From: Leeuwenhoekiella parthenopeia | Lineage (GTDB): Bacteria; Bacteroidota; Bacteroidia; Flavobacteriales; Flavobacteriaceae | Assembly (NCBI RefSeq): GCF_020782115.1 | Contig: NZ_JAJGMW010000003.1 | Coordinates: forward strand, 1 to 64,000 | DNA: 64,000 nt | Direction: 5' to 3' | Shown here: positions 1 to 64,000 of the stretch, piece by piece | Layout of the letters: the number at the start of each line of letters is the position of its first letter | Numbering within the stretch: the stretch's first letter is position 1 | Program-made: the position numbers and the translations under genes | Notes under the pieces: model-generated | Told to the model about the DNA's origin: nothing | The model's input: only the letters and a program-made list of their open reading frames with translations | Database searches by the model: none

Positions 1-184
1 ATCCTTTCTCATTAAAGTTAGAAAATTTATAAATCCATCGGTAAATACTAACACAAGGTATGTTGTGCAACATCGATAGTTGGCTAGCACTATACTTACC
101 GGATTCAAAATCTTCGACGATCTGACGCTTAAAACTCTCAGAATAAACACGCCTCTTTTGGATGATTTGTACGTTGGATTTCAT
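1..184 (-). CDS. IS3-type transposase OrfA, partial (runs off the left edge)
   Basis: The reading frame starts at an ATG at 184 on the minus strand and stays open to the window edge (61 codons). The translation has the small helix-turn-helix transposase layout: a basic start (SNVQIIQKRRVYSESFKRQ), the segment IVEDFESGKYSASQLSMLH, then VSIYRWIYKF. This is the DNA-recognition half of IS3-group elements; OrfB with the DDE catalytic domain would lie to the left, outside the window. The element end should fall between 185 and about 235, but without the other end I cannot define its inverted repeat. It is the only transposase seen in the window. Assignment to the HTH_Tnp_1 type is by motif recognition. 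Confidence 0.8.
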   Translation of the reverse strand, partial: MKSNVQIIQKRRVYSESFKRQIVEDFESGKYSASQLSMLHNIPCVSIYRWIYKFSNFNEKG

Positions 185-245
185 TGTTAATCACGTTTAA
201 GTGGTCAACCTATATCAGGGACGTACATACTCTAAAATCTTACAT

Positions 246-1856
246 CTAACGTCTAACCGCTCCCATCTCCAATCTTACATCATCAATCTGTGCACTTGCC
301 CCAGCTTTTCCTTGAGCATAAATCCCTATTGTGACTTTTCCATCCCGCACGTTTACCGATTCTAGAGTCACGGGAGTCCATTCCGGGTGTTCGGTATTTA
401 AATGGATTTCAAAAGTTTGCCCCCCGCTACTGGCGTAAAGCTTTAGCTGTTCAAATCTGGAATTGTTCTTGATTTTTGCAGAAAGACTGTAATTCCCGTC
501 AGGTAAGTCCACAAATTCTGTGGAGCTTATTTCCTGGGTAATCCTGCGCTCAAAAGGGATATCGTCACTAATATTCAGGCTCTTTTCGCCCACAACCTGT
601 TTGCGATCTTCGCGGGTGTTGAAGTAATTCAAAACCGGCGAAGAGGGGTCATTTGTAGCGATTTTGTTGCCTTTGATAATTTCGGTATGCCAGCCCAAAA
701 GCTGTTCCTGCACCGGTTTGTTGTTGCTGGGAATGTGGCGACGGTCAGCTTCAAAACTGCCGTTTTTGACGTAATTGTTGGTTTTGGCGACGGTCCAGTT
801 TCCGGTTTGCTCGTCGAGATTCCAGGCGTGCAGCGAATTGAAGTGCGGCACATCCTCTTTAAAAGACAGGGGCACCCACTGGTTATAGCCTAATCCGTTA
901 CCGGCAAACTCGGCCCAGCGGTCTCCGCAAAACAAAACGGTTTCTTCTTCGCTTCCTTTTAGGGTATAAAAAAATCCGGTCTGCGAGACGTGGGCATAAT
1001 CCTGCTCGCTGCCGGGCATAATCAGCATTTCATTGGTGGGTTTATAGGGTCCGCGAACGTCATCGGCAACCAGGTAATAGACCAAAGAGCCGTCCCAGCC
1101 GTAGATATTAGACGCCGCCATATAATACTTGTCCTTGTATTTAAACATACAATTGCCCTCGCGACTGGCGCCTCTAAAGATTTCAGTAAGATCGAGCAAA
1201 TCAACTTTGCCATCGCGTACGCCAATTTCTGAGACATAAATCTTGTTGCGCCCCTGCCCGTACGAGTACACCAGGTAAGATTTGTCCGTATCGGGATCGG
1301 TGAAAACGGTTTGATCCCCGGTATTGGGAGTGCCTATGCGGCCGGTCATATCGATATGCCGGTGGACTTTGAAATCGCCTAAGGGTGAATCGGCCAGGGC
1401 GATCATCACGTTCTTCCCGTGTTGAATAAACAAGGCATATTGATCGATTTCGGCTACGTATGCAACGCCCATCCGCCCCAGCCAGGTAGGGTTACTATCA
1501 TAGTCTACCGCTTCCGGGGTGAGTACGTGTTTTTCGAAAGTCCAGTTTACCAGATCGGTTGAGGTATAACAGGTGACGCCTTTAAAATGGTTGCGTTCCA
1601 AAGTAACCGAAGGATCATCCCGATAGGTTTCGGCTTCGGCATAATGCACCCCATACCAGTAGTATTTTAGACTTCCGCTTTGCGAATCTCTGAACTGAAA
1701 AATCCCCCCGCCCTGAGAATAGATGGGTTGGCCCTCGACGGTTTCCCAAAAGCTGTCGTTGGTAATGGTTTGGTTTTGGGCATAGCCTGAGCTAAACAGA
1801 AAAAGACCTATAAAAAGGATTACTTTTTCTAAACGAAAGCAATAAAGTTTAAGCAT
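246..1856 (-). CDS. GH43-like secreted glycoside hydrolase with C-terminal carbohydrate-binding-like domain
   Basis: Predicted exported enzyme of the five-bladed propeller GH43 clan, probably acting on arabinan, xylan or galactan side chains. I start it at the internal ATG at 1856, because this gives a normal signal peptide (MLKLYCFRLEKVILFIGLFL, ending GYAQ); an upstream ATG at 1895 would add 13 unlikely residues. The first blade carries GGGIFQF...YYWYG, a pattern I associate with the galactosidase-like GH43 branches in which the usual N-terminal base Asp is not obvious. Other propeller signs are TSTDLVNWTFE, TVFTDPDTDKSYLVYS and GQGRNKIYVSEI. After about residue 360, KNGSFEADRR opens a beta-sandwich resembling CBM4/22-type domains. 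No SusC/D lies next to it. The exact subfamily and substrate cannot be fixed here. Confidence 0.75.
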   Translation of the reverse strand: MLKLYCFRLEKVILFIGLFLFSSGYAQNQTITNDSFWETVEGQPIYSQGGGIFQFRDSQSGSLKYYWYGVHYAEAETYRDDPSVTLERNHFKGVTCYTSTDLVNWTFEKHVLTPEAVDYDSNPTWLGRMGVAYVAEIDQYALFIQHGKNVMIALADSPLGDFKVHRHIDMTGRIGTPNTGDQTVFTDPDTDKSYLVYSYGQGRNKIYVSEIGVRDGKVDLLDLTEIFRGASREGNCMFKYKDKYYMAASNIYGWDGSLVYYLVADDVRGPYKPTNEMLIMPGSEQDYAHVSQTGFFYTLKGSEEETVLFCGDRWAEFAGNGLGYNQWVPLSFKEDVPHFNSLHAWNLDEQTGNWTVAKTNNYVKNGSFEADRRHIPSNNKPVQEQLLGWHTEIIKGNKIATNDPSSPVLNYFNTREDRKQVVGEKSLNISDDIPFERRITQEISSTEFVDLPDGNYSLSAKIKNNSRFEQLKLYASSGGQTFEIHLNTEHPEWTPVTLESVNVRDGKVTIGIYAQGKAGASAQIDDVRLEMGAVRR

Positions 1857-2046
1857 AGTTGAGAATATAAAACTCAATTTACAGCCTGAACGCATAAATC
1901 TTATCCTGCACCGTCCTGATTAACCGGAAGTCTTATAGCTAAAAAATAAGCTCTAAATCGATAGCGTCCTAAACGTTTTTTGATAACTCAAGTGAACACC
2001 CGTAAATACTAATGTCTTCAATTAAATTTGAATCGAGGGGTTAATT

Positions 2047-2195
2047 TTCTTCTTTGGCCTTCTTTTTCTTCAGCATGGTTAAAAGTATCCGTTGTCCTCA
2101 TCCCCAACCCTTCTCCCCTGGACAAGTGGGGGCTGATTTTACCTCAAATTAATGCTGAGCTCTATTCATACCCGAAGGATTAAACGAATACCCTC
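2047..2195 (+). repeat. Pyrimidine-rich intergenic module, copy 1
   Basis: Contains TTTTTCTTCAGCATGG, then ATCCCCAACCCTTCTCC, GATTTTACCTCA and ACCCGAAGGATTAAAC. The same blocks recur in the same order at 2491-2642 (TTTTTTCTTCAGCATAG, ATCCCCAGCCCTTCTCC, GATTTTAACTCA, ACCCGAAGGGCTAAAT). Copies are diverged but collinear over about 145 bases. Confidence 0.65.
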
Positions 2196-2279
2196 CCTCG
2201 GTTAAAAATAGTCCCGTAGCTCTACAAATCCGTATAGAGAGATTTGCGGGTACCGAACTGTAGAAGTGAGCTTTTTACT

Positions 2280-2490
2280 TCTATTCTTGTTCCTGTTCTT
2301 TTGTCTTGATACAAAAGAACCAAAAGATCAAGGCTCACAAGACTGTATCTAAATTTATCATTCGCTGCACTGCATGCGCTTAACTCGGCCGCTCTAGCGG
2401 CCTCAAACAGAACCGCCTGCTACGTTCCGCTCATTTCAAATTTTACGATACCTTCTTGTAGGCCGTTTCTAAGATCAAAACTAAGAATAC
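2280..2490 (+). repeat. Dispersed hairpin-type intergenic repeat, copy A
   Basis: Begins with a perfect 10-bp stem, GTTCTTTTGT/ACAAAAGAAC with a 6-base loop (2295-2320). It continues with blocks shared in order with the copy at 4330-4575: TCTAAATTTATCATTCG, CAAACAGAA, TCATTTCAAATTTTACGA, GCCGTTT and TATTCTTTAG. It runs directly into module copy 2. Confidence 0.75.
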
Positions 2491-2642
2491 TATTCTTTAG
2501 TCCTCTTTTTTCTTCAGCATAGCAATGGGTTCCCGTTATCCTATCCCCAGCCCTTCTCCTCCCGAAGCGTCGGGAGAAAAGGGAGTCAGATTTTAACTCA
2601 GATGAAAGCTTTGATATAATCGAACCCGAAGGGCTAAATAAC
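2491..2642 (+). repeat. Pyrimidine-rich intergenic module, copy 2
   Basis: Collinear with 2047-2195. It includes an extra small hairpin, CTCCCGAAGCGTCGGGAG, where copy 1 has CCCCTGGACAAGTGGGGG, so a stem is kept at the same place with a different sequence. Confidence 0.65.
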
Positions 2643-2686
2643 TTACAATTTTCCAATAACCGGCAAATAATCTGATGTTCTCGGGT

Positions 2687-2736
2687 TATTCTTCTTTACA
2701 CTTCTCTTTCTTCAGTATAGCAATGAGTTCCCGTTA
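2687..2736 (+). repeat. Pyrimidine-rich intergenic module, truncated copy 3
   Basis: Matches the first 50 bases of copy 2: TTTCTTCAGTATAGCAATG followed by AGTTCCCGTTA. Similarity stops abruptly in an A/T run. Confidence 0.6.
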
Positions 2737-2817
2737 AAAATTTTCGAAGCCTTGGAGAAAATTTAGGGGACTTATTGCGGTTTTGCCCCTAAGTGCAAAA
2801 ATACCTAAGAAAAAGGC

Positions 2818-2870
2818 TCTTTTCTTTTGGTTCGTTTTCTTTGGAGAAGCAAAGAAAATGAACAGAACAT
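2818..2870 (-). repeat. Inverted partial copy of the hairpin-type repeat
   Basis: A 14-bp stem with one G-T wobble, GTTCGTTTTCTTTG/CAAAGAAAATGAAC with a 6-base loop (2830-2863), flanked by CTTTTGG on the left. Read on the minus strand this gives a stem followed by AACCAAAAG, as in copy A. Confidence 0.5.
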
Positions 2871-3033
2871 GATTTAGAAGTAGAGAATTCGCAAACCGAC
2901 GATAGGAGGTTCACGAGCTCCACAATCAATCATAAATAGCATGAAAAAGAAAGAACCATTTAGATAGATGAATCTTTATTTACAAAATGATTGGCTCTGA
3001 ATAATGTATTTTTACACCACTTTTTAAAAGGCT

Positions 3034-3828
3034 ATGCAAACACCTCCCGAAATACGCCATGTAAATGTCACCCGTTACATCACACCCTTGCGGGAAGGCG
3101 GTTCGTTGCCCGCTGTTGCCGATGCTGATGACGGCTTTAAATATGTGGTAAAATTCAGAGGGGCGGGTCACGGTCCCAAGGCGCTCATTGCCGAATTACT
3201 AGGTTGTGAGATTGGCCGTATTCTGGGGTTTAAAGTGCCCGAAGTGGTTTTTGCGCATCTGGATGAAGCTTTTGGCCGTACCGAAGCCGATGAGGAAATT
3301 CAGGATTTGCTGAAGTTTTCGCAGGGACTGAATATCGGTTTGCACTTTTTATCGGGAGCCATCAATTTTGATCCGGTGGTGACCACGGTTGATGCGCAAC
3401 TGTCTTCGGAAATCGTATGGTTTGACGCCTTTATGACCAATATTGACCGTACGTTTCGCAATACCAATATGCTGATGTGGCATCGCGAGCTCTGGCTTAT
3501 TGACCATGGCGCGACGTTGTATTTCCACCACAGTTTTACCAACTGGGAAAAAAGCGCGGCCACGCCTTTTGCTTTGATTAAAGATCATGTGTTGCTACCG
3601 CAAGCCTCTCAATTGGAGAATGCCAATACCAAACTGAAATCCCTGCTTACCGAACAGGTGCTTCAAAACGTGGTAAACCTCATCCCGGATGAATGGCTGC
3701 ATTGGGAAGGCACTGAGGAAAATCCCGATGACCTACGCGACATCTACTTTCAGTTTTTAAAAACCCGACTGACCCATTCTGATGTATTCACCAAAACCGC
3801 AAACGATGCACGACAGGCACTTGTATGA
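3034..3828 (+). CDS. HipA-like kinase (HipA_2 type)
   Basis: A 264-residue soluble protein with the reduced HipA-like kinase layout. A lysine in YVVKFRG (about residue 40) would bind ATP and a glutamate in LIAELLG could pair with it. The catalytic loop is NIDRTFRNTN (Asp about 138, Asn 143/145) and LIDHGATL (Asp about 157) is the metal-binding equivalent of DFG. There is no separate HipB-type HTH partner. It overlaps by 23 bases with a DUF3037 gene, a pairing I know from other bacteria whose role is not established. HipA itself phosphorylates glutamyl-tRNA synthetase and causes persistence, but that activity should not be assumed here. It sits between two repeat-rich stretches, as accessory genes often do. 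Confidence 0.82.
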   Translation: MQTPPEIRHVNVTRYITPLREGGSLPAVADADDGFKYVVKFRGAGHGPKALIAELLGCEIGRILGFKVPEVVFAHLDEAFGRTEADEEIQDLLKFSQGLNIGLHFLSGAINFDPVVTTVDAQLSSEIVWFDAFMTNIDRTFRNTNMLMWHRELWLIDHGATLYFHHSFTNWEKSAATPFALIKDHVLLPQASQLENANTKLKSLLTEQVLQNVVNLIPDEWLHWEGTEENPDDLRDIYFQFLKTRLTHSDVFTKTANDARQALV

Positions 3829-4189
3829 GTATGCGGTGATTCGCATCGTTCCTCAGGTAGAACGTGAGGAGTTCTTCAACGTAGGCGTGGTGCTCTACTG
3901 TAAACGCCCGCGTTTTATCGGGATGGAATTTAAGCTGGATGCAAAAAAGCTGGAAGCCTTTTGCCCCGAACTCGATGTGGAACAGGTTGAAAAAAACCTT
4001 AACGCCTTTAAAGCCATCAGCAACGGTGAAAAACACGGCGGCCCTATCGCCAGGCTCGAGCCTGCAGAGCGCTTTCGGTGGTTAACCGCGACACGGAGTT
4101 CAGTCATTCAAACTTCTAAAACCCATCCGGGATTTAGTGAAAATCTGGAAGTGACTTTAAAATGTTTGTTTGAAGATTTAGTACTCTAA
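3806..4189 (+). CDS. DUF3037 family protein, partner of the HipA-like kinase
   Basis: I start it at the ATG at 3806 (MHDRHLYEYAVIRIVP), 127 residues, because DUF3037 proteins begin shortly before the conserved YAVIR block; an ATG at 3782 would add eight residues and deepen the overlap. Conserved family parts visible are YAVIRIVPQVEREEFFNVGV, VLYCKRPRF and a C-terminal SVIQTSKTHPGF. It is soluble with no membrane segment. The 23-base overlap with the kinase gene implies coupled translation and a joint function. Function is unknown; it could be a kinase substrate, a neutraliser or an adaptor, and nothing in the sequence decides between these. Confidence 0.82.
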   Translation: MHDRHLYEYAVIRIVPQVEREEFFNVGVVLYCKRPRFIGMEFKLDAKKLEAFCPELDVEQVEKNLNAFKAISNGEKHGGPIARLEPAERFRWLTATRSSVIQTSKTHPGFSENLEVTLKCLFEDLVL

Positions 4190-4199
4190 AATCAATCTT

Positions 4200-4237
4200 G
4201 TCACATCGAGCGTGTCACACTGAGCGCAGTCGAAGTG
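4200..4237 (+). repeat. Short dispersed repeat of the CTGAGCGCAGTCGAAG type
   Basis: CACTGAGCGCAGTCGAAGTG occupies 4218-4237, preceded by a partial tandem copy (GTCACATCGAGCG, then GTCACACTGAGCG). The same motif in reverse, CTTCGACAGGCTCAGACTGA, lies at 10336-10355. This short motif is very common between genes in Bacteroidota, from general knowledge. Confidence 0.75.
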
Positions 4238-4329
4238 CATTGATATTGGTTTCATGATTAGCAAATTAAAGATTCCAGGTCAAAATCAACTGTACTTGTT
4301 AATCTCCTAACAGGATTATTTTAATTTCT

Positions 4330-4575
4330 ATTTTAAATAAAATCCTATTCTTTTTTGCATCGCCCAAAAAAGAATCAAAAAAGTCTAGGCTTAAGAAAAC
4401 GACTCTAAATTTATCATTCGACTTCTAAATTTCCTTAACTCCCCTGCGGGTCAAACAGAAGGAAATTTTACGAAGATCTCATTTCAAATTTTACGAGTCC
4501 TTTTCTATACGCCGTTTTCTAAAATCTAAAAAACAATTCAAGGCTATAAACCTGTTCTTTAGCTTTGGTTTTCTT
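4330..4575 (+). repeat. Dispersed hairpin-type intergenic repeat, copy B
   Basis: Starts with a perfect 11-bp stem, ATTCTTTTTTG/CAAAAAAGAAT, and a 7-base loop (4347-4375). It then shows the same ordered blocks as copy A (TCTAAATTTATCATTCG, CAAACAGAA, TCATTTCAAATTTTACGA, GCCGTTTTCTAA, TTCTTTAG). The stem sequence differs from copy A on both arms while pairing is kept. It fills most of the 407-base gap between the DUF3037 and GH39 genes; no gene is seen there. Confidence 0.75.
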
Positions 4576-4596
4576 TCGAGAAGTGAACAAAATAAG

Positions 4597-6303
4597 TTAA
4601 TTCTCAAACTCCACTTTAAATAAAGCCACACCCTGTCTGGGTAGATCCAGATTTAGGATGAGTTTCCCCTCTTTCACATCCATATATTGCGGAGAAGTAA
4701 AAAGCTGTAACTGACCGGCCTGCTCCAGTAGGTCTATTTGTTCGGGAGTTGGATTCTGCGGAGATCCCATAGCTTTGTATGCTGTGTACGAATTGCTGAA
4801 CTGCTCATCAACCCGATACTGGGAAACCAAAACTTTATTGGAAGGTAAAGCCTCCAGATTCAAGGTTACAGGTGTAGGTTTTACCTGAATATCATTCCGG
4901 TCATGATAATTAAAAATCATGACGGTGACGGCATCCTCCCCACGAGACGCCAAAGCATTCACATCAGGATTATCACGCACACTGGCATCGCTTATTTTCT
5001 TATAATCGTAATCCAAATCGCCTTCCACCTTAAGGCGGTTAAATTCCATCATCCCAAACATGCGGAATACATTAAGCACCGGTTTATCGACTCCGTTTGT
5101 GGCCATATCCCGAAATCCGGCATACCATGGCTGGTTTTCAAACTCAAAACCCCAGGTCACCGCACCGGCCAGATTGATATCGTAGGCTTTGGCCAAATCG
5201 TACTTTCGGGCAAAAGAAGCAGCGGTATAACTGCTGTACATGGTGCCGTTGCGATAGGCATTTTCGGGATAATCGTCCTCAGAGCAGGCGGCACAACCTT
5301 CGGGATCAGACTCGCCAATAATCACCGGCAAATACCGCAAATCGGGATAGGAAGCTACCACTTCAAAACCCTTACGGATGTCGTTAAGCTGTGCGCCCAT
5401 ATTCATCACGACCGTTCCGTCAACCAGTTTGGGACTTCCCTTGGCGTGAAACGTAATAAAATCAAGCGGAGCACCGGTTTCGCCGGTCGCATAGTTTTTT
5501 CCGGAAGCCACGTGATCTAAAAAGGTACGCAGAAAGGCTTCGGCTTTGTCCCAGCCCGGCCCCGTTGTTTCGGGGCCGCCTATTTTCGCCGTAGGCAAAG
5601 CACGCTTCACCGCATCAGCCGTAAAGTCATAAAGTTTGATGTATTCTTCAGTCGTACCGCGCCAGTAGCCGATGTTGGGTTCATTCCACAGTTCCCAGTA
5701 CCAACTTTCGACCTCCTCTTTTCCATAGCGATCAACCGAATGTTTAACCCACTGATAAACCAGTTCTGCCCACTTGTCATAATCCTTAGGGGGGTATGCC
5801 CACCCTGTAAAAATTTCATCGTATTGAGCACCGGGTTTCCAATAGTGCCGGTAAGGTTGGGGTTTAGACGATAAAGCTTCGGGCATAAAACCAATTTGCG
5901 CCAGCGGTTTCATTCCTAAATCGATATACGTATCAAAAATTTTATCGATTATAGTCCAGTCGTAGATGGGGTTTCCGTTTTCATCTTCGGTATAGGCATT
6001 GGTTGAACCCCATTTAAGTGCTGCTTCGCCGTCACCGGTAACCAGCAGGCTGTGTGCCCTAAAAAACACAGGTACCGGACTCAGTTCAGAGATTTCCCTG
6101 ATTAACTTTTTACCGTCTTTCATGTAGGTATAGTTGGGCTCATCATAGCCCCACCAGGCCCAGATGGGCTGTAACTGACCGTCTTCGTGAGTTAAATTAA
6201 CCGTCATTTCAACGGGCTGCACGTTATCGTACTGCGCAAATACGCTAGCGCTTAAAAGCATCAGTCCCAAAACCGATAAAAAAGAAGCTGTAAATCGTTT
6301 CAT
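4597..6303 (-). CDS. GH39 family glycoside hydrolase (beta-xylosidase type)
   Basis: Exported enzyme, 568 residues from the ATG at 6303, which starts a clear signal peptide (MKRFTASFLSVLGLMLLSAS, ending VFAQ); an in-frame TTG eight codons upstream is ignored. The clan-A (alpha/beta) barrel is marked by WYWELWNEPNIGYW, with the acid/base Glu at about 208, and VIIGESDPEG, with the nucleophile Glu at about 331, both typical of GH39 retaining xylosidases. A C-terminal beta domain (from about residue 420) follows, as usual for the family. Its minus-strand neighbours include a CE1-type esterase, which fits acetylated or feruloylated xylan, but no transporter is adjacent. Other GH39 specificities cannot be excluded. 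Confidence 0.85.
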   Translation of the reverse strand: MKRFTASFLSVLGLMLLSASVFAQYDNVQPVEMTVNLTHEDGQLQPIWAWWGYDEPNYTYMKDGKKLIREISELSPVPVFFRAHSLLVTGDGEAALKWGSTNAYTEDENGNPIYDWTIIDKIFDTYIDLGMKPLAQIGFMPEALSSKPQPYRHYWKPGAQYDEIFTGWAYPPKDYDKWAELVYQWVKHSVDRYGKEEVESWYWELWNEPNIGYWRGTTEEYIKLYDFTADAVKRALPTAKIGGPETTGPGWDKAEAFLRTFLDHVASGKNYATGETGAPLDFITFHAKGSPKLVDGTVVMNMGAQLNDIRKGFEVVASYPDLRYLPVIIGESDPEGCAACSEDDYPENAYRNGTMYSSYTAASFARKYDLAKAYDINLAGAVTWGFEFENQPWYAGFRDMATNGVDKPVLNVFRMFGMMEFNRLKVEGDLDYDYKKISDASVRDNPDVNALASRGEDAVTVMIFNYHDRNDIQVKPTPVTLNLEALPSNKVLVSQYRVDEQFSNSYTAYKAMGSPQNPTPEQIDLLEQAGQLQLFTSPQYMDVKEGKLILNLDLPRQGVALFKVEFEN

Positions 6304-6496
6304 AAGAGTAAAAGGAATTGAGCTCAATAAGTTACGTTAAAATGTTTAAAGTACACTTATCAAAAACGATTTCCCTGTCTGGTTTTCACCGGATGTGATT
6401 AACAGGGTTTGTTGACAACATCCCATCCCGGCCTTTCCTTCAAAGGGAAGGAGCTTATGCTCAATTTTAAACTGAAATGCATTTACGTTTTAAAGA

Positions 6497-6536
6497 TTTA
6501 AGGTTCAAAACCCAACCTTGAATTTTGAACCTTAAA
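6497..6536 (-). terminator. Hairpin after the CE1-type esterase gene
   Basis: Perfect 14-bp inverted repeat TTTAAGGTTCAAAA/TTTTGAACCTTTAAA-type arms (6497-6510 and 6523-6536; right arm reads TTTTGAACCTTAAA) with a 12-base spacer, 10 bases past the stop codon at 6546. It lacks a strong T run, so it may stabilise or process the 3' end rather than terminate. Confidence 0.5.
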
Positions 6537-6545
6537 CTTTAAATC

Positions 6546-7739
6546 TTATTCCTGAAACAACAGCGGTACGAAGTCTGAAAGATAAACACGCCAGTTTCTC
6601 CAGATGTGGCCGCCTTTGGTTTCTACATATTCGTAAGGCATTCCCATCTCGTCCAGCGTAGCGCGGTAGTCTTTATTGGCTTCGTAAAGAAAATCGGTTT
6701 TGCCGATTGCGATCCAGTAGCGTTCATAACCATTATCCATCTGGGTTTTTAAGGTTTCCTTGAAGTTGGAATATACACCTTCCCCGCTTTCATCGCCTCT
6801 TGCCATAATCGCCGCCGAAAACAAACCTACGTAATCAAAGGTATCGGGGTAGTAGCGCGAAATGTGCAAAGCGTGATAGCCTCCCATCGAGAGTCCGGCG
6901 ATTGCCCGGTTTTCCTTATTGGCCTTCACGCGGTAGTTGTCTTCAACAAAACGGATGATTTCGTCAAAATTGGCTTCATACATCCCGTTCATCGTTTTGG
7001 GCACCATAAAATTTGGCGTGTAATACCCGGCGCTACCTGCTCCCGGTGCGGCATCCTGAATCACATTTCCATTAGGCATCACTACAAGCATAGGTTGGGC
7101 TTTGCCCTGCGCGATCAGGTTGTCCATAATTTGTGAAGTACGTCCCAAAGTCAACCAGGCTTCTTCATCACCACCCGCGCCGTGTAAAAGGTACAGCACA
7201 GGGTATTTTTTGGTTTCCTGCTCATATCCCGGCGGGGTGTAAATGCTTATTTTACGATCCATCCCCAAACCTTCTGAATCATACCAGCGGCTGGCAACGG
7301 TACCGTGCGGCACATCCTGCACGCGGTACAAATCGGCCTGCTCCCCGGGAACGATAAAAATATTCATCACCGAAGCCACATCGCGAATCAAAAACGGATT
7401 GGCGGGATCGGTGGTTTTAAAACCGTCTATGATAAAGGCGTAATTGTACAATTCAGGGGCCAGGGCTTCTGTGGTATAGGTCCAGACTCCTTTTTCATCT
7501 TTGGTTAATAGAGCTTTGCCGGGGCCGTCCATTTCGCCATACGGACTTTGAACTTTTACACTGGGCAGAAAATCGCCGGTCACATAAACTGAATCTGCCT
7601 GTGGTGCATTCAGGCGAAAAGTAACGGATTTGTCGGGGTGAATTTCAGGCGAACTCACCTGTTGCCCGTTAAACAGGGATTCCTGTGCTGATAAAATCCC
7701 GAAGCTAAGGGCGAATACGAGAACGATATAGTTTTTCAT
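6546..7739 (-). CDS. Secreted CE1-type esterase with N-terminal beta-sandwich
   Basis: 397 residues from the ATG at 7739, chosen because MKNYIVLVFALSFGILSAQ is a proper signal peptide; an upstream ATG at 7802 would bury it. Residues 35-130 form an early-set/CBM48-like sandwich (VTFRLNAPQADSVYVTGDF, WTYTTEALAPELYNYAFIID), common in Bacteroidota feruloyl and acetylxylan esterases. The alpha/beta-hydrolase part has YLLHGAGGDEEAW, nucleophile Ser at about 284 in AGLSMGGYH, Asp at about 349 (GKTDFLYE) and His at about 378 (KGGHIWRNW). It probably removes acyl groups from plant or algal polysaccharide, in line with the downstream GH39 gene. The exact acyl group is unknown. Confidence 0.82.
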   Translation of the reverse strand: MKNYIVLVFALSFGILSAQESLFNGQQVSSPEIHPDKSVTFRLNAPQADSVYVTGDFLPSVKVQSPYGEMDGPGKALLTKDEKGVWTYTTEALAPELYNYAFIIDGFKTTDPANPFLIRDVASVMNIFIVPGEQADLYRVQDVPHGTVASRWYDSEGLGMDRKISIYTPPGYEQETKKYPVLYLLHGAGGDEEAWLTLGRTSQIMDNLIAQGKAQPMLVVMPNGNVIQDAAPGAGSAGYYTPNFMVPKTMNGMYEANFDEIIRFVEDNYRVKANKENRAIAGLSMGGYHALHISRYYPDTFDYVGLFSAAIMARGDESGEGVYSNFKETLKTQMDNGYERYWIAIGKTDFLYEANKDYRATLDEMGMPYEYVETKGGHIWRNWRVYLSDFVPLLFQE

Positions 7740-7871
7740 TGGAAGTATATTAATTTTTAAAAAATAAGGAGGCTTTTCGCCCGTAAGGTTAAAGATACAC
7801 ATTTGATAAAGCTCTTAAATTGACAATTGTCAAAAATCTTGTGGCTACAATCGGTTTAAAAGGCTTAAAAA

Positions 7872-7905
7872 AATCCGGCAACAACTTAATCGCTGTTGCC
7901 GGATT
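7872..7905 (-). terminator. Rho-independent terminator of the TonB receptor gene
   Basis: Perfect 12-bp stem AATCCGGCAACA/TGTTGCCGGATT with a 10-base loop, followed on the minus strand by a run of seven T. It lies 29 bases beyond the stop codon at 7935. Confidence 0.88.
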
Positions 7906-7934
7906 CCTAAACTAAAATCGCCTGATCGTTCAGC

Positions 7935-10157
7935 TTAAAACGTATAAGTAAGCTTCCCTCTGAGGTAAAACGGAGTTCCCGGCGTAAAATGAATTTCCTC
8001 TACCGGGGCGGGTTCGTTAAAGAGTCGGCTTTCGGTGGCAAATTGGGTTTCATTCCAGTCTACGTCAAACAGGTTTTCTACAATGATTCCTAGCGTCCAG
8101 TTTTTAATGGAATAATTCAGGTTGAAGTCGGTCACAAAATAGCCTTCGGCTACGATGGAATTGTCCTCGTTAGCAGCGCGATCGCCCAGCCATCGGTAGC
8201 CCAAAGACCCCGAAAACCCAGAAAGATTATCAACACTCAATCCACCGGCTGAGGTAAACTTTGGCGCCAGCGGAATATAATCCTGTCCTTCCGGCTCTTC
8301 GGTGCTTCGGGCGTAGGTATAATTGGCATCGCTGTAGAGGTACAACCAGTCGAGCACCTGATAGCGCGCACCCACTTCAAGGCCCATTCTGCGGGTCTTT
8401 CCGCTGGGCTCTACAATTCCGGCATCGCCTACATATACAAATTCCTGATCCAGAAAAAGCGTCCATAACGTGGCATTTAATGCTAACCTGTCTATAGGCT
8501 TTACCAGCGTTCCCAGGTCCAGATTGTAAGCCGCCGGAAGAATTTCTTCCCCGTTATTGGCTACTACCACGCGACTGTCATTAGAATGAAAACCAATTCC
8601 TGTCTTCAGAAACAGCTGCCAGTTCTTAGAAGCCGAAAAAATAGTGTTGAACTTGGGGCTGAAAGCTACTTTAGATTCGCTTTGATTGTCATAGGTTTCA
8701 GTAAGCTTATTGTAGTAATCAAACTTGAAATAATCCAGACGCACCGCAGGCTTGAAGCTGAACTTACCTGTTTTGAATTCGGTATTGATAAAACCAAAAG
8801 CATTGAGCTCGTCTACATCGCCCAGAGCAAGACGCTCCAGAATGGTCTGTCGGTTAAGCGTTCGCGATAAACTCACCTCATCTACATTGTCGTATCTAAA
8901 ACCCACACCGGCATCGTAGTTAAAAGTACCTTCTCCCAACGGCAGATAATGACGCGAATACACGCTTTGCAAACCGGCCAAAAAGCGATCTTCCTGCTGT
9001 TTGATCTGATCGCCATTTACGGGATCTTCCAAAAAGAATGTGAAATTGGAATACAGTTCAAAATCGTAGTGGGACACATAGGCATTGGTTTTCAGGACCG
9101 CATCGTGTTCCAGATTTTTAAGGTGCTGAAGGCTGAGATTGGTGCGGCTGGTCTGGCCGCCTTCAGTGTAGTCAATTGCCCCGAAGCGCCCTATTAATCC
9201 CTGATCTACGGTGCGCTGTGGAATTTGACCGGAAGCATCCCACTTGCTTTGAAAATGCGAAGCCGTCAGCGTGATTTTATCGGCATTTAGATTGGTGTAG
9301 GTATACCTTCCCAATACGTTAAAACGGTTGAAATTCTGCGGACTGTCAAAAGGACCATCGGTTAGATACATTTCAGAGGCCACATAAGCGGAATGCCTGT
9401 CGTCATCTGTCAGGTTAAACATACCTGTAAGCCGCGAGGTGTTGAACTGACCTGCTTCCAGCGAAATGCTGCTGGCATCCAGGCTTTCTTTTAAACGCAG
9501 GTCTACGTAACCGGCGGTGTTGAAATTTCCTTTATCGGCATAATAGGCTCCTTTGCCAAAATCGATGTTTTCAATAGTTTCTGGAATCACAAAGTGTAAA
9601 TCGGCGTAGCCCTGCCCGTGGGCGTGAGACACCATATTTACGGGCATGCCATCGACGCTGATGGCCACATCGGTACCGTGATCTACATCAAAGCCCCTTA
9701 GAAAAATCTGTTCGGCTTTACCTCCCCCGGCATGCTGACCGATAAAAAGTCCGGGGACTTTACGCAGGATTTCCTGCGAAGATTTTACAGGATTCAGCCG
9801 CAGGTCAACCGCTACCACTTGACTCAGGCTATTGACTTCTGAAGTAAGCACCACCTGGTCTAAAGAGGTACTGCTTTCAATCAGGGCGATTTGTATGGGT
9901 GCATTAAGCCAGGATGCGTCAACGCTGCGGGTAAGCGTACTAAAACCCAGTCGCGAAAAAGCAATAGAATCCCGAAGCTTTACGCCCGGCAGATTAAAGA
10001 CGCCTTTTGCATTGGTGTGGGTATGCTTCCCGCTGGTATGGTTGTAAATATTGACATTTTCAAGAGGTTTTCCGGCCTCGTTGGTCACAGTTCCTGTAAG
10101 GTTTTGGGCACTTAATTGCGCGCAAACCAACAGAAACACGATTATATGATATTTCAT
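7935..10157 (-). CDS. TonB-dependent outer-membrane receptor (non-SusC type)
   Basis: 740 residues: signal peptide (MKYHIIVFLLVCAQLSAQ), a carboxypeptidase-regulatory-like domain at about 20-100 with a histidine-containing loop (NHTSGKHTHTNAKG), a plug at about 115-225 (FLRGFDVDHGTDVAISVDGM, AHGQGYADLHFVIPETIENI), and a 22-strand-type barrel ending in LRGKLTYTF. Import would be TonB-driven. No SusD is adjacent, so a small ligand such as a metal complex or cofactor is more likely than a glycan. The next gene upstream encodes a histidine-rich protein, which favours a metal. An operator-like dyad lies 47 bases before the start codon and a MITE-like element farther upstream. The ligand remains unproven. 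Confidence 0.88.
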   Translation of the reverse strand: MKYHIIVFLLVCAQLSAQNLTGTVTNEAGKPLENVNIYNHTSGKHTHTNAKGVFNLPGVKLRDSIAFSRLGFSTLTRSVDASWLNAPIQIALIESSTSLDQVVLTSEVNSLSQVVAVDLRLNPVKSSQEILRKVPGLFIGQHAGGGKAEQIFLRGFDVDHGTDVAISVDGMPVNMVSHAHGQGYADLHFVIPETIENIDFGKGAYYADKGNFNTAGYVDLRLKESLDASSISLEAGQFNTSRLTGMFNLTDDDRHSAYVASEMYLTDGPFDSPQNFNRFNVLGRYTYTNLNADKITLTASHFQSKWDASGQIPQRTVDQGLIGRFGAIDYTEGGQTSRTNLSLQHLKNLEHDAVLKTNAYVSHYDFELYSNFTFFLEDPVNGDQIKQQEDRFLAGLQSVYSRHYLPLGEGTFNYDAGVGFRYDNVDEVSLSRTLNRQTILERLALGDVDELNAFGFINTEFKTGKFSFKPAVRLDYFKFDYYNKLTETYDNQSESKVAFSPKFNTIFSASKNWQLFLKTGIGFHSNDSRVVVANNGEEILPAAYNLDLGTLVKPIDRLALNATLWTLFLDQEFVYVGDAGIVEPSGKTRRMGLEVGARYQVLDWLYLYSDANYTYARSTEEPEGQDYIPLAPKFTSAGGLSVDNLSGFSGSLGYRWLGDRAANEDNSIVAEGYFVTDFNLNYSIKNWTLGIIVENLFDVDWNETQFATESRLFNEPAPVEEIHFTPGTPFYLRGKLTYTF

Positions 10158-10203
10158 AAGTGTGTTTAAGAATAATAAAAGAATGTACTGGCCCGGGCAC
10201 GCG

Positions 10204-10221
10204 AAAACGTCTGGACGTTTT
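10204..10221. promoter_or_regulatory. Operator-like dyad upstream of the TonB receptor
   Basis: AAAACGTCTGGACGTTTT: two perfect 8-base arms around TG, ending 47 bases before the receptor ATG. Size and symmetry suit a dimeric repressor such as a metal-responsive regulator; it could instead form a short hairpin in the leader. Confidence 0.5.
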
Positions 10222-10248
10222 GCATGAAGCCGGCACAGCAGGATAGAT

Positions 10249-10389
10249 GAGGCTGTCTAAAAAATAATCCTGAGTTGTTGAACTGCCCCGATGTTTCTCG
10301 GATCGAAGTTTTTAAAATACTGATAACCAAATAGTCTTCGACAGGCTCAGACTGACAATCCAATGCAGAACAACTTTTTAGACAAGCTC
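10249..10389. mobile_element. MITE-like element with imperfect terminal inverted repeats
   Basis: 141 bases bounded by GAGGCTGTCTAAAAA on the left and TTTTTAGACAAGCTC on the right, which match at 13 of 15 positions when inverted. The inside is non-coding and contains CTTCGACAGGCTCAGACTGA, the reverse of the short repeat at 4218-4237. I see no clear target-site duplication. It lies between the TonB receptor and the His-rich gene. Confidence 0.6.
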
Positions 10390-10393
10390 GTGA

Positions 10394-10417
10394 GTAAACT
10401 ACCTTGGGGTAGTTTAC
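10394..10417. promoter_or_regulatory. Perfect 10-bp inverted repeat between His-rich gene and TonB receptor
   Basis: GTAAACTACC, loop TTGG, GGTAGTTTAC. It is 27 bases past the stop codon of the His-rich gene but has no T run on either strand, so it is either a weak terminator or 3' stabiliser or a protein-binding site. Confidence 0.5.
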
Positions 10418-10443
10418 CCTTTGGCGGGGCCATTAAAACAAAC

Positions 10444-10875
10444 TTATACCTGAGGCGGGGGAACCGGAATACGCAATGCGAGTAACTTTTTTTCAAGAAA
10501 GAAAAAAGAATATTCCGCTTTGGAAATGATTATGTGTGGAGCAAAAGCCGGATGAGCTTTTTCAGCTTGCAGGTGCTTGTCCATCTTAAACGAGACGGTC
10601 TTTTTATCCTGCTCCTTTTGAAGGTCGTCTTCAAAAGGTTCCAAAACCTGCTTGATGTATTCTAAAGTGCGGTGGTCGTGACCGGCTTCGGCTAGGAGTT
10701 GATCTGCCGATAAAAAACCGTGCTCGTGGGAGCTAGAGGTGATGTGGTAGAACTCGTGTTCCCACTGGTGCGCCCATTCTAAAACATGCTGTTGCACCGG
10801 AGCCAGGATATAAATCAAGGAAAGCCAAGCCGCACCGGCCGCTGCTAGTAGTGATTTAAAACGAGTAAGCCCCAT
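10444..10875 (-). CDS. Small histidine-rich exported or membrane protein
   Basis: 143 residues; I do not recognise the family. A single hydrophobic segment (about 9-27, LLAAAGAAWLSLIYILAP) could be a signal anchor. Eleven histidines follow, mostly clustered: EWAHQWEHEFYHI, SSSHEHG, GHDHRT, KHLQAEKAHPAFAPH. The C-terminus ends in a proline-rich tail (IPVPPPQV), loosely like the small His/Pro-tailed proteins found beside metal-related TonB receptors in Bacteroidota. It precedes the TonB receptor on the same strand, so a periplasmic metal-binding role is plausible. That is an inference from composition and location only. Confidence 0.6.
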   Translation of the reverse strand: MGLTRFKSLLAAAGAAWLSLIYILAPVQQHVLEWAHQWEHEFYHITSSSHEHGFLSADQLLAEAGHDHRTLEYIKQVLEPFEDDLQKEQDKKTVSFKMDKHLQAEKAHPAFAPHIIISKAEYSFFFLEKKLLALRIPVPPPQV

Positions 10876-10936
10876 AGGTTTGTGCTTCGATTTCGCAAAA
10901 CTACAGCGGCTGACTGAAATAGGTGACTGTTTTGGG

Positions 10937-11296
10937 CTATTTTTTAAAGGAGCCTATGTGCCAAAGGATTCCGGAAGGGTCGTGTACAAAAAACTCGCTT
11001 CCCCACTGCTGATGCACCAGTTCTGAGACGCGAACTCCGGCGTATTTTTCGGGAAGCTGAAGGCTTTTGATGTGATCTAAATGCTGCTGCACGTTTTCCA
11101 CTTCCAAAAAAACCATGGTGTTATCTACCCAATCTTTGACGTAGGCGTCCTGCAGGTAAAAACCGAAATCTCCCTTTTTAAACAAAGCCATTTTGGGTGG
11201 AAGCACTACTTCTTCAAAACCCAAGTCCCGGTAAAAAGCGCGGGAAGTATTGAAATCTTTACAACCTAAAAATGGGCGGATGGATTTTATGTGCAT
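10937..11296 (-). CDS. VOC (glyoxalase/bleomycin-resistance fold) protein
   Basis: 119 residues, one vicinal-oxygen-chelate domain: IRPFLGCKDFNTSRAFYRDL at the start, FGFYLQDAY in the middle, and a closing block with FVHDPSGILWHIG. Proteins of this size act as dimers in glyoxalase-like, dioxygenase-like or antibiotic-binding roles, and the metal ligands are not all evident here. It starts 3 bases after the phosphodiesterase gene, so the two are certainly co-transcribed. It has no signal peptide and is therefore cytosolic, unlike its exported neighbour. Its substrate is unknown. Confidence 0.8.
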   Translation of the reverse strand: MHIKSIRPFLGCKDFNTSRAFYRDLGFEEVVLPPKMALFKKGDFGFYLQDAYVKDWVDNTMVFLEVENVQQHLDHIKSLQLPEKYAGVRVSELVHQQWGSEFFVHDPSGILWHIGSFKK

Positions 11297-11299
11297 AGA

Positions 11300-12220
11300 T
11301 CATTCTTTTAAAGCTTCAATAACCCGCTCCGGATAATCGGTGATAATGCCGTCTACCTTGAGCGCAATGACTTCTTTGATCGCTTCGGGTTCGTTGACCG
11401 TCCAGGGAATTATTTTTAAGCCGTCTTTTCTGATTGCCGAAACTTCGGTTGAATCAAGCAGTTTGTAGTGCGGACTGTAAATTTCAGGCTTAAAACTCAG
11501 GATGTTTTTGTTCTCCTCATAGGTGTTTTCGCCTACTAAAAAGGCCAGCTCAATTTCAGGATACTTGGTATGTACTGCCTCCAAAATCGCCGGGTCAAAA
11601 GATTGAAGGTTTACACGCTTTTCCATCTGCTTTTCCTGAACGACTTCCATTACCAAATCTACAAAAGCTTCGGGTTGCGGTTGAAAAACGTCGTATTCCT
11701 CAGGCACCGATTTGATTTCGATATTATACTTCACAGGCTTTAAACCTTCCGCTTTGATCGTTGCTTCAACCGTATCAATAACTTCGCTGAGCAGGGGTTT
11801 GTAGGTTTTTAGCTTTTGCTGCTGCGGAAAGCGTACATTCCCTTTTGAACCACCGTCATATTGTTTAATTTCAGCATAATCCATTTGGTACAGATTGTAC
11901 TCTTTTTCTTTATCCTGCGGAATCGAATCACCGTTTGGTGCGGTCATATACAAGGCCAGCATCCAGGGCTCGTGACTTACCACGACCTGACTGTCTTTTG
12001 AAATCACCACATCGAGCTCTAGCACGTCAACGCCCTTTTTGAGCGCACTTATAAATGCGGGAATGGAGTTTTCGGGCAGGTTGCCCCGCTCGCCGCGATG
12101 GCCCTGTACCTGTATTTCAGATTTTGTATTCATAGTGGGTTCCTGAGACTCTTCGGTATTCGATTTACATCCTGCCAAAACACTTATTAGCAGAATTGCC
12201 TGTATAAATTTAGTCTTCAT
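11300..12220 (-). CDS. Glycerophosphodiester phosphodiesterase, lipoprotein
   Basis: 306 residues. The lipobox is LAGC (Cys at about 18). The GDPD barrel follows with QGHRGERGNLPENSIPAF (catalytic His, Arg, Glu), DVLELDVVISKD (metal Glu and Asp), VVSHEPWML (catalytic His) and the closing VDGIITDYPERV. It would split glycerophosphodiesters into glycerol-3-phosphate and an alcohol outside the cytoplasmic membrane. It follows the SusC/D-phosphoesterase genes, separated by a terminator, so it may have its own promoter or partial read-through. The context suggests work on phospholipid head groups or teichoic or other phosphoglycerol polymers. Confidence 0.88.
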   Translation of the reverse strand: MKTKFIQAILLISVLAGCKSNTEESQEPTMNTKSEIQVQGHRGERGNLPENSIPAFISALKKGVDVLELDVVISKDSQVVVSHEPWMLALYMTAPNGDSIPQDKEKEYNLYQMDYAEIKQYDGGSKGNVRFPQQQKLKTYKPLLSEVIDTVEATIKAEGLKPVKYNIEIKSVPEEYDVFQPQPEAFVDLVMEVVQEKQMEKRVNLQSFDPAILEAVHTKYPEIELAFLVGENTYEENKNILSFKPEIYSPHYKLLDSTEVSAIRKDGLKIIPWTVNEPEAIKEVIALKVDGIITDYPERVIEALKE

Positions 12221-12251
12221 ATTCTTATTATTGGTTTTGTAAAAATAAAAA

Positions 12252-12288
12252 AAGCCTGCCCATCTGAATCCTCAGAAAAAGCAGGCTT
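12252..12288 (-). terminator. Terminator after the calcineurin-like phosphoesterase gene
   Basis: Outer stem AAGCCTGC/GCAGGCTT with an inner stem TCTGA/TCAGA, then a T run on the minus strand. It lies 14 bases past the stop codon and closes the SusC/SusD/phosphoesterase unit. Confidence 0.85.
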
Positions 12289-12301
12289 AACAAACAAGCA
12301 T

Positions 12302-13876
12302 TTACTTAACAGGTTCTTCCAGACGATAGGAGGCTGTACCCAGATGGGTTTTGCCATACCGGTCTGTTGCTTTTACTTCAATAGTATGCGTGCCCAAATC
12401 TAGCTTTGTCGGAATCTTACCCCACCACAGGTGTGTGCTTTTAACGGGGTTGCTGCCGCGCTTCCCTGCCATCAAAACCTCTGCGGTATCCCACTCATAA
12501 ATGGTGGCTTCGTACGAAGGATCCTGCTCATTGATATAATCCATCGGTTTCCATTCGCCCCCATCAACGCGGTACTCAACCGTATCGCCTTCAGCTCCCA
12601 TAAAAAAGTTGGTATAGATACCCGCTTTAGTACCCTTACCCTGCGCCAGAACTTTAGGTGCAAAAATTTCCATTTGATAGGCTGCGGGTTTTCCGGCAAC
12701 TTTATAATCGGTTTTATAGGTATTTCCGTCGAAATGAATAAACGCATATCCCTTGGGCGTACCATCACGCATGGTCGAAACAGGTACACCCTGCTCATTA
12801 AATGTACCCGAATACCAGTCGCCTGAAGTGGTGCCTACATTATACTCGTGATGCGGTTTTTTACCCTGCCAGCCCTGTACTTTCGTAAAATAATCCTGGC
12901 GTTGAATGTGGGTGTGGGCTGAAAGCGAAAGGGTATTTTCAAAAGGCTGAAGCGCTTTAAACAAACGCTCGCGATCTGCATCCCTAAACGGATCACCTTC
13001 GGGTTCGCTAAGCGGAATATGAAAAGCTACCACAACTAAATGATCTTTAGGTACCAGAGCCAGGTCGTTTTCTATAAACCGTAACTGATCTTCACGGAAA
13101 CCTCCCCAGTAACCTTTACCTTCCCTGGGATGGGGATACAAAATATCATCAAGAACCAGAAAATGCACCTTACCGTAGTTAAAAGCATAGTTGGCAGGGC
13201 CAAAATAAGACTCATACGTTTCATCGGAAAGGTCATCGCTGGGTGCGTCAAAATTCATATCGTGATTGCCCATCAGGTTAAACCAGGGGATTCCTACGCG
13301 CTGTACAGCTGTGATATAGGGGCTGAACAGATCAAGGTCATTACCCACCAGATCGCCCAGACTTAGCCCAAAGACTACATCTTGTATTCCTTCAACCTCG
13401 GCCACAATGCCTTTGGCAAAATACGCTACTTCCTGCTCGGTATACGGCTGAGGATCGCCAAAGATCAACGCGGTAAAGCGGTCTTCTTCCTGAGCAGGCA
13501 ACAGCGCAAAGTCCACCGATTTTGGTAATTTCCCGGTAGGTGCGATGCCTTTAAAATCAGACTTCGGGGAACCTTCAGGCCGGTAACTGTAGTAAAACTG
13601 AGGCAGGTTTTGCGCATTAACCGGCAGACTGTAACCCGCAGGTTTTATGACCGCAAGCGATTGCCCTTCTTTTAATGAAAGCTCGTAGCTACCTTTGGCA
13701 TCGGTGGCGATTACATCTTCCCCATTAGTAACCGACACCCCAGCAATACCTTTCTCGTTACGGTCTTTCTTTCCGTTTCTGTTTTCATCTTCAAAGACAT
13801 AACCCGTTGCTTTTTGCTGTGCGTTTACGGCCAGCGAAATCATACAGCTCAGGACGGCCCATTTTATTGTTTTCAT
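12302..13876 (-). CDS. Secreted calcineurin-like phosphoesterase, three-domain
   Basis: 524 residues: signal peptide (MKTIKWAVLSCMISLAVNAQ), an N-terminal SdrD-B-like sandwich (about 22-125, GYVFEDENRNGKKDRNEKGI), the metallophosphatase core (about 130-380), and a C-terminal domain (about 395-520). Metal ligands visible are IFGDPQPY, SLGDLVGND, MGNHDMN, AFHIPL and SAHTHIQ. The first motif is D-x-Q rather than D-x-H, which is common in this extracellular subgroup. It follows SusD by 37 bases in one operon and is the likely hydrolase for the imported ligand, probably a phosphomonoester or phosphodiester. I cannot tell which. Confidence 0.85.
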   Translation of the reverse strand: MKTIKWAVLSCMISLAVNAQQKATGYVFEDENRNGKKDRNEKGIAGVSVTNGEDVIATDAKGSYELSLKEGQSLAVIKPAGYSLPVNAQNLPQFYYSYRPEGSPKSDFKGIAPTGKLPKSVDFALLPAQEEDRFTALIFGDPQPYTEQEVAYFAKGIVAEVEGIQDVVFGLSLGDLVGNDLDLFSPYITAVQRVGIPWFNLMGNHDMNFDAPSDDLSDETYESYFGPANYAFNYGKVHFLVLDDILYPHPREGKGYWGGFREDQLRFIENDLALVPKDHLVVVAFHIPLSEPEGDPFRDADRERLFKALQPFENTLSLSAHTHIQRQDYFTKVQGWQGKKPHHEYNVGTTSGDWYSGTFNEQGVPVSTMRDGTPKGYAFIHFDGNTYKTDYKVAGKPAAYQMEIFAPKVLAQGKGTKAGIYTNFFMGAEGDTVEYRVDGGEWKPMDYINEQDPSYEATIYEWDTAEVLMAGKRGSNPVKSTHLWWGKIPTKLDLGTHTIEVKATDRYGKTHLGTASYRLEEPVK

Positions 13877-13913
13877 AATGTTGTTTTAATTCGTTTTTAC
13901 AAAAATGATTGGC

Positions 13914-15341
13914 TTATTTATCCCACCAAACCTTGATGTTAATCTCATCTCCTCCCATACGTTCAACAGCCGCTTTATAATTTTGATTGTTGCGGTCTGC
14001 TTCATCAATAGGATAGTACAAGCGCGAAGGCATCTCCTGATTGTTTTTCATGTCTGAAGACACAGGCAATTGAGGCAATCCTGTTCTACGATGTTCAAAC
14101 CACGCCTGATAATCGGTGAAAAATAAGGCGAAGTACTTCTGAAGCATGATACACTCAAGTGTGCCATCATAAGCAGTAGCAGTGTTATCAAAGTAGTTAG
14201 CAGGTGCGGAAACACTCCACATCGTTAAGGCTGCTTCCACCCCATTTTCATAGTGTTCCTGCGCACTGGTGATAAGTCCGCGCTGCGCAAGTTCTGCTTT
14301 TATAAATTCTACTTCCGCGTAGCTCATTAAGGGTACACTAAGCGGTGCGATTGCCAGCTGTTGCCGGGGACCTGAAACCGTAGCAATTGAATCTGCGACC
14401 GGATCATTTCTATAATCTATAGGCAAACCAATATACCCATAGCGCTCATTGTTGAGTCCCATCGCTTCGGTTGCAAAAACCGGAAGTCTGGGATCTTCAA
14501 ATTCTTTGAGATGATCAATAAAAAAGGCGTTATACACCCTAAACGTATTGAAATCCTGAGGTCTGCTCCATGGTGAAAGCAAGGGGGCTTCCCCGGAAAT
14601 TTTTAAAACTGCGTGATCGTCATTGCTCGTGAAAACAGGGTAGGTCGCCGGGTTATTTGCTATAGCAGCCAACTCAGTATAAGCTGATGCATTGCGATTT
14701 GCAGTACGCAAAAGCAAACGCATATGCAGTGAGTTGGTAAACTTTTGCCATTTGGCCACATCATTCTGAAACAGAATATCACTCACATAGGGCATTGCCT
14801 GATCGGTATCGTATAAACTGTTTGCACGTTCCAGATCTTCCAGGATTTGGGTATAAATCGTTTCCTGCTCTGTAAATTCGGGAAACCAGACTCCCTCTTC
14901 GGCACTACCGGCTTCAAGCATAGGTACATCTCCAAAACAATCTGTAAGTATCGAAAAAGCATAGGCCTTTAGTGTAAGCGCAATTGCCTCGTAATTAGGC
15001 AGCTCATCACGCACAGCTGCCTTCCCCATCTCTTTGATATTCGTGAGCTCAGAATAGTAGGTATTCCAGGTAGATCCTCCAATATTCTGTACAAAATCGT
15101 AGTAAAACACCGCGTTGGTATTATCCTCATTTGGGATAAACATCTGCATAAGCTGCGCACCTATATTGCGATGTTGCAGCGCGTTATGTGTAGTCAACTC
15201 ATACAGGATGGGGTTAAGGGCACTTCCTGCCGTTATTTCTTCGAGATTGTTAGGGTCTGTGTTTATCTCTTCAAAGTTGGTTGAACAGGAAGAAAGCACA
15301 CACACTAAAAATCCGGTTATTAAGAATTTTAAAGTTTTCAT
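13914..15341 (-). CDS. SusD/RagB-like surface lipoprotein (SusD-like_2 type)
   Basis: 475 residues with lipobox LSSC (Cys about 19). The N-terminal pattern FEEINTDPNNLEEITAGSAL and the helical-repeat body (NYEAIALTLKAYAFSILTDC, FGDVPMLEA, WQKFTNSLHMRLLLRTANRN) are typical of the SusD-like_2 branch. This branch tends to accompany SusC transporters for ligands other than classical starch or glycans. It would cap the transporter encoded 12 bases upstream and capture the ligand at the cell surface. Its neighbours are phosphoesterases, so the ligand may be phosphorylated. Confidence 0.9.
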   Translation of the reverse strand: MKTLKFLITGFLVCVLSSCSTNFEEINTDPNNLEEITAGSALNPILYELTTHNALQHRNIGAQLMQMFIPNEDNTNAVFYYDFVQNIGGSTWNTYYSELTNIKEMGKAAVRDELPNYEAIALTLKAYAFSILTDCFGDVPMLEAGSAEEGVWFPEFTEQETIYTQILEDLERANSLYDTDQAMPYVSDILFQNDVAKWQKFTNSLHMRLLLRTANRNASAYTELAAIANNPATYPVFTSNDDHAVLKISGEAPLLSPWSRPQDFNTFRVYNAFFIDHLKEFEDPRLPVFATEAMGLNNERYGYIGLPIDYRNDPVADSIATVSGPRQQLAIAPLSVPLMSYAEVEFIKAELAQRGLITSAQEHYENGVEAALTMWSVSAPANYFDNTATAYDGTLECIMLQKYFALFFTDYQAWFEHRRTGLPQLPVSSDMKNNQEMPSRLYYPIDEADRNNQNYKAAVERMGGDEINIKVWWDK

Positions 15342-15353
15342 ATCTGTATTTAT

Positions 15354-18300
15354 TTAAAAGCCTACTTTAACATTAATACCAAATTCTGAAGGCGATGGCA
15401 TCTGCCCTACTTCAGCACCGGGATGAAAATTGGTGCCACCGGCAAGCCCCGCCACTTCAGGATCATAGATGGGGAAGTCTGAAATCACTGCCAGGTTTCT
15501 ACCATACAGCGACACTGCCGCTTCACTTAAAAAAGTACTGGCCAGCAATTTTTTACTGAAGTTATACTCCAGAGTAACCTCGCGCAGTTTTACAAACGAA
15601 GCATCAAATGAATTGGCTTCGGTATTGGCAAGGGGATACATCTCATTATAATAATCTGCAATTGGGATTGCTGTGGTATTGGGACTATAACTGCCATCTT
15701 CATTTAGAACCACACCTTCACCCACACGTACCCCTTCTTCACGACCGATGAGGGTATGCTTCAATTTACCCTGCTGGGTAAGTTTGTGATGCGTATGCGA
15801 GTAAATCACCCCGCCATACTTACCATCAATAACCACATTTAACCGTAAATTTTTATACTGAAACGAGTTGATAAAGCCCGCTACCCACTTGGGTTGGGTG
15901 TCGCCTATAAAAATGATATCATCAGTCATAAGCGGGAATCCGTCCGCATCAAAAATGATTTCGCCCTGTGGATTTCTTTCATATCCTCTGCCAAAAAGCG
16001 CTGCCGGTGAACCTCCTTCAACAGCCACCAGACGTGCCCCAGATGAACTCAACATCTCAAACCTGCCTTCTTCGGCATTTTCGTGAAGCGACAATACCTT
16101 CCCTTCATTTTTAGACCAGTTGAGTGTGCTATTCCAGCTGAAAGACGGTGTGTTTATCACTTTAGCATTAAGTAACAGCTCAATCCCGCGGTTACGCACA
16201 GAACCGGCGTTGATTAAAGCGCTGCTGTACCCTGAAGAGTTGGGTAATGGCGAACTAAAAATCTGGTTTTTTGAGGTGGTTTGATAAACAGCGGCATCCA
16301 GTTTCAACCTGCTCTTAAACATGCGTAAATCAAATCCCAGTTCGGTACTGGTTGTGATTTCCGGTTTAAAATCGGTATTGTAAAGCGAATGTGGTGAAAC
16401 CGCCGAACCGGGGAAGTCACTACGGCTAAAGTACTTGCTGGTACTATAGCGGTTATCATACTGTCCTGCACCTCCTACCTGCGCCACAGAACCTCTAAGC
16501 TTGAGAAAATCTATAGATTTAGGCAAATCTGCAAGTTCGCTTACCACAAACGACGCACTTGCTGAAGGAAAGAAGTAAGACATATTCTGTTTAGGAAGCA
16601 TACTGTTCCAGTCGTTACGCCCGGTTAAGTCTACAAATAAGAAATCTTTAAGTCCCAGAGAAACCAGACTGTACAGACTGTTTACTTTATTATAGCCTTC
16701 AAACTTGCTGGTAAAAAGCTGAGAGCCGTTTACCAGGTTATACACCCCGGGAATCTCGAGACCTTCAGTCCAGGAATCCTGTCTTAAATATTCGTAATCC
16801 AGACTGTTTCCGCCCACATTTGCAGTAAGGTCGAGATCCCCGAATTTATTGGTATAGGTTAACAGGAAATCGGTATTGATTTCATTTTTAAACACATTGG
16901 TCTTGCGGTAATAACCCCGTGCATACCGGTTGATGTCATAGGGTCTGCGCTGATCCATATTTTTGTTGTACATATTCAGCGCCCCGCGAAGCATCAGGCT
17001 CAGGTTGGTATGCAACTCGATATCTATCTGAAAATTACCGGTTATTGCGTGTTGATTGAGGCTGTTCTCAATTTCATAAGCCATCGCATAGGGGTTGTCA
17101 ATAAAACTGCTATACGGGCGTATCATATCTATCTGTTCCTGCCCCTCTTTCCAGATAGGACGGTACCAGTCGAGGTCCACATTGGGGTTTTGAAAAATCA
17201 TAAAATAAGCAATGGAGTGGTTGTTGTAACCCTGACCCGGCAGGTTATCACTCATTCTTTTGGAATAGTTTACGATAGACGACAGGTTTATTCTTTTAGA
17301 AATCTGATGTTTGGCATTAACAGAAAGTGACATTTGCTCAAAACCGGTGTTTGGCATAATCCACTCATTCTTGGTGTGAGTAACCGAAGCACGCATCGAT
17401 CCTTTTTCGCTTCCACCCTGAAGAGCGATGTTGTTTGTGAGCGTAAGTCCTTTACGCCAAAAACCTTTGCGATTGTCTTTATAAGGTCTCCAAAGCTGGC
17501 GTTCTGCCGATTGTCCTTCAAGCTCCGGATCGTACTGAAAATAAAACTGCCCGTTAAAACGAGGTCCGAAGGCGCTGCTGCTTCCGGCAGTGCTCCTACC
17601 GTCTTCTGAAGCGCCATAGGTATAATACAACCGGTCTTCGTAAGCTACCGGGTTGCCTTCAGAATCTGTGGCAGGCTTTAAGTAACTGCCCCTGCCACTA
17701 CCCTGACCGTACTCGTATTGCCAGTCTGGCCAGCGGGTAATGACATCCATCTTAGCGTTTGAAGTAATGGTAACCCCCAGACCGGTCTGTTTTTGGCCTT
17801 TTTTGGTCGTAATCAAAATAGCACCGTTTGCAGCCTGATATCCATAAAGTGCAGATGCCGCAGGACCTTTTAATACTGAAATACTCTCAATATCCTCTGG
17901 ATTTAAATTGGCGATCGCATTACCAAAATCTACCGGCGTGTCTGTACTGGAAGCACCTCCCATATAGGCATTAGAAGCACCTGAACCCGGAAATTCATTT
18001 TGAACAGGGATCCCGTCAATAACGATAAGTGCCCCATTATTACCGGGATCAAGAGAGCTGTTACCTCTCAGTATTATTTGCTGGGAACCAATGGGACCTC
18101 CCAAGCCATTAATGGTAAGCCCCGGTACTTTACCGCGTAAGGCTTCAGACCAGTTATTGGGACGGGCATTTAAAAGCTCTTCGGAAGATACGGTCTGCTG
18201 GGCATAACCCAGTTTTTTCTCTTCCCGCTTAATCCCCAGAGCGGTCACTACCACCTCGTTTAAGGCATTCACATTTTCTTCCAGTGTAATGCTGAGGTCT

Positions 18301-18854
18301 TCTCCCGGTGATGCATTTACAGTTTTTGTGGTAAAGCCCAGATAAGAAACTTCCAGAACTACCGCACTGCCCGCATTGATGGTAAATACCCCATCAAAAT
18401 CTGTGGTCACTCCGGTTGATGAACCCTGAATTTTTACCGTAGCACCGGGTAGCGGAAGACCATCCTTATCAAAAACCCGCCCTTTAATTTGCTGCTGGAT
18501 TTCGTTACGTACTACCGTAATGGTGTTATTAATCTGGGTGAAAGAAAGACGGGTCTGTGCAGCGATCTTGTTGAGAACAAGGTCAAGGCTTTCGTTACGT
18601 ACATTAAGATTTACCGCTTTGGTAGTCTCCAGAAGTTTGCTGTCAAAAACAAAGGTGAATTTGGTTTGTTTTTCAAGATTGGCAAAAACATCGGCCAGTT
18701 GCGTATCCTTAAAATTTGTGGTTACATGTACAGATTTCAGATTTTGATTAGGGTTGGCCGAAGCCTTTAAAGTCACTATGGAAAAAAGGACAAGCGTCAA
18801 ATACCTCAATTTCCAAAGGGTAAACGTTTGTAAAATTTGTAGTTTAGTTTTCAT
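15354..18854 (-). CDS. SusC/RagA TonB-linked transporter with STN signalling domain
   Basis: 1166 residues. After a signal region, residues about 40-110 form an STN domain (VHVTTNFKDTQLADVFANLE, QTRLSFTQINNTITVVRN), then a carboxypeptidase-like sandwich (about 120-200), the plug (about 215-335, with LGIKREEKKLGYAQQTV and ISVLKGPAASALYG) and the barrel ending in FGINVKVGF. The STN domain is the part that contacts a FecR anti-sigma factor, and fecR and an ECF sigma gene lie directly upstream. This makes it a self-signalling receptor. It imports the ligand held by the SusD-like lipoprotein. Confidence 0.93.
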   Translation of the reverse strand: MKTKLQILQTFTLWKLRYLTLVLFSIVTLKASANPNQNLKSVHVTTNFKDTQLADVFANLEKQTKFTFVFDSKLLETTKAVNLNVRNESLDLVLNKIAAQTRLSFTQINNTITVVRNEIQQQIKGRVFDKDGLPLPGATVKIQGSSTGVTTDFDGVFTINAGSAVVLEVSYLGFTTKTVNASPGEDLSITLEENVNALNEVVVTALGIKREEKKLGYAQQTVSSEELLNARPNNWSEALRGKVPGLTINGLGGPIGSQQIILRGNSSLDPGNNGALIVIDGIPVQNEFPGSGASNAYMGGASSTDTPVDFGNAIANLNPEDIESISVLKGPAASALYGYQAANGAILITTKKGQKQTGLGVTITSNAKMDVITRWPDWQYEYGQGSGRGSYLKPATDSEGNPVAYEDRLYYTYGASEDGRSTAGSSSAFGPRFNGQFYFQYDPELEGQSAERQLWRPYKDNRKGFWRKGLTLTNNIALQGGSEKGSMRASVTHTKNEWIMPNTGFEQMSLSVNAKHQISKRINLSSIVNYSKRMSDNLPGQGYNNHSIAYFMIFQNPNVDLDWYRPIWKEGQEQIDMIRPYSSFIDNPYAMAYEIENSLNQHAITGNFQIDIELHTNLSLMLRGALNMYNKNMDQRRPYDINRYARGYYRKTNVFKNEINTDFLLTYTNKFGDLDLTANVGGNSLDYEYLRQDSWTEGLEIPGVYNLVNGSQLFTSKFEGYNKVNSLYSLVSLGLKDFLFVDLTGRNDWNSMLPKQNMSYFFPSASASFVVSELADLPKSIDFLKLRGSVAQVGGAGQYDNRYSTSKYFSRSDFPGSAVSPHSLYNTDFKPEITTSTELGFDLRMFKSRLKLDAAVYQTTSKNQIFSSPLPNSSGYSSALINAGSVRNRGIELLLNAKVINTPSFSWNSTLNWSKNEGKVLSLHENAEEGRFEMLSSSGARLVAVEGGSPAALFGRGYERNPQGEIIFDADGFPLMTDDIIFIGDTQPKWVAGFINSFQYKNLRLNVVIDGKYGGVIYSHTHHKLTQQGKLKHTLIGREEGVRVGEGVVLNEDGSYSPNTTAIPIADYYNEMYPLANTEANSFDASFVKLREVTLEYNFSKKLLASTFLSEAAVSLYGRNLAVISDFPIYDPEVAGLAGGTNFHPGAEVGQMPSPSEFGINVKVGF

Positions 18855-18935
18855 GTTGATAATGGCTATAATTTCAGTTGTAGTCTTATTTATTCCGGCC
18901 CACTTGTGTTGCAGCAGAAGTGGGTCTCTTTTGTT

Positions 18936-19871
18936 TTAGGGGGCGTTTTTTCGAATCATAAAGTGGTTTTGAGAGAGGGTATCTATTTTTAAGTGATTTA
19001 TAAGCGCTATACTTTGAAGGGCCGTTTCTAAAGGTTCATCGTGAAATTTCCCTGTTATGCGGAGCTCCTTTATTGAAGGATCGGCAAAATCAATTGTTAC
19101 GTCATACCAGTTTTCTAAAACTGTGGCTGTTTTGAGCAGACTTGTATTTTCTAGAACAATTGTTTTTTGCATCCACAGCATGGTATCCTGAAGATTTCCG
19201 GTAGTTGTCACCGGACTATTTGCATTTTCAAAAACCAGCTCCTGATTTTTAACCAGATACACTTTCTCGCCGGTGTTTGTATGCTCTACCTTAACCTTTC
19301 CACTGCGGACGCTGACCACGGGACTGGCCGGGTCATACGAGTTGATGTTAAAGCTGGTTCCCAATACGGTGGTTCGCACCGCTCCGGTTTTAATAGTAAA
19401 GGGGTGCTGCTCGTCACGGAAGACTTCAAAAAAGGCTTCACCGGTTAATTGAAGGTTTCGGTTTTCATTAAAATTTTCAGGATAGGTAAGGCTGGAATTG
19501 GCATTTAACCAAATTTTTGAACCGTCACTCATAACCAGACTGCGCTGTTCGCCCTTGCATGTGGCAACACTTATATATTCAACTGAAAAATACTGGAAGG
19601 CAAAAAAGCTTATACAAAGCACAGCGGCTATACCCGAAACATAGGCAAGCACCTTGCTATTCACCAGACGCCGTTGAGGCGTATGCGCATCAATAGCCTG
19701 ATCAATTTTTTTACGAATACGCTTTTTGTGATCATCGCCCGGATCAATACGTCTGTGCTTCTGGTTTTGCTGAAGTCTGTTTACAAATTCTTCAAGCAGG
19801 TTTTCTTCGGCTTTGTTGAGTGATCCCTGCCGTTGTTTTTCCAGTAATTTCTGAAATTCTTTCTGTGTCAA
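18936..19871 (-). CDS. FecR-family anti-sigma factor
   Basis: 311 residues. A cytosolic N-terminal part (about 1-80) binds sigma; a transmembrane segment follows at about 88-106 (VLAYVSGIAAVLCISFFAF). The periplasmic FecR domain comes next (LVMSDGSKIWLNANSSLTYP, GEAFFEVFRDEQHPFTIKTG), then a C-terminal DUF4974-type domain (LRITGKFHDEPLETALQSIA). It relays ligand occupancy from the STN domain of the SusC protein to the sigma factor. It is 81 bases from susC and 100 from the sigma gene, the standard Bacteroidota order. Confidence 0.93.
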   Translation of the reverse strand: MTQKEFQKLLEKQRQGSLNKAEENLLEEFVNRLQQNQKHRRIDPGDDHKKRIRKKIDQAIDAHTPQRRLVNSKVLAYVSGIAAVLCISFFAFQYFSVEYISVATCKGEQRSLVMSDGSKIWLNANSSLTYPENFNENRNLQLTGEAFFEVFRDEQHPFTIKTGAVRTTVLGTSFNINSYDPASPVVSVRSGKVKVEHTNTGEKVYLVKNQELVFENANSPVTTTGNLQDTMLWMQKTIVLENTSLLKTATVLENWYDVTIDFADPSIKELRITGKFHDEPLETALQSIALINHLKIDTLSQNHFMIRKNAP

Positions 19872-19971
19872 AATTGAACCCTTTTACAGGTAAGTCACAG
19901 AAAGCCGGGTTTACACGTAGCGCATTTTGCGCATTTAATGATTTGTTTAAATACGGGGAATGGTGTTTACA

Positions 19972-20535
19972 TTACTGTAACAATAAGGTAATAATCAGGG
20001 ACAATTCACCTACCGGGAGCGAAGTTCTGAGGTGTTTTAAGGCATCGCTAATGTGTTTCTCAACCGTGCGTATAGAAATATTGAGTTGCTGTGCAATTTC
20101 TGCATTGGGCACATCCTCAAAGCGGCTCAAAACAAACACCCTTTTGCATTTAGGCGGAAGTTTATCAATCTCATAATGAATTAAAGCTTCTACATCATCG
20201 CAAACCAGAAACTGATCTGCCTTTGCAGGAACACAGAGCTCATTTAAAACCTCCTGATGCTCACGGGTAAATTTTAAGTCCCGCAAGTGATTGATAACTT
20301 TAAATTTTACAGCCCTTAGTAAATAGGCCTCGAGGTTGAAGATTTTCTGCGTTTTTGATTTTTCCCAGAGACTGATAAAAACTTCCTGAACAATGTCTTC
20401 GCAAATACGGTCCTCAGCATAAATAGTATTGGCATAACGGTAGAGTCGCTTCCAGTAACGCTCAAAAATCAGATCAAAGCCCAGCTTTTGATGCTTATCT
20501 AAAAGCGCCAATAATTCCTGATCTGAATAATTCAT
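19972..20535 (-). CDS. ECF RNA polymerase sigma factor (FecI-like, Bacteroidota type)
   Basis: 187 residues. Sigma region 2 spans about 10-80 (FDLIFERYWKRLYRYANTIY, DIVQEVFISLWEK) and region 4 about 125-175 with the helix-turn-helix FEDVPNAEIAQQLNISIRTV followed by EKHISDALKHLR. It would direct transcription of the SusC/SusD/phosphoesterase unit when FecR releases it. There is no extra C-terminal domain. Only the one adjacent receptor is an obvious target. Confidence 0.93.
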   Translation of the reverse strand: MNYSDQELLALLDKHQKLGFDLIFERYWKRLYRYANTIYAEDRICEDIVQEVFISLWEKSKTQKIFNLEAYLLRAVKFKVINHLRDLKFTREHQEVLNELCVPAKADQFLVCDDVEALIHYEIDKLPPKCKRVFVLSRFEDVPNAEIAQQLNISIRTVEKHISDALKHLRTSLPVGELSLIITLLLQ

Positions 20536-20655
20536 AGGGATATTTGTTTACTCACGTACTTCGCAAATAAACCAAATAGCCTCTATTCCTGCCTTATTCC
20601 GGGTTTATGTTTTGGTTAAGAAAAGGTTTTGTAATGAACACAAAGCGCTAAAAGT

Positions 20656-21495
20656 CTATTCAGAAAGCCTGATTTCGACTACGGTTGCCGGTTGCCCATG
20701 GCCTTCATTAGAAATAAACAACCTGCCATCAGGGCTAAAGGTTATACCTTCAGGTTGGGGAAAGTGTTTTTCGTCCAGATCAATAACCCGCTTAATGTCA
20801 CCTGTTGTGTTTAAAATAAGCAGTTTGGGATGCACGCCTTCCAAAACATAAAAAGCTCCGGTTTGCGGATGCACCGCTAAATCTGAAGGTCTGAATGTAC
20901 GTTGGGTCTTCTTTTCTTTATAGTCTTTGAGCACAGGGTCAAGCATATCAATTTTAAAAAGCTGCTCAGCCTGCATTTTATGGGTATCGAGATCAAAACT
21001 GTAAATGCCTTTGACCTGGTCATCGTTGGGATCTTCGTCTTTGGGAGCAAAAAGCAGTTGGTGATTTTGTTTGTCTATCGCAAGGGTTTCTACATTGTTT
21101 TTGTGGGAAAGTGTAGACCGGTAGTTTTTTACTTTCGGGTTTTCGTCTAAATACTGCTGAATTTCAAACAGCATGCCGTCACTGCGCATCGCAAATGCGG
21201 TGCTTCCGTCCAAAGCAACACCTTCAAAATCGCCGTTTTCGCCAAAAGAAATCTCTTTTTCCAGTTTTTCAGCTTCCAAATCATAGAGGTAAAGCGTTGC
21301 GTGCTCATCTTCAACCATCAGAATCTGGTCATTTCCCGCCCAGCTTAGACCGGATACTTCATCCAAAACTCCCGGCAAATCCCAGGTTTTGACAATGGCA
21401 TAGGGCTTCGGCTTTTCGGCTACAGGTTTAAATGACAGCATTATGCCCGCAAGGATTAGTATCATAAGGATTGAAGTGTCTTGTATTCGTTTCAT
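20656..21495 (-). CDS. SdiA-regulated / phytase-esterase-like beta-propeller protein
   Basis: 279 residues with an N-terminal hydrophobic anchor (ILMILILAGIMLSF). The rest is a propeller: LPGVLDEVSGLSWAGNDQIL, DFEGVALDGSTAFAM, ETLAIDKQNHQLLFAPKDED, FRPSDLAVHPQTGAFYVLEG and PQPEGITFSPDGRLFISNEG. This matches the SdiA-regulated/esterase-like phytase superfamily. It sits just upstream of the sigma-FecR-SusCD-phosphoesterase locus on the same strand, which would suit a phosphate-related role, but catalytic residues cannot be assigned. It may be only a structural or ligand-binding propeller. Confidence 0.75.
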   Translation of the reverse strand: MKRIQDTSILMILILAGIMLSFKPVAEKPKPYAIVKTWDLPGVLDEVSGLSWAGNDQILMVEDEHATLYLYDLEAEKLEKEISFGENGDFEGVALDGSTAFAMRSDGMLFEIQQYLDENPKVKNYRSTLSHKNNVETLAIDKQNHQLLFAPKDEDPNDDQVKGIYSFDLDTHKMQAEQLFKIDMLDPVLKDYKEKKTQRTFRPSDLAVHPQTGAFYVLEGVHPKLLILNTTGDIKRVIDLDEKHFPQPEGITFSPDGRLFISNEGHGQPATVVEIRLSE

Positions 21496-21660
21496 AGCTT
21501 ATTATTTTGGTCCGAATCTTTTACCGGAAATCTTGTTATAAACGGGTGATAAAAGGAGCAAAACCTATGCCCTACGAAGCACTAAACCTCTAAAGTTTCT
21601 TTAAAATAAAGTCCTAAAGCCGCTATTCGTAGAATCACACCGCATCTCTAAGGCCCCAAC

Positions 21661-22959
21661 ATGGTTAATACTCCGCGCCAAAGTGACTCAAACCGGTTCG
21701 GGTTTAGTACTTTTACGCTCCAGAAAAAGTCCGTTTTGAAGAACCTACTTCTCTTTCTCAAAAACCATTTTAAATCTGCGAGTTTTGGCTGGGTACTTAC
21801 CTTTTTATCCAGTTTTGGGCAGACGTTTTTAATCTCGCTTTACGTGCCCGAAGTGCTTAAAACCTTCCGTATTTCTGAAGGTACTTTTGGCAGTATTTAT
21901 GCTTTGGGAACCGTTATTGCCTCAGTAATTCTGTTAACGGTAGGCCACACCATAGATCATAAACCGCTTAAAAAAGTGGTGTTTTTCAACATTTTGGGAC
22001 TTATACTTTCGTGCCTTTTACTCAGCTTTTCTCCCTACCACATCAGCCTGCTGATTTTGGCAATGATTGGGCTACGGCTTACCGGACAGGGAATGATGAG
22101 TCACATCAGCCAGACCGTGATGTCAAGGTATTTTGGAGAAAACCGGGGTAAAGCCCTGAGTATTGCGGCTCTGGGCTTCCCGATGGGTGAGGCTATTTTT
22201 CCCATAATTATTACTTCCATCATACTCGCTTACGGCTTTGAGGTTGCAGCCCAGGCCAGCGCCGGGATGTTATTGATTTATCTGGGATTCCTGTGGTTTA
22301 AAGACCTCAGTTATTTTGACCGGAAAGAACAGGTATCCAAACGACCTTCTTTTAAAGTATTGGCTAAGGATTTTGGCGGAATTCTTAAAGACAAACGCTT
22401 TATGGTCCTGATGCCTTCTACCTTTGCCCTGGCATTTACCTCAACAGCAATTTTCTTTTATCAATACGTTTTCGTCGAAGAAAAGGGCTGGTCTGTTTCA
22501 CTCTACGCGGCTTTTTTTACCGGCTATGCCGCAACCCGGTTTTTGATGTCTATTGTAGGTGGAATCTGGGTCGACCGGTTTACTGCCAAACGCCTGTATC
22601 GGTATTTTCTGATCCCTCAGGCGCTGGGGCTTCTGCCCTTGGCTTTTATGGACGGCATTGCCGGCGCACTTATTTTTCTCATTCTCACCGGAGTGACTAC
22701 CGGCCTCGCCGGAACGGTGAAATCTGCCGTACTCGCCGAAGTCTACGGCACCGAAAAACTGGGCGCCGTGAACAGCCTGTTCTCGATGTCTATGATCCTG
22801 AGCACCGCTTTGGCACCTTTGCTTATAGGCTATCTCATCGATCAGGGTGTGGCCTTCACGTATCTGATTTTGGTTCTTTTTGGCGTTGTGGTACTGGCAA
22901 CCTTAAATGCGCAGCGGTTGGGGCAGATTTCACCTACAGCTGTAAAAGATTCAGATTAG
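21661..22959 (+). CDS. Major facilitator superfamily transporter
   Basis: 432 residues with about 12 membrane segments and two pseudo-symmetric halves. The loop after helix 2 carries DHKPLKKV and the loop between helices 8 and 9 carries GGIWVDRFTAKRLYR, both MFS signature positions. Helix 4 has GQGMMSHISQTVMSRYFGEN, followed by the basic motif RGKALSIAALGFPMGEAIFP, seen in monocarboxylate/nitrate-like carriers. The first 40 residues are cytosolic and poorly conserved-looking, so the true start may be a little later. It precedes the glucan locus on the same strand but is separated by the regulator; the substrate is unknown. Confidence 0.85.
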   Translation: MVNTPRQSDSNRFGFSTFTLQKKSVLKNLLLFLKNHFKSASFGWVLTFLSSFGQTFLISLYVPEVLKTFRISEGTFGSIYALGTVIASVILLTVGHTIDHKPLKKVVFFNILGLILSCLLLSFSPYHISLLILAMIGLRLTGQGMMSHISQTVMSRYFGENRGKALSIAALGFPMGEAIFPIIITSIILAYGFEVAAQASAGMLLIYLGFLWFKDLSYFDRKEQVSKRPSFKVLAKDFGGILKDKRFMVLMPSTFALAFTSTAIFFYQYVFVEEKGWSVSLYAAFFTGYAATRFLMSIVGGIWVDRFTAKRLYRYFLIPQALGLLPLAFMDGIAGALIFLILTGVTTGLAGTVKSAVLAEVYGTEKLGAVNSLFSMSMILSTALAPLLIGYLIDQGVAFTYLILVLFGVVVLATLNAQRLGQISPTAVKDSD

Positions 22960-23056
22960 TTCTTTAACAGCATTTAAGAACCTAAATCTACTAGACCAAC
23001 TTGCTTTCCTGTAATTTTACGGTTGAAACGTGCAAAAGCATTAATTACCTTTCCAT

Positions 23057-25804
23057 ATGCTGTTAAAACATAAAATATATTGGGTATGCTGCTTTTTTTT
23101 GGCCTTAACCACAATGGGTTATGGTCAGAATTTCTTTCCACCGGTAACCAATTACAGTACCCGCGATTATAATGCCGCAAGTCAAAACTGGGGCCTTAGC
23201 GCTAATGAAGATGGTGTGTTGTTTGTCGCTAACAATGAAGGTTTACTGCGTTTTGACGGTCAGCGTTGGGAAGTCTTTACGCTGCCTAACCACACCACCA
23301 TACGCTCTGTTTTTTGCCACGGCGATCGCATCTATACCGGTTCTTATGAAGAGTTTGGGTATTGGACCACCACAGAAACCGGCGATTTACACTATACGTC
23401 ACTTACTCATCTTATAAACGCGACATTTCAAAATGAAGAATTCTGGCAAATAGGCTCAATTGGCGATACGGTCTACTTCAGGTCTTTTGGAAAATTCTAT
23501 GTTTTTAACGGTGAAAAAATTGAAGCACACGAGCCCGGTTTTGTCATTACCGCAATGGAGCAGCACGATAATGACTTGTATTTGGGTTCTAATGGGGGTA
23601 AGTTATACCGCTTCAGAAATAACAAAATAGACACCTTAACCACAGCAAGGGTTAACCAAAGTGCGATTATAGAACTCAGCAATTTTGATGGAAAAATCCT
23701 TGCCGGTACCCGTAGAACCGGAATTTTCGTTTTTGAAAACAATGGCTTGAAGCCCTGGGGAAATGCTGCGCTCACGCAGTTTCTGGAGATCAACGAGCTC
23801 AATAAAATACAACCGGTAAATGATGAGCTTTTGATCTTAGGCACTGTAAAGGGAGGTATCGCCTATTACAACACCCGAACTGGAAATCTAAAGAATCATT
23901 TCAGACAAAATGGACTGCAAAACAATACCGTGCTCTCGTTACACAAAGCCGGTTCTAAGATCTGGATAGGCCTTGACAATGGTATAGACCTGGTTCTCCC
24001 CGATACTGCAGTGCAGTACTTTCTTGATAATACGGGTGAGCTGGGTGCTGTTTACGATCTGGTTTTCTTTAATGGGGCTACCTATGCCGGTACAAATACG
24101 GGCGTTCATAAAATTACCGATGCAGGCATCAGTTTCATTCCCGGCTCTCAGGGTCAGGTGTGGAAGTTTACGATTATAAACAACAGGCTTTTTATCAATC
24201 ACAACCTGGGCTTATTTGAACTTAAAAATGACAAGCTTGATCTGGTTACGGGTAGCTCCGGAAGTTACGGCCTTGTACAAATCCCGCAATCCGGTCAATT
24301 CCTTAATTATACCTATAACGGTCTGCGACGGTTTCATTTTGAGAAAAATGAGTTTAAAATGCTTCCTCTGGATGAAAGCAAACCAGGACCGGTAGAAAAA
24401 GTATTATTTGAAAACAATCAAAACCTTTGGGCAGCACATCCCTATAAGGGTTTTTACAGGGCAGAGCTTGATTTACCCCGGCAAAAAATATCAAATGTAG
24501 AATCTTACTACGATCTGGGGGGACTTTCGGCCTATAAAACACATATTCATCAGATAGAAGGTCAAATCGCCTTTTACAACGCAGGAGAGTGGTATCGTTA
24601 TAACCGTATAAACGATACACTTGAGAACTTTAAAGAACTCAAAAACTACCATTCCTATGCTTTGATCAATGACCGGGATAGCTTCTACTGGTTCAAAAAC
24701 CGAAAAGGCAATGGCCTGATTTATACCGATTTTAAACAGGACAGCCTGTATATTGTAGAGCCCTTACTGGAAAGCCGTATTGTAAAAAACTATGAGACAA
24801 TTATTCAACACAACGACAGTATTTTTTACATCACCCTAAATGAAGGCTTTGGCCGCATCAATCTTGCGAGTCTAAAGGCAGATCACGATCAGAGCAGCGT
24901 GCAGGCCCCACTGCTTACCGGCCTTCAAACCGCAGATGAAACTCGGAAAATCACATCAAAAACATTTGAAATCCCATACAAGGAGGCCGCAAACCTCACC
25001 GTATTTATCGCTGCGCCTTCCCTGCACGACCCTACTTTTGTTTATGATCTGTCTAACGGTATGAAAGGCCAGTTTAGCAAAGCCCTTTCTTTTCAGAATC
25101 TTACTGCAGGAGATTACACCCTCAACATCTGGTCGTTTAATAAGGGAGCAAAAAGTGACCAACCTCTTACCTTAAGTTTTACCGTATTACGACCCTGGTA
25201 TTTGTCAAACCTGATGCTCTGTATCTATGTCATGTTGCTCCTGGGCGTGGTTGTTCTCATCGCGTATATAAACAGACAAAAACTCAATAAACACCGCAGG
25301 GAGTTAGAGCTTAGGCTCATAAAAGAGCAAGATCGTAAAAATCAAATCGCAGAGCGTAATAAGCTGTTGCAGGAAATTAACGCAAAGCGGAAAGAACTTG
25401 CGAATACCACCTACCTGGCTGCAAAACGTAACAGCAGCCTCATCGATATAAAAAACGAACTCGAAGAAGTAAAAGAAAAAGGCAGCAATCCCAAAAAGGT
25501 ATCCAATATTCAAAATAAGATCAATCACATCATTGATGCCAAGGATAACTGGAAGGTTTTTGAAACCACATTTAAAGAAATTAACGACGAGTTCTTTCAA
25601 AAACTACTGGAAGACCATCCCGGTTTGAGTTCGAAAGATTTGAAACTTTGTGCCTATTTAAAAATGAATTTGGCTACAAAAGAGATCGCCCCTTTAATGG
25701 CAATTTCGGTGAGAGGGGTAGAAATTCAGCGCTATCGTCTGCGTAAAAAGTTGGGCTTAAAAAACGGTAAGAATCTTTCAAAATTTCTTATCAAAAATTA
25801 CTAG
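23057..25804 (+). CDS. Membrane-spanning beta-propeller sensor with LuxR-type HTH (utilisation-locus regulator)
   Basis: 915 residues: signal peptide (about 1-24, ending MGYGQ), a large periplasmic part of two-component-regulator propeller repeats (about 30-610, for example NWGLSANEDGVLFVANNEGL and GSKIWIGLDNGIDLVLPD), a Y_Y_Y-like sandwich (about 635-715), one transmembrane helix (about 722-742), a coiled coil rich in K, E and N (about 745-835) and a C-terminal helix-turn-helix (about 855-910, LATKEIAPLMAISVRGVEIQ, RYRLRKKLGL). There is no histidine kinase or receiver domain, so ligand sensing and DNA binding are in one chain. It lies directly upstream of SusC and probably controls that operon. 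Repeated ACATCAA motifs in the intervening gap are candidate binding sites. Confidence 0.9.
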   Translation: MLLKHKIYWVCCFFLALTTMGYGQNFFPPVTNYSTRDYNAASQNWGLSANEDGVLFVANNEGLLRFDGQRWEVFTLPNHTTIRSVFCHGDRIYTGSYEEFGYWTTTETGDLHYTSLTHLINATFQNEEFWQIGSIGDTVYFRSFGKFYVFNGEKIEAHEPGFVITAMEQHDNDLYLGSNGGKLYRFRNNKIDTLTTARVNQSAIIELSNFDGKILAGTRRTGIFVFENNGLKPWGNAALTQFLEINELNKIQPVNDELLILGTVKGGIAYYNTRTGNLKNHFRQNGLQNNTVLSLHKAGSKIWIGLDNGIDLVLPDTAVQYFLDNTGELGAVYDLVFFNGATYAGTNTGVHKITDAGISFIPGSQGQVWKFTIINNRLFINHNLGLFELKNDKLDLVTGSSGSYGLVQIPQSGQFLNYTYNGLRRFHFEKNEFKMLPLDESKPGPVEKVLFENNQNLWAAHPYKGFYRAELDLPRQKISNVESYYDLGGLSAYKTHIHQIEGQIAFYNAGEWYRYNRINDTLENFKELKNYHSYALINDRDSFYWFKNRKGNGLIYTDFKQDSLYIVEPLLESRIVKNYETIIQHNDSIFYITLNEGFGRINLASLKADHDQSSVQAPLLTGLQTADETRKITSKTFEIPYKEAANLTVFIAAPSLHDPTFVYDLSNGMKGQFSKALSFQNLTAGDYTLNIWSFNKGAKSDQPLTLSFTVLRPWYLSNLMLCIYVMLLLGVVVLIAYINRQKLNKHRRELELRLIKEQDRKNQIAERNKLLQEINAKRKELANTTYLAAKRNSSLIDIKNELEEVKEKGSNPKKVSNIQNKINHIIDAKDNWKVFETTFKEINDEFFQKLLEDHPGLSSKDLKLCAYLKMNLATKEIAPLMAISVRGVEIQRYRLRKKLGLKNGKNLSKFLIKNY

Positions 25805-25812
25805 ATTCTCAT

Positions 25813-25948
25813 ACATCAATAGCTCAAAATTACATTTTCGACTTTCTCAAAACTACATCAAACGCATTTCGCAAACGTTGTAAATTTTAGTTTTAAATAT
25901 ATAAACGCCTTATTTTAAGGTTATTAACATCAATTAATAGTTTGATGT
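25813..25948. promoter_or_regulatory. Cluster of four ACATCAA heptamers upstream of the glucan operon
   Basis: ACATCAA occurs at 25813-25819, 25855-25861 and 25927-25933 on the plus strand and at 25942-25948 on the minus strand; the last two form a dyad with an 8-base spacer. The first three are 42 and 72 bases apart, close to whole helical turns. The dyad overlaps the candidate -33 box. These are candidate operators for the HTH regulator encoded just upstream; binding is inferred. Confidence 0.55.
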
Positions 25949-25969
25949 ATTTTTTATGTAGTTCGTTTG
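25941..25969 (+). promoter_or_regulatory. Candidate Bacteroidota promoter of the SusC/D glucan operon
   Basis: TTTG at 25941-25944, 17 bases, then TTCGTTTG at 25962-25969, close to the TTTG/TAnnTTTG consensus (the second-position A is missing). This predicts a leader of about 55 bases before the SusC ATG. Confidence 0.5.
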
Positions 25970-26030
25970 GATTTTTAGTCTCCTATATTCACACCAGAAT
26001 TTTAAAAAACCAATTCAAAAAGTAAAGTAT

Positions 26031-29000
26031 ATGAAATGTAAAATTAGCTTTTTGCTTGTCCTGAGTCTGTTTTCATTCTCCCTTTCAGCTCAGGAAACCA
26101 AGACCATTACGGGTACTATTACAGACACCCGGGATGTGCCTTTACCGGGCGCCGAATTAAAGGTAGTTGACAAAGACACCTACACCGTAACCGACTTTGA
26201 CGGTAACTTTTCATTAGAAGCCAGCGTAGGTGACCAAATACGTATTACTTATTTAGGTTTCCAATCGCAAACGTTTTCTGTAACTAATGACGATGTGTAT
26301 AACCTCGCGTTGCAGGATCAAACCAGTGAACTTGACGAAGTCGTTGTAGTAGGTTATGGTAATCAAAAACGATCTGATATAACCGGTGCAATTGTTTCTA
26401 TCGACAGCGAAGAAATCACCAAACAACCCGCTACTACTGCGATTCAATCAGTACAGGGTAAAGTTGCCGGTGTAAACATTATTGCAAACGATGCGCCGGG
26501 TTCTACACCCACTGTTTTAATGCGTGGTCTGGGTACTGCCGAAGGTGGGCGTTCTCCACTTTATATAGTAGACGGTCAGCCACTAAGCGATATTCGCAGC
26601 ATAAACCCAAACGATATTGAATCTATCGACTTCCTTAAAGGTGCTTCATATGCAAACATCTACGGTATACGAGCTGCAAACGGGGTTATTTTAATTACTA
26701 CCAAACGAGGTAAAAGTGGTAAGCCCGTATTCTCGTTTGAATCTTACTACGGTGCAAAAACCATTTTAAATCAGGTTAAAATGGCAAATGCAGACCAGTA
26801 TATTCAATACTTTAATGAGGAAAGCGCTGCAAATGACGGCTTTTTGCTTCAGGAAAATCAGCGTTATGACACAGACTGGTACGACGAATTGCTACAAACC
26901 GGCTTAATCAACAACAACAGCTTTTCCGTTTCAGGAGCTTCAGACAATATCGACTATTTCTTGAGCTACAACCTTTTTGAAGAAAAAGGCATTCTGGACG
27001 GTCAGAAGTTTAGACGTGGTACTATCAGAAATAACAACACCTACCATTTGTTTAATGACAACTTCAGGATTATTCAAAACCTGAATATTGCCTATACTAA
27101 TGAAACTCCTAAACCTTTCGGAGCATTCAGTAGTGCTTACAGACAATCTCCTCTCGTACCTGTACGATATGATAACGGCTTATTTGGACAGTCTTTTGTT
27201 AACGAGGATACGGGAATAGTAACTTTTGAAAGTGAACCCGGTCAGCGCGTAGGACGATTAAACACACACGCTAACCCGGTATCTCAGGTATTTTTTGAAG
27301 ACACGTATATCAATACTACCAGTCTTCAGGGTCAAATAGCAACAGAATTAGATATTACAGATGATTTGATGCTGACCACCCGTTTTGCAGCAACAAAATT
27401 CTACTCTACAAACCACAGCTTTTCAGACATCAGAGCACAATGGCTTAACGCAGACCCAAGAAGATCTGAAGCCACTTTTGATACGGAAAGAGGTGACCCA
27501 AATGGTGATGGCATTGTTTCAACCGAATTTGCAAACAACTCGTACAGCGTAAGCCGTACCGAATCATACCGATGGAATGTGGAAGGCTTTTTGACCTACA
27601 CCAAAGAAATTGACAAGCATAACATCAGCGCTACTGTTGGATTGAGCCGTGAAAACTATCAGGGAGGTGAGTTTACCTCCTCACAGGGCTACGATGTAAG
27701 ACCTGAGCGCAACCTGCGCAATTTCGACTTACGAACAGATCGCTTATTTGACGACAGCGTAGGTGGTGACACCTATCAAAGCACCAATTTGCAATCGTAT
27801 TTTGGCCGTGTAGAATACAACTACGATTCCCGCTATTACCTTCGTGCCGTATTGAGAAGAGATGGAACCAGTGATTTTGTCACCGGTGATAATAACTTCT
27901 TTGGCTACTTTCCGGCCTTCAGTTTAGGTTGGACGCTTACTAATGAATCCTTTATGGAAGATAACGGGGTTCTGGATAATTTTAAACTATTTGCAGGTTG
28001 GGGTAAACTGGGAAATCAGGCGATTCCTTTCAACGTACAGTCTATCAATTCGGGTGACGGAAGCCGAAACACCAATTACGTTTTTGGTCCTGCTCAAAGC
28101 TTAATCATTGGTGCTGCATTGGGAACACCTGCTATTCCACTATCATGGGAGGTGACTGAAGAATTTGAAGTAGGTTTTGATTTTGCGATGCTTAACAGAC
28201 GTCTTAGTGGTACTATCGACTACTACAACAGAGTAAACACCAATGCAATTCTTAATGTTAGACCTATTCTCAATTCAGAATTCAGTTCTAATTTCTTTGA
28301 TGAAGCGGCAGAAATTTCCAACTCCGGTTTTGAATTTTTAGTAAACTGGAGAGACCAGATAGGTTCTGATTTTTCATACAATATTGGTCTGAATTTTTCT
28401 ACAAACGAAAACCGCGTTCAAAATGTTAAGCCTGCTTATGATGGCGCTACAGGTGGAAGTTTAGGAAATGGTCGTATAACCAAACGTCTTGCAGACGGTC
28501 AGCCCATTTTTGCCTGGTGGATGTATGAGGCAGACGGCGTATGGCAAACTCAGGAAGAGATTGACAACAATACGTCGATAGGAAATGCCAGACCCGGACA
28601 CCTGCGTTATGTTGACCAAAATGAAGACGGTGTTATTGACGACCGCGATAAAAAATACTTCGGTTCGTATATCCCAACCTACAATTACGGGGTTAATATT
28701 GGCGCAAACTACAAAAGCTTTGACCTGAGTGTTTCCGGTTTTGGTGTAGGTGGTAACAAAGTATATAACGGACTTTACAACACGCGTATAGGTGGTGAAA
28801 ACATCTCTGCCGAGCAATTCAATAATAGATGGACAGGTCCCGGCTCAACAAATGTAAATCCCGGTGCAGAACGGGATGTCGAGGCTTCTTCCTACTACCT
28901 GGAAGACGGTTCGTATTTCCGAATCAATAACATAACACTGGGATATACTCTGCCCGAATTGAGCAATTTTATCAATAGCGCCCGAGTTTATGTGACCTTG

Positions 29001-29144
29001 CAAAACCCGTTTATGTTTACAAAGTATTCCGGTTTTACTCCAGAATTAAATCAAAGTGGAGTTCCTAACGGGACAACCGGTATTGAGCTTTCTGCATACC
29101 CCAATACACGCTCATTTATACTGGGCGCCAATTTCAAACTCTAA
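26031..29144 (+). CDS. SusC/RagA TonB-linked outer-membrane transporter
   Basis: 1037 residues, without an STN domain. Signal peptide (MKCKISFLLVLSLFSFSLSA), carboxypeptidase-like sandwich (about 24-100, ITDTRDVPLPGAELKVVDKD), TonB box region (ELDEVVVVGYGNQKRSDITG), plug (about 115-225, with LYIVDGQPL and IESIDFLKGASYANIYGIRA) and a barrel ending in FILGANFKL. With the SusD encoded 11 bases downstream it should import glucan fragments across the outer membrane. Lack of STN fits control by the adjacent propeller-HTH protein instead of a sigma/FecR pair. Confidence 0.95.
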   Translation: MKCKISFLLVLSLFSFSLSAQETKTITGTITDTRDVPLPGAELKVVDKDTYTVTDFDGNFSLEASVGDQIRITYLGFQSQTFSVTNDDVYNLALQDQTSELDEVVVVGYGNQKRSDITGAIVSIDSEEITKQPATTAIQSVQGKVAGVNIIANDAPGSTPTVLMRGLGTAEGGRSPLYIVDGQPLSDIRSINPNDIESIDFLKGASYANIYGIRAANGVILITTKRGKSGKPVFSFESYYGAKTILNQVKMANADQYIQYFNEESAANDGFLLQENQRYDTDWYDELLQTGLINNNSFSVSGASDNIDYFLSYNLFEEKGILDGQKFRRGTIRNNNTYHLFNDNFRIIQNLNIAYTNETPKPFGAFSSAYRQSPLVPVRYDNGLFGQSFVNEDTGIVTFESEPGQRVGRLNTHANPVSQVFFEDTYINTTSLQGQIATELDITDDLMLTTRFAATKFYSTNHSFSDIRAQWLNADPRRSEATFDTERGDPNGDGIVSTEFANNSYSVSRTESYRWNVEGFLTYTKEIDKHNISATVGLSRENYQGGEFTSSQGYDVRPERNLRNFDLRTDRLFDDSVGGDTYQSTNLQSYFGRVEYNYDSRYYLRAVLRRDGTSDFVTGDNNFFGYFPAFSLGWTLTNESFMEDNGVLDNFKLFAGWGKLGNQAIPFNVQSINSGDGSRNTNYVFGPAQSLIIGAALGTPAIPLSWEVTEEFEVGFDFAMLNRRLSGTIDYYNRVNTNAILNVRPILNSEFSSNFFDEAAEISNSGFEFLVNWRDQIGSDFSYNIGLNFSTNENRVQNVKPAYDGATGGSLGNGRITKRLADGQPIFAWWMYEADGVWQTQEEIDNNTSIGNARPGHLRYVDQNEDGVIDDRDKKYFGSYIPTYNYGVNIGANYKSFDLSVSGFGVGGNKVYNGLYNTRIGGENISAEQFNNRWTGPGSTNVNPGAERDVEASSYYLEDGSYFRINNITLGYTLPELSNFINSARVYVTLQNPFMFTKYSGFTPELNQSGVPNGTTGIELSAYPNTRSFILGANFKL

Positions 29145-29155
29145 AAAATAAAGCG

Positions 29156-30577
29156 ATGAATAAAACATTTAAACATATAATACTCACGCTTTTTGCAGGC
29201 ATGCTGCTTGTTAACTGCGACAATTTTGTAGAAGAAGTAGAGGTTGTTGATCCCGTAGCTGATGACAGTGAAGATTTTGAACCTGTAAATTTCCTTACCG
29301 GTGTTTATGGAATGCATACTGACTTTTCCTATGCCTTTTCGTATTTAGGAATTACCGAAATGATTTCCGACAATTCAGATAAAGGGAGTTCTCCTACAGA
29401 CACGGGAACAGACAAACGGGAACTGGATAACCTCAATCATACAACCTCATCTGTTTCTGTACGGGCAATGTGGACCCAATGGTACAAAACTATTGGGCGT
29501 GCACGACAGGCAATCGAGCTTACCGAACTTTATGAGGGTCCCACAAGTGCTCCTAAAGAGCGCATCATTGCCGAAGCTAAATTTTTGCGTGCGCTCAATT
29601 ACTTTTGGCTGGTACGTTCGTTTGGTGACGTACCTATTCAAAGCATAGATCTGGTAGAGCGCGCTTCGGTTGAAGAGGTATATGCCTATATTGAGCAGGA
29701 TCTTACTGAAGCAATTGCCGACCTGCCTTTAAAAAATGACTATGCATCTTCAGATATAGGTCGTGCAACAAAAGGTTCTGCTCAGGGTTTATTAGCTAAG
29801 GTTTACCTCTATCAGGAAAAATGGCAACAGGCAGCAGATATGGCAAATAACCTAATCACGTCCAATCAATACGATCTGGAGCCAGATTATGCTACCATCT
29901 GGAGAGAATCTACCGAAAATGGTCCTGAGTCGGTTTTTGAAATTCAGGCTCGTGGTGAAATCCCGCAACACGGGGTTCAACAGTATTCTCAAACTCAGGG
30001 AGCTCGCGGACCCAGCGGATGGGGATGGGGTTTCAACTCACCTTCAAAAAATCTGGAGGATGCCTTCAATGCCGAAGGAGATGTTATACGTCGTGATGCT
30101 ACCATTATTTTTGCAGGCGAAACACTTTGGGATGGCAGAGTAGTAAGCACCAGTGTTGAAAATCCGCGTTATAGCGAAAAAGCCTATTCTTCTGCAAACG
30201 CAGGGCAAGGTGATGGAGATAAGAACATTCGCGTTTTACGTTTTGCCGAAATTCTATTAATACGCGCTGAAGCCTTAAACGAGTTGGGACAGTCTGCTGC
30301 TGCTCTTACTCCTTTAAACCGGGTACGCAGCCGTGTAAATTTACCTGCGGTAACCACCACAGATCAGGCTCAGCTTAGACGCGCCATCTGGAAAGAGCGT
30401 CGTCTGGAACTCGCTATGGAGCACGACCGCTGGTTTGATCTTATTCGCACAGGACAAGCCAAAGAAGCCATGGCTGCTGACGGAAAAACTTTTATAGAAG
30501 GTAAGCACGAAGTGTTCCCCATACCTAACGATCAACTCGTTCAAACACCATCAATGAGACAAAACCCGGGATGGTAA
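29156..30577 (+). CDS. SusD/RagB-family glycan-binding lipoprotein
   Basis: 473 residues, lipobox LLVNC (Cys about 21). The tetratricopeptide-like SusD body is recognisable in WYKTIGRARQAIELTELYEG, AEAKFLRALNYFWLVRSFGD and GRATKGSAQGLLAKVYLYQE, and the C-terminal RagB block in RAEALNELGQSAAALTPLNR and RRLELAMEHDRWFDLIRTGQ. It caps the preceding SusC and binds the target glycan at the cell surface. Its stop codon overlaps the start of the next gene by one base (TAATG), so the first glucanase is translationally coupled. Confidence 0.95.
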   Translation: MNKTFKHIILTLFAGMLLVNCDNFVEEVEVVDPVADDSEDFEPVNFLTGVYGMHTDFSYAFSYLGITEMISDNSDKGSSPTDTGTDKRELDNLNHTTSSVSVRAMWTQWYKTIGRARQAIELTELYEGPTSAPKERIIAEAKFLRALNYFWLVRSFGDVPIQSIDLVERASVEEVYAYIEQDLTEAIADLPLKNDYASSDIGRATKGSAQGLLAKVYLYQEKWQQAADMANNLITSNQYDLEPDYATIWRESTENGPESVFEIQARGEIPQHGVQQYSQTQGARGPSGWGWGFNSPSKNLEDAFNAEGDVIRRDATIIFAGETLWDGRVVSTSVENPRYSEKAYSSANAGQGDGDKNIRVLRFAEILLIRAEALNELGQSAAALTPLNRVRSRVNLPAVTTTDQAQLRRAIWKERRLELAMEHDRWFDLIRTGQAKEAMAADGKTFIEGKHEVFPIPNDQLVQTPSMRQNPGW

Positions 30578-31962
30578 TGATGAAAAAGCACATGCGTTTA
30601 TTTTTAGTTGGATTGATTCTTCTATCCCTGCCAGGATGTAAAGAATCGCAAACAGAGAATCAGAATCAGGAGGTCGCTAAGGCGACTTCCGATTCGATTT
30701 CTGACGAAGCCCTTTTAGATTCGGTACAAAAACAAACCATCAATTATTTTTGGGATGGTGCCAACCCAGACTCTGGTCTTGCTCCTGAGCGTATTCATAT
30801 GGATGGCATTTACCCGTCTAATGATAAAAACGTGGTTACCATAGGTGGTACCGGTTTTGGTTTTATGGCTATACTGGCAGGCGTGGAACGGGGATTTATC
30901 CCAAAAGATTCGGCACTAGTACGCTTTCAAAAAATGGTCAACTTTCTGGAGCAGGCAGATCGGTTTCACGGCGCCTGGCCACATTGGCTTGATGGTTCCA
31001 CAGGAAAGGTTAAACCTTTCAGCAAAAACGATGACGGAGGTGACCTGGTAGAAACCGCTTTTTTGGTACAGGGAATGTTAGCTGTAGCTGAATACTATCG
31101 TGACGGTAATGAGGCCGAACAGGCTTTAGCAAACCAGATTGATACGCTTTGGCAGGAAGTAGAATGGGATTGGTACACGCAGGGCAAAGATGTATTGTAC
31201 TGGCACTGGTCTCCTAATGTAGGCTGGAAGATGAACTTCCCCGTTGGGGGTTACAACGAGGCATTAATTATGTATGTACTTGCGGCCGCATCGCCCACAC
31301 ATTCCATTTCTAAAGATGTTTATGAAAAGGGCTGGGCATTAAATGGCAAAATCGCACAGGATACAACCGCTTATGGTATGCGTACGGTTCTCAATCACTT
31401 TGAACACAATGATGAGGCTATTGTAGGCCCATTGTTTTGGGCGCATTATTCCTATTTGGGATTAAATCCAAAAGGATTGTCTGATCAGTACGGAGATTAT
31501 TGGAAATTGAACGTAAATCACGCTAAAATTCAATATGAATATGCTGTCGAAAACCCCGAAAACTACAAGGGCTACGGTCCTAATTTATGGGGTCTGACGT
31601 CCAGTTATTCTATAAATGGTTATGCAGGTCACCGCCCCGGCGAAGACCTGGGTGTTATTTCCCCGACCGCCGCTTTATCCTCGATGCCTTACACCCCTAA
31701 AGAAAGTCAGGCATTTTTGCGTCATCTCTATACCGATCTTCCGCAATACATTGGGGAGTACGGTCCTTATGATGCATTCAGCTTACAGGACGACTGGTAT
31801 TTACCACGCTACCTGGCGATTGATCAGGGACCCATTCCGGTAATGATTGAAAATTACCGGAGCGGCCTGCTCTGGGAGTTGTTTATGAAAAATGAAGATG
31901 TCTTAAACGGACTCAGAAAGCTCGGATTTGAAAGTCCGTATCTAAAATCTCAAAATGATTAA
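30577..31962 (+). CDS. GH144-type glucanase lipoprotein, first of a tandem pair
   Basis: About 461 residues. In-frame ATGs occur at 30571, 30577 and 30580; I use 30577, which overlaps the susD stop, and the lipoprotein signal (LILLSLPGC) fits any of the last two. The (alpha/alpha)6 glycoamylase-like domain is clear: GGTGFGFMAILAGVERGFI, ADRFHGAWPHW, GGDLVETAF, YWHWSP, GYNEALIMYVLAAASPTH, GPLFWAHYSYLGLNPKGLSD, ISPTAALSSMPYTPKE and AIDQGPIPVMIENYRSG. Characterised members of GH144 are endo- or sophorose-releasing exo-beta-1,2-glucanases. The lipid anchor places it at the outer membrane. Assignment to beta-1,2-glucan rests on family knowledge; this fold may include other activities. Confidence 0.83.
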   Translation: MMKKHMRLFLVGLILLSLPGCKESQTENQNQEVAKATSDSISDEALLDSVQKQTINYFWDGANPDSGLAPERIHMDGIYPSNDKNVVTIGGTGFGFMAILAGVERGFIPKDSALVRFQKMVNFLEQADRFHGAWPHWLDGSTGKVKPFSKNDDGGDLVETAFLVQGMLAVAEYYRDGNEAEQALANQIDTLWQEVEWDWYTQGKDVLYWHWSPNVGWKMNFPVGGYNEALIMYVLAAASPTHSISKDVYEKGWALNGKIAQDTTAYGMRTVLNHFEHNDEAIVGPLFWAHYSYLGLNPKGLSDQYGDYWKLNVNHAKIQYEYAVENPENYKGYGPNLWGLTSSYSINGYAGHRPGEDLGVISPTAALSSMPYTPKESQAFLRHLYTDLPQYIGEYGPYDAFSLQDDWYLPRYLAIDQGPIPVMIENYRSGLLWELFMKNEDVLNGLRKLGFESPYLKSQND

Positions 31963-33355
31963 ATACGTATTTCTAATACTAAGCATTATACCTATTTGGA
32001 GTTGCTCCAGTGACAGCCCCGATCCTGTAGCTGAACCGCCGGAGGAAAATCCGGATGGAGGCAATGGTGGTGGTAATCCCGAGCCGGAGCCCCAACTTAC
32101 TGATGCCGAATTACTAGATCTTACGCAAAGCGAAACCTTTAAATACTTTTGGGATTATGCCAATGCAGAATCTGGGGCCGCAAAAGAACGCTACATTCCT
32201 GCAAATCCTACCCGGGATCAGCAAGTAGTTGCTTCTGGGGGTACCGGTTTTGGATTGATGGGAATTCTGGTTGGGATTGAACGTAATTTCGTTTCAAGAA
32301 CCGAAGGCTTCAACCGGCTTTCAAAAATTATCAATTTCCTCGAAACAGCAGACCGCTTTCACGGCGCCTGGCCACATTGGATCAATGGTGCTACCGGAGA
32401 TGTTATCCCTTTCAGTACACTTGATGATGGCGCTGACCTGGTGGAAACTTCATTTGTAGCTCAGGGGCTTATCACCGTAGGCGAATATTTTAAAAACGGC
32501 TCTCCTGAAGAACAGGCTCTTGTTCAAAAAGCCTTTGACCTGGTTGACGGGATTGAATGGAACTGGTTTACCAAAGGTGAAAATGTACTGTATTGGCATT
32601 GGAGCCCGGAGAATGAATTTGCGATCAACCTGAGACTGCAAGGGTACAATGAGACCTTAATAACCTATGTGATGGCAGCGGCGTCCAAAGACTTTTCTAT
32701 TGATGCGGAAATTTACAATCAGGGTTGGGCGCAAAATGGCGGTATTAAATCTTCGGCAGTGGCCTACGCTTACCCGCTTGAAGTGCGACACGCGGGCGAA
32801 GAGCAAACCGGTGGTCCCCTTTTTTGGGCGCATTACTCCTATTTAGGTCTTAATCCATTTGGCTTATCTGATGCCTATGTAAATTATGAGACCGCAACCG
32901 TTAATCACGCTTTGAGCAATTATGCATATTGTGTTGAGAACCCCAAGAACTGGCCGGGTTATGCTTCCAATCTCTGGGGTCTGACTGCCAGTTATACCAT
33001 TAATGCAGATGGAAGTCTGGGATATATCGCCCACAGTCCGGGTAATGATACCGGTGTCATTACGCCAACAGCTGCGCTGAGTTCATTCCCCTACACTCCT
33101 GAAAAATCAATGGCTGCTTTGCGCAGATTTTATGAACTGAAAAATATTTTACTGGGTCCGGCAGGCTTTTATGATGCCTTCAGCCCGGTTCAAAACTATG
33201 AAGTGGCCGAAGCCTATCTGGCTATTGATCAGGGCCCCATTCTCGTTATGATTGAAAATTACCGAAGCGGTCTGCTCTGGAAACTGTTTATGCAAAATGA
33301 GCGCGTACAGGCCGGTCTTGACAAACTTAATTTTAACTACACTATTCCTAAGTAA
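31955..33355 (+). CDS. GH144-type glucanase lipoprotein, second of a tandem pair
   Basis: 466 residues, overlapping the first copy by 8 bases. The lipobox is PIWSC (Cys about 17), followed by a flexible acidic/Gly/Pro linker (PEENPDGGNGGGNPEPEPQ), which suggests a surface-exposed enzyme on a tether. The domain carries the same motifs as its neighbour (ADRFHGAWPHW, GADLVETSF, GYNETLITYVMAAASKD, GPLFWAHYSYLGLNPFGLSD, ITPTAALSSFPYTPEKS, AIDQGPILVMIENYRSG). Overall divergence is substantial, so this is an old duplication, and the two may split endo and exo roles or surface and periplasmic roles. Confidence 0.83.
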   Translation: MIKYVFLILSIIPIWSCSSDSPDPVAEPPEENPDGGNGGGNPEPEPQLTDAELLDLTQSETFKYFWDYANAESGAAKERYIPANPTRDQQVVASGGTGFGLMGILVGIERNFVSRTEGFNRLSKIINFLETADRFHGAWPHWINGATGDVIPFSTLDDGADLVETSFVAQGLITVGEYFKNGSPEEQALVQKAFDLVDGIEWNWFTKGENVLYWHWSPENEFAINLRLQGYNETLITYVMAAASKDFSIDAEIYNQGWAQNGGIKSSAVAYAYPLEVRHAGEEQTGGPLFWAHYSYLGLNPFGLSDAYVNYETATVNHALSNYAYCVENPKNWPGYASNLWGLTASYTINADGSLGYIAHSPGNDTGVITPTAALSSFPYTPEKSMAALRRFYELKNILLGPAGFYDAFSPVQNYEVAEAYLAIDQGPILVMIENYRSGLLWKLFMQNERVQAGLDKLNFNYTIPK

Positions 33356-33357
33356 CA

Positions 33358-34134
33358 ATGAATATGCGTTTATCACTATTTGCCCTCATACTTTTTACCT
33401 CAGCCGCAATGCTGGCACAGGAAAATTTTGAACGCGCTGTTTACCACAAAGCTGATGACAGTTTGCAGTATCGTATACAATACCCGGTCAATTACGAGGC
33501 CGGAAAAAAGTATCCTTTAGTATTGTTTCTACACGGTGCAGGTGAGCGCGGTTCAGATAATGAAAGCCAGTTGGTACACGGCTCTAAAGTATTTGCAGAT
33601 TCCGGTAACCGCAATGCGTTCCCGGCAATTGTGATTTTTCCGCAGTGTCCTAAAGATTCGTACTGGGCCAATGTTGATGTAGACCGAAGCACGTATCCCA
33701 TCGGGATTACCTTTCATCCGGATCAAAAGCCTACGCCTCATTTGCAAATGGCCGCAGATTTGGTCAATTCGTTTATTAAAGACGGAAAAGCAGATCCTTC
33801 ACGAGTGTATATCGCAGGGCTCTCTATGGGCGGAATGGGCACTTACGAAATGGTGCAACGCAACCCCGAAACATTCGCTGCAGCCATTGCAATTTGCGGT
33901 GCCGGAAGCACCAGCGAAGTACCAAACTATGCGCTAAATACCCCTTTTTGGGTTATTCACGGTGCTGAAGATAATGTGGTAAACCCCATTCATTCGCTAG
34001 AGATGGCACAGGCCATGCTTGAAGCGGGAGCTAAACCCCGGGTTACCGTGTATGAAGACGCCAATCACAACAGTTGGGATCCGGCTTTTGCCGAGCCTGA
34101 TTTTCTGTTGTGGCTTTTTAGTCACACCAAATAA
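33358..34134 (+). CDS. Secreted alpha/beta-hydrolase esterase (CE1/PlbB-like)
   Basis: 258 residues with signal peptide (about 1-20, ending MLAQ). Hydrolase motifs: LVLFLHGAGERGSDNE (oxyanion region), nucleophile Ser in YIAGLSMGGMGTYEM (about 158), Asp in WVIHGAEDNVVNPI (about 205) and His in YEDANHNSWD (about 235). Such enzymes accompany polysaccharide loci in Bacteroidota and remove ester groups. It is 3 bases downstream of the second glucanase, in the same operon. If the target is a succinylated or acetylated glucan, this would be one of two de-esterification enzymes; substrate not shown by sequence. Confidence 0.8.
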   Translation: MNMRLSLFALILFTSAAMLAQENFERAVYHKADDSLQYRIQYPVNYEAGKKYPLVLFLHGAGERGSDNESQLVHGSKVFADSGNRNAFPAIVIFPQCPKDSYWANVDVDRSTYPIGITFHPDQKPTPHLQMAADLVNSFIKDGKADPSRVYIAGLSMGGMGTYEMVQRNPETFAAAIAICGAGSTSEVPNYALNTPFWVIHGAEDNVVNPIHSLEMAQAMLEAGAKPRVTVYEDANHNSWDPAFAEPDFLLWLFSHTK

Positions 34135-34226
34135 AAACTGAAGTTAAAAGCCTGTAACGGGCAATTAAGTCAAAACCCACGAAACTACTAAAACACAGAT
34201 TTTCGGTGGGTAACAAAATTCTAAAT

Positions 34227-36503
34227 ATGAAAAGTATTCGTTCCAGATTTCTAATTATCGGTCTGCTTTGTCTTGCCACTACTGTATTTGCCCAAAAAAG
34301 ACAGGCTATTCCTGAAGTAGAAGCCCTTTTAAAAAAAATGACCCTTGAAGAAAAAATAGGTCAGCTTAACTTACTCACTCCCGGTGGTGGTGTCGCAACA
34401 GGCTCGGTGGTGAGTAAAAATGTAGAAGATAAAATAAAGTCCGGCAACGTGGGCGGTTTGTTTGGGGTTGCAGGACCTGAAAAAATCAGACAGGCGCAGG
34501 AACTGGCGGTAAAAAATACACGTCTGGGCATTCCGCTGCTTATAGGTTCTGATGTCATTCACGGGTATAAAACCACATTTCCTATTCCGTTGGGACTGTC
34601 AAGCAGCTGGGATATGGAGCTGATAAAGAAAACAGCTCAGATTGCTGCTCAGGAAGCCACTGCAGACGGGATAAACTGGAACTTTTCACCTATGGTTGAC
34701 ATAGCCCGAGATCCGCGCTGGGGGCGTATTGCCGAAGGTGCCGGGGAAGACCCATATCTGGGTTCTCAAATCGCAAAAGCAATGGTGCAAGGTTACCAAC
34801 AGGAAGATCTTACCGCCGAAAATACGATGATCGCCACCGTAAAACATTTTGCACTCTATGGCGCTTCAGAAGGTGGCCGTGATTACAACACCACCGATAT
34901 GAGCCGGGTTAAAATGTTTAACGAATACCTACCTCCTTACAAAGCCGCTATTGATGCAGGTGCCGAGAGTGTCATGAGTTCGTTTAACGACGTTGATGGT
35001 GTGCCCGCAAGTGGCAACAAATGGTTACTCACAACCCTACTTCGCGACCGCTGGGGCTTTGACGGTTTTGTAGTTTCAGATTATACTTCGGTGAACGAAA
35101 TGATCGCGCATGGTATGGGTGATTTACAGGCCGTATCTGCGCTTTCCATCAATGCCGGACTGGATATGGATATGGTAGGCGAAGGTTTCTTAACGACCCT
35201 TAAAAAGTCGGTTGAAGAAGGTAAGGTTACAGAGGAAACGATTACTCAGGCCTGTCGTCGCATTCTGGAGGCTAAATATCGATTGGGTCTGTTTCAAGAT
35301 CCCTATAAATATTCCGATTCTAAAAGACCGCAACGCGATATTCTAACCGATGCAAACAAGGCTATTGCCCGCGAGGCAGCACGTAAGTCTTTCGTTTTAC
35401 TTAAGAATGAAAACAATACGCTTCCGCTAGCTAAAAATGCTAAAATCGCACTTGTTGGTCCGCTGGCAGACAGTAAAAACAATATGCTGGGTACCTGGGC
35501 ACCTACCGGTAACCCTCAACTTTCAGTATCTATCTTAACCGGATTCAAAAATGTAGCTCCACAGGCTGAGATTACCTATGCTAAAGGTGCCAACATCTCT
35601 AATGATTCCGCATTCGCGAAAAAAGTAAACGTCTTTGGTCCGCGAATTGAAATCTCAGAAGAAAGTCCAGAAGGTCTTTTAGCGGAAGCACTTCTTGCTG
35701 CAAAAAATGCTGATGTAGTTGTTGCTGTGGTCGGTGAAGCCACCGAAATGAGTGGTGAAGCCGGGAGCCGTACAGACATCAGCATCCCTGACAGTCAGAA
35801 GCATTTAATTCGTCAACTCGTAAAAACCGGAAAACCGTTAGTGCTTGTTTTGATGAGTGGCCGCCCGCTGGTCATCACCGAAGAAATGGACCTTCCCGTA
35901 AGCATTTTACAGGTTTGGCATCCCGGTATTGAGGCCGGTAATGCCGTTGCAGATGTGGTTTTTGGAGATTACAATCCTTCCGGAAAACTTACAGCAAGCT
36001 GGCCGCGTAACGTAGGACAAATCCCTGTATATCACAGTATGAAAAACACCGGTCGCCCTGCTCCTTCTGCTGAATTTGAGAAGTTTAAATCACAATATCT
36101 GGATTCGCCCAATGCGCCTTTGCTTCCGTTTGGTTATGGCTTAAGCTATACTTCTTTTGAGTATGGAAAACTTTCATTAGCTAAAAAAGAAATCAATTCC
36201 GGTGAATCTTTGGAGGTACAGGTTGATGTGACCAATACCGGTGATCACGACGGTGAGGAAGTAGTGCAATTATACCTGCACGATGTAGTACGTAGCCTTA
36301 CGCCACCGGTACGAACACTTAAAGGCTTTGAAAAGGTATTTTTAAAGAAGGGAGAAACCAAAACGGTTACGCTAACTTTAGAACCCGACGATCTCAAATT
36401 TTACGACGGGGCGCTTGATTTTGTAGCTGAGCCGGGAGAATTTGAAATCTTTGTGGGTGGAAACAGCAATGCTACCTTAAAAGAAGCCTTTACGCTTAAC
36501 TAA
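34227..36503 (+). CDS. bglX: GH3 beta-glucosidase (BglX-like), exported
   Basis: 758 residues from the ATG at 34227 (MKSIRSRFLIIGLLCLATTV, ending FAQ, a clear signal peptide); a GTG at 34206 is in frame but less likely. Domain 1 barrel has PRWGRIAEGAGEDPYLGSQI and the nucleophile Asp at about 285 in FVVSDYTSVNEM. Domain 2 carries GEATEMSGEAGSR near the acid/base loop, and a fibronectin-III-like C-terminal domain follows (about 660-755). Periplasmic GH3 enzymes of this type cut gluco-oligosaccharides to glucose; a Bacteroides member beside GH144 acts on sophoro-oligosaccharides. An imperfect hairpin (CCCACGAAA/TTTCGGTGGG) in the 92-base gap before it could mark mRNA processing. Confidence 0.92.
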   Translation: MKSIRSRFLIIGLLCLATTVFAQKRQAIPEVEALLKKMTLEEKIGQLNLLTPGGGVATGSVVSKNVEDKIKSGNVGGLFGVAGPEKIRQAQELAVKNTRLGIPLLIGSDVIHGYKTTFPIPLGLSSSWDMELIKKTAQIAAQEATADGINWNFSPMVDIARDPRWGRIAEGAGEDPYLGSQIAKAMVQGYQQEDLTAENTMIATVKHFALYGASEGGRDYNTTDMSRVKMFNEYLPPYKAAIDAGAESVMSSFNDVDGVPASGNKWLLTTLLRDRWGFDGFVVSDYTSVNEMIAHGMGDLQAVSALSINAGLDMDMVGEGFLTTLKKSVEEGKVTEETITQACRRILEAKYRLGLFQDPYKYSDSKRPQRDILTDANKAIAREAARKSFVLLKNENNTLPLAKNAKIALVGPLADSKNNMLGTWAPTGNPQLSVSILTGFKNVAPQAEITYAKGANISNDSAFAKKVNVFGPRIEISEESPEGLLAEALLAAKNADVVVAVVGEATEMSGEAGSRTDISIPDSQKHLIRQLVKTGKPLVLVLMSGRPLVITEEMDLPVSILQVWHPGIEAGNAVADVVFGDYNPSGKLTASWPRNVGQIPVYHSMKNTGRPAPSAEFEKFKSQYLDSPNAPLLPFGYGLSYTSFEYGKLSLAKKEINSGESLEVQVDVTNTGDHDGEEVVQLYLHDVVRSLTPPVRTLKGFEKVFLKKGETKTVTLTLEPDDLKFYDGALDFVAEPGEFEIFVGGNSNATLKEAFTLN

Positions 36504-36514
36504 AATTAGCCAAG

Positions 36515-37420
36515 ATGATACGCCAAATCTGCATATTCGCAACACTCATTTTTTCAGTCTTTACTCTGGGAGCCCAACAAAAATACGTAGGTCAGGTCTA
36601 TGCAGATTTGGTAAAATCTACACACACCTATGCCGATACCTTAAAGCTTGATTTTTATACAGCAACGCAAAATCGAAATGACAACTCACGCCCTTTGATT
36701 GTGCTGGTTCACGGTGGTGGTTTTTCGGGAGGGAAACGCGATAACGCTCAGGAAACCGAATTTTCACAAACTATGGCCGCTAAGGGATACGCAGTAGCTT
36801 CTATAAGCTATCACCTAACCCGCAAGGGCAAAGGGACGGGTTTTGGTTGTGATTGCCCGGCTTCCGAAAAACTGGAAACTTTTAAACAAACCACAACCGA
36901 TATTTTAGACGCAGTAGGTTATCTTAAATCAAATCCGAATTTTAGTTTTGATCCTGAAAAAATCATTCTTGCCGGGAGCAGCGCCGGTGCAGAAGGTATT
37001 TTAAACACCGCGTATATGGCGCAACATCCCGATTTTAAGGATTTGGGCAATTACCCCAAAATAGCTGCAGTGGTATCTTTTGCAGGAGCTGTGGTAGATG
37101 CCCGGTACATTACTTCAGAAAATGCAGTTCCGGGTTTCTTTATTCACGGCGATGCAGATAATTTGGTTCCTTATTCCAGTGACCCGCATCATTTTTGTAA
37201 GTACGGAAGTCCCGGCTTTTTGCCTTTAGATGGTGATGCGTTTATCGCAGCAAAGCTGAAAGAGCTCAATGCATCCTACACTTTGCTTAGCGCACCGGGA
37301 GGCAATCACGACTGGGCCGGCTTAGGCTATACCTACACCACTCAAATTGCTGTATTTCTAAATGCAGTAATTCACGAACAACAGCTTATTCAGCACGAGG
37401 AATCTGTTGAAAAACAATAA
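36515..37420 (+). CDS. Secreted carboxylesterase-like alpha/beta hydrolase
   Basis: 301 residues, signal peptide ending LGAQ (about 20). The oxyanion motif is VLVHGGGFSGGKRDN, the nucleophile elbow LAGSSAGAEGIL (Ser about 154), Asp in GFFIHGDADNLVPYS and His in APGGNHDWAGLGY. The HGGG plus GxSAG pattern is that of the hormone-sensitive-lipase/carboxylesterase branch, so it is not a copy of the first esterase in the operon. A short cysteine-containing insertion (FGCDCPASEK) may form a disulfide. It lies 11 bases after the GH3 gene and 3 before the sulfatase-family gene. Confidence 0.82.
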   Translation: MIRQICIFATLIFSVFTLGAQQKYVGQVYADLVKSTHTYADTLKLDFYTATQNRNDNSRPLIVLVHGGGFSGGKRDNAQETEFSQTMAAKGYAVASISYHLTRKGKGTGFGCDCPASEKLETFKQTTTDILDAVGYLKSNPNFSFDPEKIILAGSSAGAEGILNTAYMAQHPDFKDLGNYPKIAAVVSFAGAVVDARYITSENAVPGFFIHGDADNLVPYSSDPHHFCKYGSPGFLPLDGDAFIAAKLKELNASYTLLSAPGGNHDWAGLGYTYTTQIAVFLNAVIHEQQLIQHEESVEKQ

Positions 37421-37423
37421 CCA

Positions 37424-39067
37424 ATGAAAACCGCTTTTCCCATTTTACTCCTGCTACTCGCATTTCTATCCTGCAAGGAAGAAAACAAAAAAACAGAGGT
37501 CGCTGAGGCACAGCCCAAAAAGCCCAATATTATTTTCATTATGTCTGACGATCACGCGTTTCAGGCAATAAGTGCATACGGGCATCCCGTGAGTGAGTTG
37601 GCTCCTACTCCTAACATTGACCGTATTGCCACTAACGGCATGCGTATGGACCGGGCTTATGTGACCAACTCTATTTGCGGCCCAAGCCGGGCGGTGATTT
37701 TGACCGGTAAACACAGCCACATCAATGGTTTTCGGCAAAACGGGGATCGCTTTGATGGCGACCAGCCTACCTTGCCCAAAAAATTACAGGAACTGGGATA
37801 CACCACCGCGATTCTGGGCAAATGGCATTTGCACGGCTATCCGCAGGGATTTGACTACTGGAATATTATTAAAGACCAGGGCAATTACTACAATCCGGAC
37901 TTTATAAAAGAAGGGGACACGAGCCGCGTAATGGGTTATGCTACAGACCTCATTACGCAAGATGCATTAAACTGGCTCGATACCCAGCGTGACACTACAA
38001 AGCCGTTCTTTATGATGGTGCATCACAAGGCCCCGCACCGCAACTGGATGCCGGCATTAAGACACACAACAAAGTACGACTCGGTCACTTTCCCCTTGCC
38101 AGACACCTATTTTACAGATCACGCCGGTTCGCAGGCTTCTCAGGAGCAATTGCAAACGGTTTATAAAGATATGTATGAAGGTCACGATCTGAAAATGACC
38201 AAAGAATTAGGCAGCCCTGAATTGGCTCACAATCCCTGGACTACCGATTTTGAACGGATGACACCTCAACAGCGCGAAGCATGGGATACTGCTTACCAAC
38301 CCAAAAACGATGCTTTTCATAAGGCCGATCTGCACGGCAAAGCACTTGACGAGTGGAAAGGTCAGCGCTATTTACGCGATTATATGGCGACTATTGCTGC
38401 TGTAGATGAAGGCGTAGGCCAGATTCTTGATTACCTCGAAGCTCATAATCTGGATGAAAACACTATTATGGTTTATACTTCAGATCAGGGATTTTATCTG
38501 GGTGAAAAGGGATTTTTTGACAAGCGGTTTATGTATGAAGAGTCGTATCGCACTCCGCTTCTGGTACAATACCCCAAAGCAATCAAAGCAGGAAGCCACA
38601 GTGAAGCTCTGGTACAAAACCTGGATTTTGCGCAAACCTTTTTAGATTACGCTCAGGGTGATTCTCTGGCTGTGGACATGCAGGGGCAATCACTTCGGCC
38701 GGTGCTTGAGCAGCAACTAGCGGATACCGATTTTAAAGAGGTATTGTACTATCATTATTACGACTTTCCGGCGTTTCATATGGTCAAAAAGCATTATGGC
38801 GTAAGTACCAGGCGCTATAAACTGATGCATATTTACGATGACATAGACACCTGGGAATTTTACGATCTGGAAAGTGATCCGCAGGAAATTCAGAATAAAA
38901 TTGATGACCCTGCGTATTCTGAAATCATTGCAGGTTTACACAAAAAGCTAGACTCAATTCAGGAAGCCTACGGTGTTACGTCAAAAGAATTTGAGCAGGC
39001 TCCACAAAAACAGGTGGAGCAAGCCTATAAAAACTTTGAACGTCTTCGCGGTACGCCAATGCAATAG
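37424..39067 (+). CDS. Sulfatase-family (S1) lipoprotein with formylglycine motif
   Basis: 547 residues, lipobox FLSC (Cys about 17). The catalytic cysteine is in SICGPSRAVILTGKHSH (Cys about 85), the C-x-P/S-x-R signature that is oxidised to formylglycine. Metal and substrate residues appear in IIFIMSDDHAFQ, ILGKWHLHG, VHHKAPHRNWMP and VYTSDQGFYLGEKGFFDKRF. The family hydrolyses sulfate esters, but some formylglycine members hydrolyse phosphonate monoesters or phosphodiesters. No maturase gene is in the window, so activation depends on one elsewhere. Its place in a GH144/GH3 operon is unusual if the substrate is plain beta-glucan. Confidence 0.9.
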   Translation: MKTAFPILLLLLAFLSCKEENKKTEVAEAQPKKPNIIFIMSDDHAFQAISAYGHPVSELAPTPNIDRIATNGMRMDRAYVTNSICGPSRAVILTGKHSHINGFRQNGDRFDGDQPTLPKKLQELGYTTAILGKWHLHGYPQGFDYWNIIKDQGNYYNPDFIKEGDTSRVMGYATDLITQDALNWLDTQRDTTKPFFMMVHHKAPHRNWMPALRHTTKYDSVTFPLPDTYFTDHAGSQASQEQLQTVYKDMYEGHDLKMTKELGSPELAHNPWTTDFERMTPQQREAWDTAYQPKNDAFHKADLHGKALDEWKGQRYLRDYMATIAAVDEGVGQILDYLEAHNLDENTIMVYTSDQGFYLGEKGFFDKRFMYEESYRTPLLVQYPKAIKAGSHSEALVQNLDFAQTFLDYAQGDSLAVDMQGQSLRPVLEQQLADTDFKEVLYYHYYDFPAFHMVKKHYGVSTRRYKLMHIYDDIDTWEFYDLESDPQEIQNKIDDPAYSEIIAGLHKKLDSIQEAYGVTSKEFEQAPQKQVEQAYKNFERLRGTPMQ

Positions 39068-39145
39068 CTTAATACAGGCTTAACCCCAAATCGTGATGCC
39101 ATTTTCCAGCTTTGACTTATTTTTCGATTTTAAAAACACCTTAAT

Positions 39146-39985
39146 ATGAAGTTTCCCGCTTTCCTCCTTTTTGCATTTTTTGGTCTAAATCTTTTACCGG
39201 CTCAGGAACTCAGTCTGATGACCTACAACATCAGGATGGCTACAGAGTCTGACGGAGACAACGCCTGGAGTAAGCGCAAGGAATTTCTTACCGCGCAGGT
39301 ACTTTTTTATGCTCCCGATGTAATGGGCGTACAGGAAGCTCTACCCGAACAAATGCAGTATTTGGGCGAAAACCTTACCGGTTACAAACACGTGGGAGTA
39401 GGTCGTGAAGGCGAAAACAAAGGCGAATTTTCCGCGATTTTTTACAATGCGGAAAAACTGGAACTCATAGCAAGTAATACCTTTTGGCTCTCAACTACAC
39501 CGGAAGAAATCTCTACCGGCTGGGACGCCGCGCTACCTCGAATTTGCACTTATGCCTTGTTTGAAATCAAAGAAACCGCTGCCCGCTTTTATGTCTTCAA
39601 TACGCATTTCGATCACGTAGGAGTTGAAGCCCGTAAATACAGCGCCCAATTAATACTTGACCAGATACGCGAAATCAACAGCCTGAATTATCCGGTTTTT
39701 GTCACCGGCGACTTTAATCTGGAACCCGATTCTGAACCTATTGCTGTTTTAGAAACACAATTAAAAGACACCTTTAAAGCGAGTTTAAGCGGTTCTTTTG
39801 GCCCCGAAGGCACTTTTAACGGTTTTGATTTTGACCAACCCGTAACCCGCCGCATCGACTATATTTTTGTGGGTAAAACGAGTCCGGTTAAAGTATTGAA
39901 ACACGCCACACTAAGCGATTCTAAAAATCTCAACTACGCTTCAGACCATTTGCCGGTTTATACTTTAGTAGAAATTCAGCCCTAA
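39146..39985 (+). CDS. Secreted endonuclease/exonuclease/phosphatase-fold enzyme
   Basis: 279 residues, signal peptide ending LPAQ (about 19). The DNase-I-like fold shows LMTYNIRMA (Asn ligand), GVQEALPEQM (catalytic Glu), NTHFDHVG, TGDFNLEPDSEP (Asp/Asn) and a final YASDHLPVY (Asp-His). Exported members in Bacteroidota glycan loci are usually taken as phosphodiesterases or phosphatases rather than nucleases, and the specificity is undetermined. It is the last gene of the glucan operon, 78 bases after the sulfatase-family gene and followed by a terminator at 40130-40162. Confidence 0.85.
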   Translation: MKFPAFLLFAFFGLNLLPAQELSLMTYNIRMATESDGDNAWSKRKEFLTAQVLFYAPDVMGVQEALPEQMQYLGENLTGYKHVGVGREGENKGEFSAIFYNAEKLELIASNTFWLSTTPEEISTGWDAALPRICTYALFEIKETAARFYVFNTHFDHVGVEARKYSAQLILDQIREINSLNYPVFVTGDFNLEPDSEPIAVLETQLKDTFKASLSGSFGPEGTFNGFDFDQPVTRRIDYIFVGKTSPVKVLKHATLSDSKNLNYASDHLPVYTLVEIQP

Positions 39986-40023
39986 AAATGGAGATTACAG
40001 CATAAAAATTAAAAAAGTAATGC

Positions 40024-40129
40024 TATTTTTGTCCTTCATTCAGAAAACAATCCGGTGCTGCCGGTCCTTATAAAGAAGTTGTGTTGTCTTCCGGCAACGG
40101 AAGACTGGTTTTGTAGTGAAACCTTTGAG
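40024..40129 (+). ncRNA. Candidate small RNA between the glucan operon and the aldo/keto reductase
   Basis: A TAnnTTTG box (TATTTTTG, 40024-40031) predicts a start near 40038. Downstream come a short CCGG-TGCTG-CCGG stem, a perfect 8-bp hairpin GTCTTCCG/CGGAAGAC with a GCAA (GNRA) tetraloop at 40086-40105, and then the terminator at 40130-40162. No open frame of note is present. Total length would be about 125 bases. No clear -33 box is seen, and the region may simply be the 3' untranslated end of the operon. Confidence 0.35.
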
Positions 40130-40162
40130 AAGCTTTTCCACCTTAGGCGGAGAGGCTTTTTT
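40130..40162 (+). terminator. Rho-independent terminator
   Basis: Thirteen-base stem AAGCTTTTCCACC/GGCGGAGAGGCTT with two wobbles and one mismatch, 3-base loop, then six T. It ends the plus-strand glucan operon and/or the candidate small RNA and stops 3 bases before the end of the minus-strand reductase gene. Confidence 0.75.
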
Positions 40163-40165
40163 GTT

Positions 40166-41166
40166 TCAGGAACCTAAAATTTCTTCTATGTGTTTCAATT
40201 CGCCTTCTGAAAATGCCAGGTTATGCAGCGCATTCAGATTATTGTGCAATTGTTCTACTTTACTCACTCCCACCAGTACTGAAGTCACACGCATATCTTT
40301 TAGCAGCCAGCTAATCGCCATTTGAGCAAGACTCTGAACGCGATCCCGGGCAATGCTGTTCAGTTTTTCAACTTTATACAAGAGCTCTGGTGTAATGCGA
40401 TCTTCAGAAAGGTATACCGAATTTGCCGCACGCGAATCTTTTGGAATTCCGTTGAGATACTTATCGGTAAGCAGACCCTGTTGCAAAGGTGAAAAGACCA
40501 CACTGCCCAGACCGGTATCTTCTAACGCATCAAGCAAACCATCTTCAACCCAGCGATCAAACATATTGTACCGTGGTTGATGCACCAGAAACGGAGTACC
40601 CATTTGCTTCAATAAGGCTGCGGCTTTCCGCGTACGCGCTGCGTCATAATTGGAAACTCCTACATAGAGTGCCTTCCCCGAACGTACAAGCTGATCCAGC
40701 GCACTCACGGTTTCTTCTAAGGGTGTTTCAGGATCAGGACGATGATGGTAAAAAACATCTACGTAGTCAAGACCCATTCGCTTTAAAGACTGGTCACAGC
40801 TCGAAATCAAATATTTCCGGGAGCCCCAATTCCCATAAGGTCCGGGCCACATGTCGTAACCGGCTTTTGAAGAAATAATCAACTCATCCCGATAGGGCTT
40901 AAAATCTTCCCGATATAAACGTCCAAAATTGGTTTCTGCCGCACCATAAGGAGGTCCGTAATTATTAGCCAGATCAAAAGGGTTATGCCTTTATCAAATG
41001 CGGTTCTAAGTAGTAATCTTCCGTTAGTTAAATCTGCTGTATCTCCGAAGTTATGCCACAGCCCCAGCGAAATCATTGGGAGTTTGATTCCACTTACTCC
41101 ACAGCGACGGTACTGCATGGTTTCGTAGCGCTCTTCTGCCGCAGTATATTTTTTAACGGTGTTCAT
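40166..41166 (-). pseudogene. Aldo/keto reductase (YghZ-like) with a single-base frameshift
   Basis: Two adjacent minus-strand frames together encode one aldo/keto reductase of about 333 residues. The first part (ATG at 41166) runs MQYRRCGVSGIKLPMISLG, LWHNFGDTADL, up to AFDKGIT and then shifts. The other frame resumes at once with FDLANNYGPPYGAAETNFGR, ELIISSKAGYDMWPGPYGNW, YVDVFYHHRPDPETPLEE and AMISWLLKD. Adding one base between 40979 and 40980 (ACCCATTTTGAT instead of ACCCTTTTGAT) restores HFDLANNYG, which holds the tetrad Asp and Tyr. The Lys (SSKAG) and His (YHHRPD) are intact. Either a recent mutation or a sequencing error in a short homopolymer; the rest of the gene is undamaged. Confidence 0.88.
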
Positions 41167-41308
41167 AGGTATTAGATCAATTGGATTAATGACTAAAAAT
41201 AAACATTTCAGCCCGGTTCTAATTTAATTTAAATCTTCGCGGCTTATTTTGATTTGAAACTTTGAATATTTGGTAACTTCAAAGCTTTAAATTTTAGTTT
41301 CAGTTCTT

Positions 41309-43687
41309 ATGATCCGAGTACACCGCCTTCAGATTTTCTTAGTTGCATTTATGGGTATGTATACAGTCCTTTCTGCGCAAACCTCAAGCCTTTCCGTAGA
41401 AAAAATAATGCAGGACCCCAAGTGGATGGGTACGTTCCCCGAAAATGTAAACTGGGATACGCAAAGCAAAACCATCTATTTTGACTATAATCCCGAAGGA
41501 AACCCTGCAGACAGTCTTTATAAGATCAGTATCAATAATCCGGATAAGATTGAAAAAGTAAATCTGGCGGAGCGCAAGGCGATGCCGGGCCGTTATGGTA
41601 CCTGGAATACCGCTCACACCAAAAAATTATACACCGAAGATGGCGCGCTTTGGGTTTACGACCTTAAGAACGACCGCCCCAAAGAACTTATTGATCTGGG
41701 AGGTCGCATTGGCAATTACACGTTTCTGGCAGACGAAAGTCAAATTGCTTTTGAATACGATAACAATGCCTATGTTTTGGATACCAAAACGGGAACGCTA
41801 AGCAAAATCACCAACATCAGGGAAGGCAAGGCTCCTGAAGACAGAGCCAAAAAACTATCGGAAAAAGACCAGTGGCTCAAGGATGAGAATTTAAGCCTGC
41901 TTCAAATTGTACGCGAACGGGAAGAGCAGGATTCGATCTCTAAAGCCTACCGCGAAATGACGGCAGATCCTGATCCCTATACCTTTTACGCCGGGGATGA
42001 GTCGGTTAGCGGCCTACAGGTGAGTCCTAAAGCGGATTTTGTGACGATTATGCTGATGCAGCGTGATCGGGGCGAAAGCACCAACGTACCCAATTATGTA
42101 GATGCCAGCGGCTATACACAGGATTTGCGGGCGCGCAGCAAAGTAGGTGACGATAACACCGAAAATTCCCTTGCCATTTACAACATCAAAAAAGACACGG
42201 TTTATAAGGTAGATACCTCAAAACTCCCCGGAATCACAGACCTTCCCGATTATACAAGCGATTATCCTGACCGCGAGTGGGAAGAAAAAGAACGCGATGT
42301 CATCATCTCACAGGCTGTATTTTCAGACGACGGCAGCAAGGCTATTGTGAACATTCGATCTAAAGACAACAAAGACCGGTGGATTGCTTTCCTCAACCTC
42401 GAAGACGGAAGCCTCCAAACCCTCGATCGCCAGCGTGACGAAGCCTGGATTGCCGGACCCGGAATCGGCTGGTCTTTTGGCGGCGGAACTCTGGGCTGGG
42501 TACCGGATAACAAGCATATTTACTTTCAGTCTGAGGCCAGCGGCTATTCACACCTCTACCTGCTTGACGTTACTACCGGAACCAAAAAAGCCCTGACCGA
42601 AGGGGAATACGAGGTTTTTGATCCGTTTTTGTCTAAGGATAAAAAATCCTGGTTTTTAACTACTTCAGAAGTAGATCCCGGCGAGCGCCATTTCTACACC
42701 ATGCCGGTTATGGGCGGAAAAATGGAAAAACTCACATCGATGCCCGGCAATAACGAAGTGAGCCTGTCACCTGACGAAAAATATATGGCGATTCGTCATT
42801 CGTATAGCAACAAGCCCTGGGAATTATACCTGAAGAAAACCGGTTCAAAAGCCGAAGCCAAACAGCTTACCTCAGGCCAGTCTGAAGCTTTTAAAAGTTA
42901 CACCTGGCGCGTACCGCAAAACATCAGATTTAAAGCTGAAGACGGAGCGATGGTTCCGGCAAGACTGTATGTTCCGGATGCTTCGGTAAAAAACAACGCT
43001 GCTATAGTATTTGTACACGGAGCCGGCTATCTCCAAAACGCCCACAAATGGTGGTCCAGCTATTTTAGAGAATATATGTTCAACAATATGCTCACCGATC
43101 TGGGATACACCGTAATTGATATTGATTACCGCGCCAGCTCAGGTTATGGCCGCGACTGGAGGACAGGTATTTACCGTCATATGGGCGGAAAAGATTTGTC
43201 TGATCAGGTTGATGGGGTGAAATACCTTATTGAGAACTACGATATTGATCCTGATAAAGTAGGGATTTATGGCGGAAGCTATGGCGGTTTTATTACCCTT
43301 ATGGCCTTATTCACCGAAGCTGATACGTTTAAGGCCGGTGCTGCTTTGCGTTCGGTGACAGACTGGGCGCATTACAACCACGGCTATACGGCAAATATTC
43401 TTAACGAACCCACCCAGGACCCCATCGCGTACAAACGCTCCTCGCCTATTTATTTCGCCGAAGGCTTAAAAGGTGATTTACTCATAGAGCACGGAATGGT
43501 AGATACCAACGTGCATTTTCAGGATGTGGTAAGGCTTACTCAACGCCTGATCGAGTTAGGAAAAGACAACTGGGAACTTGCAGTTTACCCGGTAGAGGAT
43601 CACAGTTTTATAGAAGCCAGCAGCTGGACCGATGAGTACAAGCGTATTCTGAAGCTTTTTAATGAGAGTCTTTTAGGTATAAAATAA
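41309..43687 (+). CDS. S9-family (prolyl oligopeptidase-like) secreted peptidase
   Basis: 792 residues, signal peptide (about 1-24, ending LSAQ). A beta-propeller (about 40-520) is followed by the alpha/beta-hydrolase domain (about 540-790): YVPDASVKNNAAIVFVHGAG, DYRASSGYGRDWRTGIYRHM, nucleophile Ser in GIYGGSYGGFITLM (about 655), Asp in IEHGMVDTNVHFQD and His in PVEDHSF. It resembles acylaminoacyl peptidases and DPP IV-like enzymes that trim peptides in the periplasm. It is transcribed divergently from the broken reductase and ends at a terminator shared with the next gene. Confidence 0.92.
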   Translation: MIRVHRLQIFLVAFMGMYTVLSAQTSSLSVEKIMQDPKWMGTFPENVNWDTQSKTIYFDYNPEGNPADSLYKISINNPDKIEKVNLAERKAMPGRYGTWNTAHTKKLYTEDGALWVYDLKNDRPKELIDLGGRIGNYTFLADESQIAFEYDNNAYVLDTKTGTLSKITNIREGKAPEDRAKKLSEKDQWLKDENLSLLQIVREREEQDSISKAYREMTADPDPYTFYAGDESVSGLQVSPKADFVTIMLMQRDRGESTNVPNYVDASGYTQDLRARSKVGDDNTENSLAIYNIKKDTVYKVDTSKLPGITDLPDYTSDYPDREWEEKERDVIISQAVFSDDGSKAIVNIRSKDNKDRWIAFLNLEDGSLQTLDRQRDEAWIAGPGIGWSFGGGTLGWVPDNKHIYFQSEASGYSHLYLLDVTTGTKKALTEGEYEVFDPFLSKDKKSWFLTTSEVDPGERHFYTMPVMGGKMEKLTSMPGNNEVSLSPDEKYMAIRHSYSNKPWELYLKKTGSKAEAKQLTSGQSEAFKSYTWRVPQNIRFKAEDGAMVPARLYVPDASVKNNAAIVFVHGAGYLQNAHKWWSSYFREYMFNNMLTDLGYTVIDIDYRASSGYGRDWRTGIYRHMGGKDLSDQVDGVKYLIENYDIDPDKVGIYGGSYGGFITLMALFTEADTFKAGAALRSVTDWAHYNHGYTANILNEPTQDPIAYKRSSPIYFAEGLKGDLLIEHGMVDTNVHFQDVVRLTQRLIELGKDNWELAVYPVEDHSFIEASSWTDEYKRILKLFNESLLGIK

Positions 43688-43695
43688 CAATCTAC

Positions 43696-43723
43696 AACCC
43701 CGGGCTAGTGTCTGGGGTTTTTT
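43696..43723 (+). terminator. Terminator after the S9 peptidase, overlapping the next gene's end
   Basis: AACCCC/GGGGTT stem with a 12-base loop, followed by six T on the plus strand. The stem contains the last codons and stop of the convergent DUF1206 gene. Confidence 0.7.
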
Positions 43724-44505
43724 CTAAAGGTCTGGAGATTTCGATAGCGTACTTCAACAAAAACGTAGCAAGCATAAATAATAAAACCCAGGGCAATTAC
43801 ACCAAGTGTCCAGTTGCCAAATAAATATTCCATAACCGAGAAGGCAGCTTCTTTATTGGTATCCTCCAGATCCCGATTGGTAAAAGCCGAGTCCCACAAT
43901 AAAAACGAAGCGATACCCAGGGTAATGCCACGGGAAGCATAGCCTGTCATTCCGCAGATTAAAATGAGGTTTTTGTAAAGCGGATTTAGGTTTTCAATCC
44001 TTATGGTTTTGGCAAACTTTCGGGAAATGGCGATGTAAAACTCATTTAATGTGGCGCCGAGCATACCTACTGCGATAGCCATGATCGTGTATTTACCCAG
44101 ATCAGATTGAATAAGTTGTTGCATATCGGTCTCCTTCAGCCAGGATGATGTTTCCGGATTTAAAGCAACAAACAGGGCACTCACAGCCAGAAAAGCGTAA
44201 ACCAGTCCGCCAAAACCAAAACCAATTCGTTCTGCGATTCCGGTTAAATCATTTCCGAACTCACGGCGATCTGCGATACTTTCAAAAACACGCCAAAACA
44301 CATAACCCGATAAGGCTATAGCCCATAAAATGAGCAGGGCTCTGCCTAAAGTGTTCCCGGCTAAGAAATTCATCAGCGTAAAACTTCCGGCCTTAAACCC
44401 ACCCAGATTGAATGCAGCCATTGAAGTAAAAACGCCAATAGCCAAAAAAAGCACAGCCTTTGCAAAAAGACCTGCACGGGCAAAAAAAAGAAATTTCGTA
44501 TTCAA
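43705..44505 (-). CDS. DUF1206 family membrane protein
   Basis: 266 residues with six hydrophobic segments arranged as three tandem two-helix units, each starting with an aromatic/Arg-Gly patch (FFARAGLFAKAVLFLAIGVF, IAERIGFGFGGLVYAFLAVS, LILICGMTGYASRGITLGIA), which is the DUF1206 triple-repeat pattern. Linkers are short. There is no known function; it is a cytoplasmic-membrane protein. It is convergent with the S9 peptidase gene. No other functional clue is visible around it. Confidence 0.85.
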   Translation of the reverse strand: MNTKFLFFARAGLFAKAVLFLAIGVFTSMAAFNLGGFKAGSFTLMNFLAGNTLGRALLILWAIALSGYVFWRVFESIADRREFGNDLTGIAERIGFGFGGLVYAFLAVSALFVALNPETSSWLKETDMQQLIQSDLGKYTIMAIAVGMLGATLNEFYIAISRKFAKTIRIENLNPLYKNLILICGMTGYASRGITLGIASFLLWDSAFTNRDLEDTNKEAAFSVMEYLFGNWTLGVIALGFIIYACYVFVEVRYRNLQTFRKNPRH

Positions 44506-44620
44506 GCGGTCGTTGGGTGTGATGCGATTAAAAAGCTAAACTACTCAACCCTAACCTAAAAGATTGATAAAGAAGTGTTATTTAGGAAAAGGAAAATTGA
44601 AAAACCTCAATAAGCCGGTT

Positions 44621-45445
44621 TTAGTAATTAAATCCAAAAAAACCATCGGTAATCTGAACGGTAGCCGCACCCTGAGCTGTAAACTGAAAGGTTCCGCCAA
44701 CAGATTTTTGAGCAATGTTGTTAGAAATTATAGTAACCGTGCCCGACTGCACCTGAGGATTGAATGCTCCCGAAATGTAAGAAGCCTGATAGGGGCTGTT
44801 CACATTAAAATCGGTTAGGTCATAAATCCCGGGCTCTATATTTCGCGGAAAGCGCAAACGAACGATCACCGAGTTTGTGCTACCCACCCCGATGATGATC
44901 CCGTTAGCTTCAGAAGAATAGCTCACTTCAGGCGTAAAGGGATTCCCCTGAATTTTACAGCCAAAAGCGCTCTCCACAACCGGAAGAATTACAGGTGGTG
45001 GTGGTTCTTTAAGAAAAGGTACCTCGTAAAAATAACCCCGTGTAAAATAGACTTCAGTATCATCTGCAGGTGCTACAGCCCTAAACCGAAACGAACCGGT
45101 ATACAAACTATCATCAATGCGCTCAACCACAACCTCACCTTCGCCGTCAAAACGGGTACTGTATTGCTTGCCATCTGCCTCGTAAAAATCGGCTATGGCG
45201 GCAGAGCCTGCACTAAGATCAAATACTCCGGTCCCGTAAGCCGGCAACTTAAGATCTACACGCTCGCCGTTGAGACTTCCTGAGATGATTACCTCATTTG
45301 CATCGGTTAGTTGAGCGCGGGTACCCACAGCCTTAAAAAAAAGGGTGTCTTTAATACCTTGAAATGCAGGGGTATTGAAGGTGACGTCATCTGCACAGGA
45401 TACCAACAACAGACTCAAAATAGCAAAAAGAAAAGGCCTGATCAT
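44621..45445 (-). CDS. Putative lipoprotein with two tandem DUF6252-like beta domains
   Basis: 274 residues from the ATG at 45445 (MIRPFLFAILSLLLVSC), whose Cys at 17 is a lipobox; an ATG at 45505 would place 20 extra residues before the signal. The mature part has two similar halves of about 105 residues. Both contain a VIISG/GIIIGVG strand, a G-V/I-F/Y-D-L turn (GTGVFDLSAGS, EPGIYDLTDFN), a GSFRF/GTFQF strand and a terminal TRGYF/TDGFF. This is the pattern I associate with flavobacterial DUF6252 lipoproteins. Between the halves is a proline-rich linker (KEPPPPVILPV). Function unknown, likely outer-membrane or periplasmic. Confidence 0.65.
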   Translation of the reverse strand: MIRPFLFAILSLLLVSCADDVTFNTPAFQGIKDTLFFKAVGTRAQLTDANEVIISGSLNGERVDLKLPAYGTGVFDLSAGSAAIADFYEADGKQYSTRFDGEGEVVVERIDDSLYTGSFRFRAVAPADDTEVYFTRGYFYEVPFLKEPPPPVILPVVESAFGCKIQGNPFTPEVSYSSEANGIIIGVGSTNSVIVRLRFPRNIEPGIYDLTDFNVNSPYQASYISGAFNPQVQSGTVTIISNNIAQKSVGGTFQFTAQGAATVQITDGFFGFNY

Positions 45446-45497
45446 CAACAATGTAATTAAGGGACTGCAAATTACTAATTTTACGGGCTTTAAACGC

Positions 45498-45527
45498 ATT
45501 GACAAACAGAAAATTGTAGTATATTTG
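45498..45527 (+). promoter_or_regulatory. rpsP operon promoter
   Basis: ATTG at 45498-45501, 18 bases, then TATATTTG at 45520-45527, a perfect match to the Bacteroidota TAnnTTTG -7 box. Predicted start near 45534. Confidence 0.75.
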
Positions 45528-45528
45528 C

Positions 45529-45606
45529 GCCCTCAATAAAGAGAGCAATCTGCTTAACGTTAGGCAGAGGGCTTATTTTTAAATTATAACCGGGGTCGGG
45601 TACCCC
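45529..45606 (+). promoter_or_regulatory. Structured leader of rpsP mRNA (candidate ribosomal-protein leader)
   Basis: GCCCTC (45529-45534) can pair with GAGGGC (45567-45572) around an inner CTGC/GCAG stem (45550-45553 with 45564-45567; the two stems share one base). A second hairpin, GGGGT-CGGGT-ACCCC (45592-45606), ends 14 bases before the start codon. Such a leader could allow S16 feedback control. The outer stem starts very near the predicted transcription start, so it may be only partly transcribed. Confidence 0.4.
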
Positions 45607-45620
45607 AAAAATTAATTTTT

Positions 45621-46154
45621 ATGCCAGTAAAAATCAGATTACAAAGACACGGTAAAAAAGGAAAACCTTTTTACTGGGTAGTAGCCGCAGACACGCGTGC
45701 TAAACGTGATGGTAAATTCTTAGAAAAACTAGGAACTTACAATCCAAACACCAATCCTGCGACTATTGACCTGGACGTAGATTCATCTGTAAAATGGTTG
45801 CAAAACGGGGCTCAGCCTACCGAAACTGCAAAACGTTTACTTTCTTACACTGGGGTATTGCTTAAAAATCACCTTGCCGGTGGTGTGCGTAAAGGCGCAT
45901 TAACCGAAGAGCAGGCTGAAGAAAAGTTCAACGCCTGGGTTGAAGAAAAAGCATCTAAAATTGATGCAAAAAAAGAAAACCTTTCTAAAGAACAGCAAAA
46001 GGTACGTAAAGAGGCTTTAGCTGCTGAAAAAGCTGCTAATGAAGCTCGTATCGCCGCTGCTCAACCTCAAGAGGAAGAAGCCGTAGAAGCTCCTGAAGCT
46101 GCTACTGAAGAAGCTCCTGCTTCTGAAGAGAACAACGAAGAAGAAGCTAAGTAA
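45621..46154 (+). CDS. rpsP: 30S ribosomal protein S16 with long acidic/alanine-rich tail
   Basis: 177 residues. The first 80 are canonical S16 (MPVKIRLQRHGKKGKPFYWV, LGTYNPNTNPATIDLDVDSS, QPTETAKRLLSY). The remaining 95 or so are a charged extension: a lysine/glutamate helix (WVEEKASKIDAKKENLSKEQ) and then an Ala/Glu/Pro tail (PQEEEAVEAPEAATEEAPAS). Typical S16 is 80-90 residues; extended forms are usual in this bacterial group. The protein binds 16S rRNA during 30S assembly. It is followed by rimM after 12 bases. Confidence 0.97.
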   Translation: MPVKIRLQRHGKKGKPFYWVVAADTRAKRDGKFLEKLGTYNPNTNPATIDLDVDSSVKWLQNGAQPTETAKRLLSYTGVLLKNHLAGGVRKGALTEEQAEEKFNAWVEEKASKIDAKKENLSKEQQKVRKEALAAEKAANEARIAAAQPQEEEAVEAPEAATEEAPASEENNEEEAK

Positions 46155-46166
46155 TACTCGTTCACG

Positions 46167-46691
46167 ATGCGCAAAGAAGAATGTTTCTATCTGGGCAAAA
46201 TCGTGCGAAAATTCAGCTTTAAGGGTGAGTTACTGGCTAAGCTAGATACAGACGAACCCGAGGTTTACGAAGAATTGGAATCAGTTTTTGTCGATTTTAA
46301 CGGCAATCTGGTTCCTTTTTTTATTCGTAGTGCACAACTGCACAAATCTACACTGCTCCGCATCGATTTTGAAGACGTAAATACCGAAGAAGATGCAGAT
46401 GACCTGGTCAATGCAGAACTCTACCTGCCGCTTTCTATGTTACCCCAACTGGACGGTACTAAATTTTACTATCACGAGGTTATCGGTTTTACCGTAAAAG
46501 ACGTTTACTATGGGGAAGTAGGTATTATCACCGGGATCAACGACAATACCGCACAGGCTTTATTTGAAATTGATCACAACGGCAAAGAAGTCCTTATCCC
46601 CGTCAACGACGACTTTATCAAAAAAGTAGACCGCAGCACCAAAACCATTACGCTCGATACGCCCGAAGGATTGATTGCTATTTATCTTTAA
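46167..46691 (+). CDS. rimM: 16S rRNA processing / ribosome maturation factor RimM
   Basis: 174 residues: N-terminal RimM beta-barrel (about 5-90, CFYLGKIVRKFSFKGELLAK, DVNTEEDADDLVNAELYLPL) and C-terminal PRC-barrel (about 98-172, YYHEVIGFTVKDVYYGEVGI, VLIPVNDDFIKKVD). RimM helps mature the 30S head, where S13 and S19 bind. It lies in the standard position after rpsP. In related genomes a tRNA methyltransferase gene often follows; here an AT-rich gene is wedged between. Confidence 0.95.
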   Translation: MRKEECFYLGKIVRKFSFKGELLAKLDTDEPEVYEELESVFVDFNGNLVPFFIRSAQLHKSTLLRIDFEDVNTEEDADDLVNAELYLPLSMLPQLDGTKFYYHEVIGFTVKDVYYGEVGIITGINDNTAQALFEIDHNGKEVLIPVNDDFIKKVDRSTKTITLDTPEGLIAIYL

Positions 46692-46696
46692 TACAA

Positions 46697-47419
46697 ATGC
46701 GAAAGCTTATTTATCTTCTAAAATTACTTTCATTTGTTCTAAGCATTTTATCTCTAATATTATTAATATCTGCATTATCAACTGATCTTACTTTCGATTC
46801 AAAAACTGAGTTGAATGTAAGCTTAAATAACATCTATAATTCTGCTCTAAAATACTCCGAGTTATACAGATTATGCTTGATAGTCTCTGCATTTTGGATT
46901 ACCCTAAGACAACTAAGAATTTCTCAAGAAAATCAGGCTAGAAATTTTAACCAGATTGAGTTTATTCAAAATGACATTCTTGACAAGCGAAATAAAGAAA
47001 TAAGAGTAGAAACTTTAAACCAAGTTAAATACTTTCAAAATGAAATTCAAGAAAGTATTGAAGCCTTAATAAACGATCATTTACCAAACTCATTTCCAAT
47101 TATCTGGAGGAATCTTCAAGAAAATCCTATTTCTGAAAATCTCTATCAACATCATCGCAGCTTTTATGATAAGATGACTGCACTAGATAGTCGAAATAAG
47201 AATAAAGTAAATCTGATTTTAAGAAAAATTGACTCATTTTCTGCTTTTTTTCTTCACAGTAGTCTTGATAGTAATTTAGCATTTCAAATTATTGGAAATG
47301 ACTTCCTTAAACAAACTGATCTCCTACTTGGTCCCCTTGCCTTTTTCCGAAAAGATGAGAATTCAACGTATTGTGCTCATTTGTTAGAACTTAAAACTAA
47401 ATGGAGTAATCTCCATTAG
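46697..47419 (+). CDS. Unrecognised two-helix membrane protein, AT-rich, probably acquired
   Basis: 240 residues; family not recognised. Two membrane segments lie at about 7-27 (LLKLLSFVLSILSLILLISA) and about 56-72, then a soluble helical domain rich in N, Q and E (ENQARNFNQIEFIQNDILDK, NEIQESIEALINDHL) follows, with FFLHSSLDSNLAFQIIGNDF near the end. The overall plan, short membrane anchor plus cytosolic helical domain, loosely recalls DUF4760-like and abortive-infection-type membrane proteins. Base composition differs from its neighbours: two sampled 60-base lines have 15 and 17 G+C, against 33 in a sampled line of trmN6. It starts 5 bases after rimM, so it is expressed with the operon. 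Confidence 0.7.
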   Translation: MRKLIYLLKLLSFVLSILSLILLISALSTDLTFDSKTELNVSLNNIYNSALKYSELYRLCLIVSAFWITLRQLRISQENQARNFNQIEFIQNDILDKRNKEIRVETLNQVKYFQNEIQESIEALINDHLPNSFPIIWRNLQENPISENLYQHHRSFYDKMTALDSRNKNKVNLILRKIDSFSAFFLHSSLDSNLAFQIIGNDFLKQTDLLLGPLAFFRKDENSTYCAHLLELKTKWSNLH

Positions 47420-47433
47420 ATAAATACAGCTCT

Positions 47434-48159
47434 GTGTCAAAACCCTTCAAATTCAAACAATTTACGGTTAATCAGGACCGCTGCGCGATGAAGATTGGCA
47501 CAGACGGGGTATTGCTTGGAGCCTGGGCGCCTGTACATCAAAATCCTTTTTCGATACTCGACATCGGTACCGGCACGGGAGTCATCGCACTGATGCTTGC
47601 GCAGTGCTCAGATGCCGAAGTGATTGACGCCCTCGAACTGGATGAAGACGCCTACGAGCAGGCGGTTGACAATTTTGAAGCCTCATCCTGGGGTGATCGC
47701 CTCTTTTGTTATCACGCCCATCTCTATGAATTTGCTACCGAAATTGAAGACACCTACGATCTTATTGTGTGCAATCCGCCCTATTTTGAGGGTAGTACCC
47801 ACCTTGAGGAGCAGCAGGGCTCTGCCCGGGAGCAGGCCCGTTTTGAAGACGCGATGCCTTTTGAACTTTTGGTTGCTTCGGTAAACCAGCTTCTGGAGGA
47901 AACAGGTGTTTTTTGCGTGATTATTCCGCAAATGCGGGAAGAGGAGTTCATAAGCCTGGCGGCGAAAGCAAACCTGTATCCTTTTAAGATCACCCGCGTT
48001 CAGGGAAATCCTGAAGTGCCTGCAAAGCGTACGCTTCTTGCCTTTTCGCGCAATGCTAAAGCCTCATTACAGGAAGATAATCTGATTATCGAAACTGCAC
48101 GGCATCAGTACACCGAAGCCTACCAAAATCTGGTCAGGGATTTTTACCTTAAAATGTAG
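47434..48159 (+). CDS. trmN6: tRNA1(Val) adenine-37 N6-methyltransferase
   Basis: 241 residues with a GTG start (MSKPFKFKQFTVNQDRCAMK). The SAM-binding motif is ILDIGTGTGVIALMLAQC, the acidic ribose ligand is in IDALELDEDAYEQA, and the catalytic N-P-P-Y motif appears in DLIVCNPPYFEGST. This is the YfiC/TrmN6 pattern of N6-adenine methylation on tRNA-Val. It fits a translation-related operon with rpsP and rimM. It has the high GC of the surrounding chromosome, unlike the preceding gene. Confidence 0.9.
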   Translation: MSKPFKFKQFTVNQDRCAMKIGTDGVLLGAWAPVHQNPFSILDIGTGTGVIALMLAQCSDAEVIDALELDEDAYEQAVDNFEASSWGDRLFCYHAHLYEFATEIEDTYDLIVCNPPYFEGSTHLEEQQGSAREQARFEDAMPFELLVASVNQLLEETGVFCVIIPQMREEEFISLAAKANLYPFKITRVQGNPEVPAKRTLLAFSRNAKASLQEDNLIIETARHQYTEAYQNLVRDFYLKM

Positions 48160-48296
48160 CCCGTTATCCTTCTTAAATTTCCGTTTGGAGTAGCATAGGT
48201 TTTAGCATTTTTCTAAATTTAGCAGAAATACAACAGCATTCATTACATCATCTTTAGTGAAAGCTTATAAAACTTTAGAGTTTAACAACAGCGCCT

Positions 48297-49475
48297 ATGA
48301 AACCTGATCTTTTTGAATCACCCGATTACTACAACATTGACGACCTGCTAACCGACGAACATAAACTGGTGCGCAGCGCAGCACGCGACTGGGTTAAGCG
48401 GGAAGTTTCGCCTATTATTGAAGAAGCGGCTCAAAAAGCAGAATTCCCCAAACAAATCATAGGCGGTTTAGCTGAAATAGGCGCTTTTGGTCCCTACATT
48501 CCTGAAGAATACGGCGGTGCCGGCCTGGACCAAATCGCGTATGGCCTCATTATGCAGGAGATTGAACGCGGAGACAGTGGCGTACGCTCTACAGCTTCGG
48601 TACAATCGTCGCTGGTGATGTACCCCATTTACAAATTTGGTTCTGAAGAGCAGCGTAAAAAATACTTACCCAAACTCGCCAGCGGGGAGTTTATGGGATG
48701 TTTTGGCCTCACCGAACCCGATCACGGCTCCAATCCCGGCGGGATGGTGACCAACTTTAAAGATGCCGGTGACCATTATATCCTGAACGGTGCAAAAATG
48801 TGGATTTCCAATTCGCCGTTTGCCGATATCGCTGTGGTCTGGGCAAAAAGTGAAGAAGGCCGCATTCATGGGCTCATCGTCGAGCGTGGTATGGAAGGGT
48901 TCTCAACGCCCGAAACGCATAACAAATGGTCGTTGCGGGCAAGCGCCACCGGCGAACTCATTTTCGACAATGTAAAGGTTCCCAAAGAAAACCTGTTGCC
49001 CAATAAATCGGGACTCGGAGCTCCTTTATTGTGTTTAGATTCTGCCCGCTTCGGTATAGCCTGGGGTGCGATAGGTGCTGCTATGGACTGCTACGATACC
49101 GCTTTGCGCTACGCGAAAGAACGCCAGCAATTTGGCAAACCCATTGGTGCCTTTCAGCTTCAGCAGAAAAAATTGGCCGAAATGATTACCGAAATCACCA
49201 AAGCCCAGCTCCTTGCCTGGCGTCTGGGAACTTTACGCAATGAAGGCAAAGCTACTTCAGCGCAAATTTCAATGGCCAAACGCAACAATGTAGATATGGC
49301 CTTAAAAGTCGCACGCGATGCCCGTCAAATCCTTGGCGGAATGGGCATTACCGGCGAGTACAGCATTATGCGCCATATGATGAATCTGGAAAGCGTGGTA
49401 ACCTATGAAGGCACACACGACATCCACCTGCTTATTACAGGGCTTGACATTACCGGCCTAAATGCTTTTAAGTAA
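48297..49475 (+). CDS. Glutaryl-CoA dehydrogenase-like acyl-CoA dehydrogenase
   Basis: 392 residues, full-length flavin acyl-CoA dehydrogenase. The catalytic Glu lies in VVTYEGTHDIHLLITG near the C-terminus; FAD-contact regions are CFGLTEPDHGSNPGGM and MWISNSPFADIAVVWAK. The N-terminal SVQSSLVMYPIYKFGSEEQR and the arginine in RSTASV near the substrate pocket match glutaryl-CoA dehydrogenases, which oxidise and decarboxylate glutaryl-CoA to crotonyl-CoA in lysine and tryptophan breakdown. It stands alone, 137 bases after trmN6. A saccharopine-dehydrogenase-family gene lies about 12 kb away. Confidence 0.88.
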   Translation: MKPDLFESPDYYNIDDLLTDEHKLVRSAARDWVKREVSPIIEEAAQKAEFPKQIIGGLAEIGAFGPYIPEEYGGAGLDQIAYGLIMQEIERGDSGVRSTASVQSSLVMYPIYKFGSEEQRKKYLPKLASGEFMGCFGLTEPDHGSNPGGMVTNFKDAGDHYILNGAKMWISNSPFADIAVVWAKSEEGRIHGLIVERGMEGFSTPETHNKWSLRASATGELIFDNVKVPKENLLPNKSGLGAPLLCLDSARFGIAWGAIGAAMDCYDTALRYAKERQQFGKPIGAFQLQQKKLAEMITEITKAQLLAWRLGTLRNEGKATSAQISMAKRNNVDMALKVARDARQILGGMGITGEYSIMRHMMNLESVVTYEGTHDIHLLITGLDITGLNAFK

Positions 49476-49529
49476 TCGCATGATAGATATTATCTAACCA
49501 AAATGTACAGGTGTATTGCTGACGTTTAT

Positions 49530-49537
49530 TAATTTTG
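49530..49537 (+). promoter_or_regulatory. -7 promoter box of the DUF3050 gene
   Basis: TAATTTTG matches TAnnTTTG exactly and lies 17 bases before the start codon. No good -33 box is seen at the usual distance. Confidence 0.45.
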
Positions 49538-49553
49538 CCAAAAATTAATTGCG

Positions 49554-50330
49554 ATGATACAGGATATAGAAAAAGCGATTGCCCCTTTTCAGGAAGAGCT
49601 TCTTAATCACAGTCTCTACAAAAAGCTGAAAACTCCTGAGGATTTAAAAACGTTTATGCAGCATCATGTTTTTGCTGTGTGGGATTTTATGTCACTGCTT
49701 AAAGCATTGCAATACGACCTGACTAAAGTTTCAACGCCCTGGTACCCCCTTGGAAATCCTGAGGTGCGCTACCTAATCAACGAGATTGTTCTGGCAGAAG
49801 AGACAGACATCAATAAGGATGGAAAACGCCAGAGCCACTTTGAGATGTATCTGGATGCTATGAAAAAATCGGAAGCGTCTTTAGATCAGATCAACACCTT
49901 CCTAAACCACATCACGCACGGTACCGACATATTTCTGGTTATTGCCGTAAGCGACATTCCCGAAAGTGTTAAGGAATTTTTACGCTTTACCTTTGAAACC
50001 ATTTCAGAAGGAAAATCGCATAAAATCGCTGCCGCTTTTACCTTTGGCCGGGAAGACCTCATCCCCGATATGTTTACCCAAATCATTGGGAATATCATCA
50101 AAAACTTCCCTCAGGAAGATCTTACCCTGTTTAAATACTACTTTGACCGTCATATAGAACTTGATGGTGACGAGCACGGTCCTATGGCTCTTAAAATGAT
50201 TGAAGAGCTTTGTGGTACAGATTTGATGAAGTGGGAAGAAGCCCGTCAAACCGCTGTTACCGCACTTAAAAAGCGTATCATTTTGTGGAATGGTATCGAG
50301 AAGGAAATCAACCCGAAAGTAACCGCGTAA
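49554..50330 (+). CDS. DUF3050 family protein (heme-oxygenase-like fold)
   Basis: 258 residues, all-helical and soluble. Conserved acidic and histidine positions stand out: FMQHHVFAVWDFMSLLKALQ, NEIVLAEETDINKDGKRQSH, FEMYLDAM, ETISEGKSHKIAAAFTFGRE and HIELDGDEHGPMA. Spacing of the paired Glu and His residues resembles heme-oxygenase-like di-iron oxidases such as TenA-fold enzymes, so a metal-dependent oxidase role is possible. No reaction is known for DUF3050 as far as I can tell. It is 41 bases upstream of a metallophosphatase gene and may share a transcript. Confidence 0.82.
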   Translation: MIQDIEKAIAPFQEELLNHSLYKKLKTPEDLKTFMQHHVFAVWDFMSLLKALQYDLTKVSTPWYPLGNPEVRYLINEIVLAEETDINKDGKRQSHFEMYLDAMKKSEASLDQINTFLNHITHGTDIFLVIAVSDIPESVKEFLRFTFETISEGKSHKIAAAFTFGREDLIPDMFTQIIGNIIKNFPQEDLTLFKYYFDRHIELDGDEHGPMALKMIEELCGTDLMKWEEARQTAVTALKKRIILWNGIEKEINPKVTA

Positions 50331-50371
50331 ACACACATATCGTATATTTAAGGTATTGTATACGATAGCAG

Positions 50372-51283
50372 ATGTCTTCAAGAAGCCGTTTTGACCGGGC
50401 ATTTAAAGATGCAAGTGTAATTCCGTTTAACGATACGGATAAGTTTATACTTTTTAGCGATTGCCATCGCGGGGACAACAGTGGTGCAGATGATTTTGCA
50501 AACAACCGCAACACCTACTTTCATGCCCTCCAGCAGTATTATAAAAACGGATTTACCTATTGTGAACTGGGAGATGGCGATGAGCTTTGGGAAAATCTGC
50601 ATTTTTCTACCCTGTACGAGTCCCATCAAAATGTCTACGAACTGATGCGTAAATTTTATCTGGAAAACAGATTGCATCTGGTTTGGGGCAACCACGATAT
50701 GATTTACAAAAACCCGTCGCAGGTCAAAAAAAATCTGCATTCGCATTTTGACCGAAGAACAGGTGAGGAACGACCGCTTTTCCCGGGGATTCAAGTACAC
50801 GAAGCCTTAATACTGAAGCACGAGCAAACCGGGCAGGAGCTCTTTTTATGCCACGGCCATCAGGCCGACTGGATGAATTATATAGGCTGGCGTTTTAACC
50901 GGTTTATGGTTCGGGTGTTGTGGCGACCCTTGCAAGGCGCCGGAATATCTGACCCCACGAGTCCCGCTAAAAACTATCTGGAACTCATAAAGGTAGAACG
51001 CCGCACCAAAAAGTGGATTTTAGAGCGCAACAATCAGTTTACCATAACCGGCCATACGCACCGGCCCCGCTTTCCCGAACCGGGCGATATCGCCTATTTT
51101 AATGACGGAAGCTGCGTGCACCCCCGAAGCATCACAGGTCTGGAGATTGAAAACGGCTTTATTTCACTCATCAAATGGCAAATAGCCACTACAGACGACG
51201 GGGTTCTTAAGATTGTTCGCGTGTTGCTGGAAGGTCCACAAAAACTCATCGATTATAAAACCGAACCGGCCCGAATCCCGTAA
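50372..51283 (+). CDS. Calcineurin-like metallophosphoesterase, cytosolic
   Basis: 303 residues without signal peptide. Metal ligands: ILFSDCHRGD (Asp, His), CELGDGDELWENL (Asp), VWGNHDMIYK (Asn, His), FLCHGHQADWMN (His) and FTITGHTHRPRF (His-x-His). The motif set resembles LpxH-like and related phosphoesterases, but the insertion WRFNRFMVRVLWRPLQGAGI is not LpxH-typical. The substrate is unknown. It is 8 bases upstream of the SGNH hydrolase gene, forming a likely three-gene unit with DUF3050. Confidence 0.85.
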   Translation: MSSRSRFDRAFKDASVIPFNDTDKFILFSDCHRGDNSGADDFANNRNTYFHALQQYYKNGFTYCELGDGDELWENLHFSTLYESHQNVYELMRKFYLENRLHLVWGNHDMIYKNPSQVKKNLHSHFDRRTGEERPLFPGIQVHEALILKHEQTGQELFLCHGHQADWMNYIGWRFNRFMVRVLWRPLQGAGISDPTSPAKNYLELIKVERRTKKWILERNNQFTITGHTHRPRFPEPGDIAYFNDGSCVHPRSITGLEIENGFISLIKWQIATTDDGVLKIVRVLLEGPQKLIDYKTEPARIP

Positions 51284-51291
51284 ATTGAAGT

Positions 51292-52044
51292 ATGAAAACT
51301 TGGGTACAAATACTGTTTGCAGCATTTTTATGTGTGGGTTGTGCCGCAGGCGATGATGTTTCGGGCTTTGAACCTCAAACCGAAACCCCGGCCGAAACTC
51401 CGGCGTCTCCAAATCCTGATACAGAGCTAAGCGGAACGTATAACTATCTGGCTCTGGGAGATAGCTATACCATAGGTGAAAGCGTATGCGAGACCTGTAA
51501 TTACCCGATGCAGCTCAAAACCGCTTTTAAAAACGAAACACAAGCTGATTTGTCTGTCAAAATCATTGCCCGAACGGGCTGGCGTACCGAAAGTCTCATA
51601 CAGGCCATTAAAGGGGAAAACCCTGCTCAAAATCAGGATTTGGTAACCCTGCTTATCGGAGTAAATAATCAATATCAGGGCGGAAGCCTGGAAACCTATA
51701 AAATTCAGTTTAAAGAATTGCTGGAAACCGCAGTAAAGCTGGCCAAAGGTGACCGGGATCGGGTTGTGGTACTTTCCATTCCCGATTATGCGTTTACGCC
51801 TTTCGGTCAAAGCACTACAAACCCGGAAGAAATAACAGCCGAAATCAACGCGTTTAACGAAGCTGCCGAAAACATCGCAACTTCGTCTGACGTGAGCTTT
51901 CTCAATATCACAGATATCACCCGAAAAGGCATTGAAGATCCCGAACTTGTAGCGCTAGATGCCCTGCATCCTTCCGAAAAGGCCTATGCAAAGTTTGTAG
52001 AACGCTTACTTCCTATAGCGCTGGAAATTCTTAAAACGAATTAG
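51292..52044 (+). CDS. SGNH/GDSL-family esterase lipoprotein
   Basis: 250 residues, lipobox CVGC (Cys about 17), then a proline/threonine-rich linker (TETPAETPASPNPDTE) and the SGNH domain from about residue 48. Block I is LALGDSYTIGES (nucleophile Ser), block II the Gly in ARTGWRTESL, block III LIGVNNQY (Asn), block V DALHPSEKAY (Asp, His). It would hydrolyse ester bonds in lipids or acylated sugars at the outer membrane or periplasm. It is 8 bases from the phosphoesterase gene and convergent with the ferredoxin gene. Confidence 0.88.
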   Translation: MKTWVQILFAAFLCVGCAAGDDVSGFEPQTETPAETPASPNPDTELSGTYNYLALGDSYTIGESVCETCNYPMQLKTAFKNETQADLSVKIIARTGWRTESLIQAIKGENPAQNQDLVTLLIGVNNQYQGGSLETYKIQFKELLETAVKLAKGDRDRVVVLSIPDYAFTPFGQSTTNPEEITAEINAFNEAAENIATSSDVSFLNITDITRKGIEDPELVALDALHPSEKAYAKFVERLLPIALEILKTN

Positions 52045-52067
52045 ACCGATACCCTTAAAGTTTCGGC

Positions 52068-52388
52068 TTAACTCTCGGGCGCCAGTTTTACTTCGAGTCC
52101 GTTAAGATCTGGAGTAATGGGAATCTGGCAGCCGAGGCGGCTGTTGTCTTCTACGTGAAAAGCTTCCGAAAGCATAGCTTCCTCATCGTAACCCATTTCA
52201 TTCAGCTTATGATCTGAAAGTACATAGCACTGGCAGGAAGCGCACATCGCCATACCACCACAGGTACCTTCAACCGGAAGTTCGTACATCTTGCACACTT
52301 CCATAAGGTTTAAATTCATATCTGTTGGAGCTTCAAGCGCGTGAGCAACTCCTTCCCGGTCAATTACGGTGATTGTGATGTCTTGCAT
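52068..52388 (-). CDS. 2Fe-2S ferredoxin (adrenodoxin type)
   Basis: 106 residues. Cluster ligands are in VEGTCGGMAMCASCQCYV (C-x5-C-x2-C) plus a fourth Cys in NSRLGCQIPITPDL. The beta-grasp fold starts with ITITVIDREGVAHALEAPTD. Adrenodoxin-type ferredoxins pass electrons to oxygenases or take part in Fe-S assembly; the nearby Fe-S carrier genes mrp and nfu on the same strand make the latter attractive. It is monocistronic with a 126-base upstream gap. Confidence 0.92.
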   Translation of the reverse strand: MQDITITVIDREGVAHALEAPTDMNLNLMEVCKMYELPVEGTCGGMAMCASCQCYVLSDHKLNEMGYDEEAMLSEAFHVEDNSRLGCQIPITPDLNGLEVKLAPES

Positions 52389-52514
52389 GACAAATACGAT
52401 TATGCCCTTAGGCGATTAAGAGACTCCCCGTAAGGTAAGCCATTTCAGAGCGCAAAATTAAGAAAAACTACGGATTAAGCCCTTCTAAAGTCTAGTGATT
52501 TAATAGGATTAGTA

Positions 52515-53423
52515 CTATACATCACAAATACGCACACCTTCCCGTAAAGCGGCGAGCTTATCGTCGTATGTAGGTATAAATTCCTGCGCAACATAACCGG
52601 TATAGCCGGTATCCAGAATGGCCTTCATAATGGCAGGATAATTCAATTCCTGACTGTCATTGATCTCGTTTCTGCCGGGTACACCTCCGGTATGATAATG
52701 CGCGATATACTGGTTGTAATCCTGTATGGTACGTATCACATCCCCTTCCATAATTTGCATATGGTAAATGTCGTAAAGCAATTTAAAATGCTCTGAACCA
52801 ATGCGTTCACACAATTGGGCTCCCCAGGCGGTATGATCGCATTGGTAATCTTTATGATCAACCTTGCTGTTAAGCAATTCCATTATCAAAATGACGCCTT
52901 TTTCTTCGGCTTGCTTTACAAGTGGCTGAAGACCTTCAGCACAATTGGCGATACCTTCTTCGTCAGACAACTCCCTTCGGTTTCCTGAAAAAACAATAAC
53001 GTTTTTAATTCCTTTGGCTGCTGCCTTATCAATAAGCTCCGCATATTTAGCCTGAAGATCTGTGTGATTGCCGGGATCATTAAAGCCATTTTCGATATTC
53101 GCAAAGGTATCTGTAGCTACCGAGCATTTGAGTCCATACTGGTCAACGGTATCCCACTCTTCGGGTTTGAGTAAGTCGATGCCTTTAAGCCCAATCGCTG
53201 CCGCTCCCTGTGCAAAACTGTCAAGCGGCATACTGCCATAGCACCAGTAGCAGGCCGCGTGGTTGATATTCCCTTTCAATGCTGTTGCTTCCTCGCTCAC
53301 AAGCTCCTCTGGCTCTTCTTTAGTTTCGGTCTTACAGCTAAGTGCGGTAAGCCCAAGGCTTGCTCCTGATGTTGCCAATGCGATATTTTTTAAGGCAGTA
53401 CGCCTTCCGTTAGAGTGACCCAT
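52515..53423 (-). CDS. Tat-exported xylose-isomerase-like TIM-barrel protein (hydroxypyruvate isomerase-like)
   Basis: 302 residues. The N-terminus has a twin-arginine motif (NGRRTALKNIALATSG) followed by a lipobox-like LTALSC, so it is probably exported folded and lipidated. The barrel shows IGLKGIDLL, VIVFSGNRRELSD, ILIMELLNSKVDH (metal Glu), KLLYDIYHMQIMEGD (metal Asp/His), HYHTGGVPGRNEI and YVAQEFIPT (metal Glu), matching hydroxypyruvate isomerase-like enzymes. Related exported proteins in Bacteroidota lie in sugar-catabolism regions. Which sugar or keto-sugar it isomerises is not evident. Confidence 0.85.
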   Translation of the reverse strand: MGHSNGRRTALKNIALATSGASLGLTALSCKTETKEEPEELVSEEATALKGNINHAACYWCYGSMPLDSFAQGAAAIGLKGIDLLKPEEWDTVDQYGLKCSVATDTFANIENGFNDPGNHTDLQAKYAELIDKAAAKGIKNVIVFSGNRRELSDEEGIANCAEGLQPLVKQAEEKGVILIMELLNSKVDHKDYQCDHTAWGAQLCERIGSEHFKLLYDIYHMQIMEGDVIRTIQDYNQYIAHYHTGGVPGRNEINDSQELNYPAIMKAILDTGYTGYVAQEFIPTYDDKLAALREGVRICDV

Positions 53424-53490
53424 AATCCTAATTTTAAAGATCTAAATATATATTAAATGTTCAAATTACGCTTAATATAAGACATAAAAA

Positions 53491-53517
53491 AACTGCCCGG
53501 AAAAATACCGGACAGTT
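53491..53517 (-). terminator. Terminator of the mrp-nfu unit
   Basis: AACTGCCCGG/CCGGACAGTT stem with one mismatch and a 7-base loop, followed on the minus strand by seven T, 23 bases past the stop of nfu. Confidence 0.85.
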
Positions 53518-53540
53518 GTATAGATTATTGAATATGCGTC

Positions 53541-53783
53541 TTAAGCGGTAATATTGATCACCTCTTCAATTTGTGGCGCGTGTTTTTTAATGGTCATTTC
53601 AACGCCGCTTTTTAAAGTCATTTGATTAACGCTGCATCCTACGCAGGCTCCTTCAAGCTGTACTTTAACGGTGCGCCCGTCTTCGATGGCCAGCAAAGCG
53701 ATATCCCCGCCGTCACTTTGTAAAAAAGGACGTATTTCTTCGAGAGCTGCCTCTACCTTACCTTTTAATTCTAAATCTGTCAT
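53541..53783 (-). CDS. NifU-like C-terminal domain Fe-S scaffold (Nfu)
   Basis: 80 residues from the ATG at 53783 (MTDLELKGKVEAALEEIRPF); a longer in-frame extension to 53870 would run into mrp and lacks conservation. The domain has LQSDGGDIALLAIEDG and the C-x2-C motif in GACVGCSVNQMTLKSGVEMT, which bridges a 4Fe-4S cluster between two chains. It starts 4 bases after mrp, so both act in Fe-S cluster delivery from one transcript. Confidence 0.93.
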   Translation of the reverse strand: MTDLELKGKVEAALEEIRPFLQSDGGDIALLAIEDGRTVKVQLEGACVGCSVNQMTLKSGVEMTIKKHAPQIEEVINITA

Positions 53784-53787
53784 AGCA

Positions 53788-54924
53788 CTATTTTTTAACT
53801 GCGGCACAACCCGCCATTGTCGTGATTTTAACCGCCTCGGTAGGTGGCAAATCGGTATTGCGTTTAACAAGCTGTTCTACGCTGTTGCGAGTCATTTCTT
53901 CAAAAGCTTTGGCTAATATAGTATTTTCCTGCAATGCAGCAGGTCTTCCCACATCACCGGCTTCACGAATGCTTTGTACCAAAGGAATCTGCGCCAGAAG
54001 CGGCACGTTTAAGTCTTCGGCCAGATTACGGGCACCTTCCTTTCCGAAGATGTAATACTTGTTATCCGGTAATTCTTCGGGAGTAAACCAGGCCATATTT
54101 TCTACAATTCCAAGAACCGGAACGTTTATACTTTCCTGCTGAAACATCGCAACACCTTTTTTGGCATCTGCCAAAGCTACATTTTGCGGCGTACTCACCA
54201 CAACAGCACCGGTAATAGGCATCGCCTGTACAATACTCAGGTGAATGTCGCCGGTACCCGGAGGCAGGTCAACCAGAAGAAAATCAAGTTCACCCCAGGC
54301 TGCGTCAAAAATCATTTGATTTAAAGCTTTTGAAGCCATCGGCCCGCGCCATACCACCGCCTGATCAGGACGGGTAAAAAAGCCTATTGAAAGCACTTTT
54401 ACGCCGTAACTCTCCACAGGTTTCATCTTTTGTTTCCCGTCTACTTTTACAGAAAGGGGTTTCTCTTCCTGCACATCAAACATCATCGGGATAGATGGCC
54501 CGTAGATATCAGCATCAAGGATACCTACTTTAAAGCCCATTTTTTGCAGGCTTACGGCCAGGTTTGCAGTGATGGTAGATTTACCAACCCCACCTTTACC
54601 GGAAGCTACTGCAATAATATTTTGTATACCGGGAATGGGTTTCCCTTTGATTTCGTTTTTCTGCTGCTTTTCAGGAGCGTCAACCCGTACGTTTACCTTT
54701 ACTTTAGCCTTCTGATGCACTTCGGCATGAATGGCTTTCATAATCTCCACTTCGGTTTTCTTCTTGGCCTGCAGACTTGGGTTTTTTATGGTTACATCTA
54801 CGATAACCTCATCGCCAAAAGTAACCACATTAGTCACGGCACCACTACTCACCATATCCTCACCTTCACCGGGTACGCTGATGGTTTTTAAAGCTTCTAA
54901 AAGGGCTTGTTTTTCTAATTTCAC
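53788..54924 (-). CDS. mrp: Mrp/ApbC-family Fe-S cluster carrier ATPase
   Basis: 378 residues. An N-terminal MIP18/DUF59 domain spans about 1-85. The P-loop NTPase follows, with the deviant Walker A IIAVASGKGGVGKSTITANL (about 108-127), switch region ILDADIYGPSIPMMF and Walker B-like FLLVDLPPGTGDIHLS. Mrp binds and transfers 4Fe-4S clusters. The adjacent nfu gene supports that role. The usual C-x2-C cluster motif of Mrp is not obvious near the C-terminus, where only a single Cys occurs in MAGCAAVKK. Confidence 0.93.
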   Translation of the reverse strand: MKLEKQALLEALKTISVPGEGEDMVSSGAVTNVVTFGDEVIVDVTIKNPSLQAKKKTEVEIMKAIHAEVHQKAKVKVNVRVDAPEKQQKNEIKGKPIPGIQNIIAVASGKGGVGKSTITANLAVSLQKMGFKVGILDADIYGPSIPMMFDVQEEKPLSVKVDGKQKMKPVESYGVKVLSIGFFTRPDQAVVWRGPMASKALNQMIFDAAWGELDFLLVDLPPGTGDIHLSIVQAMPITGAVVVSTPQNVALADAKKGVAMFQQESINVPVLGIVENMAWFTPEELPDNKYYIFGKEGARNLAEDLNVPLLAQIPLVQSIREAGDVGRPAALQENTILAKAFEEMTRNSVEQLVKRNTDLPPTEAVKITTMAGCAAVKK

Positions 54925-55038
54925 AACTTCTTAATTAGATTAATTCTAAAATGCAAATATAGGCCGAAAACTTCAGAAACTAAAAGACTTCCTGGTCTTT
55001 ACTGAAGGGATAAAATAAGGCCGGAAATGTGTGAAATT

Positions 55039-55383
55039 CTAGGAAAATCCCAATTCGGTCACTGGGTCCCAAAACTTCTCGTCAAAGTTTTGCAGTTTAT
55101 CCCCTTCAACCTCGTGGCCTTCACTCTCGAGCAACTGCTGCATCAGATTGGTCCCCGGAAAATGATGCTTGCCGGTAAGCAGGCCATTGCGGTTAAGCAC
55201 CCGGTGCGCAGGTACATCTTCACGGTTTACCGAACCATTTAGCGCATAACCCACCATTCGGGCACTGCCTGCAGCACCCAGATACCGGGCAATCGCTCCG
55301 TAAGAAGTCACCCTGCCATACGGAATACGCTTTGCCACCTCATAAACCCGGTTAAAAAAGTTAAGTGTTTCGGGCTTTGGCAT
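55039..55383 (-). CDS. Alkyltransferase-like (ATL/MGMT-family) protein without active-site Cys
   Basis: 114 residues of the DNA-binding half of O6-alkylguanine alkyltransferase: YEVAKRIPYGRVTSYGAIAR and the arginine-finger region MVGYALNGS. The active-site motif PCHRV reads PAHRVLNRNG, so the acceptor Cys is replaced by Ala. Such ATL proteins bind alkylated guanine and recruit nucleotide-excision repair rather than repairing directly (Atl1 has PWHR). It follows the LysE-type gene with one base between. Confidence 0.88.
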   Translation of the reverse strand: MPKPETLNFFNRVYEVAKRIPYGRVTSYGAIARYLGAAGSARMVGYALNGSVNREDVPAHRVLNRNGLLTGKHHFPGTNLMQQLLESEGHEVEGDKLQNFDEKFWDPVTELGFS

Positions 55384-55384
55384 A

Positions 55385-56002
55385 TTACATTCTGAATAAG
55401 GTGATGAGCACCAGGATAATCATAAGCCCCGCCATAAAATAATTGGAATATTTGGCAAAGTTGCGCGGCTCATGCTGAATACGGTTAAATCCTACCACGT
55501 AGACATACAGGGAGGTAAAAGTGCCTGCCGCTGCGGCCAGTACAAACAGGCCCACTTCGAGAATACCGGCCTGGCCTTTGCTCGTGATGTTTAAAGCAGC
55601 GCTAATGGCACAAAAATACGGTAGCGGCAATACATTTATTGTTGCCACAAACACACCCTTCCAGAAACTGCGTCTTCCGCTGTGTTTCGGAATTTTTACG
55701 TCTTTCACTTTATTCTTTTTGGCCTTGATAAAGAAATAGACCGCAAGAATACCAAAAATCACAATCCCGGTTCGAAACAGTGTATTGCGCACGGCCTCAT
55801 TACTAAAAATATAACGGGCCAACAGTACTGCAAAAAAAGCCTGAAGCATCACCACTACCGAAGCGCCAATTGCCACCAATACGCCATTGCGCATACCCCG
55901 GTGCACGCAGGTTTTAGCCACAGACATATTGACCAGCCCCGGTGGCAATACACCCAGCAAGGCAGCAAAATAGGTGATAAAGAAAAGCTTGGTTATTTCC
56001 AA
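55385..56002 (-). CDS. LysE/RhtB-family membrane exporter
   Basis: 205 residues, about six hydrophobic segments. The family pattern FFITYFAALLGVLPPGLVNM at the N-terminus contains the PPGLVN motif (usually PGP). A basic central loop (KAKKNKVKDVKIPKHSGRR) and FWKGVFVATINVLPLPYFCA follow. These carriers export amino acids or similar small molecules. It lies between trmB and the ATL gene on one strand with gaps of 6 and 1 bases; no functional link is evident. Confidence 0.85.
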   Translation of the reverse strand: MEITKLFFITYFAALLGVLPPGLVNMSVAKTCVHRGMRNGVLVAIGASVVVMLQAFFAVLLARYIFSNEAVRNTLFRTGIVIFGILAVYFFIKAKKNKVKDVKIPKHSGRRSFWKGVFVATINVLPLPYFCAISAALNITSKGQAGILEVGLFVLAAAAGTFTSLYVYVVGFNRIQHEPRNFAKYSNYFMAGLMIILVLITLFRM

Positions 56003-56008
56003 AGGCGG

Positions 56009-56683
56009 TTAATTGATCTTAAACTTGATATAGGTAATCGCTTTATCCTGTTCAAGATACTGTTTTTCGTAAAAAGTCTGAATGTCAACCACTTCTTTTG
56101 GTGCCATATGATTGCTGTAGATGTCATGATGCGCATAAAGCACCTCGTGACCCAAACCGTGGAGCAATCCCAGCGTGTAGCCATGCATAAACTCAGAGTC
56201 GGTTTTAAGATGCATGAGTCCGTCTGGCTTAAGAATAGTTTTGTAGCGCTCCAGAAATTCGAAGTTGGTCATTCGGTGCTTGGTGCGCTTGTATTTGATT
56301 TGAGGATCGGGAAAGGTAATCCAGATCTCAGAAACCTCGTTTGCTGCAAAAGCCTGATCTACCAATTCAATCTGAGTACGCAGAAAACCGGCATTATCAA
56401 TATGCTCTTCCAAAGCGGTTTTGGCCCCGCGCCAGAAACGGGCACCTTTGATGTCAATGCCTAAAAAGTTTTTATCGGGAAAACGCTGCGCCAGGCCCAC
56501 CGTATACTCTCCTTTGCCGCAACCCAGCTCAAGAACCAGGGGTTTGTCGCTTTTAAAAAAATCGCGGTTCCAGTTACCCTTAAGTTTGAAGTTCCCATCG
56601 GTGATTTCCTCACGGGTGGGCTGAACCACGTTGCTAAACGTCTCATTTTCCCTGAAACGCTTCAGTTTATTTTTGCTTCCCAA
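56009..56683 (-). CDS. trmB: tRNA (guanine-46-N7)-methyltransferase
   Basis: 224 residues. SAM motif LVLELGCGKGEYTVGLAQRF, then FLGIDIKGARFWRGAKTALE, and the family signature EIWITFPDPQIKYKRTKHRM (corresponding to FPDPWPKxRHxKRR). It makes m7G46 in the tRNA variable loop. The start at 56683 gives the expected short basic N-terminus (GSKNKLKRFREN). First gene of the trmB-lysE-ATL unit. Confidence 0.95.
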   Translation of the reverse strand: MGSKNKLKRFRENETFSNVVQPTREEITDGNFKLKGNWNRDFFKSDKPLVLELGCGKGEYTVGLAQRFPDKNFLGIDIKGARFWRGAKTALEEHIDNAGFLRTQIELVDQAFAANEVSEIWITFPDPQIKYKRTKHRMTNFEFLERYKTILKPDGLMHLKTDSEFMHGYTLGLLHGLGHEVLYAHHDIYSNHMAPKEVVDIQTFYEKQYLEQDKAITYIKFKIN

Positions 56684-56925
56684 AGCCTTAGTATTAAAAT
56701 TAAAAACGGCCTCAAATATACGGGTACTCCTGCAAATGCCGTTATCTAGCTAAAGCTATTCTCCGGGATATTCAATTTGCAGCTTTTTTTAGACTGAAAT
56801 ATTTTCGATTATACAACTCTCAGATTAAGCGAAAGTGATAATTCGGTTAAAAACGCTCTATATTTTAATAGTTTGATAATCTAACGGAAACATTTAAGTA
56901 TCAGTGAAGTTCCATTTTTGTAGCT

Positions 56926-58095
56926 GTGAATACTCAAAAAAACATACTCGTTGCACCGCTTAACTGGGGACTGGGTCACGCCACGCGCTGTATCCCGCTT
57001 ATCTATGCCCTGCTGGAGGATGGTTTTACTGTAATTCTGGGCAGCGATGGCTCGGCGTTACAGTTGCTTCAGAAAGAATTTCCACAGCTTAAAAGCATCG
57101 TTTTACCTTCTTACGATATCAAGTACGCCAAAAACGGGAAAAGCTTTAAATGGAAAATGCTTTTGCGAAGTCCGAAAGTTTTAAAAGCGGTGCGCAAGGA
57201 ACGCGAGCAACTCAAATTGCTGGTCAAAAATGGCGAGGTAGACGGCGTCCTGTCAGACAATCGTCTGGGACTGTATCATGCTGACATCCCCACGGTTTTT
57301 ATGACGCATCAGCTTCAGGTATTAAGCGGAAAAACCACCCGTCTTACTTCGGCATTACACCGCAATTACATTCGGAAATTTAATGAATGCTGGGTGCCTG
57401 ATTTTGGCGGCGAACTCAATCTAACAGGCAAACTGGGTCATCCCAAGAATTTTGATATTCCTGTAAATTACATCGGGCCGCTTTCCCGTCTTGAAAAAGT
57501 GGAGACCGAAACCTATTACGACATTATGGTGCTGTTAAGCGGGCCCGAACCCCAACGTACTGAGCTCGAGGAAATTTTATTCCACGAACTGAAGCATTAC
57601 AACGGGCAGGTACTTTTTGTTCGCGGGGTGGTTGAAGCGGAACAACAAATTACCCGAAAGGGCCAGGTCAAGATTGTAAATTTTATGGAGAGTCAGGATT
57701 TACAGGCAGCAATCTGCGCCAGCGATCTGGTTATAAGCCGCTCGGGATACACAACCATTATGGATTTGCTCAAACTGGGCAAAAAAGCCTTTTTTATTCC
57801 TACACCCGGGCAGACCGAGCAGGAATATCTGGCACGCAGACTTGAGGGCAAAGGGATTATTCCGTTTGCAGAGCAGGAGCGCTTCCGGCTTAAAGATTTA
57901 AGCAAAGCGAAATTATACAAGGGATTTGACAACCTAGTTCCCGCCTACCACGTCGACAACGGGCTTTTTAGGGAGCTCTTCGGCCTTTTCAAGAGTGAAC
58001 GAAAACTCAGAACCCACTCCAAAGTCGCTTTCAACATAAATCTTTTCGTCATGGGCCTCAATAATATGTTTGACGATAGAAAGACCCAATCCTGA
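56926..58095 (+). CDS. MurG-like (GT28-type) glycosyltransferase
   Basis: 389 residues, GTG start (no ATG nearby). The N-terminal glycine-rich loop APLNWGLGHATRCIPLIYAL and C-terminal SRSGYTTIMDLLKLGKKAFF, then IPTPGQTEQEYLARRLEGKG, are the acceptor and UDP-sugar parts of the GT-B/MurG clan. Acceptor and sugar are unknown. The conserved part ends near ELFGLFKSERK (about 358). The remaining 30 residues lie inside the convergent histidine-kinase gene and may be read-through sequence. A TTTTTG stretch 6 bases before the GTG could be a -7 box, which would make the mRNA nearly leaderless. Confidence 0.83.
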   Translation: MNTQKNILVAPLNWGLGHATRCIPLIYALLEDGFTVILGSDGSALQLLQKEFPQLKSIVLPSYDIKYAKNGKSFKWKMLLRSPKVLKAVRKEREQLKLLVKNGEVDGVLSDNRLGLYHADIPTVFMTHQLQVLSGKTTRLTSALHRNYIRKFNECWVPDFGGELNLTGKLGHPKNFDIPVNYIGPLSRLEKVETETYYDIMVLLSGPEPQRTELEEILFHELKHYNGQVLFVRGVVEAEQQITRKGQVKIVNFMESQDLQAAICASDLVISRSGYTTIMDLLKLGKKAFFIPTPGQTEQEYLARRLEGKGIIPFAEQERFRLKDLSKAKLYKGFDNLVPAYHVDNGLFRELFGLFKSERKLRTHSKVAFNINLFVMGLNNMFDDRKTQS

Positions 58096-59019
58096 GCCAC
58101 CCTCGCGTCGCGAACCACTCTTATCAACCCGGTAAAACCGTTCAAACAAACGCGGAATGTGTTCAGAAGCGATACCTTCACCATTGTCTGTAACCCGCAC
58201 GATAACCTTATTCTGAATCAGGTTTTCAATCGTTATTTCGGTGGTGCCGTCCTGTTTTCCGTATTTGATGGAGTTTACAATGAGGTTGGTAAGCAACTGC
58301 TGAATGCGCTCGCGATCTGCATTTACCATTACCGGTTTTAGGTCCGCCCGTTCAAAAGTTAACGTGATATTCTTTTTTGAGGCTTTCATCTCGAGGAGCT
58401 CAAAGGTGTGCTGCACGAGCTCTACCATATCAAAATATTCATAGCGCAGGTTAAGATCACCTACTTCAAGTTTGGCAATCATATCCAAATCGCTTACCAG
58501 GTAAACCAGACGCTCTACTGCAGCAGCGGCACGCTTGAGGTACTTTTTAAGAATGGTTTTATCTTTCATCGCCCCGTCAAGCAGGGTGAGAATATAACCC
58601 TGAGTGGTAAAAAGCGGGGTTTTGAGTTCGTGAGCCACGTTCCCCATAAACTCCTTCCGGTACTCCTCTCGTATTTTTAAGGATTCGATTTCCAGTTTTT
58701 TACTGGCTGCAAATCGTTCTACTTCTTTAGTCAATGTAGACATATCTGTAGTGATTTGCCCGCGTTTAAGCGTGGTCACATCAAGCAGGGAGACGTCATC
58801 GTAAATCTTTTTGACGCGTTTGTAAATAAAACGCTCAACCCGCACCTGAATTAGAAAAACAGACAAAACAAAACATACGGGGATAAAGCAGAGCAGAAAA
58901 ATCCAGTCAAATGCATCTTTTATATAGAAAAAAACGCTCACAAAGAGCGTTAGACAGACCGTTATGTACATCGATGAGAAGATCGCAAAACGGTATGATT
59001 TTTTAAAACTGGCTGCCAT
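57934..59019 (-). CDS. Sensor histidine kinase (PhoR-like)
   Basis: 361 residues: two transmembrane segments (about 10-32 and 36-56), short linker, dimerisation/phospho-acceptor domain with FMGNVAHELKTPLFTTQGYI (His about 131), and the ATPase domain with N box LLTNLIVNSIKYGKQDG, G1 RVTDNGEGIASEHIPRLFER and G2 GGSGLGLSIVKHII. There is almost no periplasmic loop, so it probably senses a membrane or partner-protein signal, as PhoR does. It is directly downstream of its response-regulator gene. Its last 162 bases overlap the end of the convergent glycosyltransferase gene. Confidence 0.93.
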   Translation of the reverse strand: MAASFKKSYRFAIFSSMYITVCLTLFVSVFFYIKDAFDWIFLLCFIPVCFVLSVFLIQVRVERFIYKRVKKIYDDVSLLDVTTLKRGQITTDMSTLTKEVERFAASKKLEIESLKIREEYRKEFMGNVAHELKTPLFTTQGYILTLLDGAMKDKTILKKYLKRAAAAVERLVYLVSDLDMIAKLEVGDLNLRYEYFDMVELVQHTFELLEMKASKKNITLTFERADLKPVMVNADRERIQQLLTNLIVNSIKYGKQDGTTEITIENLIQNKVIVRVTDNGEGIASEHIPRLFERFYRVDKSGSRREGGSGLGLSIVKHIIEAHDEKIYVESDFGVGSEFSFTLEKAEELPKKPVVDVVGGN

Positions 59020-59703
59020 TTACACTACAAATTTATAGCCTACTCCTTTAATGGTTTTAAACTTTTTGTTGCCTATTTTTTCGCGCAGCTTACGTATGTG
59101 AACGTCAATGGTTCTGCCGCCTACCACAACTTCGTTACCCCAGACCTTGTCCAGAATATCCTCGCGCTTAAACACCTTGCCGGGTTTTGAAGCCAGCAGT
59201 GAAAGCAATTCAAACTCCTTACGGGGCAAGATCATCTCTTTCTTGTCTTTGATGATTTTATATTCTTCGCGGTTGATAATGAGATCTCCAATTTTTAATG
59301 AAGCGTCAGTCTCTTCTTCCTCCTTAAGTCTGCGCAGCAAAGCTTTTACTTTACTCACTAAAACTTTAGGCTTAATAGGCTTGGTGATGTAATCATCTGC
59401 CCCGGCATCGTAGCCGGCTACCTGCGAGTAGTCTTCGCCTCGAGCAGTTAAAAAGGTAATGATGGTTTCTTCCTGACCGGGGAGCTTGCGTATTTGTTCA
59501 CAGGCTTCAATCCCATCCATCTCAGGCATCATCACGTCAAGAATGATCAAATGCGGATTGTGCTTCTTAGTCATTTTTACACCTTCTTTACCGTTTGAAG
59601 CGGTAAGCACCTGGTAACCCTCGTTGCTCAGATTGTAACCTATGATTTCCAGGATATCCGGTTCATCGTCAACGAGCAAAATCTTTATCTCTTTTTTCTT
59701 CAT
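59020..59703 (-). CDS. OmpR/PhoB-family response regulator
   Basis: 227 residues. Receiver domain (about 5-120): acidic pocket LLVDDEPDILE, phospho-acceptor Asp in LIILDVMMPEMDG (about 55), Thr in FLTARGE and Lys in DYITKPIKP. The winged-helix output domain (about 133-227) has LPRKEFELLSLLASKPGKVF and VWGNEVVVGGRTIDVHIRKL. It is cotranscribed with the kinase (no gap) and probably governs phosphate or envelope responses; the Pho assignment is by similarity only. Confidence 0.94.
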   Translation of the reverse strand: MKKKEIKILLVDDEPDILEIIGYNLSNEGYQVLTASNGKEGVKMTKKHNPHLIILDVMMPEMDGIEACEQIRKLPGQEETIITFLTARGEDYSQVAGYDAGADDYITKPIKPKVLVSKVKALLRRLKEEEETDASLKIGDLIINREEYKIIKDKKEMILPRKEFELLSLLASKPGKVFKREDILDKVWGNEVVVGGRTIDVHIRKLREKIGNKKFKTIKGVGYKFVV

Positions 59704-59817
59704 CAGTATAAAAGATTTAATGTAGCCGTAAAGATAAGTTTTAAATCGGGCTGCACGCGGCTTGTAAAATTTGGTAACATTAAAATAAAATAACAGTTTG
59801 TTTAAAAATAATAAATG

Positions 59818-59847
59818 TTCGAATGGTTTTCAATTTAAATACCTTTG
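59818..59847 (+). promoter_or_regulatory. Promoter of the LuxE-like gene
   Basis: TTCG at 59818-59821, 18 bases, then TACCTTTG at 59840-59847, a perfect TAnnTTTG match. Predicted leader of about 11 bases before the ATG at 59865. Confidence 0.6.
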
Positions 59848-59864
59848 CAGTCCTATTTTAGCCT

Positions 59865-60842
59865 ATGCTGCCCCAACGCATTTTTGACATAAAAACCCCC
59901 GCGCAATTTAATCTGGCTGCGCTTCAATCCTTCCGGTATCAATGGGAGCACAACCCGGTTTACCGTCAGTTTTGCGAGTACCTCAACATCAAACCGGACG
60001 CGATTACGCGGCCTGAAGACATTCCGTTTTTGCCCATTCAATTTTTTAAAGAATTTACCATTACAGCTTCGCCAGACCCGGTACAAACTATTTTTACCAG
60101 CAGCGGTACCACCGGCAGCATCACCAGTAAGCATCATGTGGTTGATCTCAAACTTTACGAGCAAAGTTTTCGCGAAAGCTTTAAACTGCATTACGGCGAT
60201 GTGAAAGATTTTACCATTCTCGCCCTGCTGCCTGCCTATTTGGAGCGCACCGGTTCTTCGCTTATTTATATGGTTGACCGGCTTATTCAGGACAGTAACA
60301 AACCCAATAGCGGATTTTACCTCAATAATTATGAAGCTTTAAGCGAAAAGCTAAGCGTTTTGGACGCCGCCGGCGAAAAAGTGCTGCTTATAGGCGTCTC
60401 TTTTGCCCTGCTTGATCTGGTGGAGCGGTATGACTTTAACCTGAAGCATAGCATCGTTATGGAAACCGGAGGGATGAAAGGCCGCCGGAAAGAACTCATA
60501 CGCGAAGAATTACACGCTATTTTGAAGGAAGCTTTTGGCGTAGATGCCATACACAGTGAGTACGGGATGACCGAGCTGCTTTCTCAGGGATACTCTGCCG
60601 GAAACGGGATTTTTACCCTGCCTCCCTGGATGCAGATTTATATGCGGGATACCGAAGATGCACTGCAACTGGTTGAACCCGGAAAAACCGGCGGCATTAA
60701 CGTGATCGATCTTGCCAATCACTATTCCTGCCCCTTTATCGCCACGCAGGATTTAGGCAAAAAAACAGACGACAATCACTTCGAAATTCTGGGTCGTTTT
60801 GACGCTTCAGACGTGCGCGGCTGCAATCTGATGGTGCTGTAA
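59865..60842 (+). CDS. LuxE-like acyl-protein synthetase / acyl ligase domain protein
   Basis: 325 residues. Adenylate-forming motifs: TIFTSSGTTGSITSKHHVVD (phosphate loop) and AIHSEYGMTELLSQGY (adenine-binding Y-G-M-T-E). A trailing ATQDLGKKTDDNHFEILGRF corresponds to the hinge Asp region. The mobile C-terminal ANL domain is missing, as in LuxE. LuxE activates a fatty acid and holds it as a thioester, but no luxCD-like partner lies nearby, so the role is probably activation of another acid. Stand-alone copies are common in this group. Confidence 0.83.
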   Translation: MLPQRIFDIKTPAQFNLAALQSFRYQWEHNPVYRQFCEYLNIKPDAITRPEDIPFLPIQFFKEFTITASPDPVQTIFTSSGTTGSITSKHHVVDLKLYEQSFRESFKLHYGDVKDFTILALLPAYLERTGSSLIYMVDRLIQDSNKPNSGFYLNNYEALSEKLSVLDAAGEKVLLIGVSFALLDLVERYDFNLKHSIVMETGGMKGRRKELIREELHAILKEAFGVDAIHSEYGMTELLSQGYSAGNGIFTLPPWMQIYMRDTEDALQLVEPGKTGGINVIDLANHYSCPFIATQDLGKKTDDNHFEILGRFDASDVRGCNLMVL

Positions 60843-60924
60843 AAAATTTTGAAAAATCGTGTAAGTAAAAAAGTATATAACCGACTTAATGAGTGTTCAT
60901 AATTGGTTGGTTAGTTAAGTTGGA

Positions 60925-60963
60925 AAACCCGGATGCTTTTGGTTAGGAAGCGCCGGGTTTTTT
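60925..60963 (+). terminator. Terminator after the LuxE-like gene, possibly bidirectional
   Basis: AAACCCGG/CCGGGTTT stem (60925-60932 and 60953-60960) with an inner GC/GC extension, then TTTTTT on the plus strand. The convergent Lrp gene ends 20 bases farther on. Confidence 0.85.
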
Positions 60964-60982
60964 AGTGTTTTTATTTTCGAAA

Positions 60983-61453
60983 TTACACCTGTATCTGTCT
61001 TTCTATCTGCTGATTTAGTGAAATAAAAGTTTCTGTTCGGGAAACGCCGTCAATCGCCTGAATTTTCTTGTTGAGCAGGTGCATCAAATGTTCGTTGTTT
61101 TTACACAGAATCTTGATAAAAATAGACCAGTTCCCGGTGGTGTAGTGGCATTCTATAACTTCCGGAATTTCTTCGAGTTGCTTTACTGCTTTGGGGTTGC
61201 TCACCGCGCGGTCCAGATAAATGCCGATAAACGCCATGGTGTTGTAGCCTAATATTTTGGGATCGATGATAAAACGCGAACCGGTTATGAGTTTGGCTTT
61301 TTCGAGTTTGCGCAGGCGTTGATGAATAGCCGCTCCGGAGATACCCACTTTACGGGCAATTTCCAGAATGGGCTTACGGGCATCGGTCATTAGCTCTCTC
61401 AAAATGATTTTATCAATACCGTCTATCGCGATTTCTTCGTTTACAACTTTCAT
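60983..61453 (-). CDS. Lrp/AsnC-family transcriptional regulator
   Basis: 156 residues. Winged helix at about 10-65 (IDKIILRELMTDARKPILEI, ARKVGISGAAIHQRLRKLEK) and the RAM ligand-binding domain at about 70-150 (TMAFIGIYLDRAVSNPKAVK, NWSIFIKILCKNNEHLMHLL). Lrp-type proteins sense amino acids. It lies 98 bases downstream of a saccharopine-dehydrogenase-family gene on the same strand, so control of lysine-related metabolism is a reasonable guess but unproven. Confidence 0.93.
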   Translation of the reverse strand: MKVVNEEIAIDGIDKIILRELMTDARKPILEIARKVGISGAAIHQRLRKLEKAKLITGSRFIIDPKILGYNTMAFIGIYLDRAVSNPKAVKQLEEIPEVIECHYTTGNWSIFIKILCKNNEHLMHLLNKKIQAIDGVSRTETFISLNQQIERQIQV

Positions 61454-61551
61454 CTGATAATTTTAAATTGAAATTTGAAACTAAAATAGACAATAAACCA
61501 ACTAAATAACATCTTAATGCCTAAAAACACTTCAGTCATCAAGCCAGAAAC

Positions 61552-62916
61552 TTACTGATGATGTGGATTGTAACCTAAATACGGAACCTCATATTCTTTA
61601 AAATGAATCCCGTATTGGGTGAGTTCGTCAAGAATGGGTTCGTAAACTTCGCGGTCAATAGGGAGTTGCACACCGGGTTTGGTGATTTTGCCATTTAAAA
61701 TTTTAAGCGCCGCGATCCCCACCGGTAAACCCACTGTTTTAGCCATAGCGGTATAGGTTTGATTTTCACCCTCCAAAACCATTGTGGCATCTATCTGCTT
61801 TTTCTCTCCGTTGAGTTCGTACCCAAACTTATGATACATCACGATCATATCTTTATCCTCGGGAGCGAGCGTCCACTGATCCTCGAGAATGCGCTGCAGG
61901 CATTGCGCGGGGCTCGCATTTTTCAATCCCAGCTGTTTGTGATCGTTAAACAGATCGAGTTCGAGTAATTTATCCCACAGTAAATCATCCTGGTCTATCT
62001 TCAGGCCATGTCTTAGTTTCAGCTCAACCGAATCGGTAGGCGAATACGGCAGAAAAAGATTGGTAAACTCCCTATACGACATGGTTTCGGTATCCTGAAG
62101 CCTGTAGCTGTCATCGGTCATCCCCAGTTGAACAAACAGGTTCCAGGCACGTGAGAAACCTACCCGGCGAATGGTGCCGCGGTATAAGGTCAAAATAGCA
62201 TCCAGCCCATAAATGCTTCGGTACTTGAGTGAATTGCGGTTTGCGTAGGCTTCAAACCTTCCGTAGCCTTCCACATCCAGAAATTCGGTGCGTCTAAACA
62301 GGCGATGATACGGGATGTATTTGTAGGTCCCTTCCTGAATAAATTCCGCAGCGCCACCTTGCCCGGCAAGCACTACGTTTCGCGGGTTCCAGGTAAATTT
62401 ATAATTCCACAGGTTGGTATCGCTTTGGGGAGCAACCAGACCCCCACAAAACGATTCAAAAAGCAACATCTTGCCACCTGCATCGCGTATGCGGTCTATC
62501 ACCTGCATCGCGCTCATATGGTCAATGCCCGGATCAAGGCCTATCTCATTCATAAAAACAAGGCCTTTGGCTTTTACCTCGGGATCCAAAGCCAGCATCG
62601 CATCACTTATATAGGAAGCAGTAACCATGTTTTTACCAAATTTCAGACAATCGCGGGCAACCTCAATATGCAGGACCGCGGGCAACATACTTATGACCAG
62701 ATGAGCTTCCTGAATAAACTGTTGCCGTGCTGCAGCATCGTCGATATTAAGCTCTACCGCTTTGGTGTTGGGGTGTGACGCACAAGCTTTGCGAGCCTGA
62801 TTCAAATCGAGATCGGCTACTAGCAACTGCAATTGCTCCTCCTGAGATTTACTGGAAAGGTATTTTATGAGTTGGGCCGTTGACTTTCCGGCACCGATTA
62901 TTAAGATTTTTCGCAT
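61552..62916 (-). CDS. Saccharopine dehydrogenase family protein
   Basis: 454 residues. An N-terminal Rossmann fold (ILIIGAGKSTAQLIKYLSSK, LLVADLDLNQARKACASHPN), then LVISMLPAVLHIEVARDCLK, NMVTASYISDAMLAL and NEIGLDPGIDHMSAMQVIDR are characteristic of saccharopine reductase/dehydrogenase (LYS9-like, glutamate-forming). The C-terminal half carries the substrate domain (ESFCGGLVAPQSDTNLWNYK, WNPRNVVLAGQGGA). It probably converts saccharopine and aminoadipate semialdehyde in lysine metabolism. Monocistronic. Confidence 0.9.
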   Translation of the reverse strand: MRKILIIGAGKSTAQLIKYLSSKSQEEQLQLLVADLDLNQARKACASHPNTKAVELNIDDAAARQQFIQEAHLVISMLPAVLHIEVARDCLKFGKNMVTASYISDAMLALDPEVKAKGLVFMNEIGLDPGIDHMSAMQVIDRIRDAGGKMLLFESFCGGLVAPQSDTNLWNYKFTWNPRNVVLAGQGGAAEFIQEGTYKYIPYHRLFRRTEFLDVEGYGRFEAYANRNSLKYRSIYGLDAILTLYRGTIRRVGFSRAWNLFVQLGMTDDSYRLQDTETMSYREFTNLFLPYSPTDSVELKLRHGLKIDQDDLLWDKLLELDLFNDHKQLGLKNASPAQCLQRILEDQWTLAPEDKDMIVMYHKFGYELNGEKKQIDATMVLEGENQTYTAMAKTVGLPVGIAALKILNGKITKPGVQLPIDREVYEPILDELTQYGIHFKEYEVPYLGYNPHHQ

Positions 62917-63055
62917 AGGAATGTAGTATTTTTGCCAAAGTTTAATTTACACAATTGCACTGCACAAAAAAGCTGTTTTAAAAGCATTCTATGAGGTTTT
63001 TGAAGAGATCATTTGAGCATCATATAACTGCAATTGCATTAACGTTTTGCGCAAC

Positions 63056-63442
63056 ATGAAAAAGAACATGCTCATCACCGGTGCCATTTTAGGCCTTCTT
63101 GCTGTCATTCTTGGTGCATTTGGCGCCCACGGACTAAAAGAAAGCCTGACTCCCGAAGCTCTAAACTCGTTTGAAACCGGTGTGCGCTACCAGATGTATC
63201 ACGCCCTACTCATGCTTCTTGCGGCTGCAAGCTTTTCACTACCGGAGAAAGCTTTAAAAGCACTTTTTTACCTGTTGCTGAGTGGTATTTTGCTCTTCAG
63301 CGGTTCTATCTATTTACTCACCACAAAATCACTCACCGGCATCGATATAAGCGCTGTAGCCTGGGTGACTCCCATCGGCGGAGCCTTGCTAATTGCGGGT
63401 TGGGCATTGCTCGTGCTTAACCTTATCAAATTCACAAAATAA
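63056..63442 (+). CDS. DUF423 family small membrane protein
   Basis: 128 residues from the ATG at 63056; an in-frame TTG three codons upstream is less likely. Four membrane segments are visible: MLITGAILGLLAVILGAFGA, YQMYHALLMLLAAASFSL, ALFYLLLSGILLFSGSIYLL and VAWVTPIGGALLIAGWALLV. The GAFGAHGL block followed by an F-x-T-G-V-R-Y-Q-x-Y-H-A block is the DUF423 signature. Function unknown; it is a cytoplasmic-membrane protein. It is 71 bases upstream of pckA, which has its own promoter box. Confidence 0.9.
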   Translation: MKKNMLITGAILGLLAVILGAFGAHGLKESLTPEALNSFETGVRYQMYHALLMLLAAASFSLPEKALKALFYLLLSGILLFSGSIYLLTTKSLTGIDISAVAWVTPIGGALLIAGWALLVLNLIKFTK

Positions 63443-63478
63443 TTAGTTAAAATTAGAAAATTGAATTTATTATTACCG

Positions 63479-63486
63479 TATTTTTG
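63479..63486 (+). promoter_or_regulatory. -7 promoter box of pckA
   Basis: TATTTTTG fits TAnnTTTG and predicts transcription from about 63493, giving a leader near 20 bases. An ATTG at 63460-63463 is closer than usual (15 bases) for the -33 box. Confidence 0.5.
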
Positions 63487-63513
63487 TCGCGTATTTATTA
63501 AAAATTCAATTTT

Positions 63514-64000
63514 ATGGCTTTATCTGCCCTATCTACGAAAACGATTTCGTTATCGCAATACGGAATCAAAAATGCAACAATCGCTTATCAACTGGATCCC
63601 GAAGAGCTACACGCTATTTGTGTAGAAAAGGGCGAAGGAAAGACCACCTCAACCGGTGCACTTGCGATCAATACCGGTACGTTCACCGGAAGGTCTCCAA
63701 AAGACCGGTTTATCGTAATAGATGAGCATACCCGGGACCAGGTTTGGTGGGGAGAAATCAACATCCCTTTTGATAAGACCAAATTTGAGCGCTTGCGCAG
63801 GCGCATGCTCACATACCTTTCAGACCGAAAACTTTTTGTACGTGACGCCTTTGCCTGCGCTGATACCCGTTACCGCATAGGTATTCGTGTAATCAACGAG
63901 AATGCCTGGTCTAATTTATTTGCTTATAATATGTTTCTGCGTCCTACCGATGCAGAACTCGATAACTTCAAAGAAGACTGGCTCATTCTTAATGCTCCCG
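63514..64000 (+). CDS. pckA: Phosphoenolpyruvate carboxykinase (ATP), 5' part
   Basis: Reads from ATG at 63514 to the window edge without a stop (162 codons). The translation includes GALAINTGTFTGRSPKDRFI, the Arg-bearing N-terminal motif of ATP-dependent PEP carboxykinase, then TRDQVWWGEINIPFDKTKF, KLFVRDAFACADTRYRIGIR and WSNLFAYNMFLRP, all typical of this enzyme. It converts oxaloacetate and ATP to PEP, CO2 and ADP, the first step of gluconeogenesis. The ATP- and metal-binding regions lie beyond the window. Confidence 0.95.
   Translation, partial: MALSALSTKTISLSQYGIKNATIAYQLDPEELHAICVEKGEGKTTSTGALAINTGTFTGRSPKDRFIVIDEHTRDQVWWGEINIPFDKTKFERLRRRMLTYLSDRKLFVRDAFACADTRYRIGIRVINENAWSNLFAYNMFLRPTDAELDNFKEDWLILNAP

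Follow-up and report, generated by a model that had tools for sequence, protein, structure and literature searches.

A formylglycine sulfatase subfamily tied to GH144 glucanases and a predicted utilization locus for a substituted beta-1,2-glucan in Leeuwenhoekiella

Gene content and organization of the locus

The window, i.e. the whole 64,000-nucleotide stretch analysed here, comes from the marine flavobacterium Leeuwenhoekiella and carries nine genes on the + strand, from SusC to an Exo_endo_phos (EEP) enzyme, whose checked ORF coordinates span 26031-39985. The junctions between these genes range from an 8-base overlap at the tightest to a 78-base gap at the widest. The presence of a SusC/SusD pair and carbohydrate enzymes in one predicted operon defines it as a polysaccharide utilization locus (PUL). 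The SusC protein (26031..29144, + strand) is a TonB-dependent outer-membrane transporter (TIGR04056, SusC/RagA, E 1.2e-224) and is followed by the SusD glycan-binding lipoprotein (29156..30577, + strand; PF07980, E 2.2e-33). An earlier note on this DNA had described an operon of SusC, SusD, two GH144-type proteins, a GH3, two esterases, a sulfatase and a DNase-I-fold enzyme; its coordinates proved exact, Pfam and NCBIfam profiles agree with each assignment, and the active-site residues are conserved. Inspection of the N termini by eye revealed lipobox-like cysteines in SusD, both GH144 proteins and the sulfatase, and leaders of the ordinary secreted type in the esterases, GH3 and the EEP enzyme. 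A surface export signal was sought after the lipobox cysteine, where the residues vary and none was found, and promoter and terminator scans of the locus stayed at background level.

The complete operon is retained in the same gene order in 8 of the 12 genomes of the genus that were searched (loci L033-L040) and is thus not a chance grouping. Of the remaining four, two (G001 and G007) gave no match to the sulfatase at E 1e-100, one (G006) carries a rearranged operon that lacks the EEP gene, and in G012 the contig ends. The gene at 23057..25804 (+ strand) encodes a protein with a weak LuxR-type HTH at its C terminus (GerE, E 0.0041, below the cut-off). Its homologues occur in 29 of 73 GH144 loci (20/47 with the sulfatase and 9/26 without it), a set in which association counts are biased because some of the 20-kb loci were centred on the sulfatase and others on GH144. 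This set comprises 75 loci minus L049 and L051 (short contigs, no GH144), with an unlinked sulfatase copy, L128 of genome G194, lying outside it. Related genes adjoin SusC in other GH144 loci, and the protein is likely to be the regulator of the locus.

The predicted glucan-cleaving enzymes and their partners

Two predicted endo-beta-1,2-glucanases, both lipoproteins by eye, are encoded at 30571..31962 and 31955..33355 (+ strand). Profile searches recovered PF10091 in both (E 1.3e-77 and 2.7e-72), and each matches the structure 5gzh (E 3.9e-180 and 7.8e-146). They are respectively 59.3% and 51.6% identical to CpSGL of Chitinophaga pinensis (5gzh/5gzk), but unlike CpSGL they occur as two divergent paralogues side by side. 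In CpSGL numbering D135, D139 and E142, which we take to be the catalytic candidates of that enzyme, are present along with E211, F268 and Y330 in both proteins and in 125/125 homologues from the fetched loci. The last three are taken from PMC12102758. Both the similarity to CpSGL, an endo-beta-1,2-glucanase, and the retention of these six residues place the pair in GH144 (clan GH-S), in agreement with the earlier assignment.

The BglX-like GH3 beta-glucosidase (34206..36503, + strand) scores 899 bits against NF011678 (cut-off 666) and E 7.2e-80 against the Pfam GH3 profile. It aligns over nearly its full length with the structure 5xxl (E 1.9e-275), presumably BT_3567, although 3u48 is slightly closer. 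BT_3567 hydrolyses sophorose about as fast as laminaribiose (PMC12369401). Together, GH144 and GH3 indicate beta-1,2-glucan as the target backbone, as had been proposed.

Of the two secreted alpha/beta hydrolases, esterase A (33358..34134, + strand) is related to the 3doh esterase (E 5.6e-39) and has a candidate triad, S156, D205 and H237, whose residues recur in at least 95% of 44 homologues. Esterase B (36515..37420, + strand) is of the BD-FAE type (PF20434, E 1.5e-19), and its S155/S156, D215 and H265 are retained by at least 95% of 31 homologues. Across the 73 GH144 loci esterase B accompanies the sulfatase (26/47 loci with it vs 4/26 without, p 0.0011); this tie weakens when only SusD-bearing loci outside the genus are counted (15/34 vs 3/16, p 0.12), as does that of esterase A (21/34 vs 8/16, p 0.54).

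The last gene (39146..39985, + strand) encodes the secreted EEP enzyme (Pfam E 1.2e-16), which has a conserved active site. EEP-fold enzymes attack phosphoesters. Its nearest solved relatives are 3mpr and 4c1r, the latter being the nearest named one (38.0% identity), deposited as a mannosyl-6-phosphatase. Its metal-binding and catalytic residues N28, E64, H154, D189, N191 and D238 are identical to those of the 4c1r type, D267/H268 lying outside the compared fragments, and where covered it thus resembles an EEP sugar phosphatase. The EEP gene co-occurs with the sulfatase (14/34 vs 1/16 SusD-bearing loci outside the genus, p 0.019). As an exclusive partner it is weakened by the fact that only 23/119 copies at E 1e-50 are linked, these being spread through the ranking, while 96/119 are unlinked.

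An S1_11-like sulfatase with a distinctive signature

The formylglycine sulfatase (37424..39067, + strand), a lipoprotein by eye, combines a Sulfatase domain (E 3.9e-52) with an SGSH_C domain (E 4.8e-59). It displays the C-x-P-S-R motif of the S1 family, with C85 in CGPSR, the second signature GK.H, and the metal and sulfate ligands; C85, K133, H135, K202, H205, D366, K367 and R368 are found in 50/50 relatives of at least 58% identity. A 64% identical copy cut by a contig end (L068) is absent from this alignment and from that of F451 (see below). The nearest characterised enzymes by sequence and fold are S1_11 members, the GlcNAc-6-O-sulfatases BT4656 and BT3177 (5g2v, 7p24), which share the sulfatase motifs and the D-K-R motif around the catalytic lysine. 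BT4656 is recovered at E 2e-157, as against about 1e-23 or worse for the phosphonate monoester hydrolase (PMH) entries 2vqr and 2w8s, and PMHs were not the nearest relatives. A PMH and a choline sulfatase are reported to share 9 of 11 active-site residues (PMC5870055).

The window sulfatase differs from BT4656 and BT3177 in having F451 where both have Glu, and in that its subfamily is tied to GH144, whereas theirs belong to heparin or mucin loci. Its best PDB match is 9s03, entitled 'Putative sulfatase' (E 2.3e-250), which is almost identical (branch 0.0026) to the Mariniflexile fucanivorans protein of L145, encoded in a GH144 locus; a literature search by title found no paper on this entry. 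The S1_11 recognition triad consists of a His contacting O3 and an Asp/Arg pair contacting O4 (PMC10154612). By our own assignment, the source giving no residue numbers, these would be H452, D366 and R368, present in 51/51 rows of the clade described below. In aquatic bacteria, S1_11 enzymes may also have L-galactose-6-sulfate as their substrate (PMC10154612), which counts against the reading favoured below. The genome itself has 29 PF00884 matches (one gene being matched twice), plus FGE-family genes.

Genomic linkage of the sulfatase to GH144

In 249 Flavobacteriaceae genomes, 40/42 close copies of the sulfatase (at least 60% identity) lie within 20 kb of a PF10091 gene, a count that leaves out two PF10091 matches below the curated cut-off, in G120 and G232. 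In contrast, none of the 108 distant copies among the matches listed, with the best few candidates scored per genome, is near GH144. Similarly, GH144 occurs in the 10-kb flanks at 37/40 named loci of at least 60% identity, drawn from the best 80 of 592 loci. In a phylogenetic tree built without L150, for which an aligned open piece of 350 residues was lacking, a single 53-row clade (SH-aLRT 99) takes in all 44 GH144-linked rows, with 9 label changes observed vs 33.2 on shuffling and 0/500 shuffles as low. This clade is marked by F451 (51/51 inside, 0/47 outside). Thus, the window sulfatase belongs to a GH144-associated subfamily, a tie that is new here, and the linkage and the tree together reject it as a chance neighbour.

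The association has exceptions: a second close copy in G194 has no GH144 nearby, a 64% copy in G006 is cut by the contig end and shows none in the 13 kb upstream, and the named loci L146, L147 and L151 have close copies without GH144 in their flanks. A Persicobacter plasmid encodes a 60% identical sulfatase with F451 present and no GH144 within 12 kb. Conversely, the subfamily is absent from 26/67 GH144 genomes of the family. A phylum-wide draw recovered PF10091 in 98/296 genomes and the sulfatase at E 1e-165 in 12, of which seven have copies of at least 65% identity that are linked. One of the five others is also linked (G556, 54%); of the rest, G573 lies at the end of a contig, PF10091 is on other contigs in G569 and G450, and the PF10091 positions of G330 are absent from the listing. 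Beyond the phylum, the alphaproteobacterium Qipengyuania (L185) combines within 14 kb an esterase-A homologue, EEP, PF10091, a TonB receptor, GH3, the sulfatase and GH97.

Functional implications and alternative readings

These observations are most consistent with a PUL for beta-1,2-glucan bearing O6-sulfate and probably acyl groups, to which we assign a probability of roughly 0.55 from sequence evidence. That the target is a substituted glucan is likely, as the earlier note had argued, because the sulfatase belongs to the GH144/GH3 locus. By analogy with their families, the two GH144 lipoproteins would cut the chain and SusC/SusD would import the oligosaccharides. The sulfatase, given the family it resembles, the motifs it retains and its genomic link to GH144 loci, would take 6-O-sulfate off gluco-configured residues, while the esterases may strip acyl groups and GH3 would free glucose. 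A phosphate group, bound as a monoester or a diester, is the probable target of the EEP enzyme, this being the least certain step. As for its origin, the glucan most likely comes from marine algae or bacteria and is consumed as a nutrient.

Loci of this general kind have precedents, and the claim that none had been described does not hold. A 2019 survey of 13,537 PULs reported GH144 PULs with a sulfatase in marine Bacteroidetes, its authors proposing that beta-1,2-glucan has a sulfated counterpart in the sea, as yet unknown; the portion of that article available names no sulfatase subfamily, residue, linkage statistics, or esterase or EEP partner (PMC6499787). Likewise, the available portion of a 2021 report describes a cluster of one GH3, two GH144, susCD and sulfatase genes in Maribacter dokdonensis 62-1, and two GH144 genes in all Maribacter and Zobellia compared, with no discussion there of a glucan substrate, esterase or EEP (PMC8072126). 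A limited literature search found no report of a sulfated beta-1,2-glucan, which does not imply absence from print; in a further search on periplasmic glucans together with sulfate or sulfatase, the 12 of 49 hits listed included no relevant one, judged by title or the opening of the abstract.

Many loci of relatives also contain GH43, GH2 or GH97, so that the target might be something other than a pure glucan. A branched, sulfated and acylated marine heteropolysaccharide with beta-1,2-glucosyl stretches, for which Leeuwenhoekiella would have a reduced form of the locus, is conceivable but rather unlikely. GH43 with an F5/8 C domain occurs in 25/76 loci, GH2 in 12 and GH97 in 6; GH43 and GH2 are also present in named loci such as those of Kordia and Winogradskyella, and GH97 also in Qipengyuania; over all non-genus loci GH43 and GH2 tie to the sulfatase at p 0.04. 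However, none of the three is found in the window operon or the 8 same-genus loci, and in SusD-bearing loci outside the genus their tie to the sulfatase is not significant (GH43 14/34 vs 5/16, GH2 7/34 vs 1/16, GH97 5/34 vs 0/16).

It is more doubtful still that the system scavenges periplasmic or cyclic glucans of other bacteria, substituted with phosphoglycerol, phosphoethanolamine and succinyl groups, the sulfatase-fold and EEP enzymes both being phosphodiesterases. The periplasmic glucans of E. coli do carry these substituents (PMC3818809). The fold of the EEP enzyme and its co-occurrence with the sulfatase would fit such a role, as would a calcineurin-like phosphoesterase in 7/76 loci. 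Nevertheless, the formylglycine enzyme is S1_11-like, with the PMH entries far behind BT4656, the nearest named EEP relative was deposited as a monoesterase, and the genome is rich in sulfatases. Hence, of the charged-group removal proposed earlier, action of the EEP enzyme on phosphate stands as a possibility, whereas phosphoglycerol or phosphoethanolamine as substrates of the formylglycine enzyme are weakened by its S1_11-like character and retained motifs, for which plain sulfation appears better supported. A plain beta-1,2-glucan locus, with the sulfatase, esterases and EEP enzyme serving other glycans as chance neighbours, is highly improbable: GH144 genomes lacking the sulfatase subfamily, the unlinked EEP copies and the close sulfatase copies without GH144 nearby would agree with it, but the sulfatase linkage persists where the gene order is rearranged and where the SusCD pairs differ, and a like enzyme set recurs in an alphaproteobacterium.

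Returning to the sulfated beta-1,2-glucan, we tentatively suggest, at somewhat less than even odds, that a 6-O-sulfated form is widespread in the sea, and perhaps also beyond it, and that the F451 clade comprises glucose-6-O-sulfatases dedicated to this glucan in both Bacteroidota and Alphaproteobacteria. If so, a common marine glucan, called unknown in the 2019 survey, would be pointed to, and the enzymes, the F451 marker and named strains, among them Leeuwenhoekiella blandensis and Kordia algicida, would offer handles for finding the polymer. The one-sentence proposal of 2019 would thereby become directly testable by biochemical means.

Operon architecture and published precedent

All nine genes of the operon (26031-39985, + strand) lie exactly where an earlier note had placed them, and Pfam and NCBIfam agree with the gene families that it named, although NCBIfam searches recovered no match for either GH144 protein. 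The order is SusC, SusD, two GH144 lipoproteins, esterase A, GH3, esterase B, a sulfatase (37424-39067) and a secreted Exo_endo_phos (EEP) enzyme (39146-39985). Leeuwenhoekiella is a marine flavobacterium, and the genome in question comprises 4.42 Mb on 58 contigs. The operon is intact and unchanged in gene order in 8 of 12 same-genus genomes; both the tree and the best 80 of 592 named loci place those of Leeuwenhoekiella aestuarii and L. blandensis closest. The earlier view that no such locus had been described fails. A published Maribacter cluster combines susCD and sulfatase genes with two GH144 genes and one GH3 gene, and both GH144 genes are stated to be present in all Maribacter and Zobellia (PMC8072126). 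A 2019 survey had also noted GH144 loci with a sulfatase in marine Bacteroidetes, and its authors suggested an as yet unidentified sulfated marine polysaccharide as the target (PMC6499787).

The glucanase core

The top solved-structure match of both PF10091 (GH144 profile) proteins is the beta-1,2-glucanase CpSGL of Chitinophaga pinensis (5gzh), to which they are 59.3% and 51.6% identical, and to each other 51.5%. The acidic residues D135, D139 and E142 of CpSGL are catalytic candidates. These three, and E211, F268 and Y330, which are named in a CpSGL study (PMC12102758), are kept in both proteins and in 125/125 homologues from the fetched loci, which together with the CpSGL match bears out the GH144 type proposed for both lipoproteins. 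The GH3 protein exceeds the BglX cut-off of NCBIfam. Its structure matches include 3u48 (E 3.9e-289) and 5xxl (E 1.9e-275), the latter presumably being BT_3567. Comparable hydrolysis rates on sophorose and laminaribiose are reported for BT_3567 (PMC12369401). For the GH3 and the two GH144 proteins alike, beta-1,2-glucan is the likely substrate at the family level.

A sulfatase subfamily associated with GH144

The sulfatase is a member of a subfamily whose genes are linked to GH144 loci. A set of 249 family genomes, evenly drawn from a larger group, contains 42 copies (in 41 genomes) of at least 60% identity. A PF10091 gene lies within 20 kb, our measure of linkage, of 40 of these 42, and of 0/108 distant copies (43-54%) among the matches listed. 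The two unlinked copies are one on a short contig without PF10091 (genome G027) and a second copy in another genome (G194). PF10091 is present in 41/41 genomes with the close sulfatase, and the sulfatase in 41/67 PF10091 genomes. A phylum-wide draw of 296 genomes recovered PF10091 in 98 and the sulfatase (E 1e-165) in 12; thus most GH144 genomes there do not encode it. Among the best 80 of 592 named loci, GH144 occurs in the 10-kb flanks of 37/40 with at least 60% identity and 7/40 below.

In a tree of 102 rows (quick method, SH-aLRT support, without bootstrap), 44/44 GH144-linked rows fall inside one 53-row clade (SH-aLRT 99) and none outside; the linkage label changes 9 times against a shuffled mean of 33.2 (0/500 shuffles as low), the rows being related by descent and the counts hence not independent events. 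The linkage survives altered gene orders and different SusC/SusD pairs. F451, adjoining the conserved H452, is found in 51/51 clade rows versus 0/47 other rows with a letter at the site, and is in part a phylogenetic marker. A Persicobacter plasmid copy (60%) has F451 with no GH144 within 12 kb, and a copy cut by a contig end (G006, 64%) has none in 13 kb upstream. In Vibrio sp. SCSIO 43135 (neighbourhood L174, 6156-11614) a radical SAM/SPASM protein, a GH3 and a sulfatase of this clade stand in a row, with 10-kb flanks devoid of GH144. PDB 9s03 is nearly identical to a Mariniflexile fucanivorans clade member whose gene sits in a GH144 locus; a literature search by title found no paper on this structure, whose function may already be known elsewhere.

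The GH144 and sulfatase pair also occurs in Proteiniphilum, Sphingobacterium arenae and a Margulisbacteria bin (where mis-binning is possible), and therefore is probably not strictly marine, habitats being guessed from organism names. In the alphaproteobacterium Qipengyuania qiaonensis (neighbourhood L185), a 14 kb cluster (75-13794) including a LacI regulator, a TonB receptor and a GH97 combines a PF10091 protein (E 1.2e-87) with homologues of esterase A (32% identity), EEP (39%), GH3 (51%) and the sulfatase (52%). This single cluster hints that these activities serve one substrate.

Sulfate or phosphodiester substituents

By sequence, and again in Foldseek searches with the AlphaFold model (mean pLDDT 74.7), the nearest characterised structures to the sulfatase are the S1_11 GlcNAc-6-O-sulfatases BT4656 and BT3177. 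Active-site segments of the model, e.g. 360-373 and 447-453, have pLDDT below 50, and hence no geometry was drawn from it. The residues C85-G-P-S-R, K133, H135, K202, H205 and D366-K367-R368 are found in 50/50 relatives of at least 58% identity, and 19 distant relatives keep the same active-site residues, G86 excepted. According to one study, a His binds O3 and an Asp/Arg pair O4 in S1_11 enzymes, whose C2 region is variable, above all in those from aquatic bacteria; L-galactose-6-sulfate is a substrate of some of these aquatic enzymes (PMC10154612). We assign D366/R368 and H452 as a putative S1_11 recognition triad.

The earlier note had read the sulfatase-fold enzyme and EEP as phosphodiesterases acting on phospho-substituted bacterial glucans. 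This reading seems unlikely overall, though less so for EEP. EEP is 38.0% identical to 4c1r (deposited as a mannosyl-6-phosphatase) and keeps its residues wherever the fragment covers them. The sulfatase argues for sulfate instead: phospho-group removal by this formylglycine enzyme is disfavored by its proximity to S1_11 6-O-sulfatases, the phosphonate monoester hydrolases 2vqr and 2w8s being much farther (E about 1e-23). This distinction rests on relatedness; 9/11 active-site residues are common to choline sulfatase and a phosphonate monoester hydrolase in one comparison (PMC5870055).

Accessory genes and other features

Loci with (n=34) and without (n=16) the sulfatase were compared after removing same-genus loci and requiring SusD (eight tests, p uncorrected). 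Two GH144s are commoner with the sulfatase (32/34 vs 6/16), as are EEP (14/34 vs 1/16, p 0.019) and a surface protein of the LamG type (26/34 vs 5/16, p 0.004); by coordinates, EEP is linked in 20/41 sulfatase-bearing vs 3/26 sulfatase-free GH144 genomes (p 0.0017). In these loci neither esterase was seen to be tied to the sulfatase (A, 21/34 vs 8/16; B, 15/34 vs 3/16, p 0.12), nor was GH3 (30/34 vs 15/16), GH43 (14/34 vs 5/16), GH2 (7/34 vs 1/16) or GH97 (5/34 vs 0/16). Candidate catalytic triads are conserved in both esterases, whose top solved relatives, 3doh (E 5.6e-39) and 9x6a (E 2.9e-7), leave succinyl, acetyl and other acyl groups indistinguishable.

GH43 occurs in 25/76 related loci, GH2 in 12/76 and GH97 in 6/76, and the operon contains none of them. 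Several GH144 loci (L043, L052, L081, L104, L126 and others) carry an extra GH43-F5/8 C, GH2, GH97, LamG or calcineurin-like phosphoesterase gene. The extra genes of related loci suggest that the polymer may vary between species.

Elsewhere in the window, a second SusC/SusD locus (12302-19871, - strand), resembles a set for scavenging phosphoesters: beside a FecR-type anti-sigma factor, STN-domain SusC and SusD-like_2 it encodes a calcineurin-like phosphoesterase that has MetallophosN/C domains. A GH43-like protein (246-1895, - strand; PF04616 E 5.8e-14) lies 24 kb from the operon, and a calcineurin-like phosphoesterase is followed by a GDSL lipase/acylhydrolase at 50372-52044. The genome has 29 PF00884 matches, two of them in the same gene; contigs C1 and C12 together account for 23, a sign of a sulfated-glycan diet.

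The polymer targeted would be a beta-1,2-glucan carrying O6-sulfate and acyl groups.
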